A DNA stretch of 64,000 nucleotides from the NCBI RefSeq assembly GCF_004364315.1, contig NZ_SOBR01000001.1, positions 62,001 through 126,000 of the forward strand. Direction: 5' to 3'. The notes under the pieces are model-generated. The model ran no database searches. It was not told the DNA's origin and worked only from the letters and a program-made list of their open reading frames with translations. This document shows positions 1 through 64,000 of this stretch, one piece after another (the first letter of the stretch is position 1; the number at the start of each line of letters is the position of its first letter). The position numbers and the translations under genes are program-made. The DNA is from Chromohalobacter marismortui. GTDB lineage: Bacteria > Pseudomonadota > Gammaproteobacteria > Pseudomonadales > Halomonadaceae.

Positions 1-2
1 TT

Positions 3-173
3 CCAGATGATATACATGCCGCTCATCCGGAGATTCCATGGCGTCTGATCATCGCCACGCGGAACCGCCTCATTCATGCCTATCTCGGGATTGATGCCGA
101 TACTGTCTGGAGCATCATTCAGACGCATATCCCGGAGCTTCGCGAACGGCTAGAGGCTTTAAAGTACACCTAG
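3..173 (+). CDS. HepT-like HEPN ribonuclease/toxin, C-terminal fragment
   Basis: The first 56 codons of the window, ending in TAG, are the 3' end of a gene that begins outside it. The peptide contains RNRLIHAY, matching the RX4HXY active-site motif of HepT-like (DUF86) HEPN ribonucleases, followed by the usual short helical tail. Known family members are toxins of MntA/HepT (MNT-HEPN) toxin-antitoxin pairs, in which the antitoxin is a minimal nucleotidyltransferase that AMPylates the toxin. The nucleotidyltransferase partner would lie upstream, outside the window, so pairing cannot be confirmed. The stop codon overlaps the stop of the convergent sbcC gene. Confidence 0.8.
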   Translation, partial: PDDIHAAHPEIPWRLIIATRNRLIHAYLGIDADTVWSIIQTHIPELRERLEALKYT

Positions 174-3100
174 GTACTCACCAACCTCGCGCGACTCGTG
201 CCATTGCCCAGCGGTTCGACCTGAATCTGCACCGGGATGCGTTCGTGCATTTCCTGCACATGGGATATCACGCCGACACGGCGACCCAGGGCTTGCAGGC
301 CGTCGAGGGCGTCCATGGCCAGTGCCAGGGATTGCGGATCGAGGCTGCCGAAGCCTTCGTCGATGAACAGCGATTCGATGACGAGTTCGCCGGAGGCCAT
401 GGAGGCGAGCCCCAGCGCCAGCGCCAGCGACACGAGGAAGGTTTCGCCGCCGGACAGCGAATGCACCGAGCGACGCTCGTCGCCCATGTCGCGGTCCTCC
501 ACCAGAAGCCCCAGCTCGCTGCCGCCGCGAATCAGCTTGTAACGGCGACTCAACCCCGTCAGATGCGCGTTGGCGTGTTCCAGCAGTTGCTCCAGGTTGT
601 AGGCCTGCGCGATGCGCCGAAAGACCTTGCCGTCGGCGGAGCCGATCAGCTCGCTGATGCGGCCCCAGCGGTGGTACTCGGCGCGCGCGGCGTCGAGCTC
701 GGCTTGCCCCTCGCGTTGGCGCTGACGCTTGCGGTTGTCATCGCGCAGGGTGTGCAGGGCGTCGTCGCGACGTGTCTGGGCGGCATCGTGTCGGGGTGCC
801 AGAGCGTCACGCTCGGTGTCGAGCGCCTCTCGGCGCTGATCGATCCGGGCGTCGACTGCCTCGCTCAATAGAGCGGCTGCGCTGGCGTCGTGCTCGGTCA
901 AAGCCTGGTTGTGGCGATGCGCGATGAGGGCCTGGCGGCGCTCGGCGAGGGTGGCGCTGGTCTGCTGGCGGGCCTGCTCGGCCTGAGTCAGTTCCCGTTC
1001 CCGACGTTCGGTGGCGTCGTCGGTTTCGGCGAGTAGCCGCTGCAGGGTGGCGTCGTCCAGCTCAGGGTGAGCTTGACGCCAGGCATCCAGCTCACGGGTG
1101 AGAGTGTCGGCTTCCTGCTTGAGCTGGGCGAGTTGCTCGGCTTCATAGTGCGATTGTTGGGCAAGCCGCTGGGTTTCCCGCTCACTGTCATGGCATTTGG
1201 CAAGTGCCGTATCCCGCGCCTGGCGCGCGGAAGCCTGCCGCGTATCGAGCTGCTGCTGCCAGGCATCCGGCGAGGCATGCTCGCCGAGCAGGGCCTTGAG
1301 CCGGGCGGCGATGTCGTCGCGCTCGCGGCGCAACGGTGGCAGGCGCGCCGCGAGTTCTGTGAGTTCCTTGTCGAGGCGGGTGCGCTGGGTATCGAGTTGC
1401 GTCAGTGTCAGCTCGCTCTGGCGCAGTGCCTCGTCGAGCGGTGCCAGCTCGGCCTCGGCGCGAGCAAGGGCCTGAAGCGTCTCTGCGTGTTGCGCGCGCT
1501 GGGCGTCGCTTGTCTGGCGTTGCTCGGTCAGCCAGGCGTCGCGTCGGTCGTGATCGATGCTAGACAGCTCGGCGTATAACGGATGTTCGTCGAGCGCCTG
1601 GTGCGCCTCCTGGTGGCGCTTGTCGGCATCCGCACCGTCCTGGCGTTGTTGCGTGAGCGAAGCCTCGAGTGCGCGGTATTGGCCCAGCAGTTCGTCGCGC
1701 TGTTGCTGGGCGTGGTCGCGTTGTCGCTGGGCATCCGCCAACTGGCGGTCTTCGTCCGCTTGCTGCGCGGCAAGCTGGGCGGCTTCAGGTGTCTGCGGCG
1801 GCTGGTGGCGCCAAGGATGCTCGAGACCGCCGCACACCGGGCAGGGCTGGCCTTCCTCGAGGGCGGCGCGCAGATGTGTGACACTCTCGCTGCGCACCGC
1901 ACGACCGCGTTCGACGAATTCCAGCACGCTGCGATAGTGGCGCTCACGCTCATCGAGGTGCCGGCGCGCGGTCTGGCCTTGGGTGATCAACGCCTCGAGG
2001 CGCTTTTCATCCTGCGCCAGGCGCTCATTGAGCGTGCGCCGGCTGTGGTCGGCACGACAGGCGGTCTGCCAGCGGCTTTGCAGCTCGCCGAGGGCCAAGT
2101 GACGCTGGGCGGCATGATCATGCGCGCGCTGAACGGCCTGGCGGGCGTCCTCCACGCAGGCATGCTCGCCCATTGACTGGCGCAGGGTAGCCTGCCAGTC
2201 ATCGCGCTGACGGCGCTGGCGCTGCTGCGTCGCCTGAGCTTCCTGGTAGCGCGTGGTCAGCGCTTGCGCCTCGCGGTGATGCGCGGCGTGGGTGTTGTCG
2301 AGCTCGGCCAACTGATGCTCGTGCGTCGCCAGTTGCTGTGCCTGCTCGCGGGCGCGGTGCAGTTGAGGCTCGGCCGTGCGGCGTACCGTGTCGGCGTCCT
2401 GAAGGGCTTGTTCAGCCGTGGCGTGCGCCTGTTTGGCCTGCTGCTGTGTGGTCTCGGCCTGTGCCAGGGCCTCACGCGTGTCGGCATGCGTCGCTTCGAG
2501 CCGTTCGATCTCGCCGGGCAGCGCGGCCTGACGTGTCAGGCGATGGCGTTGCGGCGTAATCACACGGTGCCAGTCATGGTCGGCGCGGGCCGGGGCCAAC
2601 GTTTGCCAATGCGTCTCGGCATCGTGGTGCGCGCGTTGTCCTTGGGCGTGAGCATCGCGAAGCTTGGCATCCGTGGCGTGCCATTGCGCCTGTGTCTCCA
2701 GGCGCTTGGCATGGCGTTGCACGGTGTCGAGCTCGGCTTGAGCAGTCTCGGCGGTCTTTTCGAGCGCGGCGCGCGCCTCGGCCTCGGCGGGCAGGTCGTC
2801 GGCGAGCTTGGCGTTCAGCGCATCGACGGCATGCTTTGCCTGGTTGGCGCGGCGATAGGCGGCGACCGAGATCTCGGAGTACTCGGCGGTACCGGTGAGG
2901 CGCTCGAGCAGGTCGCTGCGCTCGTTGTCGTCGGCCTTGAGGAAGGCGGCGAACTCACTCTGGGCCAGCAGCACGGCGCGGGTGAATTGCTCGAAGCTGA
3001 GGCCCAGGCGCTCGGGTAGCAGGCGGTCGAATTCGCGTTTCTGGGTGGTCAACAGGCGGTCGCTGTCCAGATCACGCAGCGACTGCTCGATCTTCTGCAA

Positions 3101-3475
3101 TTTGCCATCGGCCTTCTCGCGGGCGCGGCGCACGGCCCAGCGGGCGCGATAGCGGCGGCCGTCGCGGCCCAGGAAATCGACCTCGGCATGGCCGCTGGCG
3201 GTACCTCGGCGCAATAGCGTACGCGGGTCGGCGGTATTGAGAGTGGCGTCGCCGACGTCGGGCAGCGGGGCGTTCTGGCCCGGCGCCTGGCGCAGCCGGG
3301 GGGTACTGCCGTAGAGCGCCAGGCACAAGGCGTCGAGCAAGGTGCTCTTGCCGGCGCCGGTGGGCCCGGTGATGGCGAACAGGCCAGCCTCCGCGAGCGG
3401 CGCGGCGGTGAAGTCGAGTTCCAGTGGGCCGGGGATCGAGGCCAGGTTGGTCAGGCGCAGGGCGAGGATCTTCAT
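170..3475 (-). CDS. sbcC: Exonuclease subunit SbcC (Rad50-like ATPase)
   Basis: 1101 aa, close to E. coli SbcC (about 1048 aa). Walker A GPTGAGKS lies at residues 37-44. A long glutamine-, alanine- and arginine-rich coiled coil is interrupted near residue 547 by the zinc-hook motif CPVCGG. The ABC signature LSGGE is near 1007 and the Walker B region with FIDEGFGSLD near 1043. With SbcD it forms the SMC-like nuclease complex that cleaves DNA hairpins and protein-blocked ends, in the cytoplasm at the nucleoid. Its ATG overlaps the sbcD stop codon (ATGA), so the pair is translationally coupled. Its own stop overlaps that of the convergent HepT-like gene. Confidence 0.97.
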   Translation of the reverse strand: MKILALRLTNLASIPGPLELDFTAAPLAEAGLFAITGPTGAGKSTLLDALCLALYGSTPRLRQAPGQNAPLPDVGDATLNTADPRTLLRRGTASGHAEVDFLGRDGRRYRARWAVRRAREKADGKLQKIEQSLRDLDSDRLLTTQKREFDRLLPERLGLSFEQFTRAVLLAQSEFAAFLKADDNERSDLLERLTGTAEYSEISVAAYRRANQAKHAVDALNAKLADDLPAEAEARAALEKTAETAQAELDTVQRHAKRLETQAQWHATDAKLRDAHAQGQRAHHDAETHWQTLAPARADHDWHRVITPQRHRLTRQAALPGEIERLEATHADTREALAQAETTQQQAKQAHATAEQALQDADTVRRTAEPQLHRAREQAQQLATHEHQLAELDNTHAAHHREAQALTTRYQEAQATQQRQRRQRDDWQATLRQSMGEHACVEDARQAVQRAHDHAAQRHLALGELQSRWQTACRADHSRRTLNERLAQDEKRLEALITQGQTARRHLDERERHYRSVLEFVERGRAVRSESVTHLRAALEEGQPCPVCGGLEHPWRHQPPQTPEAAQLAAQQADEDRQLADAQRQRDHAQQQRDELLGQYRALEASLTQQRQDGADADKRHQEAHQALDEHPLYAELSSIDHDRRDAWLTEQRQTSDAQRAQHAETLQALARAEAELAPLDEALRQSELTLTQLDTQRTRLDKELTELAARLPPLRRERDDIAARLKALLGEHASPDAWQQQLDTRQASARQARDTALAKCHDSERETQRLAQQSHYEAEQLAQLKQEADTLTRELDAWRQAHPELDDATLQRLLAETDDATERRERELTQAEQARQQTSATLAERRQALIAHRHNQALTEHDASAAALLSEAVDARIDQRREALDTERDALAPRHDAAQTRRDDALHTLRDDNRKRQRQREGQAELDAARAEYHRWGRISELIGSADGKVFRRIAQAYNLEQLLEHANAHLTGLSRRYKLIRGGSELGLLVEDRDMGDERRSVHSLSGGETFLVSLALALGLASMASGELVIESLFIDEGFGSLDPQSLALAMDALDGLQALGRRVGVISHVQEMHERIPVQIQVEPLGNGTSRARLVST

Positions 3476-4731
3476 GTCGCTGTTCCCTCGTCGTCGAGCA
3501 CGTCCTGACGGAGCCGGTCGAAGTCGGCGAGCACGTCATCGGCAGGTGGCTCGCCCCAGCGCGCTTGCCAGGTGCGCTCGAACAGCTTGCGTGGGCCGAG
3601 CGCCGCCAGGTCGATGCGTGCGGGCGTGTCCTCGGCGGCGACTCTTGGCAGGCGACGTTCCAGACGCAGCAGGCGTAGTTGCTTGCCCTCGAGCGCTGCG
3701 TCTACCCGAGCGCGCAGGTCGGGCATCGGCGCCTCGAGTTCGACGCGTACCTCGAGCCAGGGCCAGCGTTCGCGTGGCAGGTCGGGCGTATCTTCCAGGG
3801 CGTCCAGCTCGGCGAGCACGTCATCCAGCGGTGCCGGGCCGAGGCGATGCATGGCCACCGGACGCGGGACCGGCAGGCTCTCGATATCGCGCAAGGCGTC
3901 GCCGTCGAGCGTGACGTCGACGACCTGATGGGGATAGGCCACTTCGCTGAAGTCCAGCGGCAGGGGGCTGCCGCTGTAGCGGATGCGTTCCTCGCCGACC
4001 TGCTGGGCGCGATGCAGGTGGCCCAGTGCCACGTAGGCGATGTCGGACGGGAACAACGTGGCCGGAATCGACTCCTCGCCGCCGATGACGATGGGTCGCT
4101 CGCTGGCCTCGGAGACTGCGGCACCATGCAAGTGAGCGTGACTCATGGCGACGAGCGCCTGACCGGGGGCGCGACGTTTGCGCGCGGCGTCGATGAGCTG
4201 TTGGTGAACGCGCGTGATGCCCGCGACATAGGTATTGTGCGAGGTGTCGTCAGTCTCGTCGCCGTTCGTCGCTGTGCTGCCGGTGACCTCGGCGGGCCGC
4301 AGGAAGGGCAGCGCCAGGCACCAGGCACGGGTGTCGCCGTCGGCATCCGTCAGCGGTACCAGCAGGCGCGAGGCGTCGAGTCGTCCATCGTCGAGCCAAC
4401 TCACTCGGCCCAGGGCGTGGGTATTGAGGCGCTGCATCAACGGTGCGGGCAATTCGATACGATTGCCGCTGTCGTGGTTGCCGGCGATCATGACGATGGT
4501 CAGTTGCGGCAAACGTTGATGTGCCTCGACGATGAAGTCGTAGAGCATCTCCTGGGCGCGCAACGATGGATTGACGACATCGAAGATATCGCCTGCGATG
4601 AGCAAAGCGTCCGGGCGTCGCGTGTCGAGAGTCGCCAACAGCCAGTCGAGGAACGCGCGTTGCTCGGCGTGACGCTCTTGCCCGTGGAAGGTCTGGCCGA
4701 GATGCCAGTCCGCTGTGTGGATGAGTTTCAC
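3472..4731 (-). CDS. sbcD: Exonuclease subunit SbcD (Mre11-like phosphoesterase)
   Basis: 419 aa, usual length for SbcD. The N-terminus has the calcineurin-like metallophosphoesterase motifs: HTADWHLG at about residues 5-12, GDIFD near 47-51 and GNHD near 84-87. Later GHLHRAQ completes the di-manganese site. The start is a GTG at 4729-4731, with AGGAG about 7 bases upstream. It is the nuclease partner of SbcC and lies first in the two-gene operon. No anomaly is seen. Confidence 0.97.
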   Translation of the reverse strand: MKLIHTADWHLGQTFHGQERHAEQRAFLDWLLATLDTRRPDALLIAGDIFDVVNPSLRAQEMLYDFIVEAHQRLPQLTIVMIAGNHDSGNRIELPAPLMQRLNTHALGRVSWLDDGRLDASRLLVPLTDADGDTRAWCLALPFLRPAEVTGSTATNGDETDDTSHNTYVAGITRVHQQLIDAARKRRAPGQALVAMSHAHLHGAAVSEASERPIVIGGEESIPATLFPSDIAYVALGHLHRAQQVGEERIRYSGSPLPLDFSEVAYPHQVVDVTLDGDALRDIESLPVPRPVAMHRLGPAPLDDVLAELDALEDTPDLPRERWPWLEVRVELEAPMPDLRARVDAALEGKQLRLLRLERRLPRVAAEDTPARIDLAALGPRKLFERTWQARWGEPPADDVLADFDRLRQDVLDDEGTAT

Positions 4732-4800
4732 GCAGATCTCCTGTACCGGAGGGCCAGTTTACCGGTTGCGGGAGGGCGGCCCAATGGGGTCAGTAACAAG

Positions 4801-4834
4801 AAGACGGAACGACAAGGAAGACGGAACGATAAGG
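4801..4834 (+). repeat. Two tandem 17-bp direct repeats before nfi
   Basis: AAGACGGAACGACAAGG (4801-4817) is followed directly by AAGACGGAACGATAAGG (4818-4834), differing at one base. A partial third unit runs into the nfi start codon. The second copy supplies the AAGGAG Shine-Dalgarno sequence of nfi. Origin by local slippage is likely; no function is shown. Confidence 0.7.
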
Positions 4835-4841
4835 AGACGGG

Positions 4842-5555
4842 ATGACACCTCATGAAGGTTTGCATGCCTGGACGCTGGCCCCCGAAGAGGCCGTGGCGTT
4901 GCAGCGTCGCCTGGCACCGCGCGTGATCCGGCACGGAAAGCCGGCGGCGGTGAGCTGTATCGCGGGCGTGGATATCGGCTTCGAGGATGGCGGCGAGACG
5001 ACGCGGGCGGCGGCGGTGGTGCTCGACTGGCCGTCGCTTGCGGTACGCGAGTCGGTAGTCCACCGCGAACCCACACGAATGCCCTACATTCCCGGCTTGC
5101 TGTCGTTCCGCGAGATTCCCGCCGCGTTGGGCGCCTTCGCGCGGCTGGAAGCACATCCCGACCTGGTGATGGTCGACGGCCAGGGCATCGCGCATCCACG
5201 GCGTCTCGGCGTGGCCTCGCACCTGGGCCTATGGCTCGACCTGCCGACGCTCGGCGTGGCCAAGAAGGTGCTTTGCGGTCGTCATGGCGAAGTGCCGACC
5301 ACGCGCGGTGAATGGACGCCGCTCACCGACCGGCGACGTGCCGAGGATCCCGCCGACGTCGAGGTCGACGCCGAAGGGCGCGTGGTCATCGGCGCGATGC
5401 TGCGTTCACGCGAGAACGTCAAGCCGGTGATCGTCTCGCCGGGGCATCGGCTGGATCAGGCCACGGCGCTGGAATGGGCGATTGCCTGCCTGGGCAGGAC
5501 CAAGCTGCCCGAACCGACCCGGCTGGCGGATCGGCTGGCCTCGCGAAGAGGTTAG
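4842..5555 (+). CDS. nfi: Endonuclease V (deoxyinosine 3' endonuclease)
   Basis: 237 aa (E. coli Nfi is 223). Motifs typical of the family are visible: AGVDIGFED with the first metal-binding Asp, PYIPGLLSFRE with the DNA-wedge Tyr-Pro, and VDGQGIAHPRRLG. These are followed by LGVAKKVLCG and, near the C-terminus, SPGHRLD. The enzyme nicks DNA one phosphodiester 3' of deaminated bases such as deoxyinosine. The ATG is preceded by AAGGAG at good spacing. It is transcribed away from sbcDC across 110 bp. Confidence 0.95.
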   Translation: MTPHEGLHAWTLAPEEAVALQRRLAPRVIRHGKPAAVSCIAGVDIGFEDGGETTRAAAVVLDWPSLAVRESVVHREPTRMPYIPGLLSFREIPAALGAFARLEAHPDLVMVDGQGIAHPRRLGVASHLGLWLDLPTLGVAKKVLCGRHGEVPTTRGEWTPLTDRRRAEDPADVEVDAEGRVVIGAMLRSRENVKPVIVSPGHRLDQATALEWAIACLGRTKLPEPTRLADRLASRRG

Positions 5556-5584
5556 GTCGTCAGTGCCAGCCAGTGTCGCTGAGA

Positions 5585-6475
5585 TTAGACGATATCCAGA
5601 GGCGGTTTGCGCGACGGCGCGGGGAAGGCGGCGTCCAGCCGGGCGAGACTGGCGTCGTCCAGCGCGAGCCGCATGGCGGCGGCATTGGCTTCGACGTGCG
5701 CGGGTTGCACGGCCTTGGGGATGGCGATGACATCGCGTTGCCCGTCGGGCGCGGGGCGGGTCGCCCAGGCCAGCAGCACCTGGGCGGGGCTGACGCCGAA
5801 CGCGTCGGCGATGGCGCGGACCTCGGGGTGTTCGAGCTCTCGCCCGCCCTGGGCCAGGGGACAGTAGGCCATGGTCGGCAGGCCCTGATCGCGCTGCCAG
5901 GGCAGCAGACTGTGTTCGATGCCGCGCGAGCCGAGATGGTAGAGCACCTGATTGACGGCGCAGCGGTCGCCGCCGGGTACGGCCTGCAGGGCGCGCATCT
6001 CGTCGACGTCGAAGTTGGAGACGCCGTAGCGACGGATCTTGCCCTGGGTCTGCAGGTGTTCGAAGGCTTCCAGTGTTTCCTCGAGTGGCACGCGGCCGGG
6101 CCAATGCAGCAGATACAGATCCAGATAGCCGGTATTCAGGCGTTGCAGACTGCGCTCGCAGGCGGCGATGGCGTCCTGGCGGCCGGCGTTCCACGGATAG
6201 ACCTTGGAGACCACGAAAGCCTCGTCGCGACGACCGTGCAGGGCCTCGCCGACGATTTCCTCGGCGCCACCGTCGGCGTACATCTCGGCGGTGTCGATCA
6301 GTGTCATCCCCAGGTCGAGGCCGTATTGCAGGGCATGGACTTCGTCGCGGCGCGGGGCGCGGTTCTCGCCCATGTGCCAAGTCCCCTGGCCGATGGCGGG
6401 CAGGGCGACGGCGGGCTCGCGCGCGGTGGCAGAGAGGGTGACGCCAGGCGTGTCGGGGGCAAGGGGCTTGACCAT
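5585..6475 (-). CDS. Aldo/keto reductase, YeaE-like (methylglyoxal reductase type)
   Basis: 296 aa from the ATG at 6475, which is preceded by AGGGAG; a longer upstream in-frame start lacks such a site. The (beta/alpha)8 AKR tetrad is visible: Asp and Tyr in IDTAEMYADG, Lys in VVSKVYPWNAG and His in LYLLHWPG. The C-terminal half has the NADPH-site IPKA motif. The sequence closely resembles E. coli YeaE from memory, including GQGTWHMGE and NQVLYHLGSRGIE. YeaE-type enzymes reduce methylglyoxal and other aldehydes with NADPH. It stands alone and is convergent with nfi; the physiological substrate is inferred. Confidence 0.88.
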   Translation of the reverse strand: MVKPLAPDTPGVTLSATAREPAVALPAIGQGTWHMGENRAPRRDEVHALQYGLDLGMTLIDTAEMYADGGAEEIVGEALHGRRDEAFVVSKVYPWNAGRQDAIAACERSLQRLNTGYLDLYLLHWPGRVPLEETLEAFEHLQTQGKIRRYGVSNFDVDEMRALQAVPGGDRCAVNQVLYHLGSRGIEHSLLPWQRDQGLPTMAYCPLAQGGRELEHPEVRAIADAFGVSPAQVLLAWATRPAPDGQRDVIAIPKAVQPAHVEANAAAMRLALDDASLARLDAAFPAPSRKPPLDIV

Positions 6476-6600
6476 ATGTCTGTCTCCCTGACGTGGGGAA
6501 GGGTATGGGTGAATGAGGATGCCTTCAGGATGCGCTGACACGGAGAACACGACAAGTCCGTTATACTGGCAGTTCTCTTTTCCGTTTCAGGACCGACCCC

Positions 6601-7170
6601 ATGTCCGAGCGTCCCCTGGATGCCGATATTATCGCCATGACCCGCGCCTGGATCGCGAACTTCGTCGTGGCGCACGATGTTTGTCCCTTTGCCGGCCGCG
6701 AGGTGCGCCGTGACAGCCTGCGTTATGTCGTGGCGGGCGATGCCAGCCCCGAGCGTCTTCTGCATGCCTTGATCGAGGAATGTCAGCGTCTGGATGCCGA
6801 GCCGGCCATCGAGACCACGCTGATGATCCTGCCGGAGGGGCTGGCCGACTTCGACGACTACCTGGATCTGCTAGGCGTCGCCGACGCGTTGCTCGAGGCG
6901 GAGGGGTACGCGGGGATTTACCAGTTGGCGAGCTTTCATCCTGACTATGTTTTTGAAGGCGTCGCGGACGACGATCCTGCCAATTACACCAATCGGTCGC
7001 CGTGGCCGATGTGGCATCTGCTGCGCGAGTCCAGCGTCGAGGCGGCCGTGGCGGCATACCCGGACCCCGAGTCGATCCCCGAGATCAACGTCGCGGCCTT
7101 GCGCGAAATCGGCAGCGCCGCGCTGGCCGAGCAGTGGGCGGCGTGTCGTCGCGTGCGAGCGAGAGATTGA
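6601..7170 (+). CDS. DUF1415 family protein
   Basis: 189 aa, cytoplasmic by composition, with no signal peptide or membrane segment. It begins with a helical segment containing HDVCPFAGREVR, with a Cys close to a Pro-Phe, and contains LASFHPDYVFEG and NRSPWPMWHLLRE, which I recognise as hallmarks of DUF1415. No enzymatic function is known to me for this family, and I assign none. A TATACT box at 6562-6567 may be its -10 element, but no good -35 is seen. It is divergent from the aldo/keto reductase gene and 83 bp upstream of osmC. Confidence 0.8.
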   Translation: MSERPLDADIIAMTRAWIANFVVAHDVCPFAGREVRRDSLRYVVAGDASPERLLHALIEECQRLDAEPAIETTLMILPEGLADFDDYLDLLGVADALLEAEGYAGIYQLASFHPDYVFEGVADDDPANYTNRSPWPMWHLLRESSVEAAVAAYPDPESIPEINVAALREIGSAALAEQWAACRRVRARD

Positions 7171-7253
7171 TCACTGGCCCCTTGAAGTCCACGACATCAC
7201 CCATATGGACTATGGTGTAGGGGCATGACGCCCACTCACGAAAGGAGGCACGA

Positions 7254-7685
7254 ATGAGTATCGAGAAAACCGGTTCCGCCCATTGGCAAGGCAGTCTCAA
7301 GCGCGGCAAGGGGACGGTCTCCACTCAGAGCGGTGCGCTCAAGGACAATCCCTATGGCTTCAACACCCGCTTCGAAGGCGAGCCGGGGACCAATCCCGAG
7401 GAATTGATCGCGGCATCCCATGCCAGCTGCTATTCGATGGCGTTGTCGATGATCTTGGGAGAAGCCGGGCACGATCCCGACGACGTGCGTACCGAGGCGA
7501 CCGTGACGCTGGATCAGGACGACAGCGGTTTCAAGATCACCAGGGTACATCTCGTCACCCGTGCCAAGGTGCCGGGCATCGATCAGTCGAGCTTCGACGA
7601 CGCCGCCCAGAAAGCCAAGGAAGGTTGCCCGATCTCGCGTGTGCTCAATGCCGAGATCACGCTGGACGCCCAACTCGAAAGCTGA
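7254..7685 (+). CDS. osmC: OsmC-type organic hydroperoxide reductase
   Basis: 143 aa, the standard length for OsmC. The two redox cysteines are conserved: one in ASHASCYSMAL (about residue 59) and one in EGCPISR (about 124). The N-terminus with GSLKRGKG and NPYGFNTRFEGE, and the conserved NPEELIAAS, also fit. OsmC reduces organic hydroperoxides through a Cys-Cys cycle and is usually induced by osmotic stress and stationary phase, which suits a halophile. A strong AAAGGAGG site precedes the ATG, and a good intrinsic terminator follows the gene. Confidence 0.95.
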   Translation: MSIEKTGSAHWQGSLKRGKGTVSTQSGALKDNPYGFNTRFEGEPGTNPEELIAASHASCYSMALSMILGEAGHDPDDVRTEATVTLDQDDSGFKITRVHLVTRAKVPGIDQSSFDDAAQKAKEGCPISRVLNAEITLDAQLES

Positions 7686-7701
7686 TCGGCATCGATTGTT
7701 C

Positions 7702-7728
7702 GGGGCCGGCCCTGCGCCGGCCCCTTTT
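7702..7728 (+). terminator. Rho-independent terminator after osmC
   Basis: A perfect 9-bp stem GGGGCCGGC / GCCGGCCCC with a 5-base loop is followed by TTTTAT, 17 bases after the osmC stop. Confidence 0.9.
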
Positions 7729-7819
7729 ATGAACCTTTTCTCTCAGCGACGTTGTTGCTTGACAACGCCGCCGATGCAGTCTTTCCGCGAATCTGTTAGC
7801 CTCCTATACGCTCGTCGGT

Positions 7820-7847
7820 CGGTACCTCCCGCCTTGTTTGGGTACCG
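7820..7847. promoter_or_regulatory. Inverted repeat CGGTACC-N14-GGTACCG upstream of transporter
   Basis: Two perfect 7-bp inverted half-sites are separated by 14 bases, 60 bp before the start of the MHS transporter. The geometry suits a dimeric regulator. No regulator gene lies next to it and I cannot name one. Confidence 0.5.
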
Positions 7848-7906
7848 CGACGCTGGACGCTGACATAACACGATCAACGATCATTCGACGGAAGATTTCA
7901 TTCATC

Positions 7907-9214
7907 ATGGCTACTTCGCAAGAGACCGATGCGGCCTCGTCGCGCCCGCTGAATCGCCGCGACGTCAAAGTGCTGTCGTTATCCGCCCTGGGCGGTGCAC
8001 TGGAGTTTTACGATTTCATCATCTTCGTGTATTTCGCGACGGTGGTGGGGCAGTTGTTCTTTCCCCCCGAGATGCCCGAATGGCTGCGCCAGATCCAGAC
8101 CTTCGGGATCTTCGCCGCCGGCTATCTGGCACGCCCGTTGGGCGGCATCATCATGGCGCACTTCGGCGACCTGCTGGGGCGCAAGAAGATGTTCACCTTG
8201 TCGATCTTCCTGATGGCGGTGCCGACGCTATTGATAGGGATGATGCCGACCTACGATACCCTGGGATACGCGGCACCCTTGCTGCTGGTGGCATTGCGCA
8301 TCCTGCAAGGGGCTGCGGTGGGCGGTGAAGTCCCCGGGGCCTGGGTCTTCGTCACCGAGCACGTCAAGCGCCGTCACGTGGGTTTCGCCTGTGGCACGCT
8401 GTCCGCCGGCCTGGTATCGGGCATTCTCATCGGCTCGTTGATGTCGGCGTTCATCAAGTCCACCTACAGCGATGCGGAACTGGCCGCCTATGCCTGGCGG
8501 ATTCCGTTTCTGATCGGTGGGGTGTTCGGGCTGATAGCCGTGTACCTGCGTCGCTGGTTGCACGAGACCCCGGTATTCGCCGAGATGCAGGAGAAGAAGG
8601 CGCTGGCCGAGGAACTGCCGGTCAAGAGCGTCTTGTGTAACCACTTGCCGAGCGTGCTGCTGTCGATGGGCGTGACCTGGATCCTGACCGCCGCCGTCGT
8701 GGTGGTGATCCTGATGACGCCGAGCCTACTGCAAAGCCGTTATGGGTTGGATGCCTCACTGGCCAATGTGTATGCCATTCTTGGTGTCGTGGTGGGGAGT
8801 CTGGCCTCGGGCTGGTGCGCGGACCGCATCGGTAGCGGCCCGACCATCGCCTTTTGGGGCGTGCTGCTGGCGATCACCTACTGGGCGATGATGACCACCG
8901 TGGGCACGCATCCCGAGTGGCTGACGCCGCTTTACATCCTGTGTGGCTTTGCGGTGGGTATCGTCGGCGTGGTACCGACGATTGCCGTCAAGTCGTTCCC
9001 CGCGATGGTGCGCTTCACGGGGCTGTCGTTCTCGTACAACGTCGCTTACGCCATCTTCGGTGGTTTTACGCCCATCGTGGTGTCGGTGATGATGGTCGTG
9101 CATCCCATGTTTCCGGCGATCTACGTCGCTGCACTGGGTGGGTTGGGCATCGTCATCGGGCTCTATCTGATGCGCGCGCAGAGTGGTCGACGGCTGGCGA
9201 TCATGGCCTCATGA
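7907..9214 (+). CDS. MFS transporter, metabolite:H+ symporter (MHS) family
   Basis: 435 aa from the ATG at 7907, preceded at some distance by GGAAG; an in-frame TTG at 7838 would add 23 residues that do not look conserved. About twelve hydrophobic segments are visible. The MFS signature GDLLGRKKMF follows transmembrane segment 2, and the N-terminal ALEFYDFIIF motif is typical of MHS symporters (ProP, ShiA, KgtP relatives). Members import small organic acids, betaines or similar metabolites with protons at the inner membrane. The substrate cannot be read from sequence. It is monocistronic, with a stem-loop after the stop. Confidence 0.9.
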   Translation: MATSQETDAASSRPLNRRDVKVLSLSALGGALEFYDFIIFVYFATVVGQLFFPPEMPEWLRQIQTFGIFAAGYLARPLGGIIMAHFGDLLGRKKMFTLSIFLMAVPTLLIGMMPTYDTLGYAAPLLLVALRILQGAAVGGEVPGAWVFVTEHVKRRHVGFACGTLSAGLVSGILIGSLMSAFIKSTYSDAELAAYAWRIPFLIGGVFGLIAVYLRRWLHETPVFAEMQEKKALAEELPVKSVLCNHLPSVLLSMGVTWILTAAVVVVILMTPSLLQSRYGLDASLANVYAILGVVVGSLASGWCADRIGSGPTIAFWGVLLAITYWAMMTTVGTHPEWLTPLYILCGFAVGIVGVVPTIAVKSFPAMVRFTGLSFSYNVAYAIFGGFTPIVVSVMMVVHPMFPAIYVAALGGLGIVIGLYLMRAQSGRRLAIMAS

Positions 9215-9254
9215 GTCATTGAGAGGTACGCACTGCAAGCCGGACGCAGACCCC

Positions 9255-9281
9255 GACGCCCCGCCTCATGTGCGGGGCGTC
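9255..9281. terminator. Strong stem-loop between convergent genes, possible terminator
   Basis: A perfect 10-bp stem GACGCCCCGC / GCGGGGCGTC with a 7-base loop sits 40 bp after the transporter stop and 30 bp beyond the end of the convergent amidotransferase gene. There is no run of T on either strand, so termination efficiency is uncertain. Confidence 0.5.
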
Positions 9282-9311
9282 GTCGTGTGGGAGGTCAGCG
9301 CCGTAAAGCGC

Positions 9312-9980
9312 TCAATGCTTGCGCGCGGCGTCGATGAGGCCCCGGATCAGGCGTTGCTGAGGGCGATTGAACACCAGGAATTCGGGATGCCATTGCACGC
9401 CGATCAGATAAGGACATTCGGGCGCCTCGATGGCCTGAATCAGGCCGTCGCGATCGCGCGCCACGACCTCCAGGGCATCGCCGAGTCGGTCCACCGCTTG
9501 GTGATGCAGGCTGTTGACGCGACAGCGCGAGACGCCGAGCAGCGCATGCAAGCGGCTGCCGGTGGCGATATCGACATGCTTGCGGGGGAGCACGGTGCGC
9601 TGGCGGCGCACATGATCGTAGGTGGTGTAGATATCGCCGATCAGGGTGCCGCCACAGTGCACGTTGATGATCTGCGCGCCTCGGCAGATGCCCAGCACCG
9701 GTAGCTCTTGGGGCAGAAAGCGTTCGAGCAGGGCAAGCTCCAGGCGATCCCGCGCCGGATCGACGCGCACGTCGAGCTGCATTTCGCTGCCGTAGAGTTG
9801 CGCACCGATGTCGTCGCCACCGCCGATCATCAAGCCCGACAGCCCGTTGGGAATCTCGCGCGAAGGCGAGAGCCGCACTGGTTGGCCACCGGCACGCCAT
9901 ACGGCAAGCCGGTCGCATGCCCATGCCAGAAAGCTCTTGTGGTCCGACGTGGTGATGCCGATCAGCGGTCGTGAACTCAT
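9312..9980 (-). CDS. Class I glutamine amidotransferase / gamma-glutamyl hydrolase (peptidase C26 type)
   Basis: 222 aa. The catalytic Cys lies in LGICRGAQ (about residue 98) and the His-Glu pair in WHPEF near 195-199, as in PuuD/YvdE-type gamma-glutamyl hydrolases. MIGGGDDIGAQLYG fits that family. The gene overlaps the upstream amidoligase by 4 bp (ATGA), so the two act together. Putative amidoligase genes paired with such hydrolases are known from comparative genomics (amidoligases described by Iyer, Aravind and co-workers). There the GATase is thought to cut or edit a gamma-glutamyl product. It is probably not the PuuD of the putrescine island, being 26 kb away and tied to a different partner. 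Confidence 0.85.
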   Translation of the reverse strand: MSSRPLIGITTSDHKSFLAWACDRLAVWRAGGQPVRLSPSREIPNGLSGLMIGGGDDIGAQLYGSEMQLDVRVDPARDRLELALLERFLPQELPVLGICRGAQIINVHCGGTLIGDIYTTYDHVRRQRTVLPRKHVDIATGSRLHALLGVSRCRVNSLHHQAVDRLGDALEVVARDRDGLIQAIEAPECPYLIGVQWHPEFLVFNRPQQRLIRGLIDAARKH

Positions 9981-11029
9981 TTATCGACCCAATGTTTCAG
10001 TTTGTCCAGCCATTGTCCCATCGTGGATTGCGCATGGTGGGCGCGATAAGCCTGCATCTGTTGGCGCAGGCTGTGTGGATCGGCGGCTAGACGTTCCACC
10101 GTTACCCAGCGGTTCCATTCCATGACACTGCCCCATTCGAGCGTATCGAGCTGGGCGTTGGGCAGACGATAATGAAAGGTGGGACGCGGCTTGACCAGGC
10201 TTTCCTGGAGCAAGGGATGAGCGGCCTGGGGCGTCAGATGGGCGAACAAGGGGCACATGTCGAGTTCACGGTTGCGGGTTGGATTGTCGCGCAGGTAGTC
10301 GCTGATCAATTGCGCCTGGGTCGGCGCGTAATCGGGATCGAGCACCTTCCAGGCATAGGCCTTGGGGAAGGGGTTGGTATGCGGCAATATCTCGCGCGTG
10401 ATGTCGACCCGAATCTGATCGCGCAGCCAGGCGGCGAGGATGATGTAGGCCTGCAGGTGCGCGAGAACGCTCGCTGTGTCGGGCGCGGGGATTTCGGGGT
10501 TGAGATGCAGCCCGAAACCATAGAAGACGCTGGCATCGGTGCCCTCGGCGCCATGACGGCGCAAGGCCTCGAAGAGGCAGTCGAATTCGCCGAGTTCCGA
10601 CCAGGGGATCGGCGGCGAGACGATTTCGGTCGGCACCAGGCCGGCGACCATCTCACCCAGCCATTCGCGGGAGCGGTGATGAAACTCTGCACGCCATTCA
10701 CGTCCTGCTGACGCGGCCTTGCCGGTTGCCATGCCGTTGGCTTTCATGACCGCGTCGTCGGGATGCACGTACTTGCTGTCCAGCTCGATGATGAACGTGC
10801 CCCAGGGCGTGCCTTCGACACTCATGCGGTGAGGGCTCTGGCGCACGATATCGCCACCGAAACAGTCGGCGACCAGCCGTGCGGCGGTATCGGGCATGAG
10901 ACCGGCGAATTCGATTTCCACGCCGACCCGCCGTTGGCGTCCCTGGGCATTGGTCGGGTGGGGAGGCGGCAATGGCTGCACGGATGGCTCCTCGCGGAAT
11001 TCGCGGTGCCGGTGAATGAGATGGCACAT
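9977..11029 (-). CDS. Putative amidoligase (Amidoligase_2, glutamine-synthetase-like fold)
   Basis: 350 aa. The glycine/acid motif VGVEIEFAG (about residues 35-43) starts the catalytic domain and matches the first metal-binding strand of Amidoligase_2 proteins. Other conserved pieces are FIIELDSKYVHP, EIVSPPIPW and YGFGLHLNPE, the last carrying the His and Glu expected to bind metal and ATP. Related enzymes are predicted to join an amino acid or amine to a carboxylate using ATP. The substrate is unknown. Start codon ATG is preceded by AGGAC at short spacing. It is first in a two-gene operon with a C26-type amidotransferase. No peptide-like substrate gene is visible nearby. Confidence 0.85.
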   Translation of the reverse strand: MCHLIHRHREFREEPSVQPLPPPHPTNAQGRQRRVGVEIEFAGLMPDTAARLVADCFGGDIVRQSPHRMSVEGTPWGTFIIELDSKYVHPDDAVMKANGMATGKAASAGREWRAEFHHRSREWLGEMVAGLVPTEIVSPPIPWSELGEFDCLFEALRRHGAEGTDASVFYGFGLHLNPEIPAPDTASVLAHLQAYIILAAWLRDQIRVDITREILPHTNPFPKAYAWKVLDPDYAPTQAQLISDYLRDNPTRNRELDMCPLFAHLTPQAAHPLLQESLVKPRPTFHYRLPNAQLDTLEWGSVMEWNRWVTVERLAADPHSLRQQMQAYRAHHAQSTMGQWLDKLKHWVDK

Positions 11030-11175
11030 GAGTCCTACAGGTTAACATCGCCGGGCGCCGGAGACGTAATTCCATCCCATGGGGCTGAGGCACGGTACTC
11101 TAAGCGGGTCGTGCATGCGTTATCACGATCCCACCGGCTACGCACCTTCTCCGCATGTGAGCCTCGCCCCGCGCG

Positions 11176-12456
11176 TCATGACGTCTGACGGTCGACGAAC
11201 CAGTGCTTCATGACCTCGGTGATACGGCGCAAGTCATGCCTTGAGGTGATGTAGGCCGGCATGGTGTACAGCCAGCGGCCGAAGGGGCGCAGCCATACGC
11301 CCCGGGATCGAGCGAAGTCGGCCACGCCTTTGAGTGCCTCGGCATCATGAACCTCGATCACCGCGGTGGCGCCCAGCACGCGTACGTCGGCCACGGCCGG
11401 ATGGGCACGCAGCGCCGCGTCGTCCACAAGTTCCTCGCGCAGGACGGTGTTGAGCGTCTTAATGCGGCCGAGGTAATCGTCCTCCTCGAATACCGCCAGG
11501 CTCTCCAGCGCGACGCGACAGGCCAGCGGGTTGCCCATGAAGGTGGGGCCGTGCATGAAGGCATGCAGCTCGCTATCGCCGATGAAGGCGTCGTGCACCC
11601 GGTCGGTGGCGAGCGTCGCGGCGTGGCCCAGGTAGCCGCCGGTGAGGCCCTTGGAGAGCACCATGATGTCCGGCGTCACGTCGGCGTGGTCGGCGGCGAA
11701 CATCCGGCCGGTGCGGCCGAAGCCGGTGGCCACCTCGTCGAAGATCAGCAGCACGTCGAACGCGTCGCACAGCTTGCGTGCGCCACGCAGGTAGTGGGGC
11801 GAGGTCATGTTGAGCCCGCCCGCCGCCTGCAGCAGCGGCTCCATCAGCAGGGCGCCGATCTCCTCGTGATGCGCCTCCAGCACGCCGCGCAGGGCGTCGA
11901 GGTCGGGCTGCACCTCGTCGCGGGTGGCGTCGAAGCCGGCGGTGGGGGCGGGGGCGAAGTGGTGCTGCGGCAGGAAACCGGCGAACAGCGAGTGCATGCC
12001 TTCCTCGGGATCGCACACCGCCATGCAGCCGGCGGTGTCGCCGTGATAGGCCTTCATCAGCGTCAGCATGCGATGCTTGGTCGGCTTGCCGCACAGATGG
12101 TGGTACTGCACAGCCATCTTCATGGCCACTTCCATGCCCACCGAGCCGCTGTCGGAGAAGAACACATGGTTCAGGCCGGTGGGCGTGACGCGCACCAGCT
12201 CGCGGGCGAGACGGTCGGCCGGCGCATGGGTCAGGCCGCCGAGCATCACGTGGCACAGCTCGTCGGCCTGTTGCTGGATGGCGCGTACTAGCCGCGGATG
12301 GCGATAGCCGTGGATCATGCACCACCAGGAGCAGGTGGCGTCGAGCAACGACTCGCCGGTGTCCAGGGTGAAACGCGGGCCGTCGCCGCCGACCACCTGG
12401 GGGGCGGGGGCTTGGGTCTTGAGATGGGCGTAAGGGTGCCAGACGGGAGATGTCAT
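11176..12456 (-). CDS. bioA: Adenosylmethionine-8-amino-7-oxononanoate aminotransferase
   Basis: 426 aa from the ATG at 12456, which overlaps the bioD stop as ATGA (E. coli BioA is 429 aa). The N-terminal VWHPYAH and SWWCMIHGY are BioA-specific substrate-site segments. The PLP lysine is in MVLSKGLTGGYL, and LIFDEVATGFGRTG holds the PLP-binding Asp. It converts KAPA to DAPA with S-adenosylmethionine as amino donor, the third step of ring assembly. It lies last in the biotin operon, instead of apart from it as in Pseudomonas. I see no convincing terminator in the 146 bp that follow. Confidence 0.96.
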   Translation of the reverse strand: MTSPVWHPYAHLKTQAPAPQVVGGDGPRFTLDTGESLLDATCSWWCMIHGYRHPRLVRAIQQQADELCHVMLGGLTHAPADRLARELVRVTPTGLNHVFFSDSGSVGMEVAMKMAVQYHHLCGKPTKHRMLTLMKAYHGDTAGCMAVCDPEEGMHSLFAGFLPQHHFAPAPTAGFDATRDEVQPDLDALRGVLEAHHEEIGALLMEPLLQAAGGLNMTSPHYLRGARKLCDAFDVLLIFDEVATGFGRTGRMFAADHADVTPDIMVLSKGLTGGYLGHAATLATDRVHDAFIGDSELHAFMHGPTFMGNPLACRVALESLAVFEEDDYLGRIKTLNTVLREELVDDAALRAHPAVADVRVLGATAVIEVHDAEALKGVADFARSRGVWLRPFGRWLYTMPAYITSRHDLRRITEVMKHWFVDRQTS

Positions 12457-13163
12457 CGGGATTCCTCGTATGTGGGCAGCGTCAGATAGTCGGCGGCCGC
12501 GACGGCGCGGGCGTCCGGGGTCTCGGCGGCCAGGCGCGGCACGATGCCCAGGCAGGGCGCCTCCAGCGTGCGCTCGAGGGTCGCCAGGTTGTCGCGATAG
12601 CAGGCGTCGTCGGAAGAGAAGGCGGGATCGATCAGGTTGCCCACCCAGCCGGCCACGTGCAGGCCGTCGGCGCGGATCGCCTCGGTGCTGAGCCGGGCAT
12701 GGTTCAGGCAGCCGAGCTGGAGACCGACGACCAGGATCACCGGCAGTTCGAGGCACACCGCCAGGCCGGCGAGGTCCTCGTCGTCGTTGAGCGGTACCCG
12801 CCAGCCGCCGGCACCCTCGATCAGCGTCAGGTCGCGTGTCTCGGCCAACGGGCCGGCGACGTGCGCGACCAGGGCGTCGAGGGTGGGTATCCTGCCGGCC
12901 CGACGGGCGGCCAGATGCGGTGCGATGGCCGGCGCATAGGCATAGGGATTGATCGTAGCGTAGGCCGTGGTCGGCATGCTTTGAGCCTGAAGCGTCAGGG
13001 CGTCGATATTGCGCAGCGCCCCGACGGTGGGCTCGCAGCCGGAGGCCACGGGCTTGAGCCCCAGCGTGGTCAGGCCGTGGCGGCGGGCCAGCGCCAGCAG
13101 GCCGCCGGCCACGAGGGTCTTGCCGGCGTCGGTGTCGGTGCCGGTCACGAAATAGGCGGTCAT
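12453..13163 (-). CDS. bioD: Dethiobiotin synthetase
   Basis: 236 aa. The N-terminal P-loop TGTDTDAGKT (about residues 7-16) is diagnostic, followed by LKPVASGCE and IEGAGGWRVPL. The enzyme closes the ureido ring of dethiobiotin from DAPA, CO2 and ATP. It sits between bioC (1-bp gap upstream) and bioA (4-bp overlap downstream), so translation is probably coupled on both sides. Confidence 0.96.
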   Translation of the reverse strand: MTAYFVTGTDTDAGKTLVAGGLLALARRHGLTTLGLKPVASGCEPTVGALRNIDALTLQAQSMPTTAYATINPYAYAPAIAPHLAARRAGRIPTLDALVAHVAGPLAETRDLTLIEGAGGWRVPLNDDEDLAGLAVCLELPVILVVGLQLGCLNHARLSTEAIRADGLHVAGWVGNLIDPAFSSDDACYRDNLATLERTLEAPCLGIVPRLAAETPDARAVAAADYLTLPTYEESR

Positions 13164-13164
13164 G

Positions 13165-13968
13165 TCAGCGTTCCAGTTCGAGCGTCAGAAGATGGTAGGA
13201 GACGGGCAGGCCGGCGTCGGTGCGCAGCGTCTCGAAGCGCCGGGCGGCGCGGGCCACGTCGGCGCGCGAGAGCCGCTTCCCGCCGCGGGCTACCTGGGCG
13301 CCCACCCCCTTGATGGAAGCCATCACCGCGGCGAGGTCGGGATAATGGAAGCGCTCGAGGCGCGCCGTGATCTCGACCCGGCGGAAGCCGGCTGCGTGGG
13401 CGGCATGGCGGTGGCGGGCCGCGTCGCGAAAGTCGAGCAGTGCGGCCGGGCGCGACCAGGCCCGGCCGACCTCGTCCAGCGTGCCCGGCGCCAGGGTGTT
13501 GATCAGCACGCGGCCGCCGGGTCTCGACACGCGGCGGATCTCGGCGAGCACCGTGTCCAGGTCCGGGCACCACTGGATGGCCAGGTTGGAGACCACGAGA
13601 TCGAGGCTCGTACTGGGTAGCGGCAGATCGGCGGCGTCGCCGCATAGCCAGCGGATCGCGCCGGGATACCGGCGACGCGCTTCGGCGAGCATGCCCGGCG
13701 CCAGGTCCAGGCCGCTGACCGTGCAGGCGGCGCCGTAATGCGTTGCCAGCGCAGCGGTCAGGTCGCCGGGGCCGCAGCCCAGATCCAGCACATCGCCAGC
13801 GTGATCGGGCAGTCGCTCGAGCAGTCGCTTGCCCATGGCGTGCTGGGCGGTGGCGCGACGGGCGTAATGCGGCGCGGCACGGGAAAAGGCACGCGCGACC
13901 CGGTCGCGCCAGTCGCGCGCCCGGGCATCGGTGCCCGCCTCGAGGCCGTGGCATGGCAGCGCGGTCAT
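13165..13968 (-). CDS. bioC: Malonyl-ACP O-methyltransferase
   Basis: 267 aa. It is a class I SAM methyltransferase, with VLDLGCGPGDLT as motif I near residue 60 and LDLVVSNLAIQW as the BioC-typical post-motif. The N-terminal VARAFSRAAPHYARRA is also BioC-like. BioC methylates malonyl-ACP so that the fatty acid synthase can extend it to pimeloyl-ACP methyl ester. Its start overlaps the bioH stop (ATGA). Position in the operon strongly supports the call. Confidence 0.93.
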   Translation of the reverse strand: MTALPCHGLEAGTDARARDWRDRVARAFSRAAPHYARRATAQHAMGKRLLERLPDHAGDVLDLGCGPGDLTAALATHYGAACTVSGLDLAPGMLAEARRRYPGAIRWLCGDAADLPLPSTSLDLVVSNLAIQWCPDLDTVLAEIRRVSRPGGRVLINTLAPGTLDEVGRAWSRPAALLDFRDAARHRHAAHAAGFRRVEITARLERFHYPDLAAVMASIKGVGAQVARGGKRLSRADVARAARRFETLRTDAGLPVSYHLLTLELER

Positions 13969-14720
13969 GGCATCGTCTCCAGGGAGGTCTCGGCGAGTGA
14001 CCGTGCCGGCGCCACGGCGATGGCGGCCAGTGCACGGGTGAGTCGCATCGGTTGGCTGATCGGCGGGCAGTGGCCGGCCCCGGGCAGGCGGTAGTCGGCC
14101 CGTTCGCGGACCGCCGGGGCCAGCAGCGGGTCGTCCTCGCCGGCCAGCCGATGCACCGGGCAGGGCGGCGTAGCCAGGCGCCGGGTATTGTCGATCTCCG
14201 CGAGATGCGTGAGCCCCGCGGTCAGGGTGGCGGCATCGGCGTTGATCTCGTCGCCGAGCAGGGTGCGCAGCCGTCGATGGGCGGCCCGGGGCGACGGCTC
14301 GCCGCCGAGCTGCCAGTGCATGAAGTGGGCGTGGGTCGCCACTGGATCGCGTCGGAAAGCCTGGCGAAAGCGGGTCAGAGCGGTCGGGCTGACGCCCTCG
14401 GGATGCGGGAAGCGTGCTCCCATGCCGAGCAGCACCAGGGCGCGAGGCGCGGGAAGATAGTCGAGCAGGGCGCCGGCCAGCAGGCCGCCCAGCGACCAGC
14501 CGACCCAGACGGCGTCACCTGGCAGATCCTCGGCCATGGCGTCGGCCAGCGCCTCCAGTGAGGCGGGATAGGCCAGTGGTGAGCGGTCGGCGTAGCCGGG
14601 CCAGTCCGGCGTCTCGACTTCTAGCTCAGAGGGCCAAAAGGGCGCGAGAGGGCACCAGATTCGGGCATCGCAGCCCCAGCCGGAGAGCAGCACCAGCGTG
14701 TTCGTCGCCGAATCGCTCAT
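13965..14720 (-). CDS. bioH: Pimeloyl-ACP methyl ester esterase, BioH type
   Basis: 251 aa alpha/beta hydrolase. The N-terminus LLSGWGCDARIW is a BioH-like oxyanion segment. The nucleophile serine is in GWSLGG (about residue 75), the acid in AGEDDPLL and the histidine in GAGHCPP. BioH hydrolyses pimeloyl-ACP methyl ester after two elongation cycles and so ends the BioC-started pathway. It overlaps bioF upstream and bioC downstream by 4 bp each. Sequence divergence from E. coli BioH is considerable, but gene order makes an alternative role unlikely. Confidence 0.88.
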   Translation of the reverse strand: MSDSATNTLVLLSGWGCDARIWCPLAPFWPSELEVETPDWPGYADRSPLAYPASLEALADAMAEDLPGDAVWVGWSLGGLLAGALLDYLPAPRALVLLGMGARFPHPEGVSPTALTRFRQAFRRDPVATHAHFMHWQLGGEPSPRAAHRRLRTLLGDEINADAATLTAGLTHLAEIDNTRRLATPPCPVHRLAGEDDPLLAPAVRERADYRLPGAGHCPPISQPMRLTRALAAIAVAPARSLAETSLETMP

Positions 14721-15877
14721 CTGTCCTCCTCCCGCTGGCAGGCCGCGAGCCCTTCGAGCAGAGCGTCCAGGGCGTCGTCGTCGTGGGCGGCGGAGAGGGT
14801 GATGCGCAGCCGCGCCTCACCCTGGGGGACCGTGGGCGCGCGGATGGCGCCGACACGTAATCCCGCGCGGGCCAGGCGCTGGGCCCAGCGCATGACGCGG
14901 GCGTTGTCACCCAGCACGAGGGGTTGAATGGGCGTCCGAGAGTCGGCCAGCGGCAGGCCGAGTCTTGCGGCTTCGCGACGGAAAGCGACGATGCGTTCAT
15001 GCAGCCGGGCGCGGCGCTCGGGTTCGCGCGCGAGCACATCCAGGGCGGCCAGGGTGGCCGCCGCCACGCCGGGGGGCTGGGCGGTGGTGTAGACGTAGGG
15101 GCGGGCGAATTGGATCAGGTGATCAATCAGCGCCTCGTCGCCGGCCACGAAGGCCCCGGCACTGCCCAGTGCCTTGCCGAGCGTGCCGACCAGCACTGGC
15201 ACCTCACGACGATCATGGGCGCGCCCCACGCAGCCGTCGCCGACCTCGCCGAGCACGCCGAGGCCGTGGGCGTCGTCGATCATCAGCCAGGCCCCGTGGC
15301 GACGGGCGGTCGCGGCGAGCTCTCCCACCTCGGCCACGTCGCCGTCCATGCTGAACACGCCGTCGCTGACCACCAGCGTCGGGGACTCGCCCGGCGTGCG
15401 GGCCAGCAGGCGTTCGAGGTCGTCGAGGTCGCGGTGATGGAAGCGCCGCGAGGGCGCGCCGGCGAGCCTTGCACCATCGATCAGCGAGGCGTGGTTCAGA
15501 CGATCCTGGAACACGCGCGTATGGCGGTCGCACAACGCCTGCAGGACGCCGAGATTGGCCATGTAGCCGGTGGAGAACAGCAGGGCGCGGGGGCGCCCGG
15601 TCAGCTCGGCCAAGCGTCGCTCGAGGCGCTCGTGTATCTCCAAATGGCCGGAGACCAGGTGCGATGCCTTGGCGCCGGCTCCCAGGCGTCTCGCGGCCTC
15701 GGCCTGGGCTTCTGCCAGGCGCGGGTCGTCGGCCAGGCCCAGATAATCGTTGCCGGCGAAGTCGGTGAAGGGCGCGACATCGCTCAGGGTGGGGCGTTGC
15801 CGCCAGCCGCCGTCGGCACGGCGCTGCTCCGCGGCCTCGGCCAGCCGCGTCGACCAGAGGCCCATACGCGATGCCAT
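14717..15877 (-). CDS. bioF: 8-amino-7-oxononanoate synthase
   Basis: 386 aa, as in E. coli (384). It is an alpha-oxoamine synthase. It has FAGNDYLGLADDPR near the N-terminus, the His that stacks on PLP in DRLNHASLIDG, the PLP-binding Asp region in LMIDDAHGLGVLG, and the Schiff-base Lys in VGTLGKALGSAGAF. It condenses pimeloyl-ACP with L-alanine. It lies 3 bp after bioB and overlaps bioH by 4 bp. Confidence 0.96.
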   Translation of the reverse strand: MASRMGLWSTRLAEAAEQRRADGGWRQRPTLSDVAPFTDFAGNDYLGLADDPRLAEAQAEAARRLGAGAKASHLVSGHLEIHERLERRLAELTGRPRALLFSTGYMANLGVLQALCDRHTRVFQDRLNHASLIDGARLAGAPSRRFHHRDLDDLERLLARTPGESPTLVVSDGVFSMDGDVAEVGELAATARRHGAWLMIDDAHGLGVLGEVGDGCVGRAHDRREVPVLVGTLGKALGSAGAFVAGDEALIDHLIQFARPYVYTTAQPPGVAAATLAALDVLAREPERRARLHERIVAFRREAARLGLPLADSRTPIQPLVLGDNARVMRWAQRLARAGLRVGAIRAPTVPQGEARLRITLSAAHDDDALDALLEGLAACQREEDR

Positions 15878-15880
15878 GAC

Positions 15881-16984
15881 TCAGCCCCGGGCGGCGTCGT
15901 AGAAAAGGGCGTCGTCGCGCTGGCGCTGAATGGCATGGGCCAGCGCGGTTTCAGTCTGTTCGTCGTCGCGGCGCGTCTCCGGGGCGATGGGTTCGGGGTG
16001 CAGGCCGAGCTTGTCGAACAGCGCCCGGTCGCGCTCCACCTGGGGGTTGCCGGTGGTCAGCAGGGTGTCGCCGTAGAAGATCGAGTTGGCGCCGGCCAGG
16101 AAGGCCAGGGCCTGGGTGGATTCGTCCATCTGCTCGCGGCCGGCGGACAGGCGCACGTGGCTTTTGGGCATCAGGATGCGGGCCACGGCGATGGCGCGGA
16201 TGAACTCCAGCGGGTCCATGTCCTCGACGTTTTCCATCGGGGTGCCCGGCACCTTGACCAGCATGTTGATCGGCACCGACTCGGGGTGCGGGTCCAGGCG
16301 TACCAGCTGCTGGAGCAGGGCGGCGCGGTCGCGGGGCGCCTCGCCCATGCCCAGGATGCCGCCGGAACAGACCTTCATGCCAGCCTCGCGCACGTTGGCC
16401 AGGGTATCCAGGCGGTCGGCGTAGGTGCGGGTGGTAATGATCTCGCCATAGTACTCCGGCGAGGTGTCCAGATTGTGGTTGTAGTAGTCCAGACCTGCTT
16501 TGGCTAGCCGGCTCGCTTGATGCGTGTCGACCATGCCCAGGGTCATGCAGGTCTCCAGCCCCAGCGCCTTGACCCGTCCGACCATCTCCAGCACGACGTC
16601 CAGGTCACGTTCCCGGGGGCTGCGCCAGGCGGCGCCCATGCAGAAGCGGCTGGCGCCGGCTTCCTTGGCGGCCTTGGCCTGCTCCACCACCTTCTCGATC
16701 TCGAGCAACTTTTCCTTGCCGAGACCGGTGTTGTAGTGCCCGGATTGCGGGCAATACTTGCAATCCTCGGGGCAGGCGCCGGTCTTGATCGACAGCAGGG
16801 TCGAGACTTGCACGGCGTTGGGATCGAAATGCGCCCGATGCACCTGCTGAGCACGAAACAGCAGGTCGTTGAAGGGCAGCGCGAACAGCGCTTCGATCTC
16901 CTCCAGCGACCAGTCGTGGCGTATCGCCGGTCGAGAGGCTGACGACGAATCGGTCCAGGCAGGGGCGCGGGACGCAGCAGACAT
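15881..16984 (-). CDS. bioB: Biotin synthase (radical SAM)
   Basis: 367 aa; E. coli BioB is 346. The radical-SAM cluster motif CPEDCKYC lies near residues 76-83 in the typical context [27 protein letters not shown] and the arginine that ligates the 2Fe-2S cluster in VRLSAGRE are present. It inserts sulfur into dethiobiotin. It is the first gene of the bioBFHCDA operon and starts 15 bp downstream of the nearer BirA-like operator. A short Ser/Ala-rich N-terminal extension is present. Confidence 0.97.
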
Positions 16985-16998
16985 GATGTTCTCGCTCT

Positions 16999-17030
16999 TG
17001 GTTAACTTGTGAGATTTTAAAAGTTGACCA
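16999..17030 (-). promoter_or_regulatory. Putative BirA operator, promoter-proximal copy
   Basis: TGGTTAACT-N14-AGTTGACCA lies just upstream of bioB. It fits the known BirA operator plan TTGTAAACC-N14/15-GGTTTACAA at the conserved GT and AAC / GTT and AC positions. It is embedded in a wider 14-bp inverted repeat, CTCTTGGTTAACTT with AAGTTGACCAAGAG, with one mismatch. Confidence 0.65.
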
Positions 17031-17053
17031 AGAGGGTACGAGGCTATGCCAAT

Positions 17054-17086
17054 ATGTCAACTAATCATGTGCATTAAAGTTAACTG
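17054..17086 (-). promoter_or_regulatory. Putative BirA operator, distal copy, overlapping -35 TTGACA
   Basis: ATGTCAACT-N15-AGTTAACTG matches the BirA half-sites with the alternative 15-base spacing. The minus-strand reading of 17055-17060 is TTGACA, a perfect -35 box for bioB, with TACCCT 16 bases further as a weak -10. Repressor binding here would block RNA polymerase. Confidence 0.65.
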
Positions 17087-17141
17087 TGTACCGGGCTGCA
17101 GTACTCGAGGCGCTGTCCGCGAGGAACGTCGGCTGACTTTC

Positions 17142-17165
17142 GGCCGCCCCGGGCTCGGGGCGGCC
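17142..17165. other. GC-rich stem-loop between bioB and recC
   Basis: A perfect 9-bp stem GGCCGCCCC / GGGGCGGCC with a 6-base loop lies 53 bp before recC. No T run follows on either strand, so it is more likely leader structure or a transcriptional separator than a classical terminator. Confidence 0.45.
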
Positions 17166-17218
17166 CTCGCGATGATGTAAGATGCGCAAGGACGCCACCT
17201 CGACCGCCGGGAGCCAGC

Positions 17219-20200
17219 ATGTTCAGCGTCATACACGCCAATCACCTCGAGGACCTGGGAACGCTCGCGCTGGATGTGATTCGGCGCCATCGTCAACCGC
17301 CGCTGGTGCCGGAAACCTTTCTCGTGCAATCCAACGGCATGGCGCAGTGGCTGCGTCTGACCCTGGCCGAGGCCGACGGCATCGCCGCCTCGGTGGACTT
17401 TCCGCTACCTTCCAGTTTCGTGTGGCGCGCCTATCGCGCGGTGCTGGGGGACGACATCCCCGAGCAGTCCCCGTTCGACAAGACGCCCCTGGCCTGGCGG
17501 TTGATGGCGTTGCTGGAACGTTGCCTCGATCCCGAGACGTCTCCCGACGACCCGACGTGCTATGCGCCGTTGCGTGACTATCTCCAGGGCGAGGCGCTCG
17601 AGGCGAGCCCCCTGCCCGGCGCCGCGGAGGAGGCACGCGAACGGCGTCGCTGGCATCTGGCGGTGCGCCTCGCCGACCTCTTCGATCAATACCTGATCTA
17701 CCGCCCCGAATGGATCGAGGCCTGGGAACGCGGCGAACACGCGCCCGTGGATCTGCCCGACGACCAACGCTGGCAGCCGGCGCTGTGGCGCGCGCTGATC
17801 GAGGACGCCCCAGTGCAGGCGCGCGAGCACCACCGCGCGCGTCTGCATCGGCGCTTTCTGGAGGCCGCCCGGAGGCTGCGCGAGCGGCCTCGCGACGTGC
17901 CGCCGCGCATCTTCGTGTTCGGGATCTCGGCGCTGCCCGCGCAGACGCTGGAGGCACTGCATGCGCTTTCCGGCGTGGTCGACGTGTTCCTGATGATCGC
18001 CAACCCTTGTCGTCATTACTGGGGCGATATCGTCTCCGACCGCGATGCCATCAAGCGCGCCGGCCGCTTATCGGCCCGAGCACGCCACGAGCAGGAAGCG
18101 CGTCACCCCGAGGCGCCGTGGCTGGCCGAGCTCGACGAGGAAGCCCTGCATCTGCATGCCAACCCGTTGCTGGCGGGGTGGGGTACCCAAGGCCGCGATT
18201 TCATCGTGGGTCTTTACGAATTCGAGAGCGCGCGCGGCTTCGACCTGGAAACCGACGTCTTTCGTGACATGGCCCCTGCGCAGTCGCCGACGCTGCTGCA
18301 GCAGTTGCAGCAGGACGTGCTCGAGCTGGCGCATCCTGGCGAGCGGGCCCGACAGGAAGGGGAGCCGAGAACCATCGCCGCGGACGACGACTCCTTGGCC
18401 CTGGTCAGCGCTCACTCACCGCTGCGCGAGGTGGAGATCCTGCACGACCGCTTGTTGGCGGCTTTCGAAGACGCCGAGGCGGCGGGCGAACCGTTGCGAC
18501 CTCGCGACATCGTGGTCATGGTGCCGGAGATCGACCGCTACGCGCCCTGCATCGAGGCGGTCTTCGGCCAGTTGCCAGCGTCGCATCCCCGGCACATCCC
18601 CTTCACCATCGCCGACCAGGTAGCCAGCGAGGCGGACCCGCTCATGGTGCTGGCCTTGCTGTTGCTCGACTTGCCGGAGCGCCGTCTGACGGTCAGCGAG
18701 GTGCTCGATGCCCTTGAAGTGCCCGCCTTTCGTGCGCGCTTCGCCATCGATGAGGCCGAGCTCGAACGGTTGCGCCAATGGCTGGCCGGCAGCGGCGTGC
18801 GCTGGGGGCTGAGTGCCGAGCACCGTCGGTCACTCGGGTTTCCGGCGCTGGGCGAGAACAGCTGGCGCTTCGGACTGTCGCGCATGCTGCTCGGTTACGC
18901 CGTGGGTGAACCGCCATCGGCCGCCTCTCGGGGCGAAAGTGATGACTCACTGGGGCGCTCGCCGAGCTGGGATTTCCAGGGCATCGTGCCGTATGCCGAG
19001 GTGGGCGGCCTGGAGGCTGATCTGGCGGGGCGCATGGCGGCGCTGCTCGACACCCTGGAAACGCAGTGCGTGGCCTTGAGCGAACGGTTGTCCCCCGAGG
19101 CATGGCTGGGACGTCTGCAGGCCCTGTTCGCCGCCTGCCTGCGTCCTACCACGGCGCAGGAGCATGATGTCGTGGCGCGCCTCGATGCGGCCCTGGGGCG
19201 CTGGTCGCAGCAATGTCGACAGGCCGGTTTCGACGCGCCAGTGGGGCTCGGCGTGGTGCGTGATGCACTGCGTGCCGAACTGGACGAGGGCGGCCTGGCG
19301 CAGCGCTTCCTGGCCGGCAAGGTGAATTTCGCCACCTTGATGCCGATGCGCGCGATTCCCTTTCGTCATGTCTATCTGCTGGGCATGAACGACGGCGATT
19401 ACCCCCGCGTGCGCCAGCCCCAGGACTTCGACCTGATGGCGACGCGGCCGCGTCCCGGCGATCGTTCTCGGCGTGACGACGATCGTTACTTGATGCTCGA
19501 GGCCATGCTCTCGGCGCGCGAACGCCTGACGCTTTCCTGGGTAGGGCGCGACGTGCGCGACAATACCCCGCGTCCCCCGTCGGTGCTGATCGGCGAGTTG
19601 CTCGATACCCTCGAACAAGGTTGGGACGCGCCGGCGATTGATGCCGCCGACCGTGCCACGCGCCTGGCGCAACGCCTGATCGAGACGCACCCGTTGCAGC
19701 CGTTCTCGCGACGCTACTTCGAACGCGACGACCCGCGCTTCACCTATGAGTCGAGCTGGGAGGCGCTGTATATGCCATCCGAGCGCGATGACGCCGCACC
19801 TCTCAATGCCGCCACGGCGGTCGAGTTGCCCAGTGAACCGCTTGGGTTGGCTGATCTACAACGCGTGCTGCGTCGCCCCTGGACAGTTTATCTCGGGCGC
19901 CTGGGCGTGCATTTTGCCGAGGCCCATGTGCCCGATGAGGACAACGAGCCGTTCGTTCCGGACGGCCTGGAAGATCACGATCTCAAGCGCGAGCTGCTCG
20001 ACGGTGCGCGCGAGGGCGTGCCGCTCACCGCCGTCGCCGAGCGGTTGCGCATGGCCGGGCGCTTGCCGACGGCCGGTTTCGGCGAGGCCTTGATCGAACC
20101 GCGGCTGGCGCGCCTGTCGCGACAGGTGGAAAGCTGGCGCCGCGAGGTGGCCGAATGCGTTGCGTCGCCGCCGCCGCTGGTGCGTCATGGCGATGGTCAT

Positions 20201-20839
20201 GACAAGGCACTGACGCTCGAAGCGCGTCTCGACGGACTTTTCGCCGCGCCCGCAGAGGCCACGGCGCCCTGGCGGCTGGTGACGCTGGAGCCGGGGCACT
20301 ACGGGCATCTCAAGGTCGAGGGCGAAGGCCCTTATCGCCACGTCGGCAAGTTGCATCGGTTGTATGCCGGTTATCTGCGCTGGCTGCTGGCCAATGCCAC
20401 GTTGGAGGCAGCGTGTGCCTGGACGGCGATCTTCGAGGATCGCTGTCTGCTCCTCCCGGGACTGGACAAGGCCAGCGCCGCAGGCGAGCTCGACGGCCTG
20501 CTGGCGGCCTGGGCGCGTGCCTATCGGGCGCCATGGCCGGCCATCGATGAGATCGCCAAGGAGGTCTGGAAACGTGTGCCGCGTGCCGATTGGGCGCCGT
20601 TGGCGGCAGGTGATATGCCCGATGCTGGCCTGCGTGAGGCGCTCATCGCGCGTTATGAAACCGATGCCTTCGCCGGGCCGTCGGCGTTGCGTGCCAGTGA
20701 CGGCGCCCTGGGCCAGCTGTGGCCCGATTTCGCCACCTTCGAGGCAGCGGGCGGCATCGCCGCCTCGCTCACCCAGTATGCGCCGCTCATGGACATGCTG
20801 GCGCGGATCACCCAACGGGTACACGGAGGTCGTTCATGA
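17219..20839 (+). CDS. recC: Exodeoxyribonuclease V subunit gamma (RecC)
   Basis: 1206 aa, somewhat longer than E. coli RecC (1122). The N-terminal FLVQSNGMAQWLRL and FPLPSSFVWR are RecC-typical, as are FGISALPAQTLEAL, PFRHVYLLGMNDGDYPR and MLEAMLSARERL further on. RecC is the structural subunit of RecBCD that splits the strands and recognises Chi. It is catalytically inactive as a helicase, which agrees with the lack of a P-loop. GGGAG precedes the ATG. Its stop overlaps recB (ATGA). Translational coupling should set a 1:1:1 ratio with RecB and RecD. Confidence 0.96.
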   Translation: MFSVIHANHLEDLGTLALDVIRRHRQPPLVPETFLVQSNGMAQWLRLTLAEADGIAASVDFPLPSSFVWRAYRAVLGDDIPEQSPFDKTPLAWRLMALLERCLDPETSPDDPTCYAPLRDYLQGEALEASPLPGAAEEARERRRWHLAVRLADLFDQYLIYRPEWIEAWERGEHAPVDLPDDQRWQPALWRALIEDAPVQAREHHRARLHRRFLEAARRLRERPRDVPPRIFVFGISALPAQTLEALHALSGVVDVFLMIANPCRHYWGDIVSDRDAIKRAGRLSARARHEQEARHPEAPWLAELDEEALHLHANPLLAGWGTQGRDFIVGLYEFESARGFDLETDVFRDMAPAQSPTLLQQLQQDVLELAHPGERARQEGEPRTIAADDDSLALVSAHSPLREVEILHDRLLAAFEDAEAAGEPLRPRDIVVMVPEIDRYAPCIEAVFGQLPASHPRHIPFTIADQVASEADPLMVLALLLLDLPERRLTVSEVLDALEVPAFRARFAIDEAELERLRQWLAGSGVRWGLSAEHRRSLGFPALGENSWRFGLSRMLLGYAVGEPPSAASRGESDDSLGRSPSWDFQGIVPYAEVGGLEADLAGRMAALLDTLETQCVALSERLSPEAWLGRLQALFAACLRPTTAQEHDVVARLDAALGRWSQQCRQAGFDAPVGLGVVRDALRAELDEGGLAQRFLAGKVNFATLMPMRAIPFRHVYLLGMNDGDYPRVRQPQDFDLMATRPRPGDRSRRDDDRYLMLEAMLSARERLTLSWVGRDVRDNTPRPPSVLIGELLDTLEQGWDAPAIDAADRATRLAQRLIETHPLQPFSRRYFERDDPRFTYESSWEALYMPSERDDAAPLNAATAVELPSEPLGLADLQRVLRRPWTVYLGRLGVHFAEAHVPDEDNEPFVPDGLEDHDLKRELLDGAREGVPLTAVAERLRMAGRLPTAGFGEALIEPRLARLSRQVESWRREVAECVASPPPLVRHGDGHDKALTLEARLDGLFAAPAEATAPWRLVTLEPGHYGHLKVEGEGPYRHVGKLHRLYAGYLRWLLANATLEAACAWTAIFEDRCLLLPGLDKASAAGELDGLLAAWARAYRAPWPAIDEIAKEVWKRVPRADWAPLAAGDMPDAGLREALIARYETDAFAGPSALRASDGALGQLWPDFATFEAAGGIAASLTQYAPLMDMLARITQRVHGGRS

Positions 20840-23800
20840 CGTTGCCTGGTCATGCCACCGCACCGGCCGTCGAGCCCTTGGTGCTCGAGACTCTGCCACT
20901 GACCGGTCATCACCTGATCGAGGCCAGTGCGGGCACCGGCAAGACCTTCACCCTGGCGGCACTCTATGTGCGTCTGGTGCTCGGTCCGTTGCCCGGGCGC
21001 GAAGAACACGATTTTCCGCGCCCGCTGTTGCCGCCGGAAATTCTCGTGGTGACCTTTACCGAAGCCGCTACCGCCGAGTTGCGCGGGCGCATTCGTGCGC
21101 GTCTCAAGGATGCCCGCGACTGGTTGCTGGCGCCGCCAGAGACGCGTGACGACAAGGTCCTCGCGGCGCTGCTGGAGCCCTTGGTCGAGGCCGGTGACGA
21201 TGCCTTGGCCGGTGCCGCCAAGCGCCTGGATCAGGCCGCGCGACTGATGGACGAGGCCGCGATCTTTACCATTCATGGTTTCTGCCAGCGCATGCTGACG
21301 CGCCACGCCTTCGATGCCGGCGCACGTTTCGGCGCCGAGTTGCTGCAGGATGGCTCGGCCTTGTTGACGCGCGTCGTGGAGGATTACTGGCGCTGCCATT
21401 TCTATCCACTCGCTGCGCACTGGCAGCGCGAAATCCGTCGTCGCTGGGAGGGACCTGAGGCGTTGAGCCGTGCCTTGGCGCCGCTACTCAAGGACGGTCG
21501 GGCTCAGCCGCTGTGGTGGGACGGCGAGTATATTCAGGCGCCCGCGTCGTTGAATGCGCTGTTAGAGAGTGCCGAGCGCTCGCTGGCCGCCCGCAGTGAA
21601 CTGGAAGCCCGGCTGCGCCAGATGTGGGATCGTGACGCCATCGCGACCTGTTTGCAGGGGGCCTTCGAGCGCGGCGCTCTCAATAAGCGCAGTTACAAGC
21701 CGGACGAACTCGACACGCGGCTGGCGGCATTCGAGCAGTGGTTGACGACACTCGAGGCGAATGGCGATGACGATACGACCGACAGCCAGGGCCGTTTCTG
21801 GTTGAGTCAGGCCAAGCTCGAGGGGGCCACCAAGAAGGGCCACGACACGCCCACGCATGCGTTTTTCGCGCTGCTCGACGAGCTGGCCGAGGCCGCCACG
21901 CCCTTCGATCAGTTGGCGCCGCGCGTACTGGCCCACGCCCGCGATACAGTGGCGGCGATGTTCGCCGCCGAGAAGCGTCGCCAGGGGGCATGGGAATTCG
22001 GCGACCTGCTCTGCGACCTGGACGCCGCGCTCGACCCCGACGCGGCCCCCGAAGCGGCCTTGCGTCTCGCGGGGCGCATTCGCCGGGCATTGCCGGTAGC
22101 GCTGATCGACGAGTTTCAGGACACCGACCCGCTGCAATATCGTATCTTCTCGCGCATCTACCGTGCGTCCGAGGTGGAGGTCACGACCACCTTGCTGATG
22201 ATCGGCGATCCCAAGCAAGCGATCTACGCCTTTCGCGGCGCTGACATCGACACTTATCTGGCGGCGCGGCGCGAAACGCCGAGTCGCTTCACGCTGGCGC
22301 GCAATTTTCGCTCCAGCCAGGCCATGGTCAAGGCGGTCAATACGCTGTTCGCGCGCCATCCCGAACCCTTCGGCAGCGACGAGATCCCCTTCGTCGAGGT
22401 CGAGGCCCAAGGCAAGTCGACGCGTCTGGTGGATGCCGATGGCCACGACATGGCGGCGCTCGGCGCCTGGTGGCCGGATGCGGAACGCCATACCAAGGCG
22501 GAGTACCAGACGTGCATGGCAAGCGCCGCGCGTGCCGAGACGCAGCGCCTGCTCGAGGGCGGTGGCTGTTTCGTGGATGACAGTGGCGCGCGGCGTCCGG
22601 TACGCCCCGCGGACATCGCGATCCTGGTACGCAAGGGCACCGAAGCGCTGGCGGTGCGTCGTGCGCTGGCCGAGGGCGGCATCCGCAGCGTCTATCTCAG
22701 TGAGCGGACCAGCGTCTTCGATACCCCGTTGGCCTTCGAGCTGTTGCAGTTGTTCGAGGCGGTGGCGCAACCGCGCCAGGACGCACGCCTCAAGGCGGCG
22801 CTGGCGACGCGCCTGTTGTGCGATACGCCGGCGACGTTGGAAGCGCTACTCGCCGATGAGCTGGCATGGGAGCGCGAAGTCGAGCGGTTCGCCGATTACC
22901 ATCGCCAGTGGCAGCGGCGCGGCGTGCTGCCCATGCTGCGCGCGGTGATGCGTGACTTCCGAGTCGCCGAGCGCCTGGGGCAACGCGACGATGGCGAGCG
23001 TGCGCTGACCGACCTGTTGCATCTGGGCGAGCTGGCGCAGACGGTGTCGGCGCGGCTCGACGGCGAGCATGCGCTATTGCGCTGGTGGCATCGCGCGCTG
23101 ATCGAAGGGGCGGCAGAGCTCGATGCCGAGGCCGTCAGCCAACGCCTGGAAAGCGATGAGGATCTGGTCAAGGTCATCACCATCCACAAGGCCAAGGGCC
23201 TCGAGTATCCCATCGTGTTGTTGCCGTTCGTCTGCGACTATCGACCGGCGGCGCCGGATCGCAGTACCGGCCTGCTCGAATGGCGCGATCCGCAACAGGG
23301 ACGGATCTGGGTGCACGGTGCCGATGACACGCAACTGGCGGCCGCCGAGCAGGCGCGGCTGGACGAAGATGTACGTCTGCTCTATGTCGCCCTCACGCGG
23401 GCCGCACATGCCTGTCGCCTGGGCGTCGCACAACTCGGTCATGGACGTGGCGCGTCGCACTGCCTGCACGACACGGCGTTGGGTCGACTGCTGGGCTGCC
23501 AGGCCGATGATGACGGGCATTCGCTGCACGAACGCTTGGCGGCGGCGCTGCACGTCGAGGGGTGCCCGACGCCGCCCACGCATCGCCTGCGGCTTGGCGA
23601 CACTGCCCCGGAGATGGCCCCGGCAAGACGTTTTACGGGGGGCATCGACGACGACTGGTGGATCGCGTCGTATTCGGCGTTGATCGTCGACGCGCGTCTC
23701 GAGGCCGGCACGGGCGCACAGGCGCTACCCTGGGATGCCCCGGCGACGCTGGATGTCGAGGTCAGCCGCGAGCGCGATCCGGTGCCGCGTCCCGCCGCAC

Positions 23801-24599
23801 GCACGCTGCGCGATTTTCCGCGCGGCCCGCGTCCGGGGACCTTCCTGCATGGCTTGCTGGAAGCGGTGGACTTCGATCGCCTGAGCGAACCGACTTATGG
23901 TGATGAAGTGCAGCATCTGGTCAGCACGCGCCTGCATCTCGGTGGCTTCGACGCCGAGTGGGCGCCAGTGTTGCGCGAGTGGTTATGCCAGGCGTTGCCG
24001 ATGCCGTTCGCCGGTCACCAGGGCGCGATGATCCGCCTCGATGCACTGACCGCCTGGCGCGCCGAGCTGGAGTTCTGGTTGCCTGCCGAGGCGGCCTGGA
24101 GTACGCCGCTGGATGCGCTGGTCTGCGCCTTGGAGCCCTTGCCGACGCCGCGCCCCCGGCTGGCGCCGCGCAAGCTCAACGGCATGCTCAAGGGCTTCAT
24201 CGACCTGGTGTTCGAGGCCGAGGATGGTCGCTGGTATGTTCTCGACTGGAAGTCCAATCATCTGGGCGATGCCCTCACCGACTATCGCCCCGAGGTGCTT
24301 GCCGAGGCCATGGTCGCGCATCGCTACGATCTGCAGTACGTGTTGTACGTGCTGGCATTGCACCGTCTGCTGACGGCGCGTCTCGAGGATTACGATTACG
24401 ATACTCACATGGGCGGGGCCTGTTACATGTTTCTGCGCGGCGTCGATGGCACGCCTGGCCATGGTGTCTTTCAGCGGCGTCCCGAGCGGCGCTTGATCGA
24501 GGCCCTGGATGCCTGGCTGGCCGGCGACGCGGCGCCCGTGGAGGCGCTGCGTCGCGAATACGGCGTCGCCGCGCCTGAGACTGCCCCGGGAGAGAATGC

Positions 24600-24603
<4 letters not shown>
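20836..24603 (+). CDS. recB: Exodeoxyribonuclease V subunit beta (RecB helicase-nuclease)
   Basis: 1255 aa from the ATG at 20836, which overlaps the recC stop and is preceded by GGAGGT. SF1A helicase motifs: Walker A EASAGTGKTFT at about residues 28-38, motif II LIDEFQDTDPLQ, motif III IGDPKQAIYAFRGAD, motif V HKAKGLEYPIV and motif VI LLYVALTRAAH. The C-terminal nuclease domain has GFIDLVFE, VLDWKSN and a downstream DLQY, with the Asp-Asp-Lys catalytic set. It provides 3'-5' unwinding, nuclease activity and RecA loading in double-strand-break repair. Confidence 0.97.
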
Positions 24604-26557
<1,954 letters not shown>

Positions 26558-26561
<4 letters not shown>

Positions 26562-27391
26562 GCGCTGCAGCGCCTGACAATACCGCGATCGGTGGCAGCG
26601 ACTGGGCATCGCTGAGCAGCCCCGAGCTGGCCCGGCGCGTAAACTCTGAGAGCGTGGCGTTGTTGCCGCTGGGGGCCATCGAACAGCATGGCGCGCACCT
26701 GCCGCTTTCCACCGACGTGGATATCGCCGAGGGCCTGGTCGCGGCGATGCGTGAACGTGTCGCGGTGTCGCGGGATTTGCTGATACTGCCCACGGTAACG
26801 GTGGGATCGAGCCTCGAGCATGGCGACTTTGCCGGTACCTTGAGCCTGACGCCGGAGACCGCCATCGCGCAGTTGGTGGATATCGGCGCCAGCGTGGCGC
26901 GTGCGGGGATCCGTCGCCTGGTGCTGTTCAATAGCCATGGCGGCAACAAGGCGGTGGTCGACCTGGCGGCACTCAAGTTACGCGAGCGCCATGGCCTGCT
27001 GGTGGTCAAGGCGAATTACTTTCGCTTCGCACCGCCCGACGACGCGTTGCCTGCCGAGGAATTGCGCCATGGGCTGCATGGCGGCGCGCTGGAAACCGCC
27101 ATGATGATGCATCTGGCGCCGCACAAGGTACGCCAGGCCGAACTCGGCGAGGCCGTCTCGTTAGGGGCTCACCAGGAGCGTGCCGGACGCACGCTGCTTC
27201 CCGAGAGCGATGCCGGCTTCGCCTGGATGGCGCAGGATCTGCATCCCAGCGGCGTGGTGGGCAACGCCACCCTGGCCACGCCGGCCCTGGGAGAACGGCT
27301 GGTCGCGCATTTCGCCGCGCGTCTGGCGCGCGTGATCGAGGAAGCCCATTGCTTCGATCTGGCCCAACTGCGCGAACGTTTGCCGCAGTGA
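26558..27391 (+). CDS. Creatininase-family metal-dependent amidohydrolase
   Basis: 277 aa. Metal-ligand motifs of the family are visible: the Glu and His of GAIEQHGAHLPLSTDVDIA (about residues 39-57), LEHGDFAGT, NSHGGNKAVV and LHGGALETAMM. Family members hydrolyse cyclic amides or formamides. They include creatininase, the archaeal riboflavin/F420 enzyme ArfB (FAPy deformylase) and mycofactocin MftE. Creatinine itself is an unlikely substrate. It is coupled to recD by ATGA with AGGAGG upstream, yet its 3' end faces the GTP cyclohydrolase II gene 13 bp away. It may therefore belong functionally to the pteridine block instead of recBCD. Confidence 0.88.
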
Positions 27392-27404
27392 GCGGTGCGT
27401 CACC

Positions 27405-28559
27405 TCATTCGAGCGAGCCCGATGTATCGCGGCGCGGGGCACGCCTGTCGCTGGCATCGGGGCTGTCGAGCAGGTCCTCCAGCCAGTGTCCGGCGCGTTC
27501 GGCCTTGGCGCTCAGGTAGCGTCGATTGTGCTCGTTGAGCTGACCGTAGCAGGCTTCGCGTCCCACCACGTCGATGCCGCCGAGGCTCATGGCGGCGATC
27601 TTCTCGGGATTGTTGGTCAACAGCGCGATGCGTGTGACGTCGAGCTCGGACAGCATCTGCAACGCTGCTCGATACTGCCGCTCGTCCTCGCCGAACCCCA
27701 GTACCTGATCGGCATCGACGGTATCCAGCCCGGCATCCTGTAGCCCATAGGCGCGCAGCTTGTTGGCCAGCCCGATGCCGCGTCCTTCCTGGGCGAGATA
27801 CAACAATATGCCGCCGCCACGTTCACTAATGGCCGCCACGCTGGTGCGCAATTGTTCGCCGCAATCGCAGCGCAGGCTAGCGAACAGATCGCCCGTCAGG
27901 CAGGCCGAATGCAGGCGCACCGGCACGGCATCCGCCCAGTCGGCGGCGTCGCCGACGAGTACTGCCAAGTGCTCGCGCAGGCCATCGCTTTCACGAAACA
28001 GCACGAAGCGGGCATGTTCGGCATCGGCGAGGGGAACGTCGGCTTCGCTGATACGTTTGAGCGAGGTCGTGTCGCCTTCGCCGTAGCGCTGTACATCGTC
28101 GAGCGTCACGGCGAGCAGGGTCCCGTCGTCGATGAGCGCAGCCAGCGCCTCGCGCCGGTTGGCATCGACCCGTGCGCTGAGCGCGGCGGGCACCAGCAGA
28201 CCGCGTCGCATCAAGCCCAATGCGGCCGTCTCCGCAGAGGACGCGGGTTCGGGCGCATGGGCGTTGGGGGCCTCGGCCATGGCGGCCATTGCCCAGGCGA
28301 CGACATCGCGAGCCCGGTGATGGCTGTCCAGAGGGAGACGTACTGCGTCGGCGTCAGCGGGGGCAAGCGTGCCGAGCCGGGCGAGGCGATGCGCGGTAAT
28401 GACCAGGCTGGGGGGCTGGCCGGCCATATCGGCGAGCGCCGCCAGAGCGCTGTCGTCGATGCCTTCCAGGGGCTGGACAAGGACATCGTCTTGTGGGGTG
28501 CGCAGCACGATCGGCAGGCTGCGGCGCAAGTCGAAGATCGCACGTTCTACCTGTCTCAT
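27405..28559 (-). CDS. GTP cyclohydrolase II homologue with non-DHBPS N-terminal domain
   Basis: 384 aa. The C-terminal half is a good GTP cyclohydrolase II. The zinc cysteines lie in HSACLTGDLFASLRCDCG, the catalytic Arg region in AQEGRGIGLANKLRAYGLQD, and the GTP-binding end in LLTNNPEKI. The N-terminal ~190 residues are not the DHBP synthase domain of RibBA and I do not recognise them. Expected reaction: GTP to 2,5-diamino-6-ribosylaminopyrimidinone 5'-phosphate. AGGAGAGG precedes the ATG. It is divergent from the RibD-type reductase gene (83 bp). The context suggests a dedicated copy for a special metabolite, not housekeeping riboflavin synthesis. Confidence 0.88.
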   Translation of the reverse strand: MRQVERAIFDLRRSLPIVLRTPQDDVLVQPLEGIDDSALAALADMAGQPPSLVITAHRLARLGTLAPADADAVRLPLDSHHRARDVVAWAMAAMAEAPNAHAPEPASSAETAALGLMRRGLLVPAALSARVDANRREALAALIDDGTLLAVTLDDVQRYGEGDTTSLKRISEADVPLADAEHARFVLFRESDGLREHLAVLVGDAADWADAVPVRLHSACLTGDLFASLRCDCGEQLRTSVAAISERGGGILLYLAQEGRGIGLANKLRAYGLQDAGLDTVDADQVLGFGEDERQYRAALQMLSELDVTRIALLTNNPEKIAAMSLGGIDVVGREACYGQLNEHNRRYLSAKAERAGHWLEDLLDSPDASDRRAPRRDTSGSLE

Positions 28560-28642
28560 GAGCCTCTCCTTGGTTTTTGCGCGTCGTAATGCTTCGATAA
28601 CGCGTCATGACACTTTCTTTGGCCCCCGGCACGGGAGACCGT

Positions 28643-29488
28643 ATGAGCTCTGCGACACTCGAGGCGGCGCTGGCCTGGCAAGGTATTCGCCAGGCCCGTT
28701 ACCAGGATTGGAGCGCCCACGCGGCGTTGACGCTGCTGGCCGGCCAGTTGCAAGTCTGGCGAGGCGGCGCCTGGCGGGCCAAGGGAACGGTCACGCCGGA
28801 AGCGGCGGCGCTGCTCGACCACCTGCTGCCGATCAGCGCCACGCCCGGGCGTTTCGTCATGGCGCAACTGGGGCAAAGCCTCGATGGACGTATCGCCACG
28901 ATCAGCGGCGCCTCGCACTATGTCACCGGCGAGGCGAGCCGCGTGCATTTGCATCGCCTGCGTGCGCTGGTCGATGCCGTGGTGGTAGGGGCCGGCACGG
29001 CCTGTGCCGACGATCCGCAACTCACCGTGCGTCATGCGCCGGGAGACAACCCGGTACGCGTGATCCTGGATCCCAACGGCCGCGTGCCCGCCACCAGCGG
29101 CGTACTCCAGCGCGGCGACGCCCCGACATTGCATATCACCCGACATCCCTTGCCACGCGCTGCTCTGGGCGCCCATGTCGAATCGCTGACGCCCGCCGGG
29201 GCGGTCGACCTGACACCGTCGGCACTGCTCGAGACCCTGGCGGCGCGGGGCCTGCGTCGCGTACTTGTCGAGGGCGGCGGACAGACCGTGTCGCGCTTTC
29301 TGGCGGATGGCCAGCTCGATCGCTTGCATGTGGTGGTGGCGCCGCTGTTGATCGGTTCGGGGCGCCCGGCGATAAGCCTGGCCGAGATCGAGACGCTCGA
29401 CGCCGCGCTGCGGCCGCCATGTCGCACCTTTGCGATGGGCGATGACACGCTGTTCGATCTGACGCTGCGTTCCGGTCACGCGGTGTAA
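28643..29488 (+). CDS. RibD C-terminal-type (RibD_C) reductase, no deaminase domain
   Basis: 281 aa from ATG 28643, which has GGGAG upstream; an ATG at 28607 lacks such a site. The reductase core is clear: QLGQSLDGRIA, VDAVVVGAGTACADDPQLTVR, RVILDPNGRVP, and RVLVEGGGQTVSRFL with LIGSGRPA. The zinc deaminase domain of bifunctional RibD is absent; about 75 unrelated residues precede the reductase. Alone, such an enzyme could reduce the ribosyl side chain of the GTP cyclohydrolase II product, as in the archaeal/fungal riboflavin order. It ends 25 bp from the convergent membrane-protein gene. Confidence 0.87.
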   Translation: MSSATLEAALAWQGIRQARYQDWSAHAALTLLAGQLQVWRGGAWRAKGTVTPEAAALLDHLLPISATPGRFVMAQLGQSLDGRIATISGASHYVTGEASRVHLHRLRALVDAVVVGAGTACADDPQLTVRHAPGDNPVRVILDPNGRVPATSGVLQRGDAPTLHITRHPLPRAALGAHVESLTPAGAVDLTPSALLETLAARGLRRVLVEGGGQTVSRFLADGQLDRLHVVVAPLLIGSGRPAISLAEIETLDAALRPPCRTFAMGDDTLFDLTLRSGHAV

Positions 29489-29513
29489 TGCATCATCATG
29501 CATAGCGGCCTCC

Positions 29514-30476
29514 TCAGCTTTCGCTCGTCAGCGGGGCGCCTGGGGGTGGGGTATCGCGGCCTCGGTGCGGTGGACGCCGGCGACACGCTAGCCAAGCGCC
29601 CGGCAGGCTCGAGGTCAACACGATCGCGCCATACACCAGCGAGATCGCCACGCCTTGGGCGGGATCGAGTCCGGCGCCCATCCACACCAGCGCCGCGGCG
29701 CTTTCGCGCAGTCCCCACCCGGCGACGGACAGCGGAATCGCCATGACCATCAGGACCGGTGGGATCAGGGGTAACAGGGTGTCCAGGGCGATATCCGCCT
29801 CGATGGCTCGGGCGGCGATGGCATAGACGGTGATGTAACTAGCCACCACCCCCAGGGAACTCAGGCATTGCCAGAACCACATGCGAGAGGCCACCAGGGC
29901 GGCGCCGAGATCGTCCAGCGTGTTACGCAGCCAGGCCGGCGGGCGGCGATGACACCAGATCCCGAGTCCGCCCAGCAGGAGGATGCCCGCCGTCAGTGCA
30001 GTGGGTGCATTGACCAGATGGACCAGGCCATCGAATACGCTGTCGCGCAGGGCCGGCGAGGCCAGTAACGCCGCGATGGCAATCATTGCCAGCATCAGTT
30101 GGCCGGAGAGGCGTTCGATGATGACGGCGCGCCATGCCCGTGGCCGGTCGCTGCTCGACCGGGCATGGCGCCAGGCGCGCGAGGCGTCGCCCATCACCCC
30201 ACCCGGCAGTACCTGATTGAGAAAGGTAGCCGCGTAGTATTCCGCCACGGCGCGCCGCAACGGTAGGACTAGGCCCATGCGCTGGGCGGTCAGCCGCCAG
30301 CGCCAGGCGGAGAGCACCACTTGAGGCACGCTGAGGGCCAATGCCAGCAACAGCCAGCCCGGTGCGGGGGCGACGATAGCGTCCCGCAACGCCCGTGCGT
30401 CGAGGTGCCAGGCAAGCCCCCCGATCAGTACCAGGCTGACGCCCAGGCGCAGCAGCATGACGTTAGCGCGGGTCAT
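29514..30476 (-). CDS. UPF0104 / lysylphosphatidylglycerol-synthase-TM-like membrane protein
   Basis: 320 aa from ATG 30476, overlapping the methyltransferase gene by 14 bp. Six to eight hydrophobic segments are visible. The conserved ATFLNQVLPGGVMGDASRAWRH and RLSGQ fit the transmembrane domain found in MprF and in UPF0104/YbhN proteins, and AIPLSVAGWGLRES near the end is also typical. Such domains flip lipids or act in lipid-linked pathways at the inner membrane. There is no aminoacyl transferase domain, so lysinylation is excluded. Last gene of the minus-strand run beginning at 33815. Confidence 0.8.
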   Translation of the reverse strand: MTRANVMLLRLGVSLVLIGGLAWHLDARALRDAIVAPAPGWLLLALALSVPQVVLSAWRWRLTAQRMGLVLPLRRAVAEYYAATFLNQVLPGGVMGDASRAWRHARSSSDRPRAWRAVIIERLSGQLMLAMIAIAALLASPALRDSVFDGLVHLVNAPTALTAGILLLGGLGIWCHRRPPAWLRNTLDDLGAALVASRMWFWQCLSSLGVVASYITVYAIAARAIEADIALDTLLPLIPPVLMVMAIPLSVAGWGLRESAAALVWMGAGLDPAQGVAISLVYGAIVLTSSLPGAWLACRRRPPHRGRDTPPPGAPLTSES

Positions 30477-31329
30477 GGTCCGGCTCCGGTGCGGCGAACA
30501 CGTCGCGGTGCCCGACGTACAGATCGACGTGGCCCTGGTCCAGCGCTTTGCGACGACGGTGCCACCAACGGTCGATGCGCCGGCGTGCTTGCGGCGCTTG
30601 TTCGCGCGCGGCGCCGGCCCAGCCATCGATAAGGCTCAGCGCCAGGGGACGCTGAGCCGGCGTCAGGCGCCAGGGGCTTTCAGCATCGCTGAGGTGAAAT
30701 CCCCTGACGGTGAAGGCATCGATCAATGCCTGGGGGGCCGTGGTGCCCAACGCGGGGCCGAAGCCCTTGTCGCGGCGCTGATGCGCGGCAAGGATCTCGA
30801 AGAGCCAGACATCTTCGGCATCATTGACCACTACATCATCGGCCTGGAAACGAATGTTGCCGTCCACGCTGAGCGTGATCAGTGCCGCGGCGCGGTGAGC
30901 CGTGCAGGCGTCGGCCAGGGTCTCGACCCAGGCGGCGCTGACCAGGTCGCACAGTGCCGAGGCAGTGACGAGATCGATATCGGCCAACCATGAGCTCTCG
31001 AGCGCATGCAGGTCGTGTTGATACGTGGTCACCTGGATGGGCATGCTCGTGGGATCGCGCAAGGGCTGACAGCGTCCTACGGCATGGCTGAGCAAAGCAT
31101 CGTCATGATCGACCAGGTGCCAGTGCTGGAGACCGGGCAAGCGTGGTGCGAGATAACGGACATTGGCGCCGCTACCGCAGCCGAGATCGAGTAGTTGCCA
31201 GGGGGCACGATCTCCGCCCGGGGCAAGCCAGTCAATGGCGGCTTGCAAGGGCGCCGTGGCGCGGGCGTCGTGGTCGGCCTGCTCGCGTCGCGTCAGCCAG
31301 GCGTCGCTGAACGAACCGGCGGCGTTCAT
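30463..31329 (-). CDS. Class I SAM-dependent methyltransferase
   Basis: 288 aa from ATG 31329, which overlaps the glycosyltransferase stop (ATGA); a longer Arg-rich upstream extension in the same frame is not credible as protein. Motif I LLDLGCGSGANVRYL lies near residue 45, followed by HLVDHDD as the acidic loop. DLVTASALCDLVSAAW forms motif II. The C-terminal ~40 residues are Arg-rich. Substrate unknown; context suggests methylation of the cluster product. Methyltransferases acting on GTP-cyclohydrolase-derived rings are known, for example in toxoflavin biosynthesis. Confidence 0.85.
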   Translation of the reverse strand: MNAAGSFSDAWLTRREQADHDARATAPLQAAIDWLAPGGDRAPWQLLDLGCGSGANVRYLAPRLPGLQHWHLVDHDDALLSHAVGRCQPLRDPTSMPIQVTTYQHDLHALESSWLADIDLVTASALCDLVSAAWVETLADACTAHRAAALITLSVDGNIRFQADDVVVNDAEDVWLFEILAAHQRRDKGFGPALGTTAPQALIDAFTVRGFHLSDAESPWRLTPAQRPLALSLIDGWAGAAREQAPQARRRIDRWWHRRRKALDQGHVDLYVGHRDVFAAPEPDHDPR

Positions 31330-32375
31330 GCGGCACCTCGCTGCAAGGCGGCGGCGAAGGCCGCGCCGACCTGCGACCAGTCGCGCAGCGAGGCGCGTGC
31401 GCGCTCGGCGCCGTCGCGCCATCTGCGACGTTCATGCGAGTCATCGAGCATCTCGCGCAGGGCAGCGGCGAGTGCAGCGGCATCGCCGGGGGGCACCTTG
31501 AGGCCGGCATCATCGGGCAGGGTATGGGCGAGCGCGCCGCCGTTGGTAGTGACCACGGGCAGGGCATGCGCCAGGGCCTCGCTGACGACCATGCCATAGC
31601 CTTCGTAATGCGAGGGCAGTACGAAGATGTCGCTGTCGTGGTAGGCCTCGTCCAAGGCATCGGCGGGTCGCTCGCCGAGCAAGTGGATACGTGCTTCGAG
31701 CCCGTGGGCGGCGATACGTGACTGGACGTGCGATACATGCGCCGGTGCACGCTCCAGGCCGCCGATGCAGTCGCATGTCCAGGGCAGATCGGTCAGCGTG
31801 GCCAGCGCCTCGACGAGCACATCATGCCCCTTGCGCGGCGTGACCGTGGCCACGCACAGCAGGCGTGGCACCTCAGCGTTGCCACGTGCCGGTGAGGCGC
31901 GCATCACGCCGGGTTCGACCACCTGCAAGCGCTCCGCAGTTACCTGGAAATCCGCCAAACGCCGAGCGGTGAAGGGGCTGGTGACGATGACGTCGCGTAC
32001 CGCCGACAGCGCCCGGGTTTCGCTGATCGTGAAGCGCTGGCGTTCGGCATCGCCGAGGCCGGTTTCATCGGCGAGCGGATGGTGAACCAGGGCAGTGAGC
32101 GTCAATCGCTGGGCATGGGCTTCCAGCACGTCGGGCAAGCCGCCCATCGCGAGTCCGTCGAGGATGACATGAGCACCCGCGGGCTGCGCCGCCAAGGCGT
32201 TTTCAAGTGCCTGTCTCGCCGTCATGTCGGGTTCGGGAAAACGTCCCTCGAGACCGATGACCTCCACGGGCCAACCGTGTTCGCGGAGGGCCGAGACGAC
32301 GCGCGCATCGTAGACATAGCCACCGGTCAATTGCGCGGGATCACCGGCGACGATCAGGGTGACCGGATGACTCAT
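31326..32375 (-). CDS. GT4-family glycosyltransferase
   Basis: 349 aa, GT-B fold. N-terminal [19 protein letters not shown] is the acceptor-side glycine loop. In the C-terminal half [16 protein letters not shown] and [23 protein letters not shown] show the EX7E nucleotide-sugar site typical of GT4. Donor and acceptor cannot be read from sequence. GT-B pteridine glucosyltransferases such as cyanobacterial PgtA/BGluT are known, so a pterin acceptor is conceivable given the PTPS-like gene directly upstream. Overlaps its neighbours by 4 bp on both sides. Confidence 0.87.
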
Positions 32376-32770
32376 AGCGCACCTTCGTACTTCGCCCAGG
32401 CGATATGCGACTCATGCAGCGTGACGTCGAGCGCCGTCAGGCCATGCCCCGTCTCGCCGAGCTCGCCTTGGCGGATCGCGTGGGCGAGCCGCTCGAAAAC
32501 CACCTTGGCCATGAACTCGGTGGTGGTGTTACGCCCCTGGAATTCGGGCACGTCGTCGAGGTTGTTGAAATTGAGTTCGCTCAGAACGCGGGACAGTGTC
32601 TGGCTGGCCAGGCCGATATCGACGATGAGGTCGTCGTGATCGAGTTCAGGGCGCTTGAAGGCGACATCGACCACATAGGTAGCGCCGTGCAAGCGCTGTG
32701 CAGGGCCGAAGATCTCGCCATTGAAGCTATGCGCGATCATGAAATGGTCTCTAACCGTCAGACTGAACAT
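32372..32770 (-). CDS. 6-pyruvoyl-tetrahydropterin synthase / QueD homologue with altered active site
   Basis: 132 aa from the ATG at 32770. Fold-level matches to QueD are clear: FMIAHSF near residue 10, RLHGATY near 26-32, [25 protein letters not shown] and [11 protein letters not shown]. By hand alignment to E. coli QueD, His16 and His31 are kept (His14, His28) and Glu110 is kept. His33, a zinc ligand, is Ala30, the catalytic Cys27 is Ala, and the Asp70-His71 pair is Asn-Phe. Normal CPH4 or PTP synthase activity is therefore doubtful. It is co-transcribed with the glycosyltransferase (ATGA overlap). Confidence 0.85.
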
Positions 32771-32837
32771 CCGTGTGACTCCTTTTGCGTGTGACATGTT
32801 ATGCGTGTGGCATGGGCGCCGCCGGGTGACGGCAGCG

Positions 32838-33815
32838 TCACGAATAGCGTATGCGATGACAGAGTGCCGGGCGATCCGTGTCGCTCAGTCGTGCCAGGAC
32901 GGTGGGTAGATCAAGGAAGTCGCTTTCGCCGTCGATCAAGGCGTCGAGCCGCGCGTCGCGCAGTAGCGTCAGGGCCAGTTGTAGACGCTGCGCATGGCTG
33001 CGTCGCGCGCGTCTTGCCGGCGAGACACCGCCGACCTGGCTGGCACGCAGCGTCAGCCGCCGCGAGTGAAAGGCCTCGCCGAGAGGCAATGTGACCTCGT
33101 CGCGTCCGAACCAGCTCAGTTCGATGATCTCCGCTTCGTAGCCGGCCAGTGCCAAGGCGTTTCGCAAACCGTGAGGGTTGCCGCTGGCATTGATCACGAT
33201 GTCCTGTTCGTCCTCGGCATCGTGCGGGTGCCGAAAGGGCAAGCCTAGTGCGGCGGCGAGTTCGGCTTTTCGGGTATCGAGGTCGAGCAACTGCACGCGC
33301 ACGCCGGCCGTTTGTTGGCATAACCAGGCGACCAGACTGCCGACGACGCCGGCACCGACGACGCTGATCCGATCGCCGACGCGTGGTGCGGCGTCCCACA
33401 AAGCGTTGACGGCGGTTTCCATGTTGGCTGCGAGGACCGCGCGTGCGGCGGGGAGGTTGTCGGGGAGCGGGACCACGGCCTCGATGGGGACGGTGTAGCG
33501 TGTCTGATGCGGGTAGAGGCAGAAGACCTCGCGGCCGCACCAATCGTCCGGTCCCTCCTCGACCACGCCGACATTGGCATAGCCATATTTGACCGGCCCG
33601 GGAAAGTCTCCTTCCTGAAAAGGGGCGCGCATACGGGTGTATTCGCTGTCCGGAATCTTGCCTTGGAATACCAGGCTTTCGGTGCCGCGGCTGATGGCGC
33701 TGTAGCGCGTCCTGATCAACAGTTCATGCGCATGGCGACGGGGCAAGGCTTGCGTTCTTATCTCGCCTCGCCCCGGTGCCTGTATCCAAAAAGCCTGTGA
33801 GTTCGCTGCGTGCAT
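32838..33815 (-). CDS. Medium-chain dehydrogenase (MDR), zinc-ligand-poor, BchC-like
   Basis: 325 aa. The N-terminal catalytic domain contains [18 protein letters not shown] and [19 protein letters not shown]; the Rossmann motif [15 protein letters not shown] follows near residue 149 and [12 protein letters not shown] near 171. The usual catalytic Cys and the four structural Cys of zinc MDRs are absent. The SRGTE segment recalls BchC-type enzymes (bacteriochlorophyllide hydroxyethyl dehydrogenase). It should oxidise or reduce a side-chain alcohol with NAD(P). AAGGAGGTG precedes the ATG. First gene of the minus-strand operon and nearest to the putative LitR site. Confidence 0.83.
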
Positions 33816-33861
33816 GGCACACCTCCTTGCGTATCTTGAGTATCGTCCATGACATCGTTCA

Positions 33862-33896
33862 TGTACAGGTATTGTACATATAATTGTTTGTGTATC
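33862..33896. promoter_or_regulatory. TGTACA repeats; putative LitR/MerR-type operator over a -10 box
   Basis: In an AT-rich divergent promoter region, TGTACA occurs at 33862-33867 and 33873-33878. The second copy is followed by 12 bases and TGTATC (33891-33896). A perfect plus-strand TATAAT lies inside the spacer (33879-33884), and TACAAT on the minus strand is a -10 candidate for the dehydrogenase operon. The arrangement TGTACA-N12-TGTA(C/T)A is what I recall as the class II LitR (PplR1) operator of Pseudomonas putida. No litR gene lies in this window. Confidence 0.55.
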
Positions 33897-33995
33897 ATTT
33901 TATTACAAATATCGCGTGCTATCAGCGCAGTGAAAAGCGCACCGTTCATTGATCCTCTGCCATAGTTAAATGCAGACGTTTGGGAGAATAAGGTC

Positions 33996-34748
33996 ATGCG
34001 TGACACACCACGCGATGTCACCCCTCGCAGAGCAACGTGGGTACATGGGTTGCCGGCGGTACTCGAACTGCTGCTGGGTTTGTGTCTGACCGGATTGCTG
34101 GTTGAAACCCTGCAGTGGCACCTGGCGGCACCGCGAGGGCTTGGCTGGTCGGTGGGGGGTGTCTACCTGGGCATGGCATTGATCATCCTTTGGGCATGGC
34201 CGGCGGCGCGGCGCTGGCTGGGATGGGCTAATCGCGTCACCCTGCTGCGTGCCGTGTTGATCGCACTGCTGGCCGGCAGCATGGCGTTCCCGGCATTCAT
34301 GGAGCGGCACGTTTTCGAGATGACATGGGTCGCATTATTGGCGCTGTGCCTGGACGGCATCGATGGTTGGGTGGCGCGTCACACGCATTCCGCTAGCGAC
34401 TTCGGTGCGCGTTTCGATATGGAGCTGGACGCATTTTTCATTATGGTGCTGTGCTGCGCGCTCATCGTGCTCGACAAGCTCGGCGGATGGGTGCTGGTGG
34501 TGGGCGCCCTGCGTTACACCTTCGTGGCGGCGGGGCATGCATGGCCATGGTTGCGGCGAGAGTTGCCCTCGAGTCTGCGCCGCAAGGCGGTCTGCGTATG
34601 GCAGGTCGTCAGTCTGCTGGTGGCACTGCTGCCCTGGGTGCCGTCTTTCTGGGCGGCGCTTTGTGTCGGCGTGGCGCTGGCGTTGCTGATCTATTCCTTC
34701 GCGCGCGACGTCGTCTGGTTGTATCGTCATCGTCGCATGCGTGTCTGA
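33996..34748 (+). CDS. CDP-alcohol phosphatidyltransferase family membrane protein
   Basis: 250 aa with about six hydrophobic segments. The CDP-alcohol phosphotransferase signature DG-X2-AR-X8-G-X3-D-X3-D is complete, beginning at DGWVAR (about residue 124) and ending at the Asp of DMELD. Such enzymes transfer a phosphatidyl or other CDP-linked group to an alcohol in the inner membrane. The alcohol here is not recognisable. It is divergent from the pteridine-type operon and shares its promoter region. A lipid step in the same pathway is possible, together with the UPF0104-type protein. GGGAG lies upstream of the ATG. Confidence 0.87.
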   Translation: MRDTPRDVTPRRATWVHGLPAVLELLLGLCLTGLLVETLQWHLAAPRGLGWSVGGVYLGMALIILWAWPAARRWLGWANRVTLLRAVLIALLAGSMAFPAFMERHVFEMTWVALLALCLDGIDGWVARHTHSASDFGARFDMELDAFFIMVLCCALIVLDKLGGWVLVVGALRYTFVAAGHAWPWLRRELPSSLRRKAVCVWQVVSLLVALLPWVPSFWAALCVGVALALLIYSFARDVVWLYRHRRMRV

Positions 34749-34779
34749 AGCCTCTTGGCGTCGTCGCCCAGCGACCCGC

Positions 34780-35592
34780 TCAGTGAGGCTCTTCCAGGTG
34801 GCTCAAGTGGTTGATGAACTGCGTGAAGATTTCTGCCTGGGTAGAGGTATTCAGCCGCGCATGGATGTTCTTGCGATGCACCTTGACCGTGCCGACGCTG
34901 ATTTTCAGGTGGTCGGCAATCGCCTGGGACGAAAAGCCGCGCAGTATGAGCTCGGTGATTTCCCGCTCACGCTGCGTCAGCACGCCACTGGCAAAGGTAC
35001 GCAGAGCACGCTTCATGGGGCCATCGGAGCGGCCATATTGCAGGAACTCATCGGACTGGGTCTGCCAGAACTGGCGCATGAGTGCGCTGATGATTGGATG
35101 AAATTCTTGTAGGGTATTGAGCTCGGTGCGCGAAATGCTTTCCAGCGAGGCTTTTCGTCCGAGCGTGATGGCGCAGGTCACTTCGTCATCGAGGCCAATC
35201 AACAGGTTGATTTCATCCACCAGGCCGAAGTTCTGGTAGCAGGTCTGATAGTACTCGGTGCTTTTGAAGGAATCCGGCATGATGTCGGCCAGTCGCACGA
35301 TGCCGGGGGAGGCAGTGTCCTTGATGGCGTGGAAAAGCGGGTCGAGTACATAGGCATGATTGATGTACTGACGCAAGGTATCGCTCTGCTCCGCCGGATC
35401 GGAAGGATGGACGAGAATCGGCCGCAGCGATTTCTTGTAGGTCAGTAGCAGAATCGTGTCGAAGCAACACAGGGTCGACAGGAAAGTCTCCAACATCACC
35501 GGGAAACTGCGCAATCGCTGATGCTCGATGAGCACGGCCAGGTTTTTCTGCCAACTCTCATTGGTCTGTATCTGATTGACGCGATCTCTCAT
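34780..35592 (-). CDS. LuxR-family transcriptional regulator (paralogue 1)
   Basis: 270 aa. The C-terminal LuxR/NarL-type helix-turn-helix spans about residues 205-260: LTQREREITELILRGFSSQAIADHL then VGTVKVHRKNIHARL. The N-terminal ~190 residues form a sensor domain (FDTILLLTYKK, LDPLFHAIKD, YYQTCYQNFGLVDEINLLI) that is clearly similar to that of the second LuxR gene at 45144-45971. No receiver phosphorylation site is visible. It is divergent from the first glutamine-synthetase-like gene, suggesting control of putrescine catabolism by a polyamine-related signal; the ligand is inferred. Confidence 0.85.
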   Translation of the reverse strand: MRDRVNQIQTNESWQKNLAVLIEHQRLRSFPVMLETFLSTLCCFDTILLLTYKKSLRPILVHPSDPAEQSDTLRQYINHAYVLDPLFHAIKDTASPGIVRLADIMPDSFKSTEYYQTCYQNFGLVDEINLLIGLDDEVTCAITLGRKASLESISRTELNTLQEFHPIISALMRQFWQTQSDEFLQYGRSDGPMKRALRTFASGVLTQREREITELILRGFSSQAIADHLKISVGTVKVHRKNIHARLNTSTQAEIFTQFINHLSHLEEPH

Positions 35593-35818
35593 CGCTTGTC
35601 CTTGCTTCTTGTATGCGGCCGAAAGGGCGCTATCAGGGATTCCCCAAGGCTAAGCCAGATGCTGGGCCGGTACCAGTCCGTCTTGCTTCGGGTGCCAATG
35701 CGGTGCGTACTCGTCCCTCTTCTCAGTGCTCGGATACCCCCGGAGTGATAGATACACCACTCTCTGGATGGGATACCTTGAGGTTCTGGTTTTCGAAAAG
35801 CATTCAAGAGTCATGCGT

Positions 35819-37168
35819 ATGACGACGGATAACAAACAGGATAAGAACCGCGAGCTGGATCTCTTCATCACGGACTTGAACGGGAATTTACGCGGCAAGC
35901 GCCTGCCCGCCAGCGGTTTGGGCAAGGTCCTCAAGGAAGGCCTCAAGCTGCCACGTTCGGTGATGGGCTTTGATTTCTGGGGCGCCGATGTGCTCGACAA
36001 TGGCCTGGTGTTCGAAACCGGTGATAGTGATGGCGTGTGCATGCCCATCACGAATGAGCCGATCTCGGTGCCCTGGTCGACGGCGCCTCGTGATCAGATG
36101 CTGGCGATGATGTTCAATCCCGATGGCACGCCCTTCGAGGCCGATCCACGCCAGGTTCTCAAGCGCATGGTGGATCGCTTTGCCGAAAAAGGGCTGACGC
36201 CGGTGATGGCCACCGAGCTCGAGTTCTATCTGATGGATGCCGAATCGGAAAGGACGCAGCGGCCGGTGCCACCGTCACTGGTGGATGGCAAAGGACGTCG
36301 TCTCGCCAATGCGGAAGGGTATTCCGTGGAGGAAATGGATGGCTTCGAGGCGTTGTTTACCGATATCCGTGCGGCTTGCCAGGCACAGGGGATCGGTGCG
36401 GATACCATTATTGCCGAGATGGGCCCGGGGCAGTTCGAGGTCAATCTCGACCATGTGGCCGATCCGCTGAATGCGGGCGATCAGGCGATCCTTTTCAAAC
36501 GCCTCATACGCGGTGTTTCCCGTGACCATGGCTATTCGGCGACCTTCATGGCCAAGCCTTATGTTGAAGAAAGCGGCAACGGCTTTCACACGCATTTCAG
36601 CCTGCTCGACCGCGACGGTCACAATGTGTTCGATGACGGCACCGAGCAGGGCAGTGATCTGCTGCGCCACGCCATCGCCGGGATGATGCAGCTGATGCCG
36701 GAGAGCATGCTGGTGTTCGCGCCGCATCTGAATTCCTATCGTCGCTTCATGCCGGGCGCGCATGCCCCGACGCATGCCAGCTGGGGCTACGAGAACCGGA
36801 CGGTGGCCTTGCGCGTGCCGGAGAGCCCCCACCTGGCGCGCCGTATCGAACACCGGGTGGCGGGGGCCGATGCCAACCCATATCTGGTATTGGCATCCCT
36901 TCTCGCCGGTGCGCTGCATGGCATGGAAAACGCACTCGAGCCGGAGGCGCCGGTGGAAGGTGATGCCTACGCCGAAGAAAGCCCCCGCTATCCACTGCCT
37001 TGCGAGTGGCAGGATGCGATCGCTCGCTTCGAGCAGAGCGAGACGCTGAGGGAATACCTGGGCGAAGAATTCGTGCGTGTCTACGCGCACGCCAAGCGCC
37101 AGGAGCGCCGCCGGCTGAACGAGCGCATCTCCGATGTTGAATATGAGGCCTATCTGGGATTGCTCTGA
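35819..37168 (+). CDS. puuA: Glutamine-synthetase-like gamma-glutamylpolyamine synthetase (PuuA family, copy 1)
   Basis: 449 aa from ATG 35819, which has AAGAG eight bases upstream; an ATG six bases earlier is less well placed. GS catalytic motifs: ATELEFYLMD, EMGPGQFEVNL, GNGFHTHFSLLD, NSYRRFMPGAHAP and the Arg/Glu of NRTVALRVP and RIEHRVAGADANPYL. It would ligate glutamate to putrescine or a related amine with ATP, the first step of the Puu/Pau pathway. It is followed 52 bp downstream by a GATase gene and is divergent from LuxR paralogue 1. It differs from the copy at 45983, so the two may prefer different amines. Confidence 0.87.
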   Translation: MTTDNKQDKNRELDLFITDLNGNLRGKRLPASGLGKVLKEGLKLPRSVMGFDFWGADVLDNGLVFETGDSDGVCMPITNEPISVPWSTAPRDQMLAMMFNPDGTPFEADPRQVLKRMVDRFAEKGLTPVMATELEFYLMDAESERTQRPVPPSLVDGKGRRLANAEGYSVEEMDGFEALFTDIRAACQAQGIGADTIIAEMGPGQFEVNLDHVADPLNAGDQAILFKRLIRGVSRDHGYSATFMAKPYVEESGNGFHTHFSLLDRDGHNVFDDGTEQGSDLLRHAIAGMMQLMPESMLVFAPHLNSYRRFMPGAHAPTHASWGYENRTVALRVPESPHLARRIEHRVAGADANPYLVLASLLAGALHGMENALEPEAPVEGDAYAEESPRYPLPCEWQDAIARFEQSETLREYLGEEFVRVYAHAKRQERRRLNERISDVEYEAYLGLL

Positions 37169-37220
37169 TCCCGGCCAGGCCTGAAAAATTCACGGCGCGG
37201 CCGTGAGCGAGGAATCCGTC

Positions 37221-37952
37221 ATGACACTGAAGATCGGCATACTGGCCACCGGCACGACGCCGGACAATCTGATCGACCAGTATGGTTCCTACGCCGACAT
37301 GTTCGTTCGTCTGTTCGAACAGGCCGGCTATGGCTTTACCTTCACGACCTACGATGTGCGCGACGACGCCTTTCCCGAGTCAGCCGATGTCTGTGATGCC
37401 TGGATCATCACCGGCTCGAAGTTCAGCGTCTGCGACAAGTCGCCATGGATGGCACGGTTGAAAGACCTGATTCTCGACATCTATGACACCGGCGGCCCGA
37501 TCGTGGGCATTTGCTTCGGCCACCAGATCGTGGCGGAAGCCTTCGGCGCCGACGTCGATCGGTATCCGCAAGGCTGGGGCGTGGGGCTGCATACCTACCG
37601 ACTGGAGAAAAGCGTCGCGGAGCTGAGCGCCCTGGATGGCCGATTCACGCTGAATGCCGTGCATCAGGATCAGGTGCTGAGCAAACCGGAGCAGGCTGAC
37701 GTCATTGCCTCTTCGTCGTTCTGTCCGTTTGCGGCCCTCCAGTACGACGATCGCATCCTGACTCTGCAGGCGCATCCAGAGTTCGACGTGGCGTTCGAAA
37801 CGCGGCTGCTTCAGTCACGTCGTGACGCCCCGATTCCGTCGACGGCGACCGATCCGGCGCTGGTCGCGCTCGACGAGGCGTCGGCGCAGACGGACTCGTT
37901 GCAAATCGCCCACTGGATGGCCGAGTTCCTGCAGCAGGGTCGACGTCGTTGA
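37221..37952 (+). CDS. Type 1 glutamine amidotransferase
   Basis: 243 aa from ATG 37221 with GAGGA upstream; an in-frame GTG at 37203 is less likely. The class I triad is visible: Cys in VGICFGHQIVAEAFG (about residue 96) and His-Glu in LQAHPEFD (about 180). The ICFGHQ form is that of GuaA-like or YfeJ-type GATases, not the ICRGxQ form of PuuD. Placed directly after a PuuA-type ligase, it may do the PuuD job of releasing glutamate from gamma-glutamyl-GABA, or act on another gamma-glutamyl amine. No dedicated PuuD homologue is seen elsewhere in the island. Confidence 0.82.
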   Translation: MTLKIGILATGTTPDNLIDQYGSYADMFVRLFEQAGYGFTFTTYDVRDDAFPESADVCDAWIITGSKFSVCDKSPWMARLKDLILDIYDTGGPIVGICFGHQIVAEAFGADVDRYPQGWGVGLHTYRLEKSVAELSALDGRFTLNAVHQDQVLSKPEQADVIASSSFCPFAALQYDDRILTLQAHPEFDVAFETRLLQSRRDAPIPSTATDPALVALDEASAQTDSLQIAHWMAEFLQQGRRR

Positions 37953-38068
37953 ACGTGCCCACACGTTGTCTGAACGCCCGGCTTGCCCATGCAGCGCTTG
38001 ACGCGACCATCCGGGATCGAGCGGGCCATGTCGCGATAGCCCGATGATCCCGAAGGCCCATGCAACGC

Positions 38069-39181
38069 TCAGACACGCGGCTGCTGCTGGGTGATGCAGT
38101 GGATGTTGCCGCCGCCGAGCAGGATCTCGCGGGCATCGACGGCGACCACCCGGCGGTCTGGAAACAGGTTCTCGAGAATGGCGTGTGCCTCGTCGTCATG
38201 TGCCGGGTCGAGCCGGGGCATCACCACCACCGAGTTGCCGATGTAGAAATTGACGTAGGAGGCGGCCATGCGGTCGCCCGGTTGCCGGGGGCGCGAACTG
38301 CTCAGCCGGTCGACGCCGCTGGCTTCGGTCTCGGCGATGGTCAGCGGACCGGGCATCGGTAGCTTGTGCACGGTAAGCCGCCGTCCCCTGGCATCGGTGG
38401 CCGCCTCGAGAATCCCCAGGGCCTCGCGGGAGATGGCATGTTGCGGATCGCCATCGTCATCGGTCCAGGTCAGCGCCACTTCGCCGGGGGCGACGAAACA
38501 GCACAGGTTGTCGACGTGGCCGTCGGTCTCGTCCTGGAAACAGCCCCGCGGCAGCCAGATGATCTTTTCGACACCCAGGTAGGCGCGCAACAGCCATTCG
38601 ATCTCGGACTTGTCGAGATCGGGGTTGCGATTGGGGTTGAGCAGGCACTCCTCGGTGGTGATCAGGGTCCCCTCGCCATCGACGTGGATGGCGCCCCCTT
38701 CGACCACCAGCGGGGTGATGAAGCGTTCGATACCGAGGACTTCGGCGATCTTCTGGCGGATGCGGCGGTCCTTGTCCCAGGGAAAGTAGAGCCCACCGTT
38801 GAGTCCGCCCCAGGCGTTGAATTCCCAGTCCACCATGGCCAGGCGACCATCCGGATGGGTCAGGAAGGTCGGCCCGACATCACGCATCCAGGCATCGTTG
38901 CTGGAAAGCTCGATCACTCGGATGTGGCTCGGCAACTGGTTGCGGGCGTTCTCGTACTGGTCGTCGTTGACGCCGACGAATACCGTCTCGCTCTCGGCGA
39001 TGGCCCGGGCCACGGCGACGAACGCCGCCTGGGCCGGCTTGGCGCCATAGCGCCAGTTGTCGGGACGCTGCGGCCAGAGCATCCAGCAGGCGTCGTGCGG
39101 GGCGAACTCGGCAGGCATGGAAAAACCGAACTCGGCCGGGGTGGCGGTGCGACGCGCCGTCGCGATGTCTGTGTCGTTCAT
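38069..39181 (-). CDS. aguA: Agmatine deiminase
   Basis: 370 aa from ATG 39181 (GAGG upstream); an in-frame TTG four codons earlier is less likely. Family motifs: ACWMLWPQRPDNWR, SSNDAWMRDVGPTF, VDWEFNAWGG, LVVEGGAIHVDGEGT, DETDGHVDN, and the catalytic Cys in LLGGGNIHCITQQ (about residue 361). It converts agmatine to N-carbamoylputrescine and ammonia. It lies 8 bp after an NhaC-family carrier gene and faces the GATase gene convergently. AguB of the nitrilase family, the usual next enzyme, is absent here. Confidence 0.96.
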   Translation of the reverse strand: MNDTDIATARRTATPAEFGFSMPAEFAPHDACWMLWPQRPDNWRYGAKPAQAAFVAVARAIAESETVFVGVNDDQYENARNQLPSHIRVIELSSNDAWMRDVGPTFLTHPDGRLAMVDWEFNAWGGLNGGLYFPWDKDRRIRQKIAEVLGIERFITPLVVEGGAIHVDGEGTLITTEECLLNPNRNPDLDKSEIEWLLRAYLGVEKIIWLPRGCFQDETDGHVDNLCCFVAPGEVALTWTDDDGDPQHAISREALGILEAATDARGRRLTVHKLPMPGPLTIAETEASGVDRLSSSRPRQPGDRMAASYVNFYIGNSVVVMPRLDPAHDDEAHAILENLFPDRRVVAVDAREILLGGGNIHCITQQQPRV

Positions 39182-39189
39182 GACGAACC

Positions 39190-40536
39190 TCAAAGATAAC
39201 CTGCGGCCAGAAATACCAGCGTGGCCAGGAAAGCGGCAAGAAGTGCATAGGGAAGCTGGGTCAGGGCATGAGCCATGGGCGTGCAGCCGCTACCCTGGGC
39301 CGACAGCACGGTCGAATCGCCGTAGAAACAGGCGTGGCTGCCGAAGGCGCTGGCCGAGATCAATGCGCCGATCACCAGCGGCATCTCGGCGTTGACGCTG
39401 CTCGCCAGCGGCAGCACGATCGGCATGGCCACGGCGAACAGCCCCCAGAACGAGCCGGTGGCGAAGGCCAGGAACGCCATGGTGACGAAGCTCACTGCCG
39501 GCAACAACTGAGCCGTCATCAGCGGTTGCAGCGTCTGGATCACGTATTCGGTGAGTCCCAGTCCGTCGTTGACTTCCTTGAGCGTGAAGCCGGCGACCAG
39601 CGTGCCCAACGGCATGAGCATCGACTTGAAGCCATCGAGTGCGGTATCGAAGGTGGCGTGAAAGCTCATCAGGCGCTGGCTGAAGATCAGTATCAGGGTC
39701 ACGGCCAGGGCCACGATCACGCCGCGCAGTATGTCGATATCGAAATACCAGGTGAAGAAGATCAGGCTGGCAATGGGCAGCAGGAAGTTGAGCAGATGCG
39801 GGCGGCGCTGGCCTTTGTCCTCGGTCTCCAGGGCGTTTTCCTCGGCGCCGTCGGGCATTACCTGGCCGCCGCTGGCACGCCGTTCGGCCGTTTTCATGGG
39901 CCCGATGGCGGGAATCCAGCCCATCGCGACCAGCGGGACCACCGCGGCGGCGATCCAGGCATAGAACATGTAGGGGATCGATTCGATGTACAACCCCATG
40001 CCGTTGCCGGCCACGTCGTTGTCCTCGAGCAGCCCGGCGAAGAACACCGCCCAGGTGGAGAAGGGGACCAGGATGCAGATCGGCGCGGCGGTGGAGTCGA
40101 CGATGTAGGCGAGCATCTCCCGCGAGACCTTGAAGCGGTCGGTGATCTTCTTCATCGAAGCGCTGATCGCCAGGGCATTGAGATAGTCGTCGACGAAGAT
40201 GGCCAGACCGAGGAGCCAGGTGGTCAGCAGTCCCTGGCGCCGGCCGTGGATGCGACGCGTCATGACGTCGCCGAAGGTCAGCACGCCACCGGTACGCACC
40301 AGTAGCGCGATCAGGCTGCCGAACAGCCCGCAGACCAGGATGATCCAGGTCACGGTGCCGTTGCCGAGCACCGTGAGCAGCGTGTCGGAAGCCTGGGTCA
40401 CCACACTTGTCGGATCGATCATCAACATGCCGACCAGGGCGCCGGTCATCAGCGACTCGATGGTGCGGCGGGTGACGATGGCCATGATCAGCACGATCAG
40501 GGTGGGAAACAGGCTCCAGAGTCCGTAAGTCTCCAT
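39190..40536 (-). CDS. NhaC-family Na+/H+ antiporter-like transporter
   Basis: 448 aa with ten or more hydrophobic segments. Typical NhaC-family stretches are VDDYLNALAISASMKKITDRF, VPFSTWAVFFAG, FTLKEVNDGLGLTEYV and SASAFGSHACFYGDSTVLS. A charged cytoplasmic loop occurs around residues 215-245. The family includes Na+/H+ antiporters and amino-acid or amine exchangers. Co-transcription with agmatine deiminase suggests agmatine uptake or agmatine/putrescine exchange, but the sequence alone does not show the substrate. Confidence 0.85.
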   Translation of the reverse strand: METYGLWSLFPTLIVLIMAIVTRRTIESLMTGALVGMLMIDPTSVVTQASDTLLTVLGNGTVTWIILVCGLFGSLIALLVRTGGVLTFGDVMTRRIHGRRQGLLTTWLLGLAIFVDDYLNALAISASMKKITDRFKVSREMLAYIVDSTAAPICILVPFSTWAVFFAGLLEDNDVAGNGMGLYIESIPYMFYAWIAAAVVPLVAMGWIPAIGPMKTAERRASGGQVMPDGAEENALETEDKGQRRPHLLNFLLPIASLIFFTWYFDIDILRGVIVALAVTLILIFSQRLMSFHATFDTALDGFKSMLMPLGTLVAGFTLKEVNDGLGLTEYVIQTLQPLMTAQLLPAVSFVTMAFLAFATGSFWGLFAVAMPIVLPLASSVNAEMPLVIGALISASAFGSHACFYGDSTVLSAQGSGCTPMAHALTQLPYALLAAFLATLVFLAAGYL

Positions 40537-40583
40537 GTGATCCTCTTTTGTGATTGTTGGTTCAACGCATGAGGGGGAGGTTT

Positions 40584-40607
40584 GAAGGGCCGTGATAGCG
40601 GCCCTTC
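40584..40607. terminator. Stem-loop between spuC-type gene and NhaC-type gene
   Basis: A perfect 9-bp stem GAAGGGCCG / CGGCCCTTC with loop TGATAG lies 5 bp after the transaminase stop. Neither strand has a following T run; it may attenuate read-through into the transporter gene or protect the 3' end. Confidence 0.5.
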
Positions 40608-40612
40608 ATCGG

Positions 40613-42010
40613 TCACAGGTAGCCATCAGCGCGGAGTGTTGCGGTGGTCTTCGTCAGCGCCGCATCGAGGATCTCCACCACGCGGTCGACGGTGTCCCGC
40701 GTCCAGATCAGCGGTGGCGAGACGATGTTGAGATGGCCCACCGGGCGAATGATCAGACCAAGCTGCTGAGCCTCGAAGGCGACTCTGTCGCCCACCCGTG
40801 CCTCCACCGGGAAGAGCGCCTTGGTCTGCTTGTCGGCGACGTTCTCGAGACACATCATGAAATGGCCGCCGCGCACATCGCCCACCGTGGCGTGATGCGA
40901 CAACGATGCCAGGCGTTCCTCGAGGTAGGGGCCCACCGCGCGGACGTTTTCGCAGATCCCCTCGCGCTCGATGATCTCGATGTTCTTGAGTGCCGCCGCG
41001 CAACTGACCGGATGCCCGGAATAGGTAAAGCCGGTGCTCAGCACGCCGCCCGGTCCCTGCGGCGTGGACAGCACGTCGTAGAGTGCGTCGGAGATCAGCG
41101 TCGCGCCCAGCGGTGCATAGCCGGAAGACAGTCCCTTGGCGCAGTTGATGATATCGGGCTGGGTCTCGTACACCGCCTCGGAGGCGAAGAAGTGCCCCAG
41201 GCGACCGAAACCGGTCACCACCTCGTCGGCGATGTACAGGATGTCGTTGGCGCGACACACCGCCTGCATGCGCTTGTGATAGTCCCTCGGTGCCACCAGC
41301 ACGCCGCCGGCGCCCATGATCGGCTCGGCGATGAAGGCGGCGATGTTGTCGGCGCCGATCTCGGCGACGGTGTCCTCGAACTCCCGAACCAGGTGGTCGC
41401 AGTAGTCGGCTTCGGTCATCCCCTCGGGACGTCGGTAGCAGTTGGCCTCGCTGAGATGGGTGACCAGGTGATCGAGGGTATCGAAGTCCCAGTTGTTGCT
41501 GGCGATGCCGGTCAGGGTAGAGGCGAGATAGGTGGTGCCGTGGTAGGCGTTGTTGCGTGAAATGATGCGCTTCTTGGCCGGTTGGCCGAGGCGGTTGAAG
41601 TAGTAATGCACCAGGCGGATGGTGGCGTCGTTGGCCGTCGAGCCGCCGCAGCTGTAGAAGACGTGGTTGAGGTGCGCGGGGGCGAGTTCGGCCAGCCTGG
41701 CGGAAAGCTCGGCGGCCGGGGCATTGGACAGGTTGTTGAAGGTCGAGAAGTAGGCCATGCGCGTGGCCTGCTCGGCCATGGCTTGGCCGATCTCGGCGCG
41801 GCCGTGCCCGACGTTGACGCACCACAGCCCGGCGATGCCGTCGATGAAGCGATTGCCCTTGGCATCCTGGACGTAGATGCCGTCGCTGTCGGTGATCAGG
41901 TCGCAGCCTTCCTCATGAAAGGTGCTGAAGTCGGTGAAGGGGTGGATGAAGTGATCCTTGTCTTTCTGCCACAGCGCTTGGGCATCCTGAGTACGGGTCT
42001 CGGTGTTCAT
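40613..42010 (-). CDS. spuC: Class III polyamine:pyruvate-type aminotransferase (SpuC-like)
   Basis: 465 aa from ATG 42010 (GAGGCGAG upstream). PLP fold-type I class III motifs: GIAGLWCVNVGHGR, the PLP-ring contact YSCGGSTAND, the Asp in ILYIADEVVTGFGRLG, and the Schiff-base Lys in INCAKGLSSGYAPLG. Closest in character to SpuC/PatA-type enzymes that transaminate putrescine (or related diamines) to 4-aminobutyraldehyde with pyruvate. It is transcribed divergently from the M20 carbamoylase-puuC pair across 191 bp. A beta-alanine:pyruvate type activity cannot be excluded. Confidence 0.87.
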   Translation of the reverse strand: MNTETRTQDAQALWQKDKDHFIHPFTDFSTFHEEGCDLITDSDGIYVQDAKGNRFIDGIAGLWCVNVGHGRAEIGQAMAEQATRMAYFSTFNNLSNAPAAELSARLAELAPAHLNHVFYSCGGSTANDATIRLVHYYFNRLGQPAKKRIISRNNAYHGTTYLASTLTGIASNNWDFDTLDHLVTHLSEANCYRRPEGMTEADYCDHLVREFEDTVAEIGADNIAAFIAEPIMGAGGVLVAPRDYHKRMQAVCRANDILYIADEVVTGFGRLGHFFASEAVYETQPDIINCAKGLSSGYAPLGATLISDALYDVLSTPQGPGGVLSTGFTYSGHPVSCAAALKNIEIIEREGICENVRAVGPYLEERLASLSHHATVGDVRGGHFMMCLENVADKQTKALFPVEARVGDRVAFEAQQLGLIIRPVGHLNIVSPPLIWTRDTVDRVVEILDAALTKTTATLRADGYL

Positions 42011-42110
42011 GATCTCGCCTCGCACGTTGCAAGCGGTCAGTGCCGCGATGAGTCGTCGTGATACGTCGTTGCGTTCGCAACGAGACTAGCGAGGAAGGGG
42101 TGGGCGGGAA

Positions 42111-42130
42111 TATATCCTGATAGGGGTATA
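42111..42130. promoter_or_regulatory. Palindrome TATATCCT-GATA-GGGGTATA, putative LuxR-type site
   Basis: The site lies in the divergent spuC/carbamoylase promoter region, 72 bp before the carbamoylase start. The minus strand reads TACCCCT, matching the NarL-type heptamer TACYYMT. A related palindrome occurs at 54191-54208. Confidence 0.5.
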
Positions 42131-42201
42131 TCGCAACGCCCCGGGAGCCGCCTAATGTGTTCCATGACCCAACTACCTGACAAGCACAAAGGGGAGACTT
42201 C

Positions 42202-43440
42202 ATGGCGGTTTCCATTGATGGCCGACGGCTGTGGGACAGTCTGATGGCGATGGCCGAGATCGGCCCGACCGAAAACGGCGGCAGTTGTCGCCTGGCCTTG
42301 ACCCCGGAAGATGCCGCCGGACGCCACCTGCTGCTCGACTGGTGCGAGGCGCTCGGTTGTACCTGGCAGGTCGATCGCGTCGGCAACCTCTTCATCCGCC
42401 GCGCCGGCAAGCGCGACGATCTCGCGCCGGTGGCCATGGGAAGTCATCTCGATACCCAGCCAAAGGGCGGTCGCTTCGACGGCATCCTCGGCGTTCTGGC
42501 CGGGCTCGAAGTGCTGCGCACACTCGCGGACCGCGGCATCGTTACCGAGCGGCCGCTGGTACTGGTGGTGTGGACCAACGAGGAAGGCAGCCGTTTCGCG
42601 CCGGCCATGGTCGCTTCCGGTACCTATGCCGGTGCGTTCAGCGTTGCGTCGACCCTGGCCCGTGAGGACCGCGACGGCGTGACGTTCGGCGAGGCGCTCG
42701 AGGCCTGCGGTTATGCCGGCGAATCGCCGGTCGGCGAGCCGCGTCTGGACAGCTTCTTCGAGCTGCACATCGAACAGGGCCCGGTGCTCGAGGAAGAAGG
42801 CAAGACCATCGGCGTGGTGACCGGTGTCCAGGGCATGCGCTGGTTCGACGTGACGATCGCGGGGCAGTCGGCCCATGCCGGCCCCACCCCCATGTGCTAT
42901 CGCCGCGATGCTCTGGCCGCGGCGGCACGCTTGATCGACCGGCTGCAGGCCCATGCGCTGGCCGACGAAAGCGGTGACACCAAGGTGACCTGCGGCTGCC
43001 TGGAGATCGTGTCCGCGTCTCGCAATGTGGTGCCGGGTGACGTCAAGCTCACCATCGACCTGCGCCATGTGATAGAGAGCGAACTCGACGCCTTGCAAGC
43101 GTATTTCGAAGGGCTGCTCGGCGAAGTGGGCGAGGCCTGCGGCGTCACGATGACCCAGGAGCGGATCTGGGCCTCGCCGGTGGTCGAGTTCGCCCCCGAG
43201 TGCGTCGCGGCGGTGGAACGCGGCCCCCAAGAGCAGGGGCTGACATACCGTCGCATGATGAGCGGTGCCGGCCACGACGCCGTCTATGTGTCCCGGGTGG
43301 CGCCGACGGCCATGATCTTCGTGCCTTGCCGTGACGGCATCAGCCACAACGAGGCCGAATACGCCACGCCGGAAGACTGTGCCGCAGGCACGCAAGTGCT
43401 CTGCGATGCCATCCTTGAACGCGCCAATCGCGCAGCCTGA
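42202..43440 (+). CDS. M20-family N-carbamoyl amidohydrolase (Zn-dependent hydantoinase/carbamoylase)
   Basis: 412 aa, the usual length. Metal-site motifs: MGSHLDTQPKGGRFDGILG, VVWTNEEGSRF with the Glu-Glu pair, LHIEQGPVLEEEG, and a late His in DGISHNEAEY; AGQSAHAGPTPM marks the lid/dimer domain. Enzymes of this group are N-carbamoyl-L-amino-acid hydrolases, beta-ureidopropionases or allantoate amidohydrolases. It is 15 bp upstream of a puuC-type dehydrogenase and in the same island as agmatine deiminase. Hydrolysis of N-carbamoylputrescine or of a ureido acid derived from it (for example 4-ureidobutyrate) is a plausible role. That role is inference. Confidence 0.88.
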   Translation: MAVSIDGRRLWDSLMAMAEIGPTENGGSCRLALTPEDAAGRHLLLDWCEALGCTWQVDRVGNLFIRRAGKRDDLAPVAMGSHLDTQPKGGRFDGILGVLAGLEVLRTLADRGIVTERPLVLVVWTNEEGSRFAPAMVASGTYAGAFSVASTLAREDRDGVTFGEALEACGYAGESPVGEPRLDSFFELHIEQGPVLEEEGKTIGVVTGVQGMRWFDVTIAGQSAHAGPTPMCYRRDALAAAARLIDRLQAHALADESGDTKVTCGCLEIVSASRNVVPGDVKLTIDLRHVIESELDALQAYFEGLLGEVGEACGVTMTQERIWASPVVEFAPECVAAVERGPQEQGLTYRRMMSGAGHDAVYVSRVAPTAMIFVPCRDGISHNEAEYATPEDCAAGTQVLCDAILERANRAA

Positions 43441-43455
43441 CCCGAGGAGAACGAC

Positions 43456-44994
43456 ATGACTCACTCCCACGCCTCAACTCCCGAAACCCACGCTGATTGG
43501 CAGGCACTGGCTCAGCACTTGCGTGCAGACGGCCTCGAGGCGCGTGCCTATATCGATGACACCTTCGTCGATGCCGTCAGCGGCAATACCTTCACGACGC
43601 TCAATCCCGCCACCGGCGAGACGCTCGCCGAAGTGGCCAGTTGCGATGCCGATGACGCCGAGACAGCCGTCGCGGTGGCGCGGCGTGCCTTCGAGAGCGG
43701 CGCGTGGTCGCGTTCGTCACCGGGGGAGCGCAAGGCCGTGCTGCTGCGTCTGGCCGACCTGATGGAAGTACATCAGCATGAGCTGGCGCTGCTCGACAGC
43801 CTGGACATGGGCAAGCCGGTATCGAGTGCCATGGGCGACATGGCCGGTGCCATCGGCTGCATTCGTCACCATGCCGAATCCATCGACAAGCTCTATGGCG
43901 AAATCGCCCCCACCGGCGAGGACAGCCTGGGGCTGGTAATGCGCGAGCCGCTGGGCGTGGTGTCCTCCATCGTGCCCTGGAACTTTCCGCTGATGATGAC
44001 GGCCTGGAAGATCGGCCCGGCGCTGGCGGCTGGCAACAGTGTCATCCTCAAGCCGTCGGAAAAATCACCGCTTTCGGCGTTGCGCCTCGCCCAGCTGACG
44101 CGCGAAGCCGGCTTGCCGCGCGGCGTTTTTCAGGTATTGCCCGGCTTCGGTCATACCGTGGGCAAGGCCTTGGCATTGTCCATGGGCGTCGATTGCCTGG
44201 CCTTTACCGGCTCCACCGGGGTCGGCAAGCAGTTGATGCAGTACGCCGGTCAGTCGAATCTCAAAAAGGTCTTTCTGGAGTGTGGCGGTAAGAGTCCGAA
44301 TCTCGTCTTCGCCGACTGCAAGGACCTGGATCGTGTGGCCGAGCATGCCGCGGGGGCGATCTTCCACAACCAGGGCGAGGTGTGCATCGCCGGCTCGCGC
44401 CTGTTGGTCGAGAATTCGATTCGCGAGGTTTTCGTCGAGAAGGTGCTGGCCGCCGCCGAGTGCATGCAGCCCGGTGATCCGCTGGACCCGGCGAGCTTCA
44501 TGGGGGCGATGGTCGATCAGACTCAGTACCAGCGTGTGCTCGACTACATCCGCCAGGGTGTCGAAGAAGGCGCGACGCTACGTGCCGGCGGCCAGGCGCT
44601 GGAAGTCCAAGGCGCCAATGGCCAGGGCTTGTTCATCGAACCGACGGTGTTCGATGGCATTACCGACGCCATGGCCATCGGTCGGGAAGAAATCTTCGGC
44701 CCGGTACTGACGGTGTTCGGCTTCGACACCGAGGAGGAGGCCGTGCGGCTGGCCAACGACAGCGACTACGGCCTGGCGGCGGGCCTGTGGAGTCAGGACA
44801 TCGATCGCATCATGCGCGTCACCCGTCGGCTGCGCTCGGGCCAGGTCTTCGTCAACAACTGGGCCGATATGGATCAGACGGTACCTTTCGGCGGGGTCAA
44901 GCAGTCCGGCAACGGGCGCGACAAGTCCCACCATTCGCTGGAGGAATACTCCGATCTCAAGACCGTCTGGATGACGCTGACGCCTTCGACTTGA
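43456..44994 (+). CDS. puuC: Gamma-glutamyl-gamma-aminobutyraldehyde dehydrogenase
   Basis: 512 aa (E. coli PuuC 495). ALDH motifs: VPWNFPLMM, the NAD-site GSTGVGKQL, catalytic Glu in LECGGKSPNLVF (about residue 274), catalytic Cys in NQGEVCIAGSR (about 308) and EEIFGPVL. The C-terminal PFGGVKQSGNGRDKSHHSLEEY is characteristic of PuuC/KauB enzymes. It oxidises gamma-glutamyl-gamma-aminobutyraldehyde to gamma-glutamyl-GABA and probably 4-aminobutyraldehyde to GABA, so it can serve both the glutamylated and transaminase routes present here. 15 bp after the carbamoylase gene with GAGGAG upstream. Confidence 0.92.
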   Translation: MTHSHASTPETHADWQALAQHLRADGLEARAYIDDTFVDAVSGNTFTTLNPATGETLAEVASCDADDAETAVAVARRAFESGAWSRSSPGERKAVLLRLADLMEVHQHELALLDSLDMGKPVSSAMGDMAGAIGCIRHHAESIDKLYGEIAPTGEDSLGLVMREPLGVVSSIVPWNFPLMMTAWKIGPALAAGNSVILKPSEKSPLSALRLAQLTREAGLPRGVFQVLPGFGHTVGKALALSMGVDCLAFTGSTGVGKQLMQYAGQSNLKKVFLECGGKSPNLVFADCKDLDRVAEHAAGAIFHNQGEVCIAGSRLLVENSIREVFVEKVLAAAECMQPGDPLDPASFMGAMVDQTQYQRVLDYIRQGVEEGATLRAGGQALEVQGANGQGLFIEPTVFDGITDAMAIGREEIFGPVLTVFGFDTEEEAVRLANDSDYGLAAGLWSQDIDRIMRVTRRLRSGQVFVNNWADMDQTVPFGGVKQSGNGRDKSHHSLEEYSDLKTVWMTLTPST

Positions 44995-45143
44995 ACGTCG
45001 CCACGAGGCCAGTGATGTACCACGATGCCAGGGGGCGCTGCGTTGCTGGCGCCTCCCGACATGACCGTCGTGGCCATCGAGGAAGAGAGGTAGGTCAGGC
45101 AAGGGGGCATGACGATGTGGTTGACGTCGGGCGCCGCCGGCGT

Positions 45144-45971
45144 TTACGGCTCCACCTGGCGTCGCGAGACCAGCGCCACGTGATCGAGGAAAAGCCGGAA
45201 GAGCTGCGACTGGCTGGAAACCTCGAGGCGCTGATAGAGATGCTTACGATGGACCTTGACGGTACCATCGCTGATGCCCAGTTCGCGGGCCGCCGATTTG
45301 GTGGAGTGCCCGGCCAGCAGCAGGCGCACGATGTCCCGTTCGCGTGCCGTCAGGCGTTCCCGCCCGAAGCTGTCGAAGGCTTCTGCCACTGGCTCCCGCT
45401 CGGCCAGGCACTGGTGAAAGCGATGTTCCTGCCGCTTCCAGTAATCCCTGAGCAGCACTTCCAGCACTGGCGATATATGGCGTAACGCCAGCATGTCCCG
45501 GCGGGTGATCCGTGGGGCATCGTCGCGAAACCCCAGTGACACTACCATGACGACGTCCGTGTCGACCCGGGCGAACAAGCCGATCTCGTCGCTGAGTCCC
45601 AGGGCGCGATAGTAGTGATGATAGTAGTCGCTGTTCTCGAAACGGTCCGGGGCCAGCTCGCGTAGCCGGTGTGCGCCACTCTCCAGCCCGTCATGGACGG
45701 CCTTGAAGAAAGGATCCAGCAGAAAGGCCTGGTTCAAATAGCGTTCGATGCCTTGTTGGCGCTGCGCTGGCGGGTAATTGTCGTGAATCAGCAGCGGTCG
45801 CCGTTGTCCTTTGTAGGTATTGATCAGGATGGTGTCGAAACCGACCAGCTCGCGCAGCGTCTGCTCCAGCAGAAGTGGAAAGCCGCTGCCGGCGACGCCT
45901 TGGAACAGGCGGGCCAGATGATGGTGCCAGGCCAGGCTGGCTGCGTTGGCGAGGTGGTCGGTCGGTGTCAC
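45144..45971 (-). CDS. LuxR-family transcriptional regulator (paralogue 2)
   Basis: 275 aa with a GTG start at 45971. The HTH spans about residues 203-260: LTARERDIVRLLLAGHSTKSAARELG then DGTVKVHRKHLYQRL. The sensor half (FDTILINTYKGQRRPLLIHD, LLDPFFKAVHDG, YYHHYYRALGLSDEIGLF) aligns with LuxR paralogue 1 throughout, showing a duplication within the island. It is 11 bp after the second puuA-type gene, so it is probably the last gene of the ABC importer-puuA operon and may autoregulate. The ribosome binding site is weak. Confidence 0.85.
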   Translation of the reverse strand: MTPTDHLANAASLAWHHHLARLFQGVAGSGFPLLLEQTLRELVGFDTILINTYKGQRRPLLIHDNYPPAQRQQGIERYLNQAFLLDPFFKAVHDGLESGAHRLRELAPDRFENSDYYHHYYRALGLSDEIGLFARVDTDVVMVVSLGFRDDAPRITRRDMLALRHISPVLEVLLRDYWKRQEHRFHQCLAEREPVAEAFDSFGRERLTARERDIVRLLLAGHSTKSAARELGISDGTVKVHRKHLYQRLEVSSQSQLFRLFLDHVALVSRRQVEP

Positions 45972-45982
45972 GACAAAATAGC

Positions 45983-47350
45983 CTAGACCCTGAGCAGAAG
46001 GTGTTCGCGCTCCCAGGAGCTGATCACCTGGAAATACTCGCGGTGCTCAGCGCGCTTGACCGCCAGGTAACTGTTGGTGAAACGCTCGCCGAGTATCTCG
46101 GCCAGTGGTTGACACGCGCTCAGCATATCCAGCGCCGGGCGAATATCGTCAGGCAGCTTGTGGCCGCCGGACCAGGCCGATCCGATCATCGGCGGACGTG
46201 GCTCGAGCTGGCCGAGCATGCCGAGATAGCCACAGGCCAGCGAGGCGGCCATGACCAGGTAGGGATTGGCATCGGCCCCGGCCAGGCGATTCTCGACCCG
46301 AGTCGCCTCGGGCGTCGAGACCGGCACTCGCAGGCCCACGGTGCGGTTGTCGGTACCCCACTCGACGTTGGTCGGTGCCGAGCCACTGGTCTCGGTACGC
46401 ATCAGCCGGCGGTAGGAGTTGACGTTGGGTGCCAGTAGCGGCATGGCCGACGGCAGGTAGTGTTGCAGTCCGCCGATGAATTGCTGGAACAGTCGGCTGG
46501 ACTTGCCGTTTTCGCCAGTGAATAGATTATCACCGGATTCGGCGTCCAGCAGGCTCTGGTGGAGGTGCATCGAACTGCCTGGCTCGTTGGCCATCGGTTT
46601 GGCCATGAAGGTGGCATACATGCCGTGGCGCAGTGCCGTTTCACGCAGGGCGCGCTTGAACATCACCACTTGATCAGCCAGCTTGAGCGGATCGCCGTGC
46701 TGGAAATTGACTTCCATCTGCCCGGCACCTTCCTCGTGGATCAGGGTGTCCAGATCGAGGTCCATGGCGTCGCAGTAGTCGTACATCTCCTCGAAAAGGG
46801 GGTCGAACTCGTTGACCGCATCGATGGAGAACGATTGGCGACTGCTTTCCTGGCGGCCATTGCGGCCGATAGGCGGCTCCAGGGGGTAGTCGGAGTCGGT
46901 ATTGGTCTTGACCAGAAAGAACTCGACTTCCGGAGCGACGACCGGCTTCCAGCCGCGCGCTTCGTAGAAAGAGAGCACGCGTTTGAGCACGTGACGTGGA
47001 GAGAGCTCCACCGGTTCTCCGGTCAGATAGTGGCAATCGTGGATGATCTGCGCCGTGGCATCATCGGCCCAGGGCACCAGGAAGATGGCATTGGGATCGG
47101 GGACCAGCTCCATGTCCCGCTCGGCCGGGTTCCAGAAGTGGATGTCATCGTCGTCGGGATAGCCGCCGGTGACGGTCTGGATGAAGATCGAGTCCGGCAG
47201 TCGTGGACGACCGCCACCTAGATACTTGCCTGCGGGCATGATCTTGCCCTTGAGAATGCCGGTGAGATCGGTGACCAGGCACTCGACCTCGGTAATGCCG
47301 TGAGTCTGGAACCAGTCGTTGAAATGGGGGTGTTCCTGGCGGTTACTCAT
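45983..47350 (-). CDS. puuA: Glutamine-synthetase-like gamma-glutamylputrescine synthetase (PuuA/PauA family, copy 2)
   Basis: 455 aa. Motifs: APEVEFFLVKTN, HEEGAGQMEVNF, GSSMHLHQSLLD, NVNSYRRLMRTETSGSAP, NRTVGLRVP and RVENRLAGADANPYLVMA. The N-terminal ECLVTDLTGILKGKIMPAGKY and a long YPDDDDIHFWNP segment fit PauA/SpuI proteins of Pseudomonas. It makes gamma-glutamylputrescine or analogues. AAGGAAA precedes the ATG. It lies after the PotF-type binding protein gene, from which it is separated by a strong hairpin, so import and the first catabolic step are one transcription unit. Confidence 0.9.
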   Translation of the reverse strand: MSNRQEHPHFNDWFQTHGITEVECLVTDLTGILKGKIMPAGKYLGGGRPRLPDSIFIQTVTGGYPDDDDIHFWNPAERDMELVPDPNAIFLVPWADDATAQIIHDCHYLTGEPVELSPRHVLKRVLSFYEARGWKPVVAPEVEFFLVKTNTDSDYPLEPPIGRNGRQESSRQSFSIDAVNEFDPLFEEMYDYCDAMDLDLDTLIHEEGAGQMEVNFQHGDPLKLADQVVMFKRALRETALRHGMYATFMAKPMANEPGSSMHLHQSLLDAESGDNLFTGENGKSSRLFQQFIGGLQHYLPSAMPLLAPNVNSYRRLMRTETSGSAPTNVEWGTDNRTVGLRVPVSTPEATRVENRLAGADANPYLVMAASLACGYLGMLGQLEPRPPMIGSAWSGGHKLPDDIRPALDMLSACQPLAEILGERFTNSYLAVKRAEHREYFQVISSWEREHLLLRV

Positions 47351-47372
47351 GGGGTTTCCTTGCTCTGCAAAT

Positions 47373-47407
47373 GAGACCCCGACCGCGTGGTCGGGGCCCG
47401 TTGTCTC
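47373..47407 (-). terminator. Hairpin between potF-type and puuA-type genes (attenuator)
   Basis: The 8-bp stem CCCCGACC / GGTCGGGG with a 4-base loop is extended outside by GAGAC / GTCTC, which reaches into the potF-type stop codon. No clean T run follows, so partial termination or 3'-end stabilisation of the binding-protein message is likely. Confidence 0.65.
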
Positions 47408-48473
47408 AGCGTGCCTGAACTTCTGACCACAACTGTTGGAAGATCTGCAGTTGCTCGCCCTCGAGACTGGGCGTGAAATGCAGCCGCTTCATGTCTTCTT
47501 CCGATGGCTGAATCGGGGGTTGGGTCAGTATCTCGTCGAGATAGGGCTGAGCCGCCGCATTGGGGCTGGCGTAGTAGTTGTAATTGGAGAGCTGCGCGCC
47601 GATCTTGGCATCGAGGATGAAGTTGATGAACTTGTGTGCCAGGTCAGGATTGGGCGCCTTGGAAGGGATCAGCATGGTATCGACCCACATCTCGGTGCCT
47701 TCGTCGGGAATCATGAACTCGATGTTCTTGAAAGCTTCCGGGTTTTCCTGGCGGTAGAACAGGTAGTCACCGTTGTAGCTCATGGCGACGTGCGTCACGC
47801 CGCGCGAGAGTTGCTGCAGGCTCGGGGTGCCGTCGACGAAGCCACTGAAATTGTTGCGATTCTTGGTCTCGATGAGCAGCCTGGCGGCTTCCTTCCAGGC
47901 CTGGGTGTCGGTGCAGTCATAGCCGTGGCCCAGATAGGCGCAGGCGCCGCCCATGCTCACCTGCCCATCGCCCATCAGTGCGAAGGGGAAGCTCGGGTTG
48001 ACCTCGGGATCGAACATCAGCGACCAGCTCTTGGGCGCGTCGGGGAATGTCTCGGTGTTGTACACCAGGCCGGTCACGCCCCATTGGTAGGGGGCCGAAT
48101 AGGCGCTCTGGGGGTCATAGCTGGGGTTCTTGAACTGCTCCATGACATTGTCCAAGTTGGGAATCTTGGACTTGTCGAGCTTCTGTACCATGCCGGTCTC
48201 GATCAGCCGTGGCACGTAGTAGTTGGACGGCACGATGATATCGTATTGTGAGACCCCGCCAGCATTGAGTTTGGCGAACATCTCGGGGAGCGAGTTGTAG
48301 TAGTTTTGCACCACCTCGGCATCGTATTTCTCCTCGAAGGCCGTGATGATGGCCGGGTCCATGTACTGGGTCCAGTTGAACAGGTACAGCTTGTTGTCTT
48401 CCTGGGCCTGAACGCCGCCGGCGAGCAATAGGCTCCCGAGTGCAGCGGCGATCCTTGTGGTCATTGTTCTCAT
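47406..48473 (-). CDS. potF: Polyamine ABC transporter, periplasmic binding protein (PotF/SpuD type)
   Basis: 355 aa. A signal peptide with core AAALGSLLLAGG and an AQA-type cleavage site ends near residue 24. The mature start KLYLFNWTQYMDP is the hallmark NWxxY(I/M) region of PotF/PotD proteins; YDIIVPSNYYVPRL and the Trp/Asp of EMWVDTMLIPSKAPN are also family features that build the amine site. It binds putrescine or related polyamine in the periplasm. The ATG at 48473 has AAGGAGAG upstream. Substrate choice between putrescine, spermidine and agmatine is not decided by sequence reading. Confidence 0.93.
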   Translation of the reverse strand: MRTMTTRIAAALGSLLLAGGVQAQEDNKLYLFNWTQYMDPAIITAFEEKYDAEVVQNYYNSLPEMFAKLNAGGVSQYDIIVPSNYYVPRLIETGMVQKLDKSKIPNLDNVMEQFKNPSYDPQSAYSAPYQWGVTGLVYNTETFPDAPKSWSLMFDPEVNPSFPFALMGDGQVSMGGACAYLGHGYDCTDTQAWKEAARLLIETKNRNNFSGFVDGTPSLQQLSRGVTHVAMSYNGDYLFYRQENPEAFKNIEFMIPDEGTEMWVDTMLIPSKAPNPDLAHKFINFILDAKIGAQLSNYNYYASPNAAAQPYLDEILTQPPIQPSEEDMKRLHFTPSLEGEQLQIFQQLWSEVQAR

Positions 48474-48533
48474 CGTTTCGCTCTCCTTGGGTGCTACATT
48501 TCGTTGGTGCTACATCGTTTTGACAGGACGCGC

Positions 48534-49331
48534 CTAACGGCGGCCCTGCCGGTTGAACAGCATGCTGAGTACCGCGGCCAGGGCCACTGCACCGATCATC
48601 AGGGTGGCGATCGCGTTGATCTCGGGCGTCACCCCTTTCTTGATGGCGCTCCAGATGTAGATCGGCAAGGTGGCGCTCTCCGGTCCGGCGGTGAAGAAAC
48701 TGATCACGAAGTCGTCGATCGACAGTGTAAACGACAGGAAAAAGGCGGAAATCAACGCCGGCTTGATGGTCGGCACCATGAAGTGCACCACGCGCTTGAG
48801 CGGCGACGCATAGAGGTCCTTGGCGGCTTCGAACAGCGTCGGGTCGAGGCCCACGAAGCGCGAGTAGACGATCAGCGCCACGAAGGGAATCTGGAACGTC
48901 ACATGCGCGATGATCATGGTGCCAAGTCCGGGTTGCAGCAGACCGGTCCAGGCGTGGATCTGTACGAAAAAGGCCATCTCGGAGATGCCGAAGACGATAT
49001 CCGGCAGCACGATCGGCAGGTAGATCAGCACGATCAGCCAGCCCAGCTTGCGGTGGCGATGGCGATACATCCCGTAGCCGATCAAGCAACCGATGACCAG
49101 TGCCACGATCGAGGAACTGACCGCTAGCACCAGGCTGTTGCCGAAGGCATTGATGATTTGCTCGTTGTCGAACAGACGGCGATACCAGGCCAGCGAAAAG
49201 CGTTCGAAAATGGCCGTGCTGTTGGCCGAATTGAAGGAAAACAGCACGATCACGAAGAGCGGCACGTAGAGGAAGAACAATGTCACCCACCAGATGCCGG
49301 CGAGGCCGCGCGTAAGCGTTCGTTTTCTCAT
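48534..49331 (-). CDS. potI: Polyamine ABC transporter permease (PotI/PotC type)
   Basis: 265 aa with six hydrophobic segments. The EAA loop, EAAKDLYASPLKRVVHFMVPTIKPAL, lies near residues 166-191 and contacts the ATPase. SFTLSIDDFVISFF following it is typical of PotC/PotI permeases. It forms the inner-membrane channel with the PotH-type permease, whose gene overlaps it by 4 bp (ATGA). Confidence 0.93.
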   Translation of the reverse strand: MRKRTLTRGLAGIWWVTLFFLYVPLFVIVLFSFNSANSTAIFERFSLAWYRRLFDNEQIINAFGNSLVLAVSSSIVALVIGCLIGYGMYRHRHRKLGWLIVLIYLPIVLPDIVFGISEMAFFVQIHAWTGLLQPGLGTMIIAHVTFQIPFVALIVYSRFVGLDPTLFEAAKDLYASPLKRVVHFMVPTIKPALISAFFLSFTLSIDDFVISFFTAGPESATLPIYIWSAIKKGVTPEINAIATLMIGAVALAAVLSMLFNRQGRR

Positions 49332-50248
49332 ATCACCACCTCTTCACCGCCGCCCAGGCGCTTGCCGATGCGCCGCATGGCGAACAGGCCGATGAAGGTC
49401 GCGATCAACATCAAGATCGCCCCGGCGGCGCCCAGCGGCCAATTGGAACTCTCGGCGAACTGGTTGGCGACCAGGTTGCCGAGCATCATGCCCTTGCCGC
49501 CGCCAAGCAGCTCGGGAATCACGTACATGCCGAAGGCCGGGATCGCCACCAGCACCGTGCCGGCCAGAAGCCCGGGCAGCGTCTGCGGGAAGACGGCGTG
49601 CCAGAAGGCTCGAATCGGGTTGGCATACAGATCCTGAGCGGCTTCTACCTGGGCGGTGTCGAGTTTTTCGAAGGCAGCGTAGAGCGGCAGCACCATGAAC
49701 GGCAGGAAGTTATAGACGAGCCCCAGGGTGACCGCGAAGTTGGAGGGATACAGGCCCATATGGGGACCGATCAGGCCCAGTGCATCGGCGAGATCGGAAA
49801 GCGGTGTGCCGGGTGCCAACAAGTTCATCCAGCCGAAGGCGCGAATGACCTGATTGGTCCATGATGGCACGACGACCAGCAGCAGCAGGATCGGCCGCCA
49901 CTTCTCGCGGCAGGTCGTGATGTAGTAGGCCACGGGGTAGGCAATGATCACCACCAGTGCCGTCGACACCAGGGTCTGCCAAAGCGAACGTAGCAGGGTG
50001 TAGAGGTTGCCCGGGCTCCAGCCTAGAAAGCCGAAGCCGGCCAGGCGCTCGAAGGAGGCCAGTGACAAAGGCATCTGCGGCAGGCCATAGGGGCCGTTGG
50101 TCATGAAGGCCACGCCCATCAGGTACGCGCTGGGCAACACCAGGAAGATGAAGATCCATACCGCGCCGGGTGCCACGCTGAACAGCAGGTGCCGGGTTTC
50201 GCTGACTACCGCCCGGCGTCGCCATGCCATGGGGGATGATTGCAGCAT
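49328..50248 (-). CDS. potH: Polyamine ABC transporter permease (PotH/PotB type)
   Basis: 306 aa from ATG 50248, preceded by TAAGGAG. Six hydrophobic segments. VVVPSWTNQVIRAFGWMNLL is the PotH/PotB signature after segment 3, and the EAA loop is EAAQDLYANPIRAFWHAVFPQTLPG. It pairs with the PotI-type permease. It lies 11 bp downstream of the ATPase gene. Confidence 0.93.
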   Translation of the reverse strand: MLQSSPMAWRRRAVVSETRHLLFSVAPGAVWIFIFLVLPSAYLMGVAFMTNGPYGLPQMPLSLASFERLAGFGFLGWSPGNLYTLLRSLWQTLVSTALVVIIAYPVAYYITTCREKWRPILLLLVVVPSWTNQVIRAFGWMNLLAPGTPLSDLADALGLIGPHMGLYPSNFAVTLGLVYNFLPFMVLPLYAAFEKLDTAQVEAAQDLYANPIRAFWHAVFPQTLPGLLAGTVLVAIPAFGMYVIPELLGGGKGMMLGNLVANQFAESSNWPLGAAGAILMLIATFIGLFAMRRIGKRLGGGEEVVI

Positions 50249-50259
50249 ATCGCTTCTCC

Positions 50260-51396
50260 TTAGGCCGCGACGCGAACCAGATCTTCCGGGCAGACGCTGA
50301 TCGTCACTCGGTCGCCGATGTTGTGCATGCGTTGGCCGAGATTGCTGGCCACCGCCATCAGTGATCGGCCGTTGACGGTCAGGCGGTATTCGATGCGGCT
50401 GCCGCGATAGAGCCGTTCCGCGACCGTACCCTGCAGCCGGTTGTAGCCCTCGGGGATCTCGCCGTCGAGCTCCAGAGTCTCCGGACGGATCAACAGCCAG
50501 CCGTCCTGAGCGTCGCGTTGCTCGGCGGGATCGAGCCGCAGCCGGCCCAGCTCGGTGTCCACCCAATCGTCCTCGGCGGCGCTGATGGCAAACAGGTTGT
50601 CATGGCCCATGAAGTGGGCCACGAAGGCGTTGACGGGGTGCTCGTAGACCTCGTCGGGGGTCCCTACCTGCTGAATGGTGCCGCCATTGAGCACGGCGAT
50701 GCGATCGGACATGACCATCGCTTCCTGCTGATCGTGGGTCACGAACACGAAGGTCATGCCGAGTCGCTTCTGTACCCGCAGTAGTTCCACCTGAAGTTGG
50801 CTGCGCAGCCCGGCGTCCAGTGCCGAGAGTGGCTCGTCGAGCAGCAGCACATCGGGCTCGCAGATCAGTGCCCGCGCCAATGCGATGCGCTGGCGCTGTC
50901 CCCCCGAGAGCTGGTCGACATGGCGATCGACAAGGTCACCGAGCTTGATGAATTCAGCGATTTCGTCGACCTTGGCCTGGCGTTCGGCGGTTTTCATGCC
51001 GCGCATCTTGAGACCGAAGGCCAGGTTTTCGCGGACCGACAGATGTGGGAAGAGCGCATAGGACTGGAAGACGGTATTGACGCTGCGTTGATGAGGGGGC
51101 ACTTCGGTGATGTTCTTGCCACCCACTACCAGCGACCCGGCCTCCGGTTCTTCAAGGCCGGCGAGGATGCGCAGCAGGGTGGTCTTGCCGCAGCCGGATG
51201 GCCCCAGCAGGGTAAAGAATTCGCCGGCCCGGATGTTCAGGTCGACCCCGTCGAGTGCCACGGTATCGCGCCCGAAGCGCTTGTGCAGTCCCTGCATCTC
51301 GATCGAAGACGCCTTGCGATTCGCCCCGTCGCGTTCACCCGTGGTCGGGTGAGCGCTCGAGTGGTCGGCAATCTCCGCCGTCATGTTCTCGCTCAT
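50260..51396 (-). CDS. potG: Polyamine ABC transporter ATPase (PotG/PotA type)
   Basis: 378 aa from ATG 51396 (AAGGGG upstream). Walker A LLGPSGCGKTT at about residue 72, Q-loop VFQSYALFPHL, signature LSGGQRQRIALARAL, Walker B VLLLDEPLSALD and the switch His in VTHDQQEAM. A C-terminal TOBE-type regulatory domain includes WLLIRPETLEL. It energises polyamine import. The palindromic GGGGATACCCC touches the start codon and includes part of the ribosome binding site. Confidence 0.95.
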   Translation of the reverse strand: MSENMTAEIADHSSAHPTTGERDGANRKASSIEMQGLHKRFGRDTVALDGVDLNIRAGEFFTLLGPSGCGKTTLLRILAGLEEPEAGSLVVGGKNITEVPPHQRSVNTVFQSYALFPHLSVRENLAFGLKMRGMKTAERQAKVDEIAEFIKLGDLVDRHVDQLSGGQRQRIALARALICEPDVLLLDEPLSALDAGLRSQLQVELLRVQKRLGMTFVFVTHDQQEAMVMSDRIAVLNGGTIQQVGTPDEVYEHPVNAFVAHFMGHDNLFAISAAEDDWVDTELGRLRLDPAEQRDAQDGWLLIRPETLELDGEIPEGYNRLQGTVAERLYRGSRIEYRLTVNGRSLMAVASNLGQRMHNIGDRVTISVCPEDLVRVAA

Positions 51397-51408
51397 GGGG
51401 ATACCCCT
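51397..51408 (-). promoter_or_regulatory. Near-palindrome GGGGATACCCC at the potG start, TACCCCT element
   Basis: The near-palindrome sits directly upstream of the potG-type ATG. It could bind a LuxR/NarL-type protein (TACCCCT fits TACYYMT) or fold to mask the Shine-Dalgarno sequence. It resembles elements at 35735, 42123 and 54191. Confidence 0.35.
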
Positions 51409-51424
51409 TTTCTTGTTGATGGCC

Positions 51425-52723
51425 TCAGAGCCGGTCGCGAAGTTTGTAGAAATGAGTCGCCAGCACCAGCAGCGGCTTGCGTAGAGCACGACCGCCCGGG
51501 AACTGACGGTGCGGTATGGCGGCGAAGACATCGAAGCGTTCACTTTGGCCGGCGATGGTCTCGGCCATCAGCTTGCCGGCCAGTCCTGCCATGGCCATAC
51601 CGTGGCCGGAATAGCCTTGGGCATAGTAGAAATTATCGTCTAGACGGCCGAAATCGGGAGCCCGGTTGAGAGTAATCGCGACATCGCCCCCCCAGCGGTA
51701 CTCGATGGGCAAGCCGTTGAGAACAGGGAATAGCCGGGCGATCTTGGCATCCATGCGTGCCTGGAGTCGCGGTGGCTCGCGGCCATCGTAGCTGACCTCG
51801 CCACCGTAAATCAGGCGTCGGTCGGCGCTGAGGCGATAATAGTCGAGGACAAAGTTGGCGTCGGCCAGGGCATCGTTCTGCGGCAGTACCTCTGCTGCCT
51901 GTGCCTCGCTTAACGGTGCGGTGGCGATCATATAGTTAGCGGCCCGCATGGTGCGGCCGGAGAGTTCCGGGACCAGGTCGCCGTGATAGGCATTGGTGGC
52001 CAGCACCACGAAGTCCGCCGTTACGTGTCCTCGCTCGGTGGTGACCGTGGCAGGATGGCCGCGCTGGATCGTGCGCGCGGCGCTATGGGCATGCACGCGT
52101 ACTCCGGCACGCTGTGCCGCGCGGGCCAGGCCCAGCGTATAGTTGAGTGGATGAAGATGGCCGCCTTCGCGGTCGTATAGGGCCGCCGGGTAGGCATCGG
52201 TGACGACATGCTCGCGCAGGGGGGCGCCTTGCAACCACTCGAGCGCCTCGTAGCCGTAATCACGCGCCATCTGCTCGTGGAAGGCTGCGAGCTCCTTGAC
52301 GTGACGGGGCTTGACCGCCGCGTGCAGGTAGCCCCAGGCCAGTTCGCAGGGAATGGCATGACGCTCGATCAACGAGGCGGTCAGGCGCACCGCCTCGCGA
52401 CTCATTTCCCATATCTCGCGGGCACGGGACAACCCGAGGGCCTGCTGGATGGTGGTGATGTCGGTCCCCAGCCCCGGCAGGATCTGTCCACCGCTGCGTC
52501 CGGAGGCCCCATGACCAATGTCGCCGGCTTCGAGCAATACCACCGAATAGCCAAGCTCGGCCAAGTGCAGGGCCGTCGAGCAGCCGGTGACCCCACCGCC
52601 GATCACGCAAACATCAGCCCGGGTATCGCCTTCCAGCGGCTGAGTGGGGGCTAATTCCACGGCGATGGAGGCTCGGTACCACGAAGCGGGTGTGTTGGAG
52701 TCGGCACTGCACATAGATTTCAT
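51425..52723 (-). CDS. puuB: FAD-dependent gamma-glutamylputrescine oxidase family (PuuB/PauB, copy 1)
   Basis: 432 aa DAO-type flavoenzyme. The dinucleotide motif VCVIGGGVTGCSTALHLAE (about residues 38-56) is followed by the Glu of VVLLEAGDIGHGASGRSGGQ. Near the C-terminus FYYAQGYSGHGMAMAGLAGKL completes the FAD site. The fold matches PuuB/PauB, which oxidises gamma-glutamyl-amines to the aldehyde with release of H2O2. It lies 28 bp upstream of the ABC importer operon. ATG 52723 has a weak ribosome binding site; ATG 52714 is an alternative three codons on. Confidence 0.9.
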   Translation of the reverse strand: MKSMCSADSNTPASWYRASIAVELAPTQPLEGDTRADVCVIGGGVTGCSTALHLAELGYSVVLLEAGDIGHGASGRSGGQILPGLGTDITTIQQALGLSRAREIWEMSREAVRLTASLIERHAIPCELAWGYLHAAVKPRHVKELAAFHEQMARDYGYEALEWLQGAPLREHVVTDAYPAALYDREGGHLHPLNYTLGLARAAQRAGVRVHAHSAARTIQRGHPATVTTERGHVTADFVVLATNAYHGDLVPELSGRTMRAANYMIATAPLSEAQAAEVLPQNDALADANFVLDYYRLSADRRLIYGGEVSYDGREPPRLQARMDAKIARLFPVLNGLPIEYRWGGDVAITLNRAPDFGRLDDNFYYAQGYSGHGMAMAGLAGKLMAETIAGQSERFDVFAAIPHRQFPGGRALRKPLLVLATHFYKLRDRL

Positions 52724-52804
52724 CCGGTTATTTTGTAGAATTATTCATGCGAATATTGAGAAATGCTTTCGTTGTCCATTGCGTTAGTGACCGGTCTTAA
52801 AGAA

Positions 52805-54106
52805 TCACACTCCGAGCTTATCGCGCAGGTTGTAGTACCAGGCACCCAGGGTGGTCAGCGGAATTCGCATCCCGCGTCCTCCGGGGAACGAGCGCTGAGG
52901 TAATTGAGCGAAAATATCGAAGCGTTCCGCCTGCCCCTGAATCGCGTCACTGATCACTTTGCCCGCCAAGTGGGTGCAGGTGATGCCATGGCCGCTATAC
53001 CCTTGCGCGTAGTAGATGTTCGTCCCTATGCGCCCGAACTGGGGCAACCGGGTCAGCGTCAACAGGAAATTACCGGTCCAGGCAAAGTCCACTTTCACGT
53101 CTTTCAGCTCTGGGAACGTCTTGAGCATCTTCGGCATTATTAGCGCTTCGACTTTTTCCGGCTCGCGGGCGCCGTAGGTGACGCCGCCGCCATAGATCAT
53201 TCGCCCATCGCCGGACAGGCGGAAATAGTCAAGAAGGTAATTGCCGTCCTCGACGCAGTTGTCTTTGGGAAGCAAACGTCGCTGCACATCGTTCGGTAGG
53301 GGAGCGGTGGCGATGATCTGGGTACCGCACGGGATGGCCTTGGATTCCAGTGTTGGCAGTAGTCCATTGAGGTAGGCGTTGCCGGCAATCAGGACGTAGT
53401 CTGCTTCAACGCTGCCTTCCTCGGTATGGACGACCGGTTTGTCGCCTTCATCAACCCGCAGTGCCGTCGAGTTTTCGTAGATGGTTCCGCCCAGGGATTC
53501 CAGAGCGGCGGCTTCACCGAGTACCAGGTTCAGTGGGTGAAAATGCCCACCGCTATGATCGATCAGGCCGCCTGCATAGCGTTTGCTCCCTACGTATTGC
53601 TGGATGGCATGTTCGTCGAGCAGCTCCAATTGTTCATGGCCGTGGCTTTCCCAGAGTCTCTTTTTCGCGACCAGCTCATCGAACTGCTTGCCGTTGCAAG
53701 CGGCGAAAATACCGCCTTCCTTCAAGTCACATTGGATATCATATTCTTTGACGAAACGACGCAGGATACGCCCTCCCTCGAAGGCCATCCGACCCATTTC
53801 GGCACCCACCTCTTGACCGTAATGGTGCTCGATAAAGTCGATATCGCGACTGTAACTGTTGACTATCTGGCCGCCGTTACGTCCGGACGCGCCGAAACCG
53901 ATACGGTTGCTTTCCAGGATGACGACGGTGTAGCCCTTCTCGGCCATGTGAAGGGCTGTAGACATGCCGGTAAAGCCAGCGCCGACGATGCAGATGTCCG
54001 CCTTTACGTGCCCCTGAAGGGCCGGACGTACGCGCTTGTCATTGGCGGACGCCGCGTAATAGGAATGAGGATGAGACGTTGCCTGCACGGTTTGCTCCCG
54101 AACCAT
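52805..54106 (-). CDS. puuB: FAD-dependent gamma-glutamylputrescine oxidase (PuuB/PauB, copy 2)
   Basis: 433 aa. ICIVGAGFTGMSTALHMAEKG gives the FAD motif (about residues 38-58), then ILESNRIGFGASGRNGGQIVNSYSRD and, near the end, IYYAQGYSGHGITCTHLAGK. The N-terminal HPHSYYAASAN is typical of PuuB/PauB. It is more like the canonical PuuB than copy 1, from which it is separated by 81 bp. It oxidises gamma-glutamylputrescine to gamma-glutamyl-gamma-aminobutyraldehyde, the substrate of the PuuC-type enzyme. Its upstream region contains the best TATACCCC palindrome of the island. Confidence 0.92.
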   Translation of the reverse strand: MVREQTVQATSHPHSYYAASANDKRVRPALQGHVKADICIVGAGFTGMSTALHMAEKGYTVVILESNRIGFGASGRNGGQIVNSYSRDIDFIEHHYGQEVGAEMGRMAFEGGRILRRFVKEYDIQCDLKEGGIFAACNGKQFDELVAKKRLWESHGHEQLELLDEHAIQQYVGSKRYAGGLIDHSGGHFHPLNLVLGEAAALESLGGTIYENSTALRVDEGDKPVVHTEEGSVEADYVLIAGNAYLNGLLPTLESKAIPCGTQIIATAPLPNDVQRRLLPKDNCVEDGNYLLDYFRLSGDGRMIYGGGVTYGAREPEKVEALIMPKMLKTFPELKDVKVDFAWTGNFLLTLTRLPQFGRIGTNIYYAQGYSGHGITCTHLAGKVISDAIQGQAERFDIFAQLPQRSFPGGRGMRIPLTTLGAWYYNLRDKLGV

Positions 54107-54405
54107 CGTTGTATCGACCAGCTTTGGTTAAATGTTGGCCTTTTGAGTCTTAGCTTGAGATAACGTTACGAAGGAGGCCCAACCTTGTGCTATACCCCCT
54201 CGGGTATATTTTACGAGCAGTCATGCGAAGGCCCCCGAGTTTCTCAGCAGAAGAGAAAGTGTCATTTATCACGTCATGCCTGAACGTGAAAGTCCGCACT
54301 GGCATCTTTCATGGACGGCTAAATAAATAATCGCTTGCATGAATGGGGTTTCATGAGGCGCCATGGCGGTATAACGAATCCGCCATCTTCGATATAGGAT
54401 CACTA
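54107..54405. other. Divergent intergenic region puuB / desuccinylase-like gene
   Basis: 299 bp without a credible gene, less GC-rich than its surroundings. It holds the palindrome at 54191-54208. There is also an isolated GAAGGAGG at 54170-54177 that is not followed by a convincing reading frame. No clear sigma-70 pair was found for either gene. Confidence 0.6.
54191..54208. promoter_or_regulatory. Palindrome TATACCCC-CT-CGGGTATA, putative LuxR-type site
   Basis: Near-perfect inverted repeat 85 bp upstream of the puuB copy 2 start. It carries TACCCCC, like the TACCCCT element in the spuC/carbamoylase promoter. The two LuxR paralogues of the island are the natural candidates to bind it. Confidence 0.5.
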
Positions 54406-55431
54406 ATGGCTCGCGCTCCCTTCGAACTTGCCGGTACGCGTATTCCGCCCGGCAGCCGGGCACAAATCGATGTCCCGGTGGCCAAGCTGTACACCCATGC
54501 ACCCTTGCATATTCCTGTCGAGGTCGTGCATGGCCGTCGACCGGGGCCGGTGCTGCTGGTGTGCGGCGCCATCCACGGTGACGAGATCAATGGCGTCGAG
54601 ATCGTGCGCCGCACGTTGCGGCTGGCATCGCTATCGCGCTTGCGGGGTACGCTGATTGCGGTCCCGATCGTCAATGTCTTCGGTTTCGTGCAGCAGACAC
54701 GTTATCTGCCTGACCGGCGTGACTTGAATCGCTGTTTTCCGGGCAGCGAGGTCGGCTCGCTGGGCTCGCGCGTCGCGTCGCTGTTTCGCGAGCAGATCGT
54801 CGAGCTGGCGACGCACATCGTCGATCTACATACCGGCGCCATTCATCGCACCAACCTTCCGCAGGTGCGGGCACAACTCCAGGCGCGACCCGAGACACAG
54901 GCCATGGCCGAGGCGTTTGGGGTCCCGGTGATTCTCAATGCCGAGCTGCGCGAAGGGAGCCTACGGGAATATGCGCAGTCACGCGATGTGCCGGTTCTCA
55001 CCTATGAAGCTGGCGAGGCGTTGCGTTTCGACGAGTGGGCGATCGCGCCGGGTGTGAGAGGCGTGCAGCGGGTCATGCGTTTGCTGGGCATGCTGCCTGC
55101 CGACCGGCGTCGGCATGCGCCTGCCGTGGCGGAAGTCGCCAATGGTTCGAGCTGGGCGCGCTCGCCCATCGATGGCATTCTACGGCCCCGTGCCCGGCTG
55201 GGCACGCGGGTGGCACGGGGCGATGTGCTGGGGCGCGTTGCCGATCCGTTCGGTAACGCCGAGCAGGAGGTGCTCGCCAACGCCGACGGTATCATTATCG
55301 GCATGAGCAACTTGCCCTTGGCCAACGAGGGCGAAGCGTTGTTTCATGTGGCGCGCTTCGATGAAATCGAAGAAGCCGAGAACGCCGTCGAAACCTTTCA
55401 TTCCGATTTCGAGACGCGCCAGGAGCTATAG
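54406..55431 (+). CDS. Succinylglutamate desuccinylase/aspartoacylase-family zinc hydrolase
   Basis: 341 aa from ATG 54406 (AGGA upstream); an earlier in-frame ATG lacks such a site. The zinc motif HGDE lies in CGAIHGDEINGVEI and the second His in VDLHTGAIHRTNLPQ. Later EVLANADGIIIG belongs to the C-terminal beta domain. The family removes acyl groups from N-acyl amino acids (AstE, AspA, DoeB). The gene is alone and without ast or doe neighbours, so the substrate is unknown. RimK-linked members of this family also exist. Proximity to polyamine genes may be coincidental. Confidence 0.85.
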   Translation: MARAPFELAGTRIPPGSRAQIDVPVAKLYTHAPLHIPVEVVHGRRPGPVLLVCGAIHGDEINGVEIVRRTLRLASLSRLRGTLIAVPIVNVFGFVQQTRYLPDRRDLNRCFPGSEVGSLGSRVASLFREQIVELATHIVDLHTGAIHRTNLPQVRAQLQARPETQAMAEAFGVPVILNAELREGSLREYAQSRDVPVLTYEAGEALRFDEWAIAPGVRGVQRVMRLLGMLPADRRRHAPAVAEVANGSSWARSPIDGILRPRARLGTRVARGDVLGRVADPFGNAEQEVLANADGIIIGMSNLPLANEGEALFHVARFDEIEEAENAVETFHSDFETRQEL

Positions 55432-55438
55432 CGTTGGC

Positions 55439-56461
55439 TCAGGCAACGGCGTTGATGGGCTGTGGCTCACGTACCTTGGCCAGTGCCTCGTCGAACACTT
55501 CGAGTCCGGCGCCGTCGCGGTGGGCATTCTCCGACAGATGCCGCCGAAACTGACGTCCGCCGGGGCAGCCCTGAAACAGGCCGAGCAGGTGTCGGGTGAT
55601 GTGGTTCAGCTTGGCACCCGCCGCCAAACGCTCGGCGATGTAGGGACGGAAAGCGCGTGCGGCTGCATGGCGGCTGCTCGTGGGCGAGGCACTGTCGTAG
55701 ATGGCGGCATCCACGCCGGCCAGTAGCCAGGGGTTCTGATATGCCTCACGCCCGATCATCACGCTATCGACGACATCGAGATGTGCCTGGCATGCGTCCA
55801 GTGTCTTGATGCCGCCGTTGATGCCGATATGAAGATCGGGATGCTGTCCCTTGAGACGATGCACACGTGAATAATTGAGCGGCGGTACGTCGCGATTTTC
55901 CTTGGGCGAAAGCCCTTCCAGCCAGGCCTTGCGGGCATGCACGATGAATACCCTGCAGCCGGCATCGGCGACGCGTTCGATGAAGCGCGCCAGATCGGCG
56001 TCCTCGTCCTGCTCGTCGATGCCGATGCGGCACTTGACCGTGACCGGGATCGAGACCGCTGCCTGCATGGCGCTGACTGCCGCGGCCACCTTATCCGGAT
56101 GTTCCATCAGGCAGGCGCCGATCAGGTTGTTCTGCACCCGGTCGCTGGGGCAGCCGACATTCAGGTTGACCTCGTCGTAGCCCCATTCCTCGGCGATGGC
56201 GGCGCATTCCGCCAGTGCAGCAGGATCGCTGCCGCCGAGTTGCAACGCCAACGGATGCTCGACATCGCTATGTCCCAGAAAGCGTTCGCGTGGCGAGCCG
56301 TGCAGAATCGCCCCGGTCGTCACCATCTCGGTATAGAGCAGCGCTTCACGCGTCAGCGTGCGAGCGAAGGCGCGGTAGTCGCGGGTCGTCCAATCCATCA
56401 TCGGGGCCACGGAAAATCGGCGGGCCCGCGCTAGCGAGTCTTGCGCTGATTTTTCAACCAC
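55439..56461 (-). CDS. dusA: tRNA-dihydrouridine(20/20a) synthase DusA
   Basis: 340 aa with a GTG start at 56461, supported by AGGAGG seven bases upstream. FMN-barrel motifs: FSVAPMMDWT at the N-terminus, LQLGGSDP, NLNVGCPSDRVQ with the catalytic Cys, TVKCRIGID, and FIVHARKAWLEGLSPKENRDVPPL, which is specific to DusA. It reduces U20/U20a in the tRNA D-loop with NADPH. It faces the desuccinylase-like gene convergently with only 7 bp between them. Confidence 0.95.
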   Translation of the reverse strand: MVEKSAQDSLARARRFSVAPMMDWTTRDYRAFARTLTREALLYTEMVTTGAILHGSPRERFLGHSDVEHPLALQLGGSDPAALAECAAIAEEWGYDEVNLNVGCPSDRVQNNLIGACLMEHPDKVAAAVSAMQAAVSIPVTVKCRIGIDEQDEDADLARFIERVADAGCRVFIVHARKAWLEGLSPKENRDVPPLNYSRVHRLKGQHPDLHIGINGGIKTLDACQAHLDVVDSVMIGREAYQNPWLLAGVDAAIYDSASPTSSRHAAARAFRPYIAERLAAGAKLNHITRHLLGLFQGCPGGRQFRRHLSENAHRDGAGLEVFDEALAKVREPQPINAVA

Positions 56462-56496
56462 TTATGGCCTCCTGTGCATGAAATTGACGGACAATG

Positions 56497-56519
56497 ATAC
56501 GCGGGTAATGGTCGCGTAT
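56497..56519. promoter_or_regulatory. Inverted repeat ATACGCG-N9-CGCGTAT before dusA
   Basis: A perfect 7-bp inverted repeat 36 bp upstream of the dusA GTG, in the position of a promoter-overlapping operator. No known consensus is recognised. Confidence 0.35.
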
Positions 56520-56796
56520 TGTACGTCATACGGATGGCTCGGCAATATCGCTGAGACGAGTTCGCCGGCGCCCGTGCGAGTAGAGGACCCTGAGGCGATT
56601 CGCGTTACATTCTGGAACATGAAATCGGCGTTGTTTGATGCAGATTATTTTTACTGCGGGAGGTCTTCTGCCATGGTGATGTCGTCCGCCACGGAAGGGC
56701 GGAGGGCAAGGAAGCTAGGTAGAAAGGACGCCTAGGTAGGCATGGAGGCACGGACAGGACGTTCGTGATGACTGCAAGGAAAGGCAGATTTGTATA

Positions 56797-56828
56797 AAAG
56801 CCCGGCCAGTATTGGTCGGGCTTTTTTT
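56797..56828. terminator. Bidirectional rho-independent terminator
   Basis: Stem AAAGCCCGGCC / GGTCGGGCTTT (one G.U pair on the plus strand) with a 6-base loop and seven T on the plus side; the minus strand ends in TTTTATA. It lies just beyond the stop of the small exported protein gene and serves that gene on the minus strand. Confidence 0.85.
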
Positions 56829-56831
56829 GTC

Positions 56832-57125
56832 TCAGGGAGACTGGCGACGCTGGTCTCTGAGTTCGCGTTGCGAGTCTTCCAGACGGCGCTGAGAACGTTC
56901 GAGTTGACGCTCTTGCTGCAGGCGCTCATCGAAGCGCTCACGGCGACGTTCGCTGTGGTCCAGGGAGTGGCGACGTTCGATGATGGTGGCGCGGTCGCTG
57001 CTGATATCGCGTTGCAATTTATTGCGTTGTCGACTGTCGCTGAGCGAGTCGCTCTGGTCTGGGGCATCGGCCAGTACTGGCCATGTCAGCACGCAGAGTG
57101 TTACCAGCAATATGGCTTTTACCAT
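56832..57125 (-). CDS. Small exported, highly charged coiled-coil protein
   Basis: 97 aa. A clear signal peptide, with hydrophobic core AILLVTLCVLTWPVL and a probable cut after an Ala near residue 19-21, is followed by a fully hydrophilic mature part of about 76 residues. That part is rich in Arg, Glu, Gln, Asp and Ser, with heptad-like ERRRERFDERLQQERQLE repeats predicted to form one long helix or coiled coil. TTAGGAGG precedes the ATG and a terminator follows, so it is a real single-gene unit. I recognise no family. A periplasmic role, for example in stress or ion binding, is only a guess. Confidence 0.8.
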   Translation of the reverse strand: MVKAILLVTLCVLTWPVLADAPDQSDSLSDSRQRNKLQRDISSDRATIIERRHSLDHSERRRERFDERLQQERQLERSQRRLEDSQRELRDQRRQSP

Positions 57126-57205
57126 GAGGCCTCCTAACGATGAGGGTATTCGTCAGTATGGACCATGGTGTGTCGTTGGGGATTCCCCCGGACGATCGGA
57201 GGTGT

Positions 57206-57844
57206 TTAGAACGGGACCTCCCCATGACATTGTTGCCAACGCGCCTGAAGGCGTCCTGTGATGTGAAAGGGAAGCGGCTTATTCGAGTCGACGATGGTGT
57301 GGTGCGTATCGTCACCGATTCGCAACGTCCCCGGTGCCAACTGGCTCAAATGCTGGATAGTCAGCGCATGGCGCCACTCGAGTAGGTAAAGTCCTTCCCA
57401 TTGAAAGTGCGAGGTGGGAAGAATGGCGGCGATATCGCCCTTCTCGAGATAAGCGAACGTCTCGCCTGCGGCTGGTGTCACCAAGAAGCACTCGCGAACG
57501 AGGGCGTCGATGGCGGAGCCCGAGGCCGCTAGAGGCGTCGCGAGCGTGTGAGCTTTCCAGGGTACTGGAGGCGTGGCATGTAATGTCAAAAGGCGTACGT
57601 CGCCGGTCACTTCTTCAGCGCTGCGTTGAGAAGCGACGCTGGTGGCGTCCTCGAGTAATCGTTCGAGGGGACAATTCAGTGCCTCGGTCAGTGCGATGAG
57701 CCGCTCGTGTCCGACTTGCTTGATCGTGCCGGATTCCCAATAGGAAATCGTGACGTCCGATACGCCGACACGTCTAGCCAAGGCAGCCTTGCTCAAGCCG
57801 GCATCTATCCTTAGCTGCTTGATCCGGGGTCCCAATGCGTCCAT
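57206..57844 (-). CDS. XRE-family transcriptional regulator with C-terminal sensor-like domain
   Basis: 212 aa from ATG 57844; an upstream in-frame start at 57895 lacks a site. The N-terminal Cro/CI-type HTH spans about residues 5-60: IKQLRIDAGLSKAALARRVGVSDVTISYWESG. The remaining 150 residues contain PLAASGSAIDALVREC and AYLEKGDIAAILP, reminiscent of the beta-rich signal domain of phage-type repressors, but no Ser-Lys protease pair can be assigned. It lies between the small exported protein and the tandem repeat region. Target unknown. Confidence 0.8.
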   Translation of the reverse strand: MDALGPRIKQLRIDAGLSKAALARRVGVSDVTISYWESGTIKQVGHERLIALTEALNCPLERLLEDATSVASQRSAEEVTGDVRLLTLHATPPVPWKAHTLATPLAASGSAIDALVRECFLVTPAAGETFAYLEKGDIAAILPTSHFQWEGLYLLEWRHALTIQHLSQLAPGTLRIGDDTHHTIVDSNKPLPFHITGRLQARWQQCHGEVPF

Positions 57845-58535
57845 GTAAAGATCTCGCCATAAGGTGAACGCGTTAGCATATCCAGCCAATGCCAAAGTAT
57901 GTTTCGGGTTGAGGCATTGTCGATATTTTAGGGTTTTCCTCTAATCGGCTGTCTGGTCAGCGATAAAAAACACGCATGTCCCCATCAGGTTGACTGTCCG
58001 CTCCGAGGGAAGGTGACAATAGGCGAACAGGCGCTAACTGCTCCGTGTAGAAGGCACATGGCGTAAGGAAAAGACTTTTTACTGAAGGCACCACGCCGCA
58101 TCCTTGGGCCAGAAACCATCGTGCGCCGGTAGCGTGCGTGTGGCAATCTTTTAGGGTTTACCTCTAAGCGGCTGCCTCGTCCGCGATAAAAAAGCACGCA
58201 CGTGGCCAGAGCGACATCACGTTGATCGCTCGCTCCGCAAGGGGGAGGGGGTAAGAATAGGCGAAAAGGCGCCAGCCGCTCCGAAGAGCAGGCACATGGC
58301 GCAAAGAAAAAGCTTTTTCACTGAAGGCGCCACCCAGCGCCCTTGGGCCAGAAGCCATCGTGCGCCGGTAGCGTGCGCGTGGCAATTCCGCTGAGAAAAG
58401 GCCACGCATGCCGGGAGCGATAGATCGCTTGCCCGAGCGCGATCAGTATAGGCAGTCGGTCTTTGCGTAATAAGAGGGTACAATCGAAAACTAGTGTTTC
58501 TGTTTTGGAAACTGGTATGTCGGAGTATCTTTACC
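57845..58535. other. Gene-free region containing a tandem non-coding duplication
   Basis: About 690 bp between the XRE and LysR genes without a supported gene. Short open frames on the minus strand in both repeat copies encode related Arg-rich peptides, as expected from duplicated sequence, not from real genes. The last ~90 bp should carry the LysR promoter. Confidence 0.7.
57925..58388. repeat. Tandem direct duplication, units of about 224 and 240 bp
   Basis: Copy 1 (57925-58148) and copy 2 (58149-58388) both begin TTTTAGGGTTT and both end at CGTGGCAAT(T)C. They share long blocks such as CATCGTGCGCCGGTAGCGTG and ACTGAAGGC. A degenerate third start (58392-58440) shares GA(T/G)AAAA and CACGCA. 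The copies have diverged and are not protein-coding. It looks like an interspersed intergenic repeat family that duplicated in place. Confidence 0.85.
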
Positions 58536-59432
58536 GTGACGACACTGGATGCATTGCGTGTCTTCGTCGAGGTCGTGCGTGCGGGCAGTTTTACTGCAGC
58601 GGCGCGGCGTCTGAGTATTTCCAAGTCGCTGGCGTCCAAGCGCGTGGCGGCGCTCGAGGATGAGTTGAGTGTCAGTCTCCTCAATCGCTCGACGCGCTCG
58701 CTGCGTCTCACGGAAGCTGGACAGATCTATTACGAGCATGGGCTGCGGGTCATCGAAGAGCTGCAGACGGCCGAGGCCCAGGTACAGTCGGTGACGTCGC
58801 AACCGCGAGGACAACTCAAGGTCAGTGCCCAAGTGAGCTTCGGGTTCATGTATTTGGCGGCGCCGACCACCGCCTTCATGCGCCGCTATCCCGAGATGTC
58901 GGTGGAAATCCTGCTCGAGGATCAGCGTTTCGAGCCCATCGACGAATCCGTGGACCTGGCCATTCGCATGGGGCCGATGCCGCCATCGAGCCTGGTATCG
59001 CGTCCGCTTTGCAAAGTGGTCTATGGCTTGTATGCCGCGCCGGATTATTTGGCGCGCGTGGGTCGGCCGTTGCATCCTAAAGATATCGCCGATTTCGACA
59101 CGGTGTTCTACGGCAATTACGATCTCGGCGCCCACTGGCGCTTTTCGCTCAATGGCCAACCGTTGGATATCGAGCCCAATTCGCGTCTGGTGATCAATAA
59201 CCTGCTGGGTGTGGTCGAGGCCGCGAAGGCGGGATTCGGCTTGGCTTATCTGCCGACGTTCGCGGCACGCGCGGCGGTGGAGGAGGGGCAACTGACACCG
59301 CTCTTGCAACCGTATTGGAACGAACATGGCAGTATGTTGGTGCTGTTCCGCTCGCGTAAGTACCTTCCCGACAAGACGCGGGCCTATTTGGATTTCATCA
59401 CCGACTGGTTTCGCGAGCACCTGGCGTTGTGA
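58536..59432 (+). CDS. LysR-family transcriptional regulator
   Basis: 298 aa from GTG 58536, which has GGAG ten bases upstream and starts at the canonical TTLDALRVFVEVV; an ATG 14 codons earlier adds residues outside the family alignment. The winged HTH is GSFTAAARRLSISKSLASKRVAALE, followed by LLNRSTRSLRLTEAG. The effector domain begins near residue 90 (GQLKVSAQVSFG). It belongs to the CrgA/YhaJ-like group of LysR proteins. It has no divergent partner, so the target is unclear; the tandem repeats lie just upstream. Confidence 0.92.
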   Translation: MTTLDALRVFVEVVRAGSFTAAARRLSISKSLASKRVAALEDELSVSLLNRSTRSLRLTEAGQIYYEHGLRVIEELQTAEAQVQSVTSQPRGQLKVSAQVSFGFMYLAAPTTAFMRRYPEMSVEILLEDQRFEPIDESVDLAIRMGPMPPSSLVSRPLCKVVYGLYAAPDYLARVGRPLHPKDIADFDTVFYGNYDLGAHWRFSLNGQPLDIEPNSRLVINNLLGVVEAAKAGFGLAYLPTFAARAAVEEGQLTPLLQPYWNEHGSMLVLFRSRKYLPDKTRAYLDFITDWFREHLAL

Positions 59433-59507
59433 TGCCTTGCGTTACATCGAGCTTCGATCTCGTCGGGCGTTTGGCCCGGTGGTGCTGATGCCGGATAGGC
59501 GCATGCG

Positions 59508-59513
59508 TATAAT
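59508..59513 (+). promoter_or_regulatory. Consensus -10 TATAAT before gltX
   Basis: TATAAT 36 bp upstream of the gltX ATG, with TGCG just before it. No good -35 at 16-18 bp. Confidence 0.5.
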
Positions 59514-59548
59514 GGTGCCATCGTCAATCACCAATGATCGGGAATTCC

Positions 59549-61027
59549 ATGACCGTACGTACGCGTATCGCACCGTCGCCCACCGGCGATCCCCATGTCG
59601 GCACGGCCTATATCGCACTGTTCAACCTATGCTTCGCGCGTCAGCACGGTGGTCAGTTTATCCTGCGCATCGAGGATACGGATCGGGTGCGCTCGACGGC
59701 CGAGTCGGAGCAGATGATTCTCGACTCGCTGCGCTGGCTGGGCCTGGAATGGGATGAAGGTCCTGACGTGGGCGGCCCGCATGGGCCTTATCGCCAAAGT
59801 GAGCGGGGCGCTATCTACGCGCAATACGCGCAGCAGTTGCTCGACGCGGGGCATGCGTTCAAGTGTTACCGGACCAGCGAGGAGCTCGACGAACTGCGCG
59901 AAGCGCGCAAGGCGGCAGGTCTGCACTTAGCACTCAAACCCGCCGATCTAGCGCTTGCCGATGAAGAAGTGGCGCGTCGTGAGCGTGAGCAGTGGCCTTA
60001 TGTGGTGCGCATGAAAGTACCTGGGGAGGGCAGTTGCGTGGTCAGCGACATGCTGCGTGGCGAGATTGAAGTCGATTGGGCGCAGGTCGACGCCCAGATC
60101 CTGCTCAAGTCCGACGGCATGCCGACGTATCACTTGGCCAACGTCGTCGACGACCACTTGATGGGCATCACGCATGTCATGCGCGGAGAGGAGTGGATCA
60201 ACTCTGCGCCCAAGCACAAGCTCCTGTATGAATATTTCGACTGGCCGATGCCGACACTGTGTCATATGCCTTTGTTGCGCAATCCGGACAAGTCGAAACT
60301 TTCCAAGCGCAAGAACCCGACGTCGATCAACTATTATCGCCGCATGGGCTTTTTGCCGCAGGCGGTGACCAACTACCTGGGCCGCATGGGCTGGTCGATG
60401 CCCGACGACCGCGAGAAGTTCACCCTCGACGAGATGATGGCGAACTTCGATATCCAGCGTGTGTCGCTGGGTGGGCCCGTGTTCGATCTGGAGAAACTTA
60501 CCTGGCTCAACGGCGTCTATATTCGCGAGGATCTGGATGATGCGTCCCTGCTGCAGGCGTTGCGTGAGTGGGCTTTTAACGAGGACTATGTCAGCCAGAT
60601 CCTGCCGCAGGTGCGTCCGCGCATCTCGACGCTGTCCGATGTCATGCCGTTGGCCGGGCATTTCTTTTCCGGCGTCCCGCCGCTCGAGGCGTCCAGCTTC
60701 GACGGCATCAAACTGGAGCATGAAACGCTGCTCAAGTTGCTGCAATTCCTGACCTGGCGTCTCGAAGGCGTCTCGCGCTGGGAAAAGGATGCGCTGCTCG
60801 AGGAAGTCAAGGCGCTGGCCGAGGCCTTCGACATGAAGATGAAGGCCTTTCTGGCGCCGGTTTTCATCGCGGTGACGGGGAGCGCGACATCGACCTCGGT
60901 GTTGGATGCCATGGCCATTCTGGGGTCGGACATGACGCGCGCACGGTTGCGTCATGCCATCGAGGTGCTCGGCGGCGTCTCCAAGAAGCAGGCCAAGCGC
61001 TTCGAGAAGGAATATCGGCAGCTGTAA
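59549..61027 (+). CDS. gltX: Glutamyl-tRNA synthetase
   Basis: 492 aa from ATG 59549 (GGGA upstream). Class I synthetase signatures: [16 protein letters not shown] at residues 5-20 (HIGH equivalent HVGT), [26 protein letters not shown], and [10 protein letters not shown] as the KMSKS equivalent near 250. The C-terminal anticodon-binding domain is complete. It charges tRNA-Glu in the cytoplasm. A tRNA-Glu gene lies 270 bp downstream under its own promoter. Confidence 0.97.
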
Positions 61028-61150
61028 GCTCCAGGGCTTCGCTCGGAGCTGGAAGAGCGGCGCTGCGCGCCTGGAAGAAGGTAGAACGCTGCTACGCAGC
61101 TTGAAGCGGGAAGAAAGCGCCAGGTACGGCATTCCTTCTTCCTTCTTCCT
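61028..61150 (+). repeat. Array of short hairpins separated by GGAAGAA-type spacers
   Basis: Three consecutive small palindromes occur after the gltX stop: GCTCC...GGAGC, GGCGCTGCGCGCC and GCTGCTACGCAGC. They are separated by TGGAAGA or similar and end in CCTTCTTCCTTCTTCC. The last tract is complementary to the GGAAGAAGG spacer, so a larger fold can also form. It may end gltX transcription or be an interspersed repeat. Confidence 0.6.
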
Positions 61151-61158
61151 GAAAAGTG

Positions 61159-61187
61159 TTGACGTGGGAGGGGCCGGTCGGTACTAT
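61159..61187 (+). promoter_or_regulatory. Sigma-70 promoter for the tRNA-Ala/tRNA-Glu unit
   Basis: TTGACG (61159-61164), 17-bp spacer, TACTAT (61182-61187), then a GC-rich discriminator. The transcription start would fall about 13 bp before tRNA-Ala. Confidence 0.85.
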
Positions 61188-61206
61188 GCGCACCGTCTTG
61201 AGGCAC

Positions 61207-61282
61207 GGGGCCTTAGCTCAGTTGGGAGAGCGCAACACTGGCAGTGTTGAGGTCAGCGGTTCGAACCCGCTAGGCTCCACCA
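61207..61282 (+). tRNA. tRNA-Ala(GGC)
   Basis: 76 nt with encoded CCA. The cloverleaf folds: acceptor GGGGCCT / AGGCTCC with the G3.U70 pair that identifies alanine, D-arm GCTC...GAGC, anticodon stem CAACA / TGTTG with loop CTGGCAG (anticodon GGC), and T-loop TTCGAAC. It reads GCC and GCU codons, frequent in this GC-rich genome. Shares a transcript with the following tRNA-Glu, 16 bp away. Confidence 0.97.
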
Positions 61283-61298
61283 CGCATCAAGACAATGC

Positions 61299-61374
61299 GT
61301 CCCATTCGTCTAGTGGTCCAGGACACCGCCCTTTCACGGCGGTAACAGGGGTTCGAACCCCCTATGGGACGCCA
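61299..61374 (+). tRNA. tRNA-Glu(TTC)
   Basis: 76 nt with encoded CCA. Acceptor GTCCCAT / ATGGGAC, anticodon stem CCGCC / GGCGG with loop CTTTCAC (anticodon TTC), T-arm AGGGG TTCGAAC CCCCT. It reads GAA and GAG. The substrate of the nearby gltX product. Confidence 0.97.
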
Positions 61375-61402
61375 CTTTCCCCCGTCAATGCTGTCGACAC
61401 CG

Positions 61403-61423
61403 AGACGCGAAAGCGTCTTTTTT
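61403..61423 (+). terminator. Rho-independent terminator of the tRNA unit
   Basis: Stem AGACGC / GCGTCT closed by a stable GAAA tetraloop, followed by TTTTT, 29 bp after tRNA-Glu. Confidence 0.92.
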
Positions 61424-61673
61424 GTCTCTGCTTGTTGTTCGCCTTTAGACGTTTTTATACGTTTTTCCTCTTGACACCTCTGTGACTTTGTCCACTGCGG
61501 TGTTGCCTGCCGTTTCGCATTGTGCATAACGCCTCATGAGGCCTGTCATACTGCGCGTTATAGAAAAATTTTATGTTTTTCAATCACTTATGAAAGGTTA
61601 AAAATTAACCGATTTGAGCGTAACCGCCTTGTCATGGTGTTTCTGGCGGACTGCCTAGAGGTTTTGAACAGGT

Positions 61674-61696
61674 TTATCCACAGAAAGTGTGGAAAA
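61674..61696. promoter_or_regulatory. Inverted pair of DnaA boxes
   Basis: TTATCCACA (61674-61682) is an exact match to the DnaA-box consensus. After 5 bases TGTGGAAAA (61688-61696) is the reverse complement of TTTTCCACA, a one-mismatch box. Confidence 0.65.
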
Positions 61697-61776
61697 CGCT
61701 TGGCGGTGTCGGAGGCACTGCGCCAGGCAGAACGATGAGGGGCGGGGAAATGTCAACGCGACGCTCTCAAACGCAA

Positions 61777-61799
61777 CGGACCGCCTTCAAGGCGGTCCG
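61777..61799 (-). terminator. Stem-loop downstream of gltA
   Basis: Perfect 9-bp stem CGGACCGCC / GGCGGTCCG with a 5-base loop, 54 bp beyond the gltA stop on the minus strand, followed there by TTGCGTTTG. Probable gltA terminator with an imperfect T tract. Confidence 0.65.
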
Positions 61800-61853
61800 C
61801 GGTGTACGATCCATTCGAGTCGTTCAGCTACGCTCGCTGTCTTGACGCACAGA

Positions 61854-63140
61854 TTACTCGTTGGGGTAGTCACGCTGGGGGTGGCCGATATAAAGCTGAC
61901 GCGGGCGACTGATGCGGTAACTGCCGCTGATCATCTCGTTCCAGTGGGAGGTCCAGCCAATCGTGCGAGCCATGGCGAAGATGACGGTGAACATGTTGGT
62001 CGGGATGCCGATCGCCTTGAGGATGATGCCGGAGTAGAAGTCGACGTTCGGGTAGAGCTTGCGCTCGATGAAGTAGTCGTCTTCCAGGGCGATTTGCTCG
62101 AGTCGCTTGGCGATCTTGAGCTTTGGATCGTCGGCCATGCCGAGTTCGCCCAGCACCTCGTCACAGGTTTCCTTCATGACCTTGGCGCGCGGGTCGAAAT
62201 TGCGATAGACGCGGTGGCCAAAGCCCATCAGCTTGAATGGATCATCCTTATCCTTGGCACGGTCGATGAAGCGCTGGATGTTCTCCTCGGATTCATCACC
62301 GATCTCGTCGAGCATATTCAGCACGGCTTCGTTGGCGCCGCCGTGCGCCGGTCCCCAGAGTGCGGCGATGCCGGCGCTGATGCAGGCGAAGGGGTTGGCG
62401 CCCGTGGAGCCGGCCAGGCGCACCGTGGAGGTGGAGGCGTTCTGCTCATGATCGGCATGCAGCATGAAGATCCGGTCCATGGCTTTGGCGAAAACCGGGT
62501 TCACCTCGTAGCTTTCACAGGGGTTGCCGAACATCATGTAGAGGAAGTTCTCCGCGTAATCGAGATCATTGCGCGGATAGTTGAAGGGCTGGCCGATATT
62601 GTACTTGTGGCACATCGCGGCCAGCGTTGGCATCTTGGCGATCAGACGAATCGCGCTGACACGGCGCTCTTCTTCCTTGGTGATGTCCAGATTGTCATGG
62701 TAGAAGGCCGCCAGGCCGCCGACCACACCGCACAGGATGGCCATCGGGTGAGCATCGCGGCGAAAGCCCTTGAAGAAGTTGACGAGCTGTTCGTGGACCA
62801 TGGTGTGATTTCTCACGGTGGCCGCGAAGTCGTCGTATTGCGCCTTGCTGGGGAGCTCGCCGAACAACAGCAGGTAACAGAGTTCGACGTAATTGGAGTG
62901 CTCGGCGAGTTGGTCAATGGGATAACCGCGGTGAAGCAACACGCCCGCAGCGCCATCGATGTAGGTGATGCCTGATTCGCAGGAGGCGGTGGCGACGAAG
63001 CCCGGGTCGTATGTGAACAGACCTTCGCTGGTCAGGCTGCGGACGTCGATCACATCGGGCCCGACGGTGCCGGAGTAGACAGGGAACTCGATCGTCTTGT
63101 CCAACCCTTCTACCGTCAACTGCGCTTTCCTGTCAGCCAT
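61854..63140 (-). CDS. gltA: Citrate synthase (type II, hexameric)
   Basis: 428 aa, as E. coli GltA (427). Catalytic residues are evident: His in [20 protein letters not shown] and [41 protein letters not shown], and the Asp and Arg of [14 protein letters not shown] and [10 protein letters not shown]. It condenses oxaloacetate and acetyl-CoA to start the TCA cycle. AGGAGG precedes the ATG and a strong promoter lies upstream. Divergent from sdhCD, as in E. coli and other gammaproteobacteria. Confidence 0.98.
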
Positions 63141-63206
63141 TATGGCCTCCTCTTTTTTTACCTAAGTCTTTGTCTTGCTTGCCATGCCAGCGAAAATAAT
63201 TCGCCT

Positions 63207-63234
63207 ACTATAGAACCACGCGGTGGATTGTCAA
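63207..63234 (-). promoter_or_regulatory. Sigma-70 promoter of gltA
   Basis: On the minus strand TTGACA (63234-63229), 16-bp spacer, TATAGT (63212-63207). The start site would lie about 60 bp upstream of the gltA ATG. Confidence 0.85.
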
Positions 63235-63441
63235 TTGGGCCTAGGCATTGTCCGAGAGCCGTCTGCGCTCGTCGACTTTTCCGACAGTGCCGGGGGCGCC
63301 CTGTGGACGTCGTGTCGCCGCATGGCGTGTCCCTGTGTGGCGATAAGTGGCGATAGAACAAGGGGGCGAGCAAGGTGCCTGCTCCAGCAGTACTGTCCCC
63401 ATTTGACGCGTCCATGAGGATGGCTGCAAGGGCTATCTCAT

Positions 63442-63470
63442 TTGTCAGGACATCCCCCGGTCCTTATAAT
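63442..63470 (+). promoter_or_regulatory. Sigma-70 promoter of sdhCD
   Basis: TTGTCA (63442-63447), 17-bp spacer, TATAAT (63465-63470): near-consensus. It implies an sdhC leader of roughly 120 nt. Confidence 0.85.
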
Positions 63471-63599
63471 CTTAACCCGCGCGACTGGCAGGAGCATGGC
63501 TTGGTCCTTTTAAGCCCTCGACCAAGACCTCCCCCTCAAACCACCGCCCGCACCGGGTACAGCCCCAGCCGCTGGCGGGCCAAGAGAGTGTGATGAGCC

Positions 63600-63977
63600 G
63601 TGAATAGCAAAAGACCCGTAAACCTAGACCTGACGACGATAAAATTTCCACTACCCGCACTGACCTCCATTGCCCACCGCATCACCGGTGTCATCCTCTT
63701 CGTGGGGTTGATCTTCGGTTTCTGGGCTCTCGATGCGTCACTGTCGTCTCCCGAGGGATTCGAAGCAGTGCGTGACGCTCTTTCCAACAACGTACTTGCC
63801 AAATTGATCGCCTGGGGACTGCTCTCGGCATTGGGTTTCCACTTTGTGGCCGGCATCAAGCACCTGCTGATGGATGCAGGTATTGGCGTGGATCTCGAGG
63901 GTGGATATCGCAAGGCGCAGATCACGGTCGTGATCAGTGCCATCTTGGTGGTTCTGGCAGGAGTCTGGGTATGGTAA
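63600..63977 (+). CDS. sdhC: Succinate dehydrogenase cytochrome b556 subunit
   Basis: 125 aa with GTG start; the family-typical N-terminus MNSKRPVNLDL sets the start although the ribosome binding site is weak. Three membrane segments are visible. SIAHRITGVILF (about residues 23-34) carries the conserved Ser and Arg of the quinone site, and FHFVAGIKHLLMD carries the haem-ligand His. It anchors SdhAB in the inner membrane with SdhD, passing electrons to ubiquinone. Its stop overlaps the sdhD start by 7 bp. Confidence 0.96.
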   Translation: MNSKRPVNLDLTTIKFPLPALTSIAHRITGVILFVGLIFGFWALDASLSSPEGFEAVRDALSNNVLAKLIAWGLLSALGFHFVAGIKHLLMDAGIGVDLEGGYRKAQITVVISAILVVLAGVWVW

Positions 63978-64000
63978 CCAACATCACGAACCTCGGTCGT
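63971..64000 (+). CDS. sdhD: Succinate dehydrogenase membrane anchor SdhD, N-terminal fragment
   Basis: Ten codons, MVTNITNLGR, before the window ends. The segment matches the MVTxxTNLxR start of SdhD in Pseudomonas-like bacteria. It overlaps the sdhC end by 7 bp. Confidence 0.85.
   Translation, partial: MVTNITNLGR

Follow-up and report, generated by a model that had tools for sequence, protein, structure and literature searches.

The locus analysed here raises the question of why, in Chromohalobacter marismortui, a GTP cyclohydrolase II (GCHII) and a reductase of the riboflavin type should lie among genes for a PTPS homologue, a dehydrogenase, a glycosyltransferase, a methyltransferase and two membrane proteins. 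The window is a stretch of 64,000 nucleotides from contig NZ_SOBR01000001.1. The answer to which we incline, tentatively, is that these genes form a cluster dedicated to making a glycoconjugate of the 2-amino-4-oxo (pterin) type from GTP; the nature of the product itself, whether pterin or pyrimidine and whether lipid-linked, is a matter of speculation. No published description of the set was found in the open-licence literature searched, and we know of no product, activity or mutant for it.

The set comprises nine genes. A creatininase-family amidohydrolase (26558..27391, plus strand; PF02633, E 4.5e-68) is followed by the GCHII (27405..28559, minus strand; PF00925, E 1.8e-53), which carries a degenerate RibB-fold domain at its N-terminus, and by a stand-alone RibD_C reductase (28607..29488, plus strand), in which PF01872 is the only Pfam match (E 5.9e-42, residues 82-263). 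On the minus strand lie an integral, flippase-like UPF0104/LPG_synthase_TM membrane protein (29514..30476; PF03706, E 2.6e-37), whose start was chosen inside a longer open frame, a class I SAM methyltransferase (MT; 30463..31329; PF13649, E 3.5e-7), a GT4 glycosyltransferase (31326..32375; PF00534, E 1.3e-31), a PTPS/COG0720 homologue with HGA in place of HGH and no catalytic Cys (32372..32797; PF01242, E 4.1e-25) and a zinc-free MDR dehydrogenase with the BchC-like motif SRGTE (32838..33815). A CDP-alcohol phosphatidyltransferase (CDP-OH) with intact motif is encoded on the plus strand (33996..34748; PF01066, E 3.2e-17). The initial annotation had proposed eight neighbouring genes, all of which are present; its RibD-type reductase is placed here on the plus strand, and the creatininase-family gene is added as a ninth member. 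Its GCHII also stands, but the N-terminal domain described there as unknown has the RibB fold without the motif of that family. A minus-strand frame at 28556-29503 was rejected as a gene, as it has no family match and RibD_C lies there on the plus strand. LuxR (34780-35592) and glutamine synthetase (35726-37168) are listed in 0/22 relatives and recD is near the set in 3/22, and none of the three is counted as part of it.

Conservation lends strong support to the view that these genes serve a single dedicated pathway. A PTPS search of a one-genome-per-species collection confirmed this member at 580 places at least, of which the best 80 were studied as named loci and lean, for that reason, towards close relatives; counts by gene refer to the 66 of these that are longer than 19 kb, a gene being scored as present when its HMM score exceeded 60 bits within the fetched stretch. 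The core consists of MDR, PTPS and MT (66 loci each) and GT4 (65), and is joined by CDP-OH in 59, UPF0104 in 53, the creatininase in 47, RibD_C in 44 and GCHII in 43, so that GCHII is absent from 23 and RibD_C from 22 of the 66. The order MDR-PTPS-GT4-MT on a single strand is found in 78 of the 80 named loci, and in 26 of the 112 loci fetched (L034-L145, which include the duplicate pairs L034/L066 and L037/L109) GT4 and MT are read through in a single stop-free frame. The set is kept in Pseudomonadota, Actinomycetota and Acidobacteria MAGs, and, as a core, in Halobacteria. Searching from the other side, through MDR, PTPS was found to adjoin MDR in all 22 best matches of the taxonomic order (own gene excluded), in two different gene orders. 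The MDR member occurs in 27 of 398 Pseudomonadota genomes, and PTPS adjoins it in 26/26 relatives besides the own locus, namely 9 found earlier and the 17 reached through the MDR profile in Pseudomonadota, hereafter the second set; this test is independent only in part, as the profile was built from PTPS-found loci. On the proposed check of linkage across proteobacteria, the genes stay together even through rearrangement. All locus sets consist of related, non-independent loci. Genes for photolyases or light receptors, also suggested as companions, were not seen among the recurrent neighbours listed, whose groups were judged by eye.

The GCHII of the cluster differs from housekeeping enzymes at its active site. 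In C. marismortui E53 and R90 (E. coli numbering) are replaced by Ala, while the zinc cysteines, Y105 and R128 are kept; the canonical GCHII active site is thus lacking (E53A, R90A). The best-scoring housekeeping copies are canonical (E, R, Y) in 46/46 aligned cases, that is 30/30 Halomonadaceae (30 of 41 genomes) and 16/16 cluster-bearing actinobacteria (one copy per genome, 16 genomes); in the own RibBA (L003) the GCHII half could not be aligned, and it is left out of this count. Further actinobacterial copies examined were cluster copies and L242, which is canonical. The N-terminal half has the RibB fold with the DRENE motif in 0/17, so it does not qualify as an active DHBP synthase (RibB). 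The C. marismortui genome possesses separate riboflavin genes including a canonical RibA, and the objection that the cluster GCHII might be the only copy and serve riboflavin does not apply.

The altered site goes together with the creatininase-family gene. In the main set this gene is in the locus for 52/55 altered GCHII copies versus 0/7 canonical ones, unchanged after two duplicate loci were dropped, and it is present in 43/43 named loci longer than 19 kb with a cluster GCHII versus 4/23 without; the Fisher values (5e-13 and 2.4e-7) overstate the significance, as the loci are related. In the second set GCHII occurs in 8 loci and is altered in all of them (position 53 is A, position 90 A, D or N, and position 105 Y), but the creatininase is in the locus in only one (L207), and the rule that an altered GCHII has the creatininase as its neighbour breaks down there. 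Of the other 7 genomes, 6 carry a PF02633 gene elsewhere and G544 has none. Counted by genome, a PF02633 gene accompanies an altered cluster GCHII in 11/12 cases, a canonical one in 1/6 (G040, elsewhere in the genome) and no cluster GCHII in 1/6; a copy elsewhere lends weak support, as creatininase-family genes are common in bacteria. In C. marismortui 26558-27391 is the sole PF02633 match of the genome (E 0.001). Residues E42, H44, D53, H127 and E179, which we take to be the metal ligands of the family, are each kept in 93% or more of the 58 rows aligned, a pattern of intact metal ligands, and proteobacterial and actinobacterial cluster creatininases are about 30% identical.

A precedent is provided by BrbF of the creatininase family, described in PMC9478397 as a proven FAPy formamidase that acts on the product of GTP ring opening. 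The C. marismortui protein does not reach the ArfB equivalog cut-off (28.1 versus 180 bits), no BrbF model is among its NCBIfam matches, and the best match, for it and seven cluster relatives, is MftE, below its cut-off. The FAPy formamidases BrbF and ArfB share the family with the cluster protein but belong to a riboflavin pathway, whereas the cluster here is of a non-riboflavin kind. The correlation between altered GCHII and creatininase suggests that ring opening and deformylation of GTP are split between two enzymes.

In Streptomyces (16 loci) the order PTPS-GT4-MT-UPF0104-creatininase-GCHII is found in 15/15 named loci with all six genes, which fits the numbers SCO6650 to SCO6655 of S. 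coelicolor, the match of gene to number being drawn from the order; SCO6655 is listed as a GTP cyclohydrolase II in PMC2853524. Amongst 62 cluster GCHII copies, position 105 is Met in 18 (all actinobacterial), His in 2 and Ile in 1. SCO6655 reportedly makes FAPy through Met120 (Spoonamore, Bandarian and co-workers, Biochemistry 2006) and is said to have this Met at the position of Tyr105, which we take to be the residue deciding between FAPy and APy; the C. marismortui enzyme keeps Tyr there and shows the other changes instead. Two further systems resemble the cluster in part. Cyanobacterial pterin glycosides (BGluT, cyanopterin) are glycosylated and methylated pterins that start from GTP cyclohydrolase I, and the toxoflavin genes include GCHII, RibD and a methyltransferase but are not known to include PTPS, GT4, MDR or CDP-OH.

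The PTPS homologue has SCO6650 (PDB 3d7j) as its closest solved relative (E 2.1e-54). The ring-binding Glu is present in 113/113 homologues, and the catalytic Cys and HGH in 0/113; with duplicate loci removed the Glu is kept in 111/111 and the Cys in 0, and the removal changes none of the other counts. Of the zinc-site His residues the first two are kept, and the Asp-His residues of the 6-carboxytetrahydropterin synthase reaction are missing. The motifs given for PTPS-II and PTPS-III in PMC5041015 are CxxxxxHGH and ExxHGH, and the function of PTPS-V is said in section 5 of that paper to be unclear. CxxxHGH (QueD/PTPS-I) occurs in 0/113 homologues, with 44.3 bits to TIGR03367 against a cut-off of 89.25, and each of the other two motifs in 0/113. 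The cluster protein thus resembles PTPS-I to PTPS-VI of COG0720 in family, zinc His pair and ring-binding Glu but is without the three motifs. The MDR dehydrogenase scores 44.1 to BchC (TIGR01202) against a cut-off of 291.25, and its likeness to polyol dehydrogenases is weak, as the structure rows lie within 2 Z units and the fold is common to many alcohol dehydrogenases. For RibD_C, the best solved chain is 6p8c, a 2,5-diamino-6-ribosylamino-4(3H)-pyrimidinone 5'-phosphate reductase.

Recurrent membrane genes support the earlier hint at lipid linkage or export insofar as membrane attachment or export is concerned, but these genes differ between lineages. The CDP-OH residues D120, D123, G124, A127, R128, G137, D141 and D145 are each kept in 93% or more of the 99 rows aligned. 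In the second set CDP-OH is found in 3/17 and UPF0104 in 2/17 loci, so that a lipid step is not universal. Other loci have as membrane partners a cytochrome b561, an OpgH-like glucosyltransferase or a membrane sulfatase-like protein, a name taken from public annotation; two representatives of the latter (L114, L059) match no Pfam family at 0.001.

A pathway may be proposed from these parts. As read from the enzyme families, the cluster GCHII would open GTP, its altered site leaving the formyl group on (FAPy/AFRPP), and the creatininase-family enzyme, adjoining or elsewhere in the genome, would remove it as a formamidase. RibD_C would then turn the ribose into a ribityl chain, and the guanine-type 2-amino group would stay, since no deaminase is present. 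Against the scheme speak the Tyr105 retained by the C. marismortui GCHII and the loss of GCHII from 23 and of RibD_C from 22 of the 66 loci. More speculatively, the MDR dehydrogenase could oxidise the ribityl 2'-OH to a ketone, giving a 1'-deoxy-2'-pentulose; this would be the pentulose that GTP cyclohydrolase I forms by Amadori rearrangement and would therefore close with the 5-amino group to dihydroneopterin phosphate. Such a route would seem to duplicate what GTP cyclohydrolase I does, and no match to that enzyme (folE) was found among the scanned cluster genes. Equally speculatively, the invariant Glu of the PTPS homologue would hold the 2-amino-4-oxo ring; the protein has no residues for PTPS or QueD chemistry, and its part may be to guide ring closure, epimerisation or the processing of the side chain. 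Judged again by family, GT4 would add a sugar and MT would methylate it. Finally, CDP-OH and UPF0104 (elsewhere cytochrome b561, sulfatase-like and OpgH-like proteins) might tether the product to the membrane, flip it across or use it there. The suggestion in the initial annotation that GTP is opened and its ribose then reduced fits the families, with no deamination between; its interpretation as a whole is supported in part.

Other explanations account for parts of the set. A second ring might never form, the polyol chain of a ribitylamino-pyrimidine being glycosylated, methylated and joined to lipid phosphate by CDP-OH. Enzymes of the CDP-OH type act on polyols and polyol phosphates, CDP-OH is present in 59/66 loci and no ring-forming enzyme is certain; this scheme leaves no role, however, for the PTPS homologue and the dehydrogenase, the most constant genes, and CDP-OH is rare in the second set, which makes it quite unlikely. 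Somewhat less unlikely is a glycan or glycolipid decoration of the envelope, akin to the osmoregulated periplasmic glucans, in which PTPS fold and MDR would have left pterin chemistry and GCHII and RibD_C would form a side branch. It would explain why opgG occurs in 23/112 loci, opgH in 19/112 and the sulfatase-like gene in 22/112, and why MDR has an OpgH paralogue as its direct divergent neighbour in 8/35 alpha/beta-type loci (and near it in 2 more, L038 and L117), but the opgG copies of C. marismortui are on a different contig or over 100 kb from the cluster, no named actinobacterial locus has opgG or opgH matches, and the ring-binding Glu is kept in 113/113.

The affinity of GCHII and RibD_C to riboflavin enzymes allows the ribityl pyrimidine to be passed to lumazine synthase, with the cluster tailoring a secreted flavin glycoside. 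No RibD deaminase domain, RibH or RibE match was found among the scanned cluster genes, the RibB-like half is without its DRENE motif and a separate canonical RibA is encoded, and we regard this explanation as improbable. That housekeeping duplicates of riboflavin and queuosine genes have come together by chance is hardly credible: public automatic annotation does name them 6-carboxytetrahydropterin synthase and GTP cyclohydrolase II RibA, but the linkage is conserved across phyla, the PTPS-I/II/III motifs are lost and, besides RibA, a second PTPS-type protein is encoded in the genome beside queE- and queC-like frames (frames judged by eye).

The proposed pterin-type glycoconjugate cluster, to which we return, has its PTPS member in hundreds of species. 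It supplies a setting for a PTPS-type family which is publicly named 6-carboxytetrahydropterin synthase though without the Cys, HGH and Asp-His that this reaction requires, and it could explain why GCHII keeps a creatininase-family enzyme alongside. In a bolder version, which we consider unlikely, the cluster would be a dihydropterin route independent of GTP cyclohydrolase I, with the GCHII reaction split at least twice in evolution, and would feed new methylated pterin glycoconjugates that serve bacteria and haloarchaea as an envelope redox cofactor, with cytochrome b561 as the membrane partner. Two questions are thereby raised that can be tested in a laboratory strain, S. coelicolor for instance: which compound is made, and whether dihydropterins may arise without GTP cyclohydrolase I.

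The gene set lies between recCBD and a polyamine region in the window (C1:62001-126000 of a 3.55 Mb genome; G+C 64%). It comprises, in order, a creatininase-family gene (plus strand), GTP cyclohydrolase II (GCHII, minus), a RibD_C reductase without deaminase domain (plus), a UPF0104 membrane protein, a methyltransferase (MT), a GT4 glycosyltransferase, a PTPS homologue and a zinc-free MDR dehydrogenase (all minus), and a CDP-alcohol phosphatidyltransferase (CDP-OH, plus). The initial annotation had named these genes except for the creatininase, and had missed the plus strand of RibD_C. The closest named genome among the matches listed is Chromohalobacter sp. 11-W, whose PTPS is 95% identical. 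The polyamine region (35726-54106) encodes two glutamine-synthetase-type ligases, a class I GATase, agmatine deiminase, a PuuC-like dehydrogenase, PotD/PotC/PotB-like proteins and two AmaA-like oxidases. Elsewhere in the window, one minus-strand run (11176-16984) carries bioA, bioD, bioH-like, a bioF-like aminotransferase and a BATS radical SAM protein (bioB); the frame 13160-14035 within it matched no Pfam family.

The MDR protein was searched in 194 genomes of the order, leaving out matches at E 1e-11 and worse. Besides the window's own gene, 16 close (about 56-66% identity) and 6 distant (about 32-36%) matches were found, and PTPS adjoins MDR in all 22 neighbourhoods. Among close relatives the arrangement seen in the window is mostly retained, within the limits of contig ends and gene content; locus L038 deviates. 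In the six distant relatives, GT4-MT is divergent from GCHII-RibD_C-MDR-PTPS, followed by CDP-OH; as PTPS still stands beside MDR, the association has outlasted rearrangement. The UPF0104 match was confirmed in L055, and the same neighbour group spans L050-L055. A profile of 19 cluster MDR members, searched in 398 Pseudomonadota genomes (E up to 1e-40), was positive in 27, belonging to 20 of 213 genera. PTPS lies beside MDR in 26/26 of these, own genome excluded (9 among the earlier 22 neighbourhoods, 17 new). The 17 new loci (second set) contain GT4 (16), MT (15), RibD_C (14), GCHII (8) and cytochrome b561 (7), and more rarely CDP-OH (3), creatininase (3), a sulfatase-like protein (2) and UPF0104 (2), which indicates a common core of MDR-PTPS-GT4-MT, mostly with RibD_C, and a membrane part varying by lineage. 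The second, weaker MDR match within one genome (L208) has no partner genes.

Two PTPS peptide patterns, scanned in a one-genome-per-species collection, gave at least 596 stretches, of which at least 580 were confirmed and the best 80 kept. These best 80 include the proteobacteria Halomonadaceae, Marinobacter, Chromatiaceae, Thauera, Variovorax, Xenophilus and Rhodospirillales, together with Acidobacteria MAGs, Streptomyces, Amycolatopsis, Nocardiopsis, Actinoplanes and others. MDR-PTPS-GT4-MT occur in this order on one strand in 78 of the 80. The 66 of these loci longer than 19 kb contain MDR, PTPS and MT (66 each), GT4 (65), CDP-OH (59), UPF0104 (53), creatininase (47), RibD_C (44) and GCHII (43). 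In a plasmid collection the patterns match 28 records, including Rhizobium, Agrobacterium, Methylosinus, Streptomyces, Microbacterium and the archaea Haloarcula and Haladaptatus. Ten were opened: the nine annotated ones all hold MDR, PTPS and MT (labelled hypothetical in two), eight with GT4; in the tenth, profiles found MDR, PTPS and GT4 but not MT. A single stop-free frame holds GT4 and MT in 26 of the 112 main-set loci (L034-L145). In loci of Vreelandella, Marinobacter and part of Halomonas it is a likely fusion protein, with a frame of about 650-710 codons; these are L043-L049, L073-L077, L079, L080, L083-L085, L087, L089, L090, L093, L098, L104 and L113. Such a frame occurs also in L145 (Streptomyces) and L088 (Rhodovulum; contig end).

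All three zinc cysteines are kept in the cluster GCHII copies. The altered proteobacterial and acidobacterial copies carry substitutions at E53 and R90 (E. coli numbering), and the actinobacterial ones, apart from the canonical Actinoplanes, have Met or His at Y105; the window's type retains Y105 with E53A and R90A. Among 62 duplicate-free cluster copies (window and L034-L145), 55 are altered and seven, from six distant gammaproteobacteria and one Actinoplanes, are canonical; all eight GCHII-bearing loci of the second set are altered. As controls, the best-scoring RibA copies of Halomonadaceae (30/30 aligned, the own genome's RibBA not among them) and of actinobacteria that carry the cluster (16/16) are canonical. 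In a midpoint-rooted FastTree of 106 sequences, some copies entered twice and branch supports not considered, altered proteobacterial and altered actinobacterial copies occupy separate parts, the latter neighbouring actinobacterial RibBA.

A creatininase-family gene accompanies 52 of the 55 altered copies, the exceptions being L040 (contig ends within GCHII) and the rhizobial plasmids L059 and L064, and none of the seven canonical ones. In the 66 named loci, from the best 80 of at least 580, it is present in 43/43 with GCHII and 4/23 without. In the second set it is nearby in only one of eight altered loci; six of the seven other genomes carry a PF02633 gene elsewhere, and the whole genome of G544 has none. 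Over whole genomes, PF02633 occurs in 11/12 with altered cluster GCHII (these seven, own genome, G130, G155, G073 and G596), 1/6 with canonical cluster GCHII (G040) and 1/6 whose cluster is without GCHII (G036). SCO6655, by position the presumed counterpart of the cluster GCHII in Streptomyces coelicolor, reportedly releases FAPy due to Met in place of Tyr at Y105. The simplest account is that ring opening and deformylation fall to two separate enzymes in these pathways, as they do in archaea; for the GCHII type of the window, with its intact Y105, we infer the same split. The GCHII/formamidase division is a good inference that has its exceptions. Rhizobiales are reported to abound in BrbF, a chromosomally encoded formamidase of the creatininase family (PMC9478397).

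The closest solved chain to the PTPS homologue is the uncharacterised SCO6650 (3d7j, E 2.1e-54). When 113 cluster sequences were aligned to E. coli QueD, the first and second zinc His were present in all 113, while the third was Ala in 105 and His in 8 distant and archaeal forms. Catalytic Cys and His71 occur in 0/113 and Asp70 in 4/113, and ring-binding Glu110 in 113/113. None of the 113 bears CxxxHGH, CxxxxxHGH or ExxHGH, the published COG0720 motifs (PMC5041015, section 5); the same section describes PTPS-V function as unclear. The own genome has another PTPS-type protein (G000:C3:220506-221255, L211) beside queE- and queC-like frames, judged by eye, so the cluster homologue is probably not its QueD. 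The L211 frame measures 333 residues between stops and matches PTPS twice; it is perhaps a tandem QueD.

Several membrane and envelope genes recur nearby. A membrane sulfatase-like protein is found in 22/112 main-set and 2/17 second-set loci, cytochrome b561 in 6/112 and 7/17, and opgG and opgH in 23 and 19 of the 112. In 8 of 35 alpha/beta-type loci (L203:9312-11429, L058:6085-7887, L193, L197, L199, L201, L202, L204) the immediate divergent neighbour of MDR is a gene for an OpgH-like GT2 glucosyltransferase, which lies near MDR in 2 more. Among seven genomes compared, it forms a paralogue of its own: six copies share 45-77% identity with the seventh, as against 35-38% for four opgG-adjacent copies from the same genomes; it also occurs where an opgG match is absent (G238, G271, G503). 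Together these neighbours suggest that the product is located in the envelope, with cytochrome b561 as its possible electron partner. The sulfatase name, as in L114:5899-8040 (minus) and 21 further loci, comes from public annotation, and two representatives gave no Pfam-A family at 0.001. Cytochrome b561 sites are L056:11534-12091 (PF01292), L059:12011-12544, L064:12026-12565 and L050-L052, and, in the second set, L193, L197, L198 and L201-L204, seven loci in which CDP-OH and UPF0104 matches are absent.

In S. coelicolor, SCO6655 is among genes with expression anticorrelated to predicted flux, most of which, according to a table note, increase in stationary phase (PMC2853524). SCO6652, which gene order would make the methyltransferase of the cluster, is listed with values of 0.8, 4.3 and 4.1 where mycelial stages are compared (PMC3610822; a table row without its column heads). 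Both listings may be compatible with a compound made by differentiated cells.

The gene set is well founded. In the proposed pathway the split GCHII/formamidase pair would open and deformylate the GTP ring, the ribose would be reduced without deamination, and oxidation and closure would then give a pterin-type ring, to be glycosylated, methylated and placed in the envelope; ring closure and product identity are putative. The observation is real: a conserved pathway, apparently without earlier description, of wider spread than the initial annotation could show.
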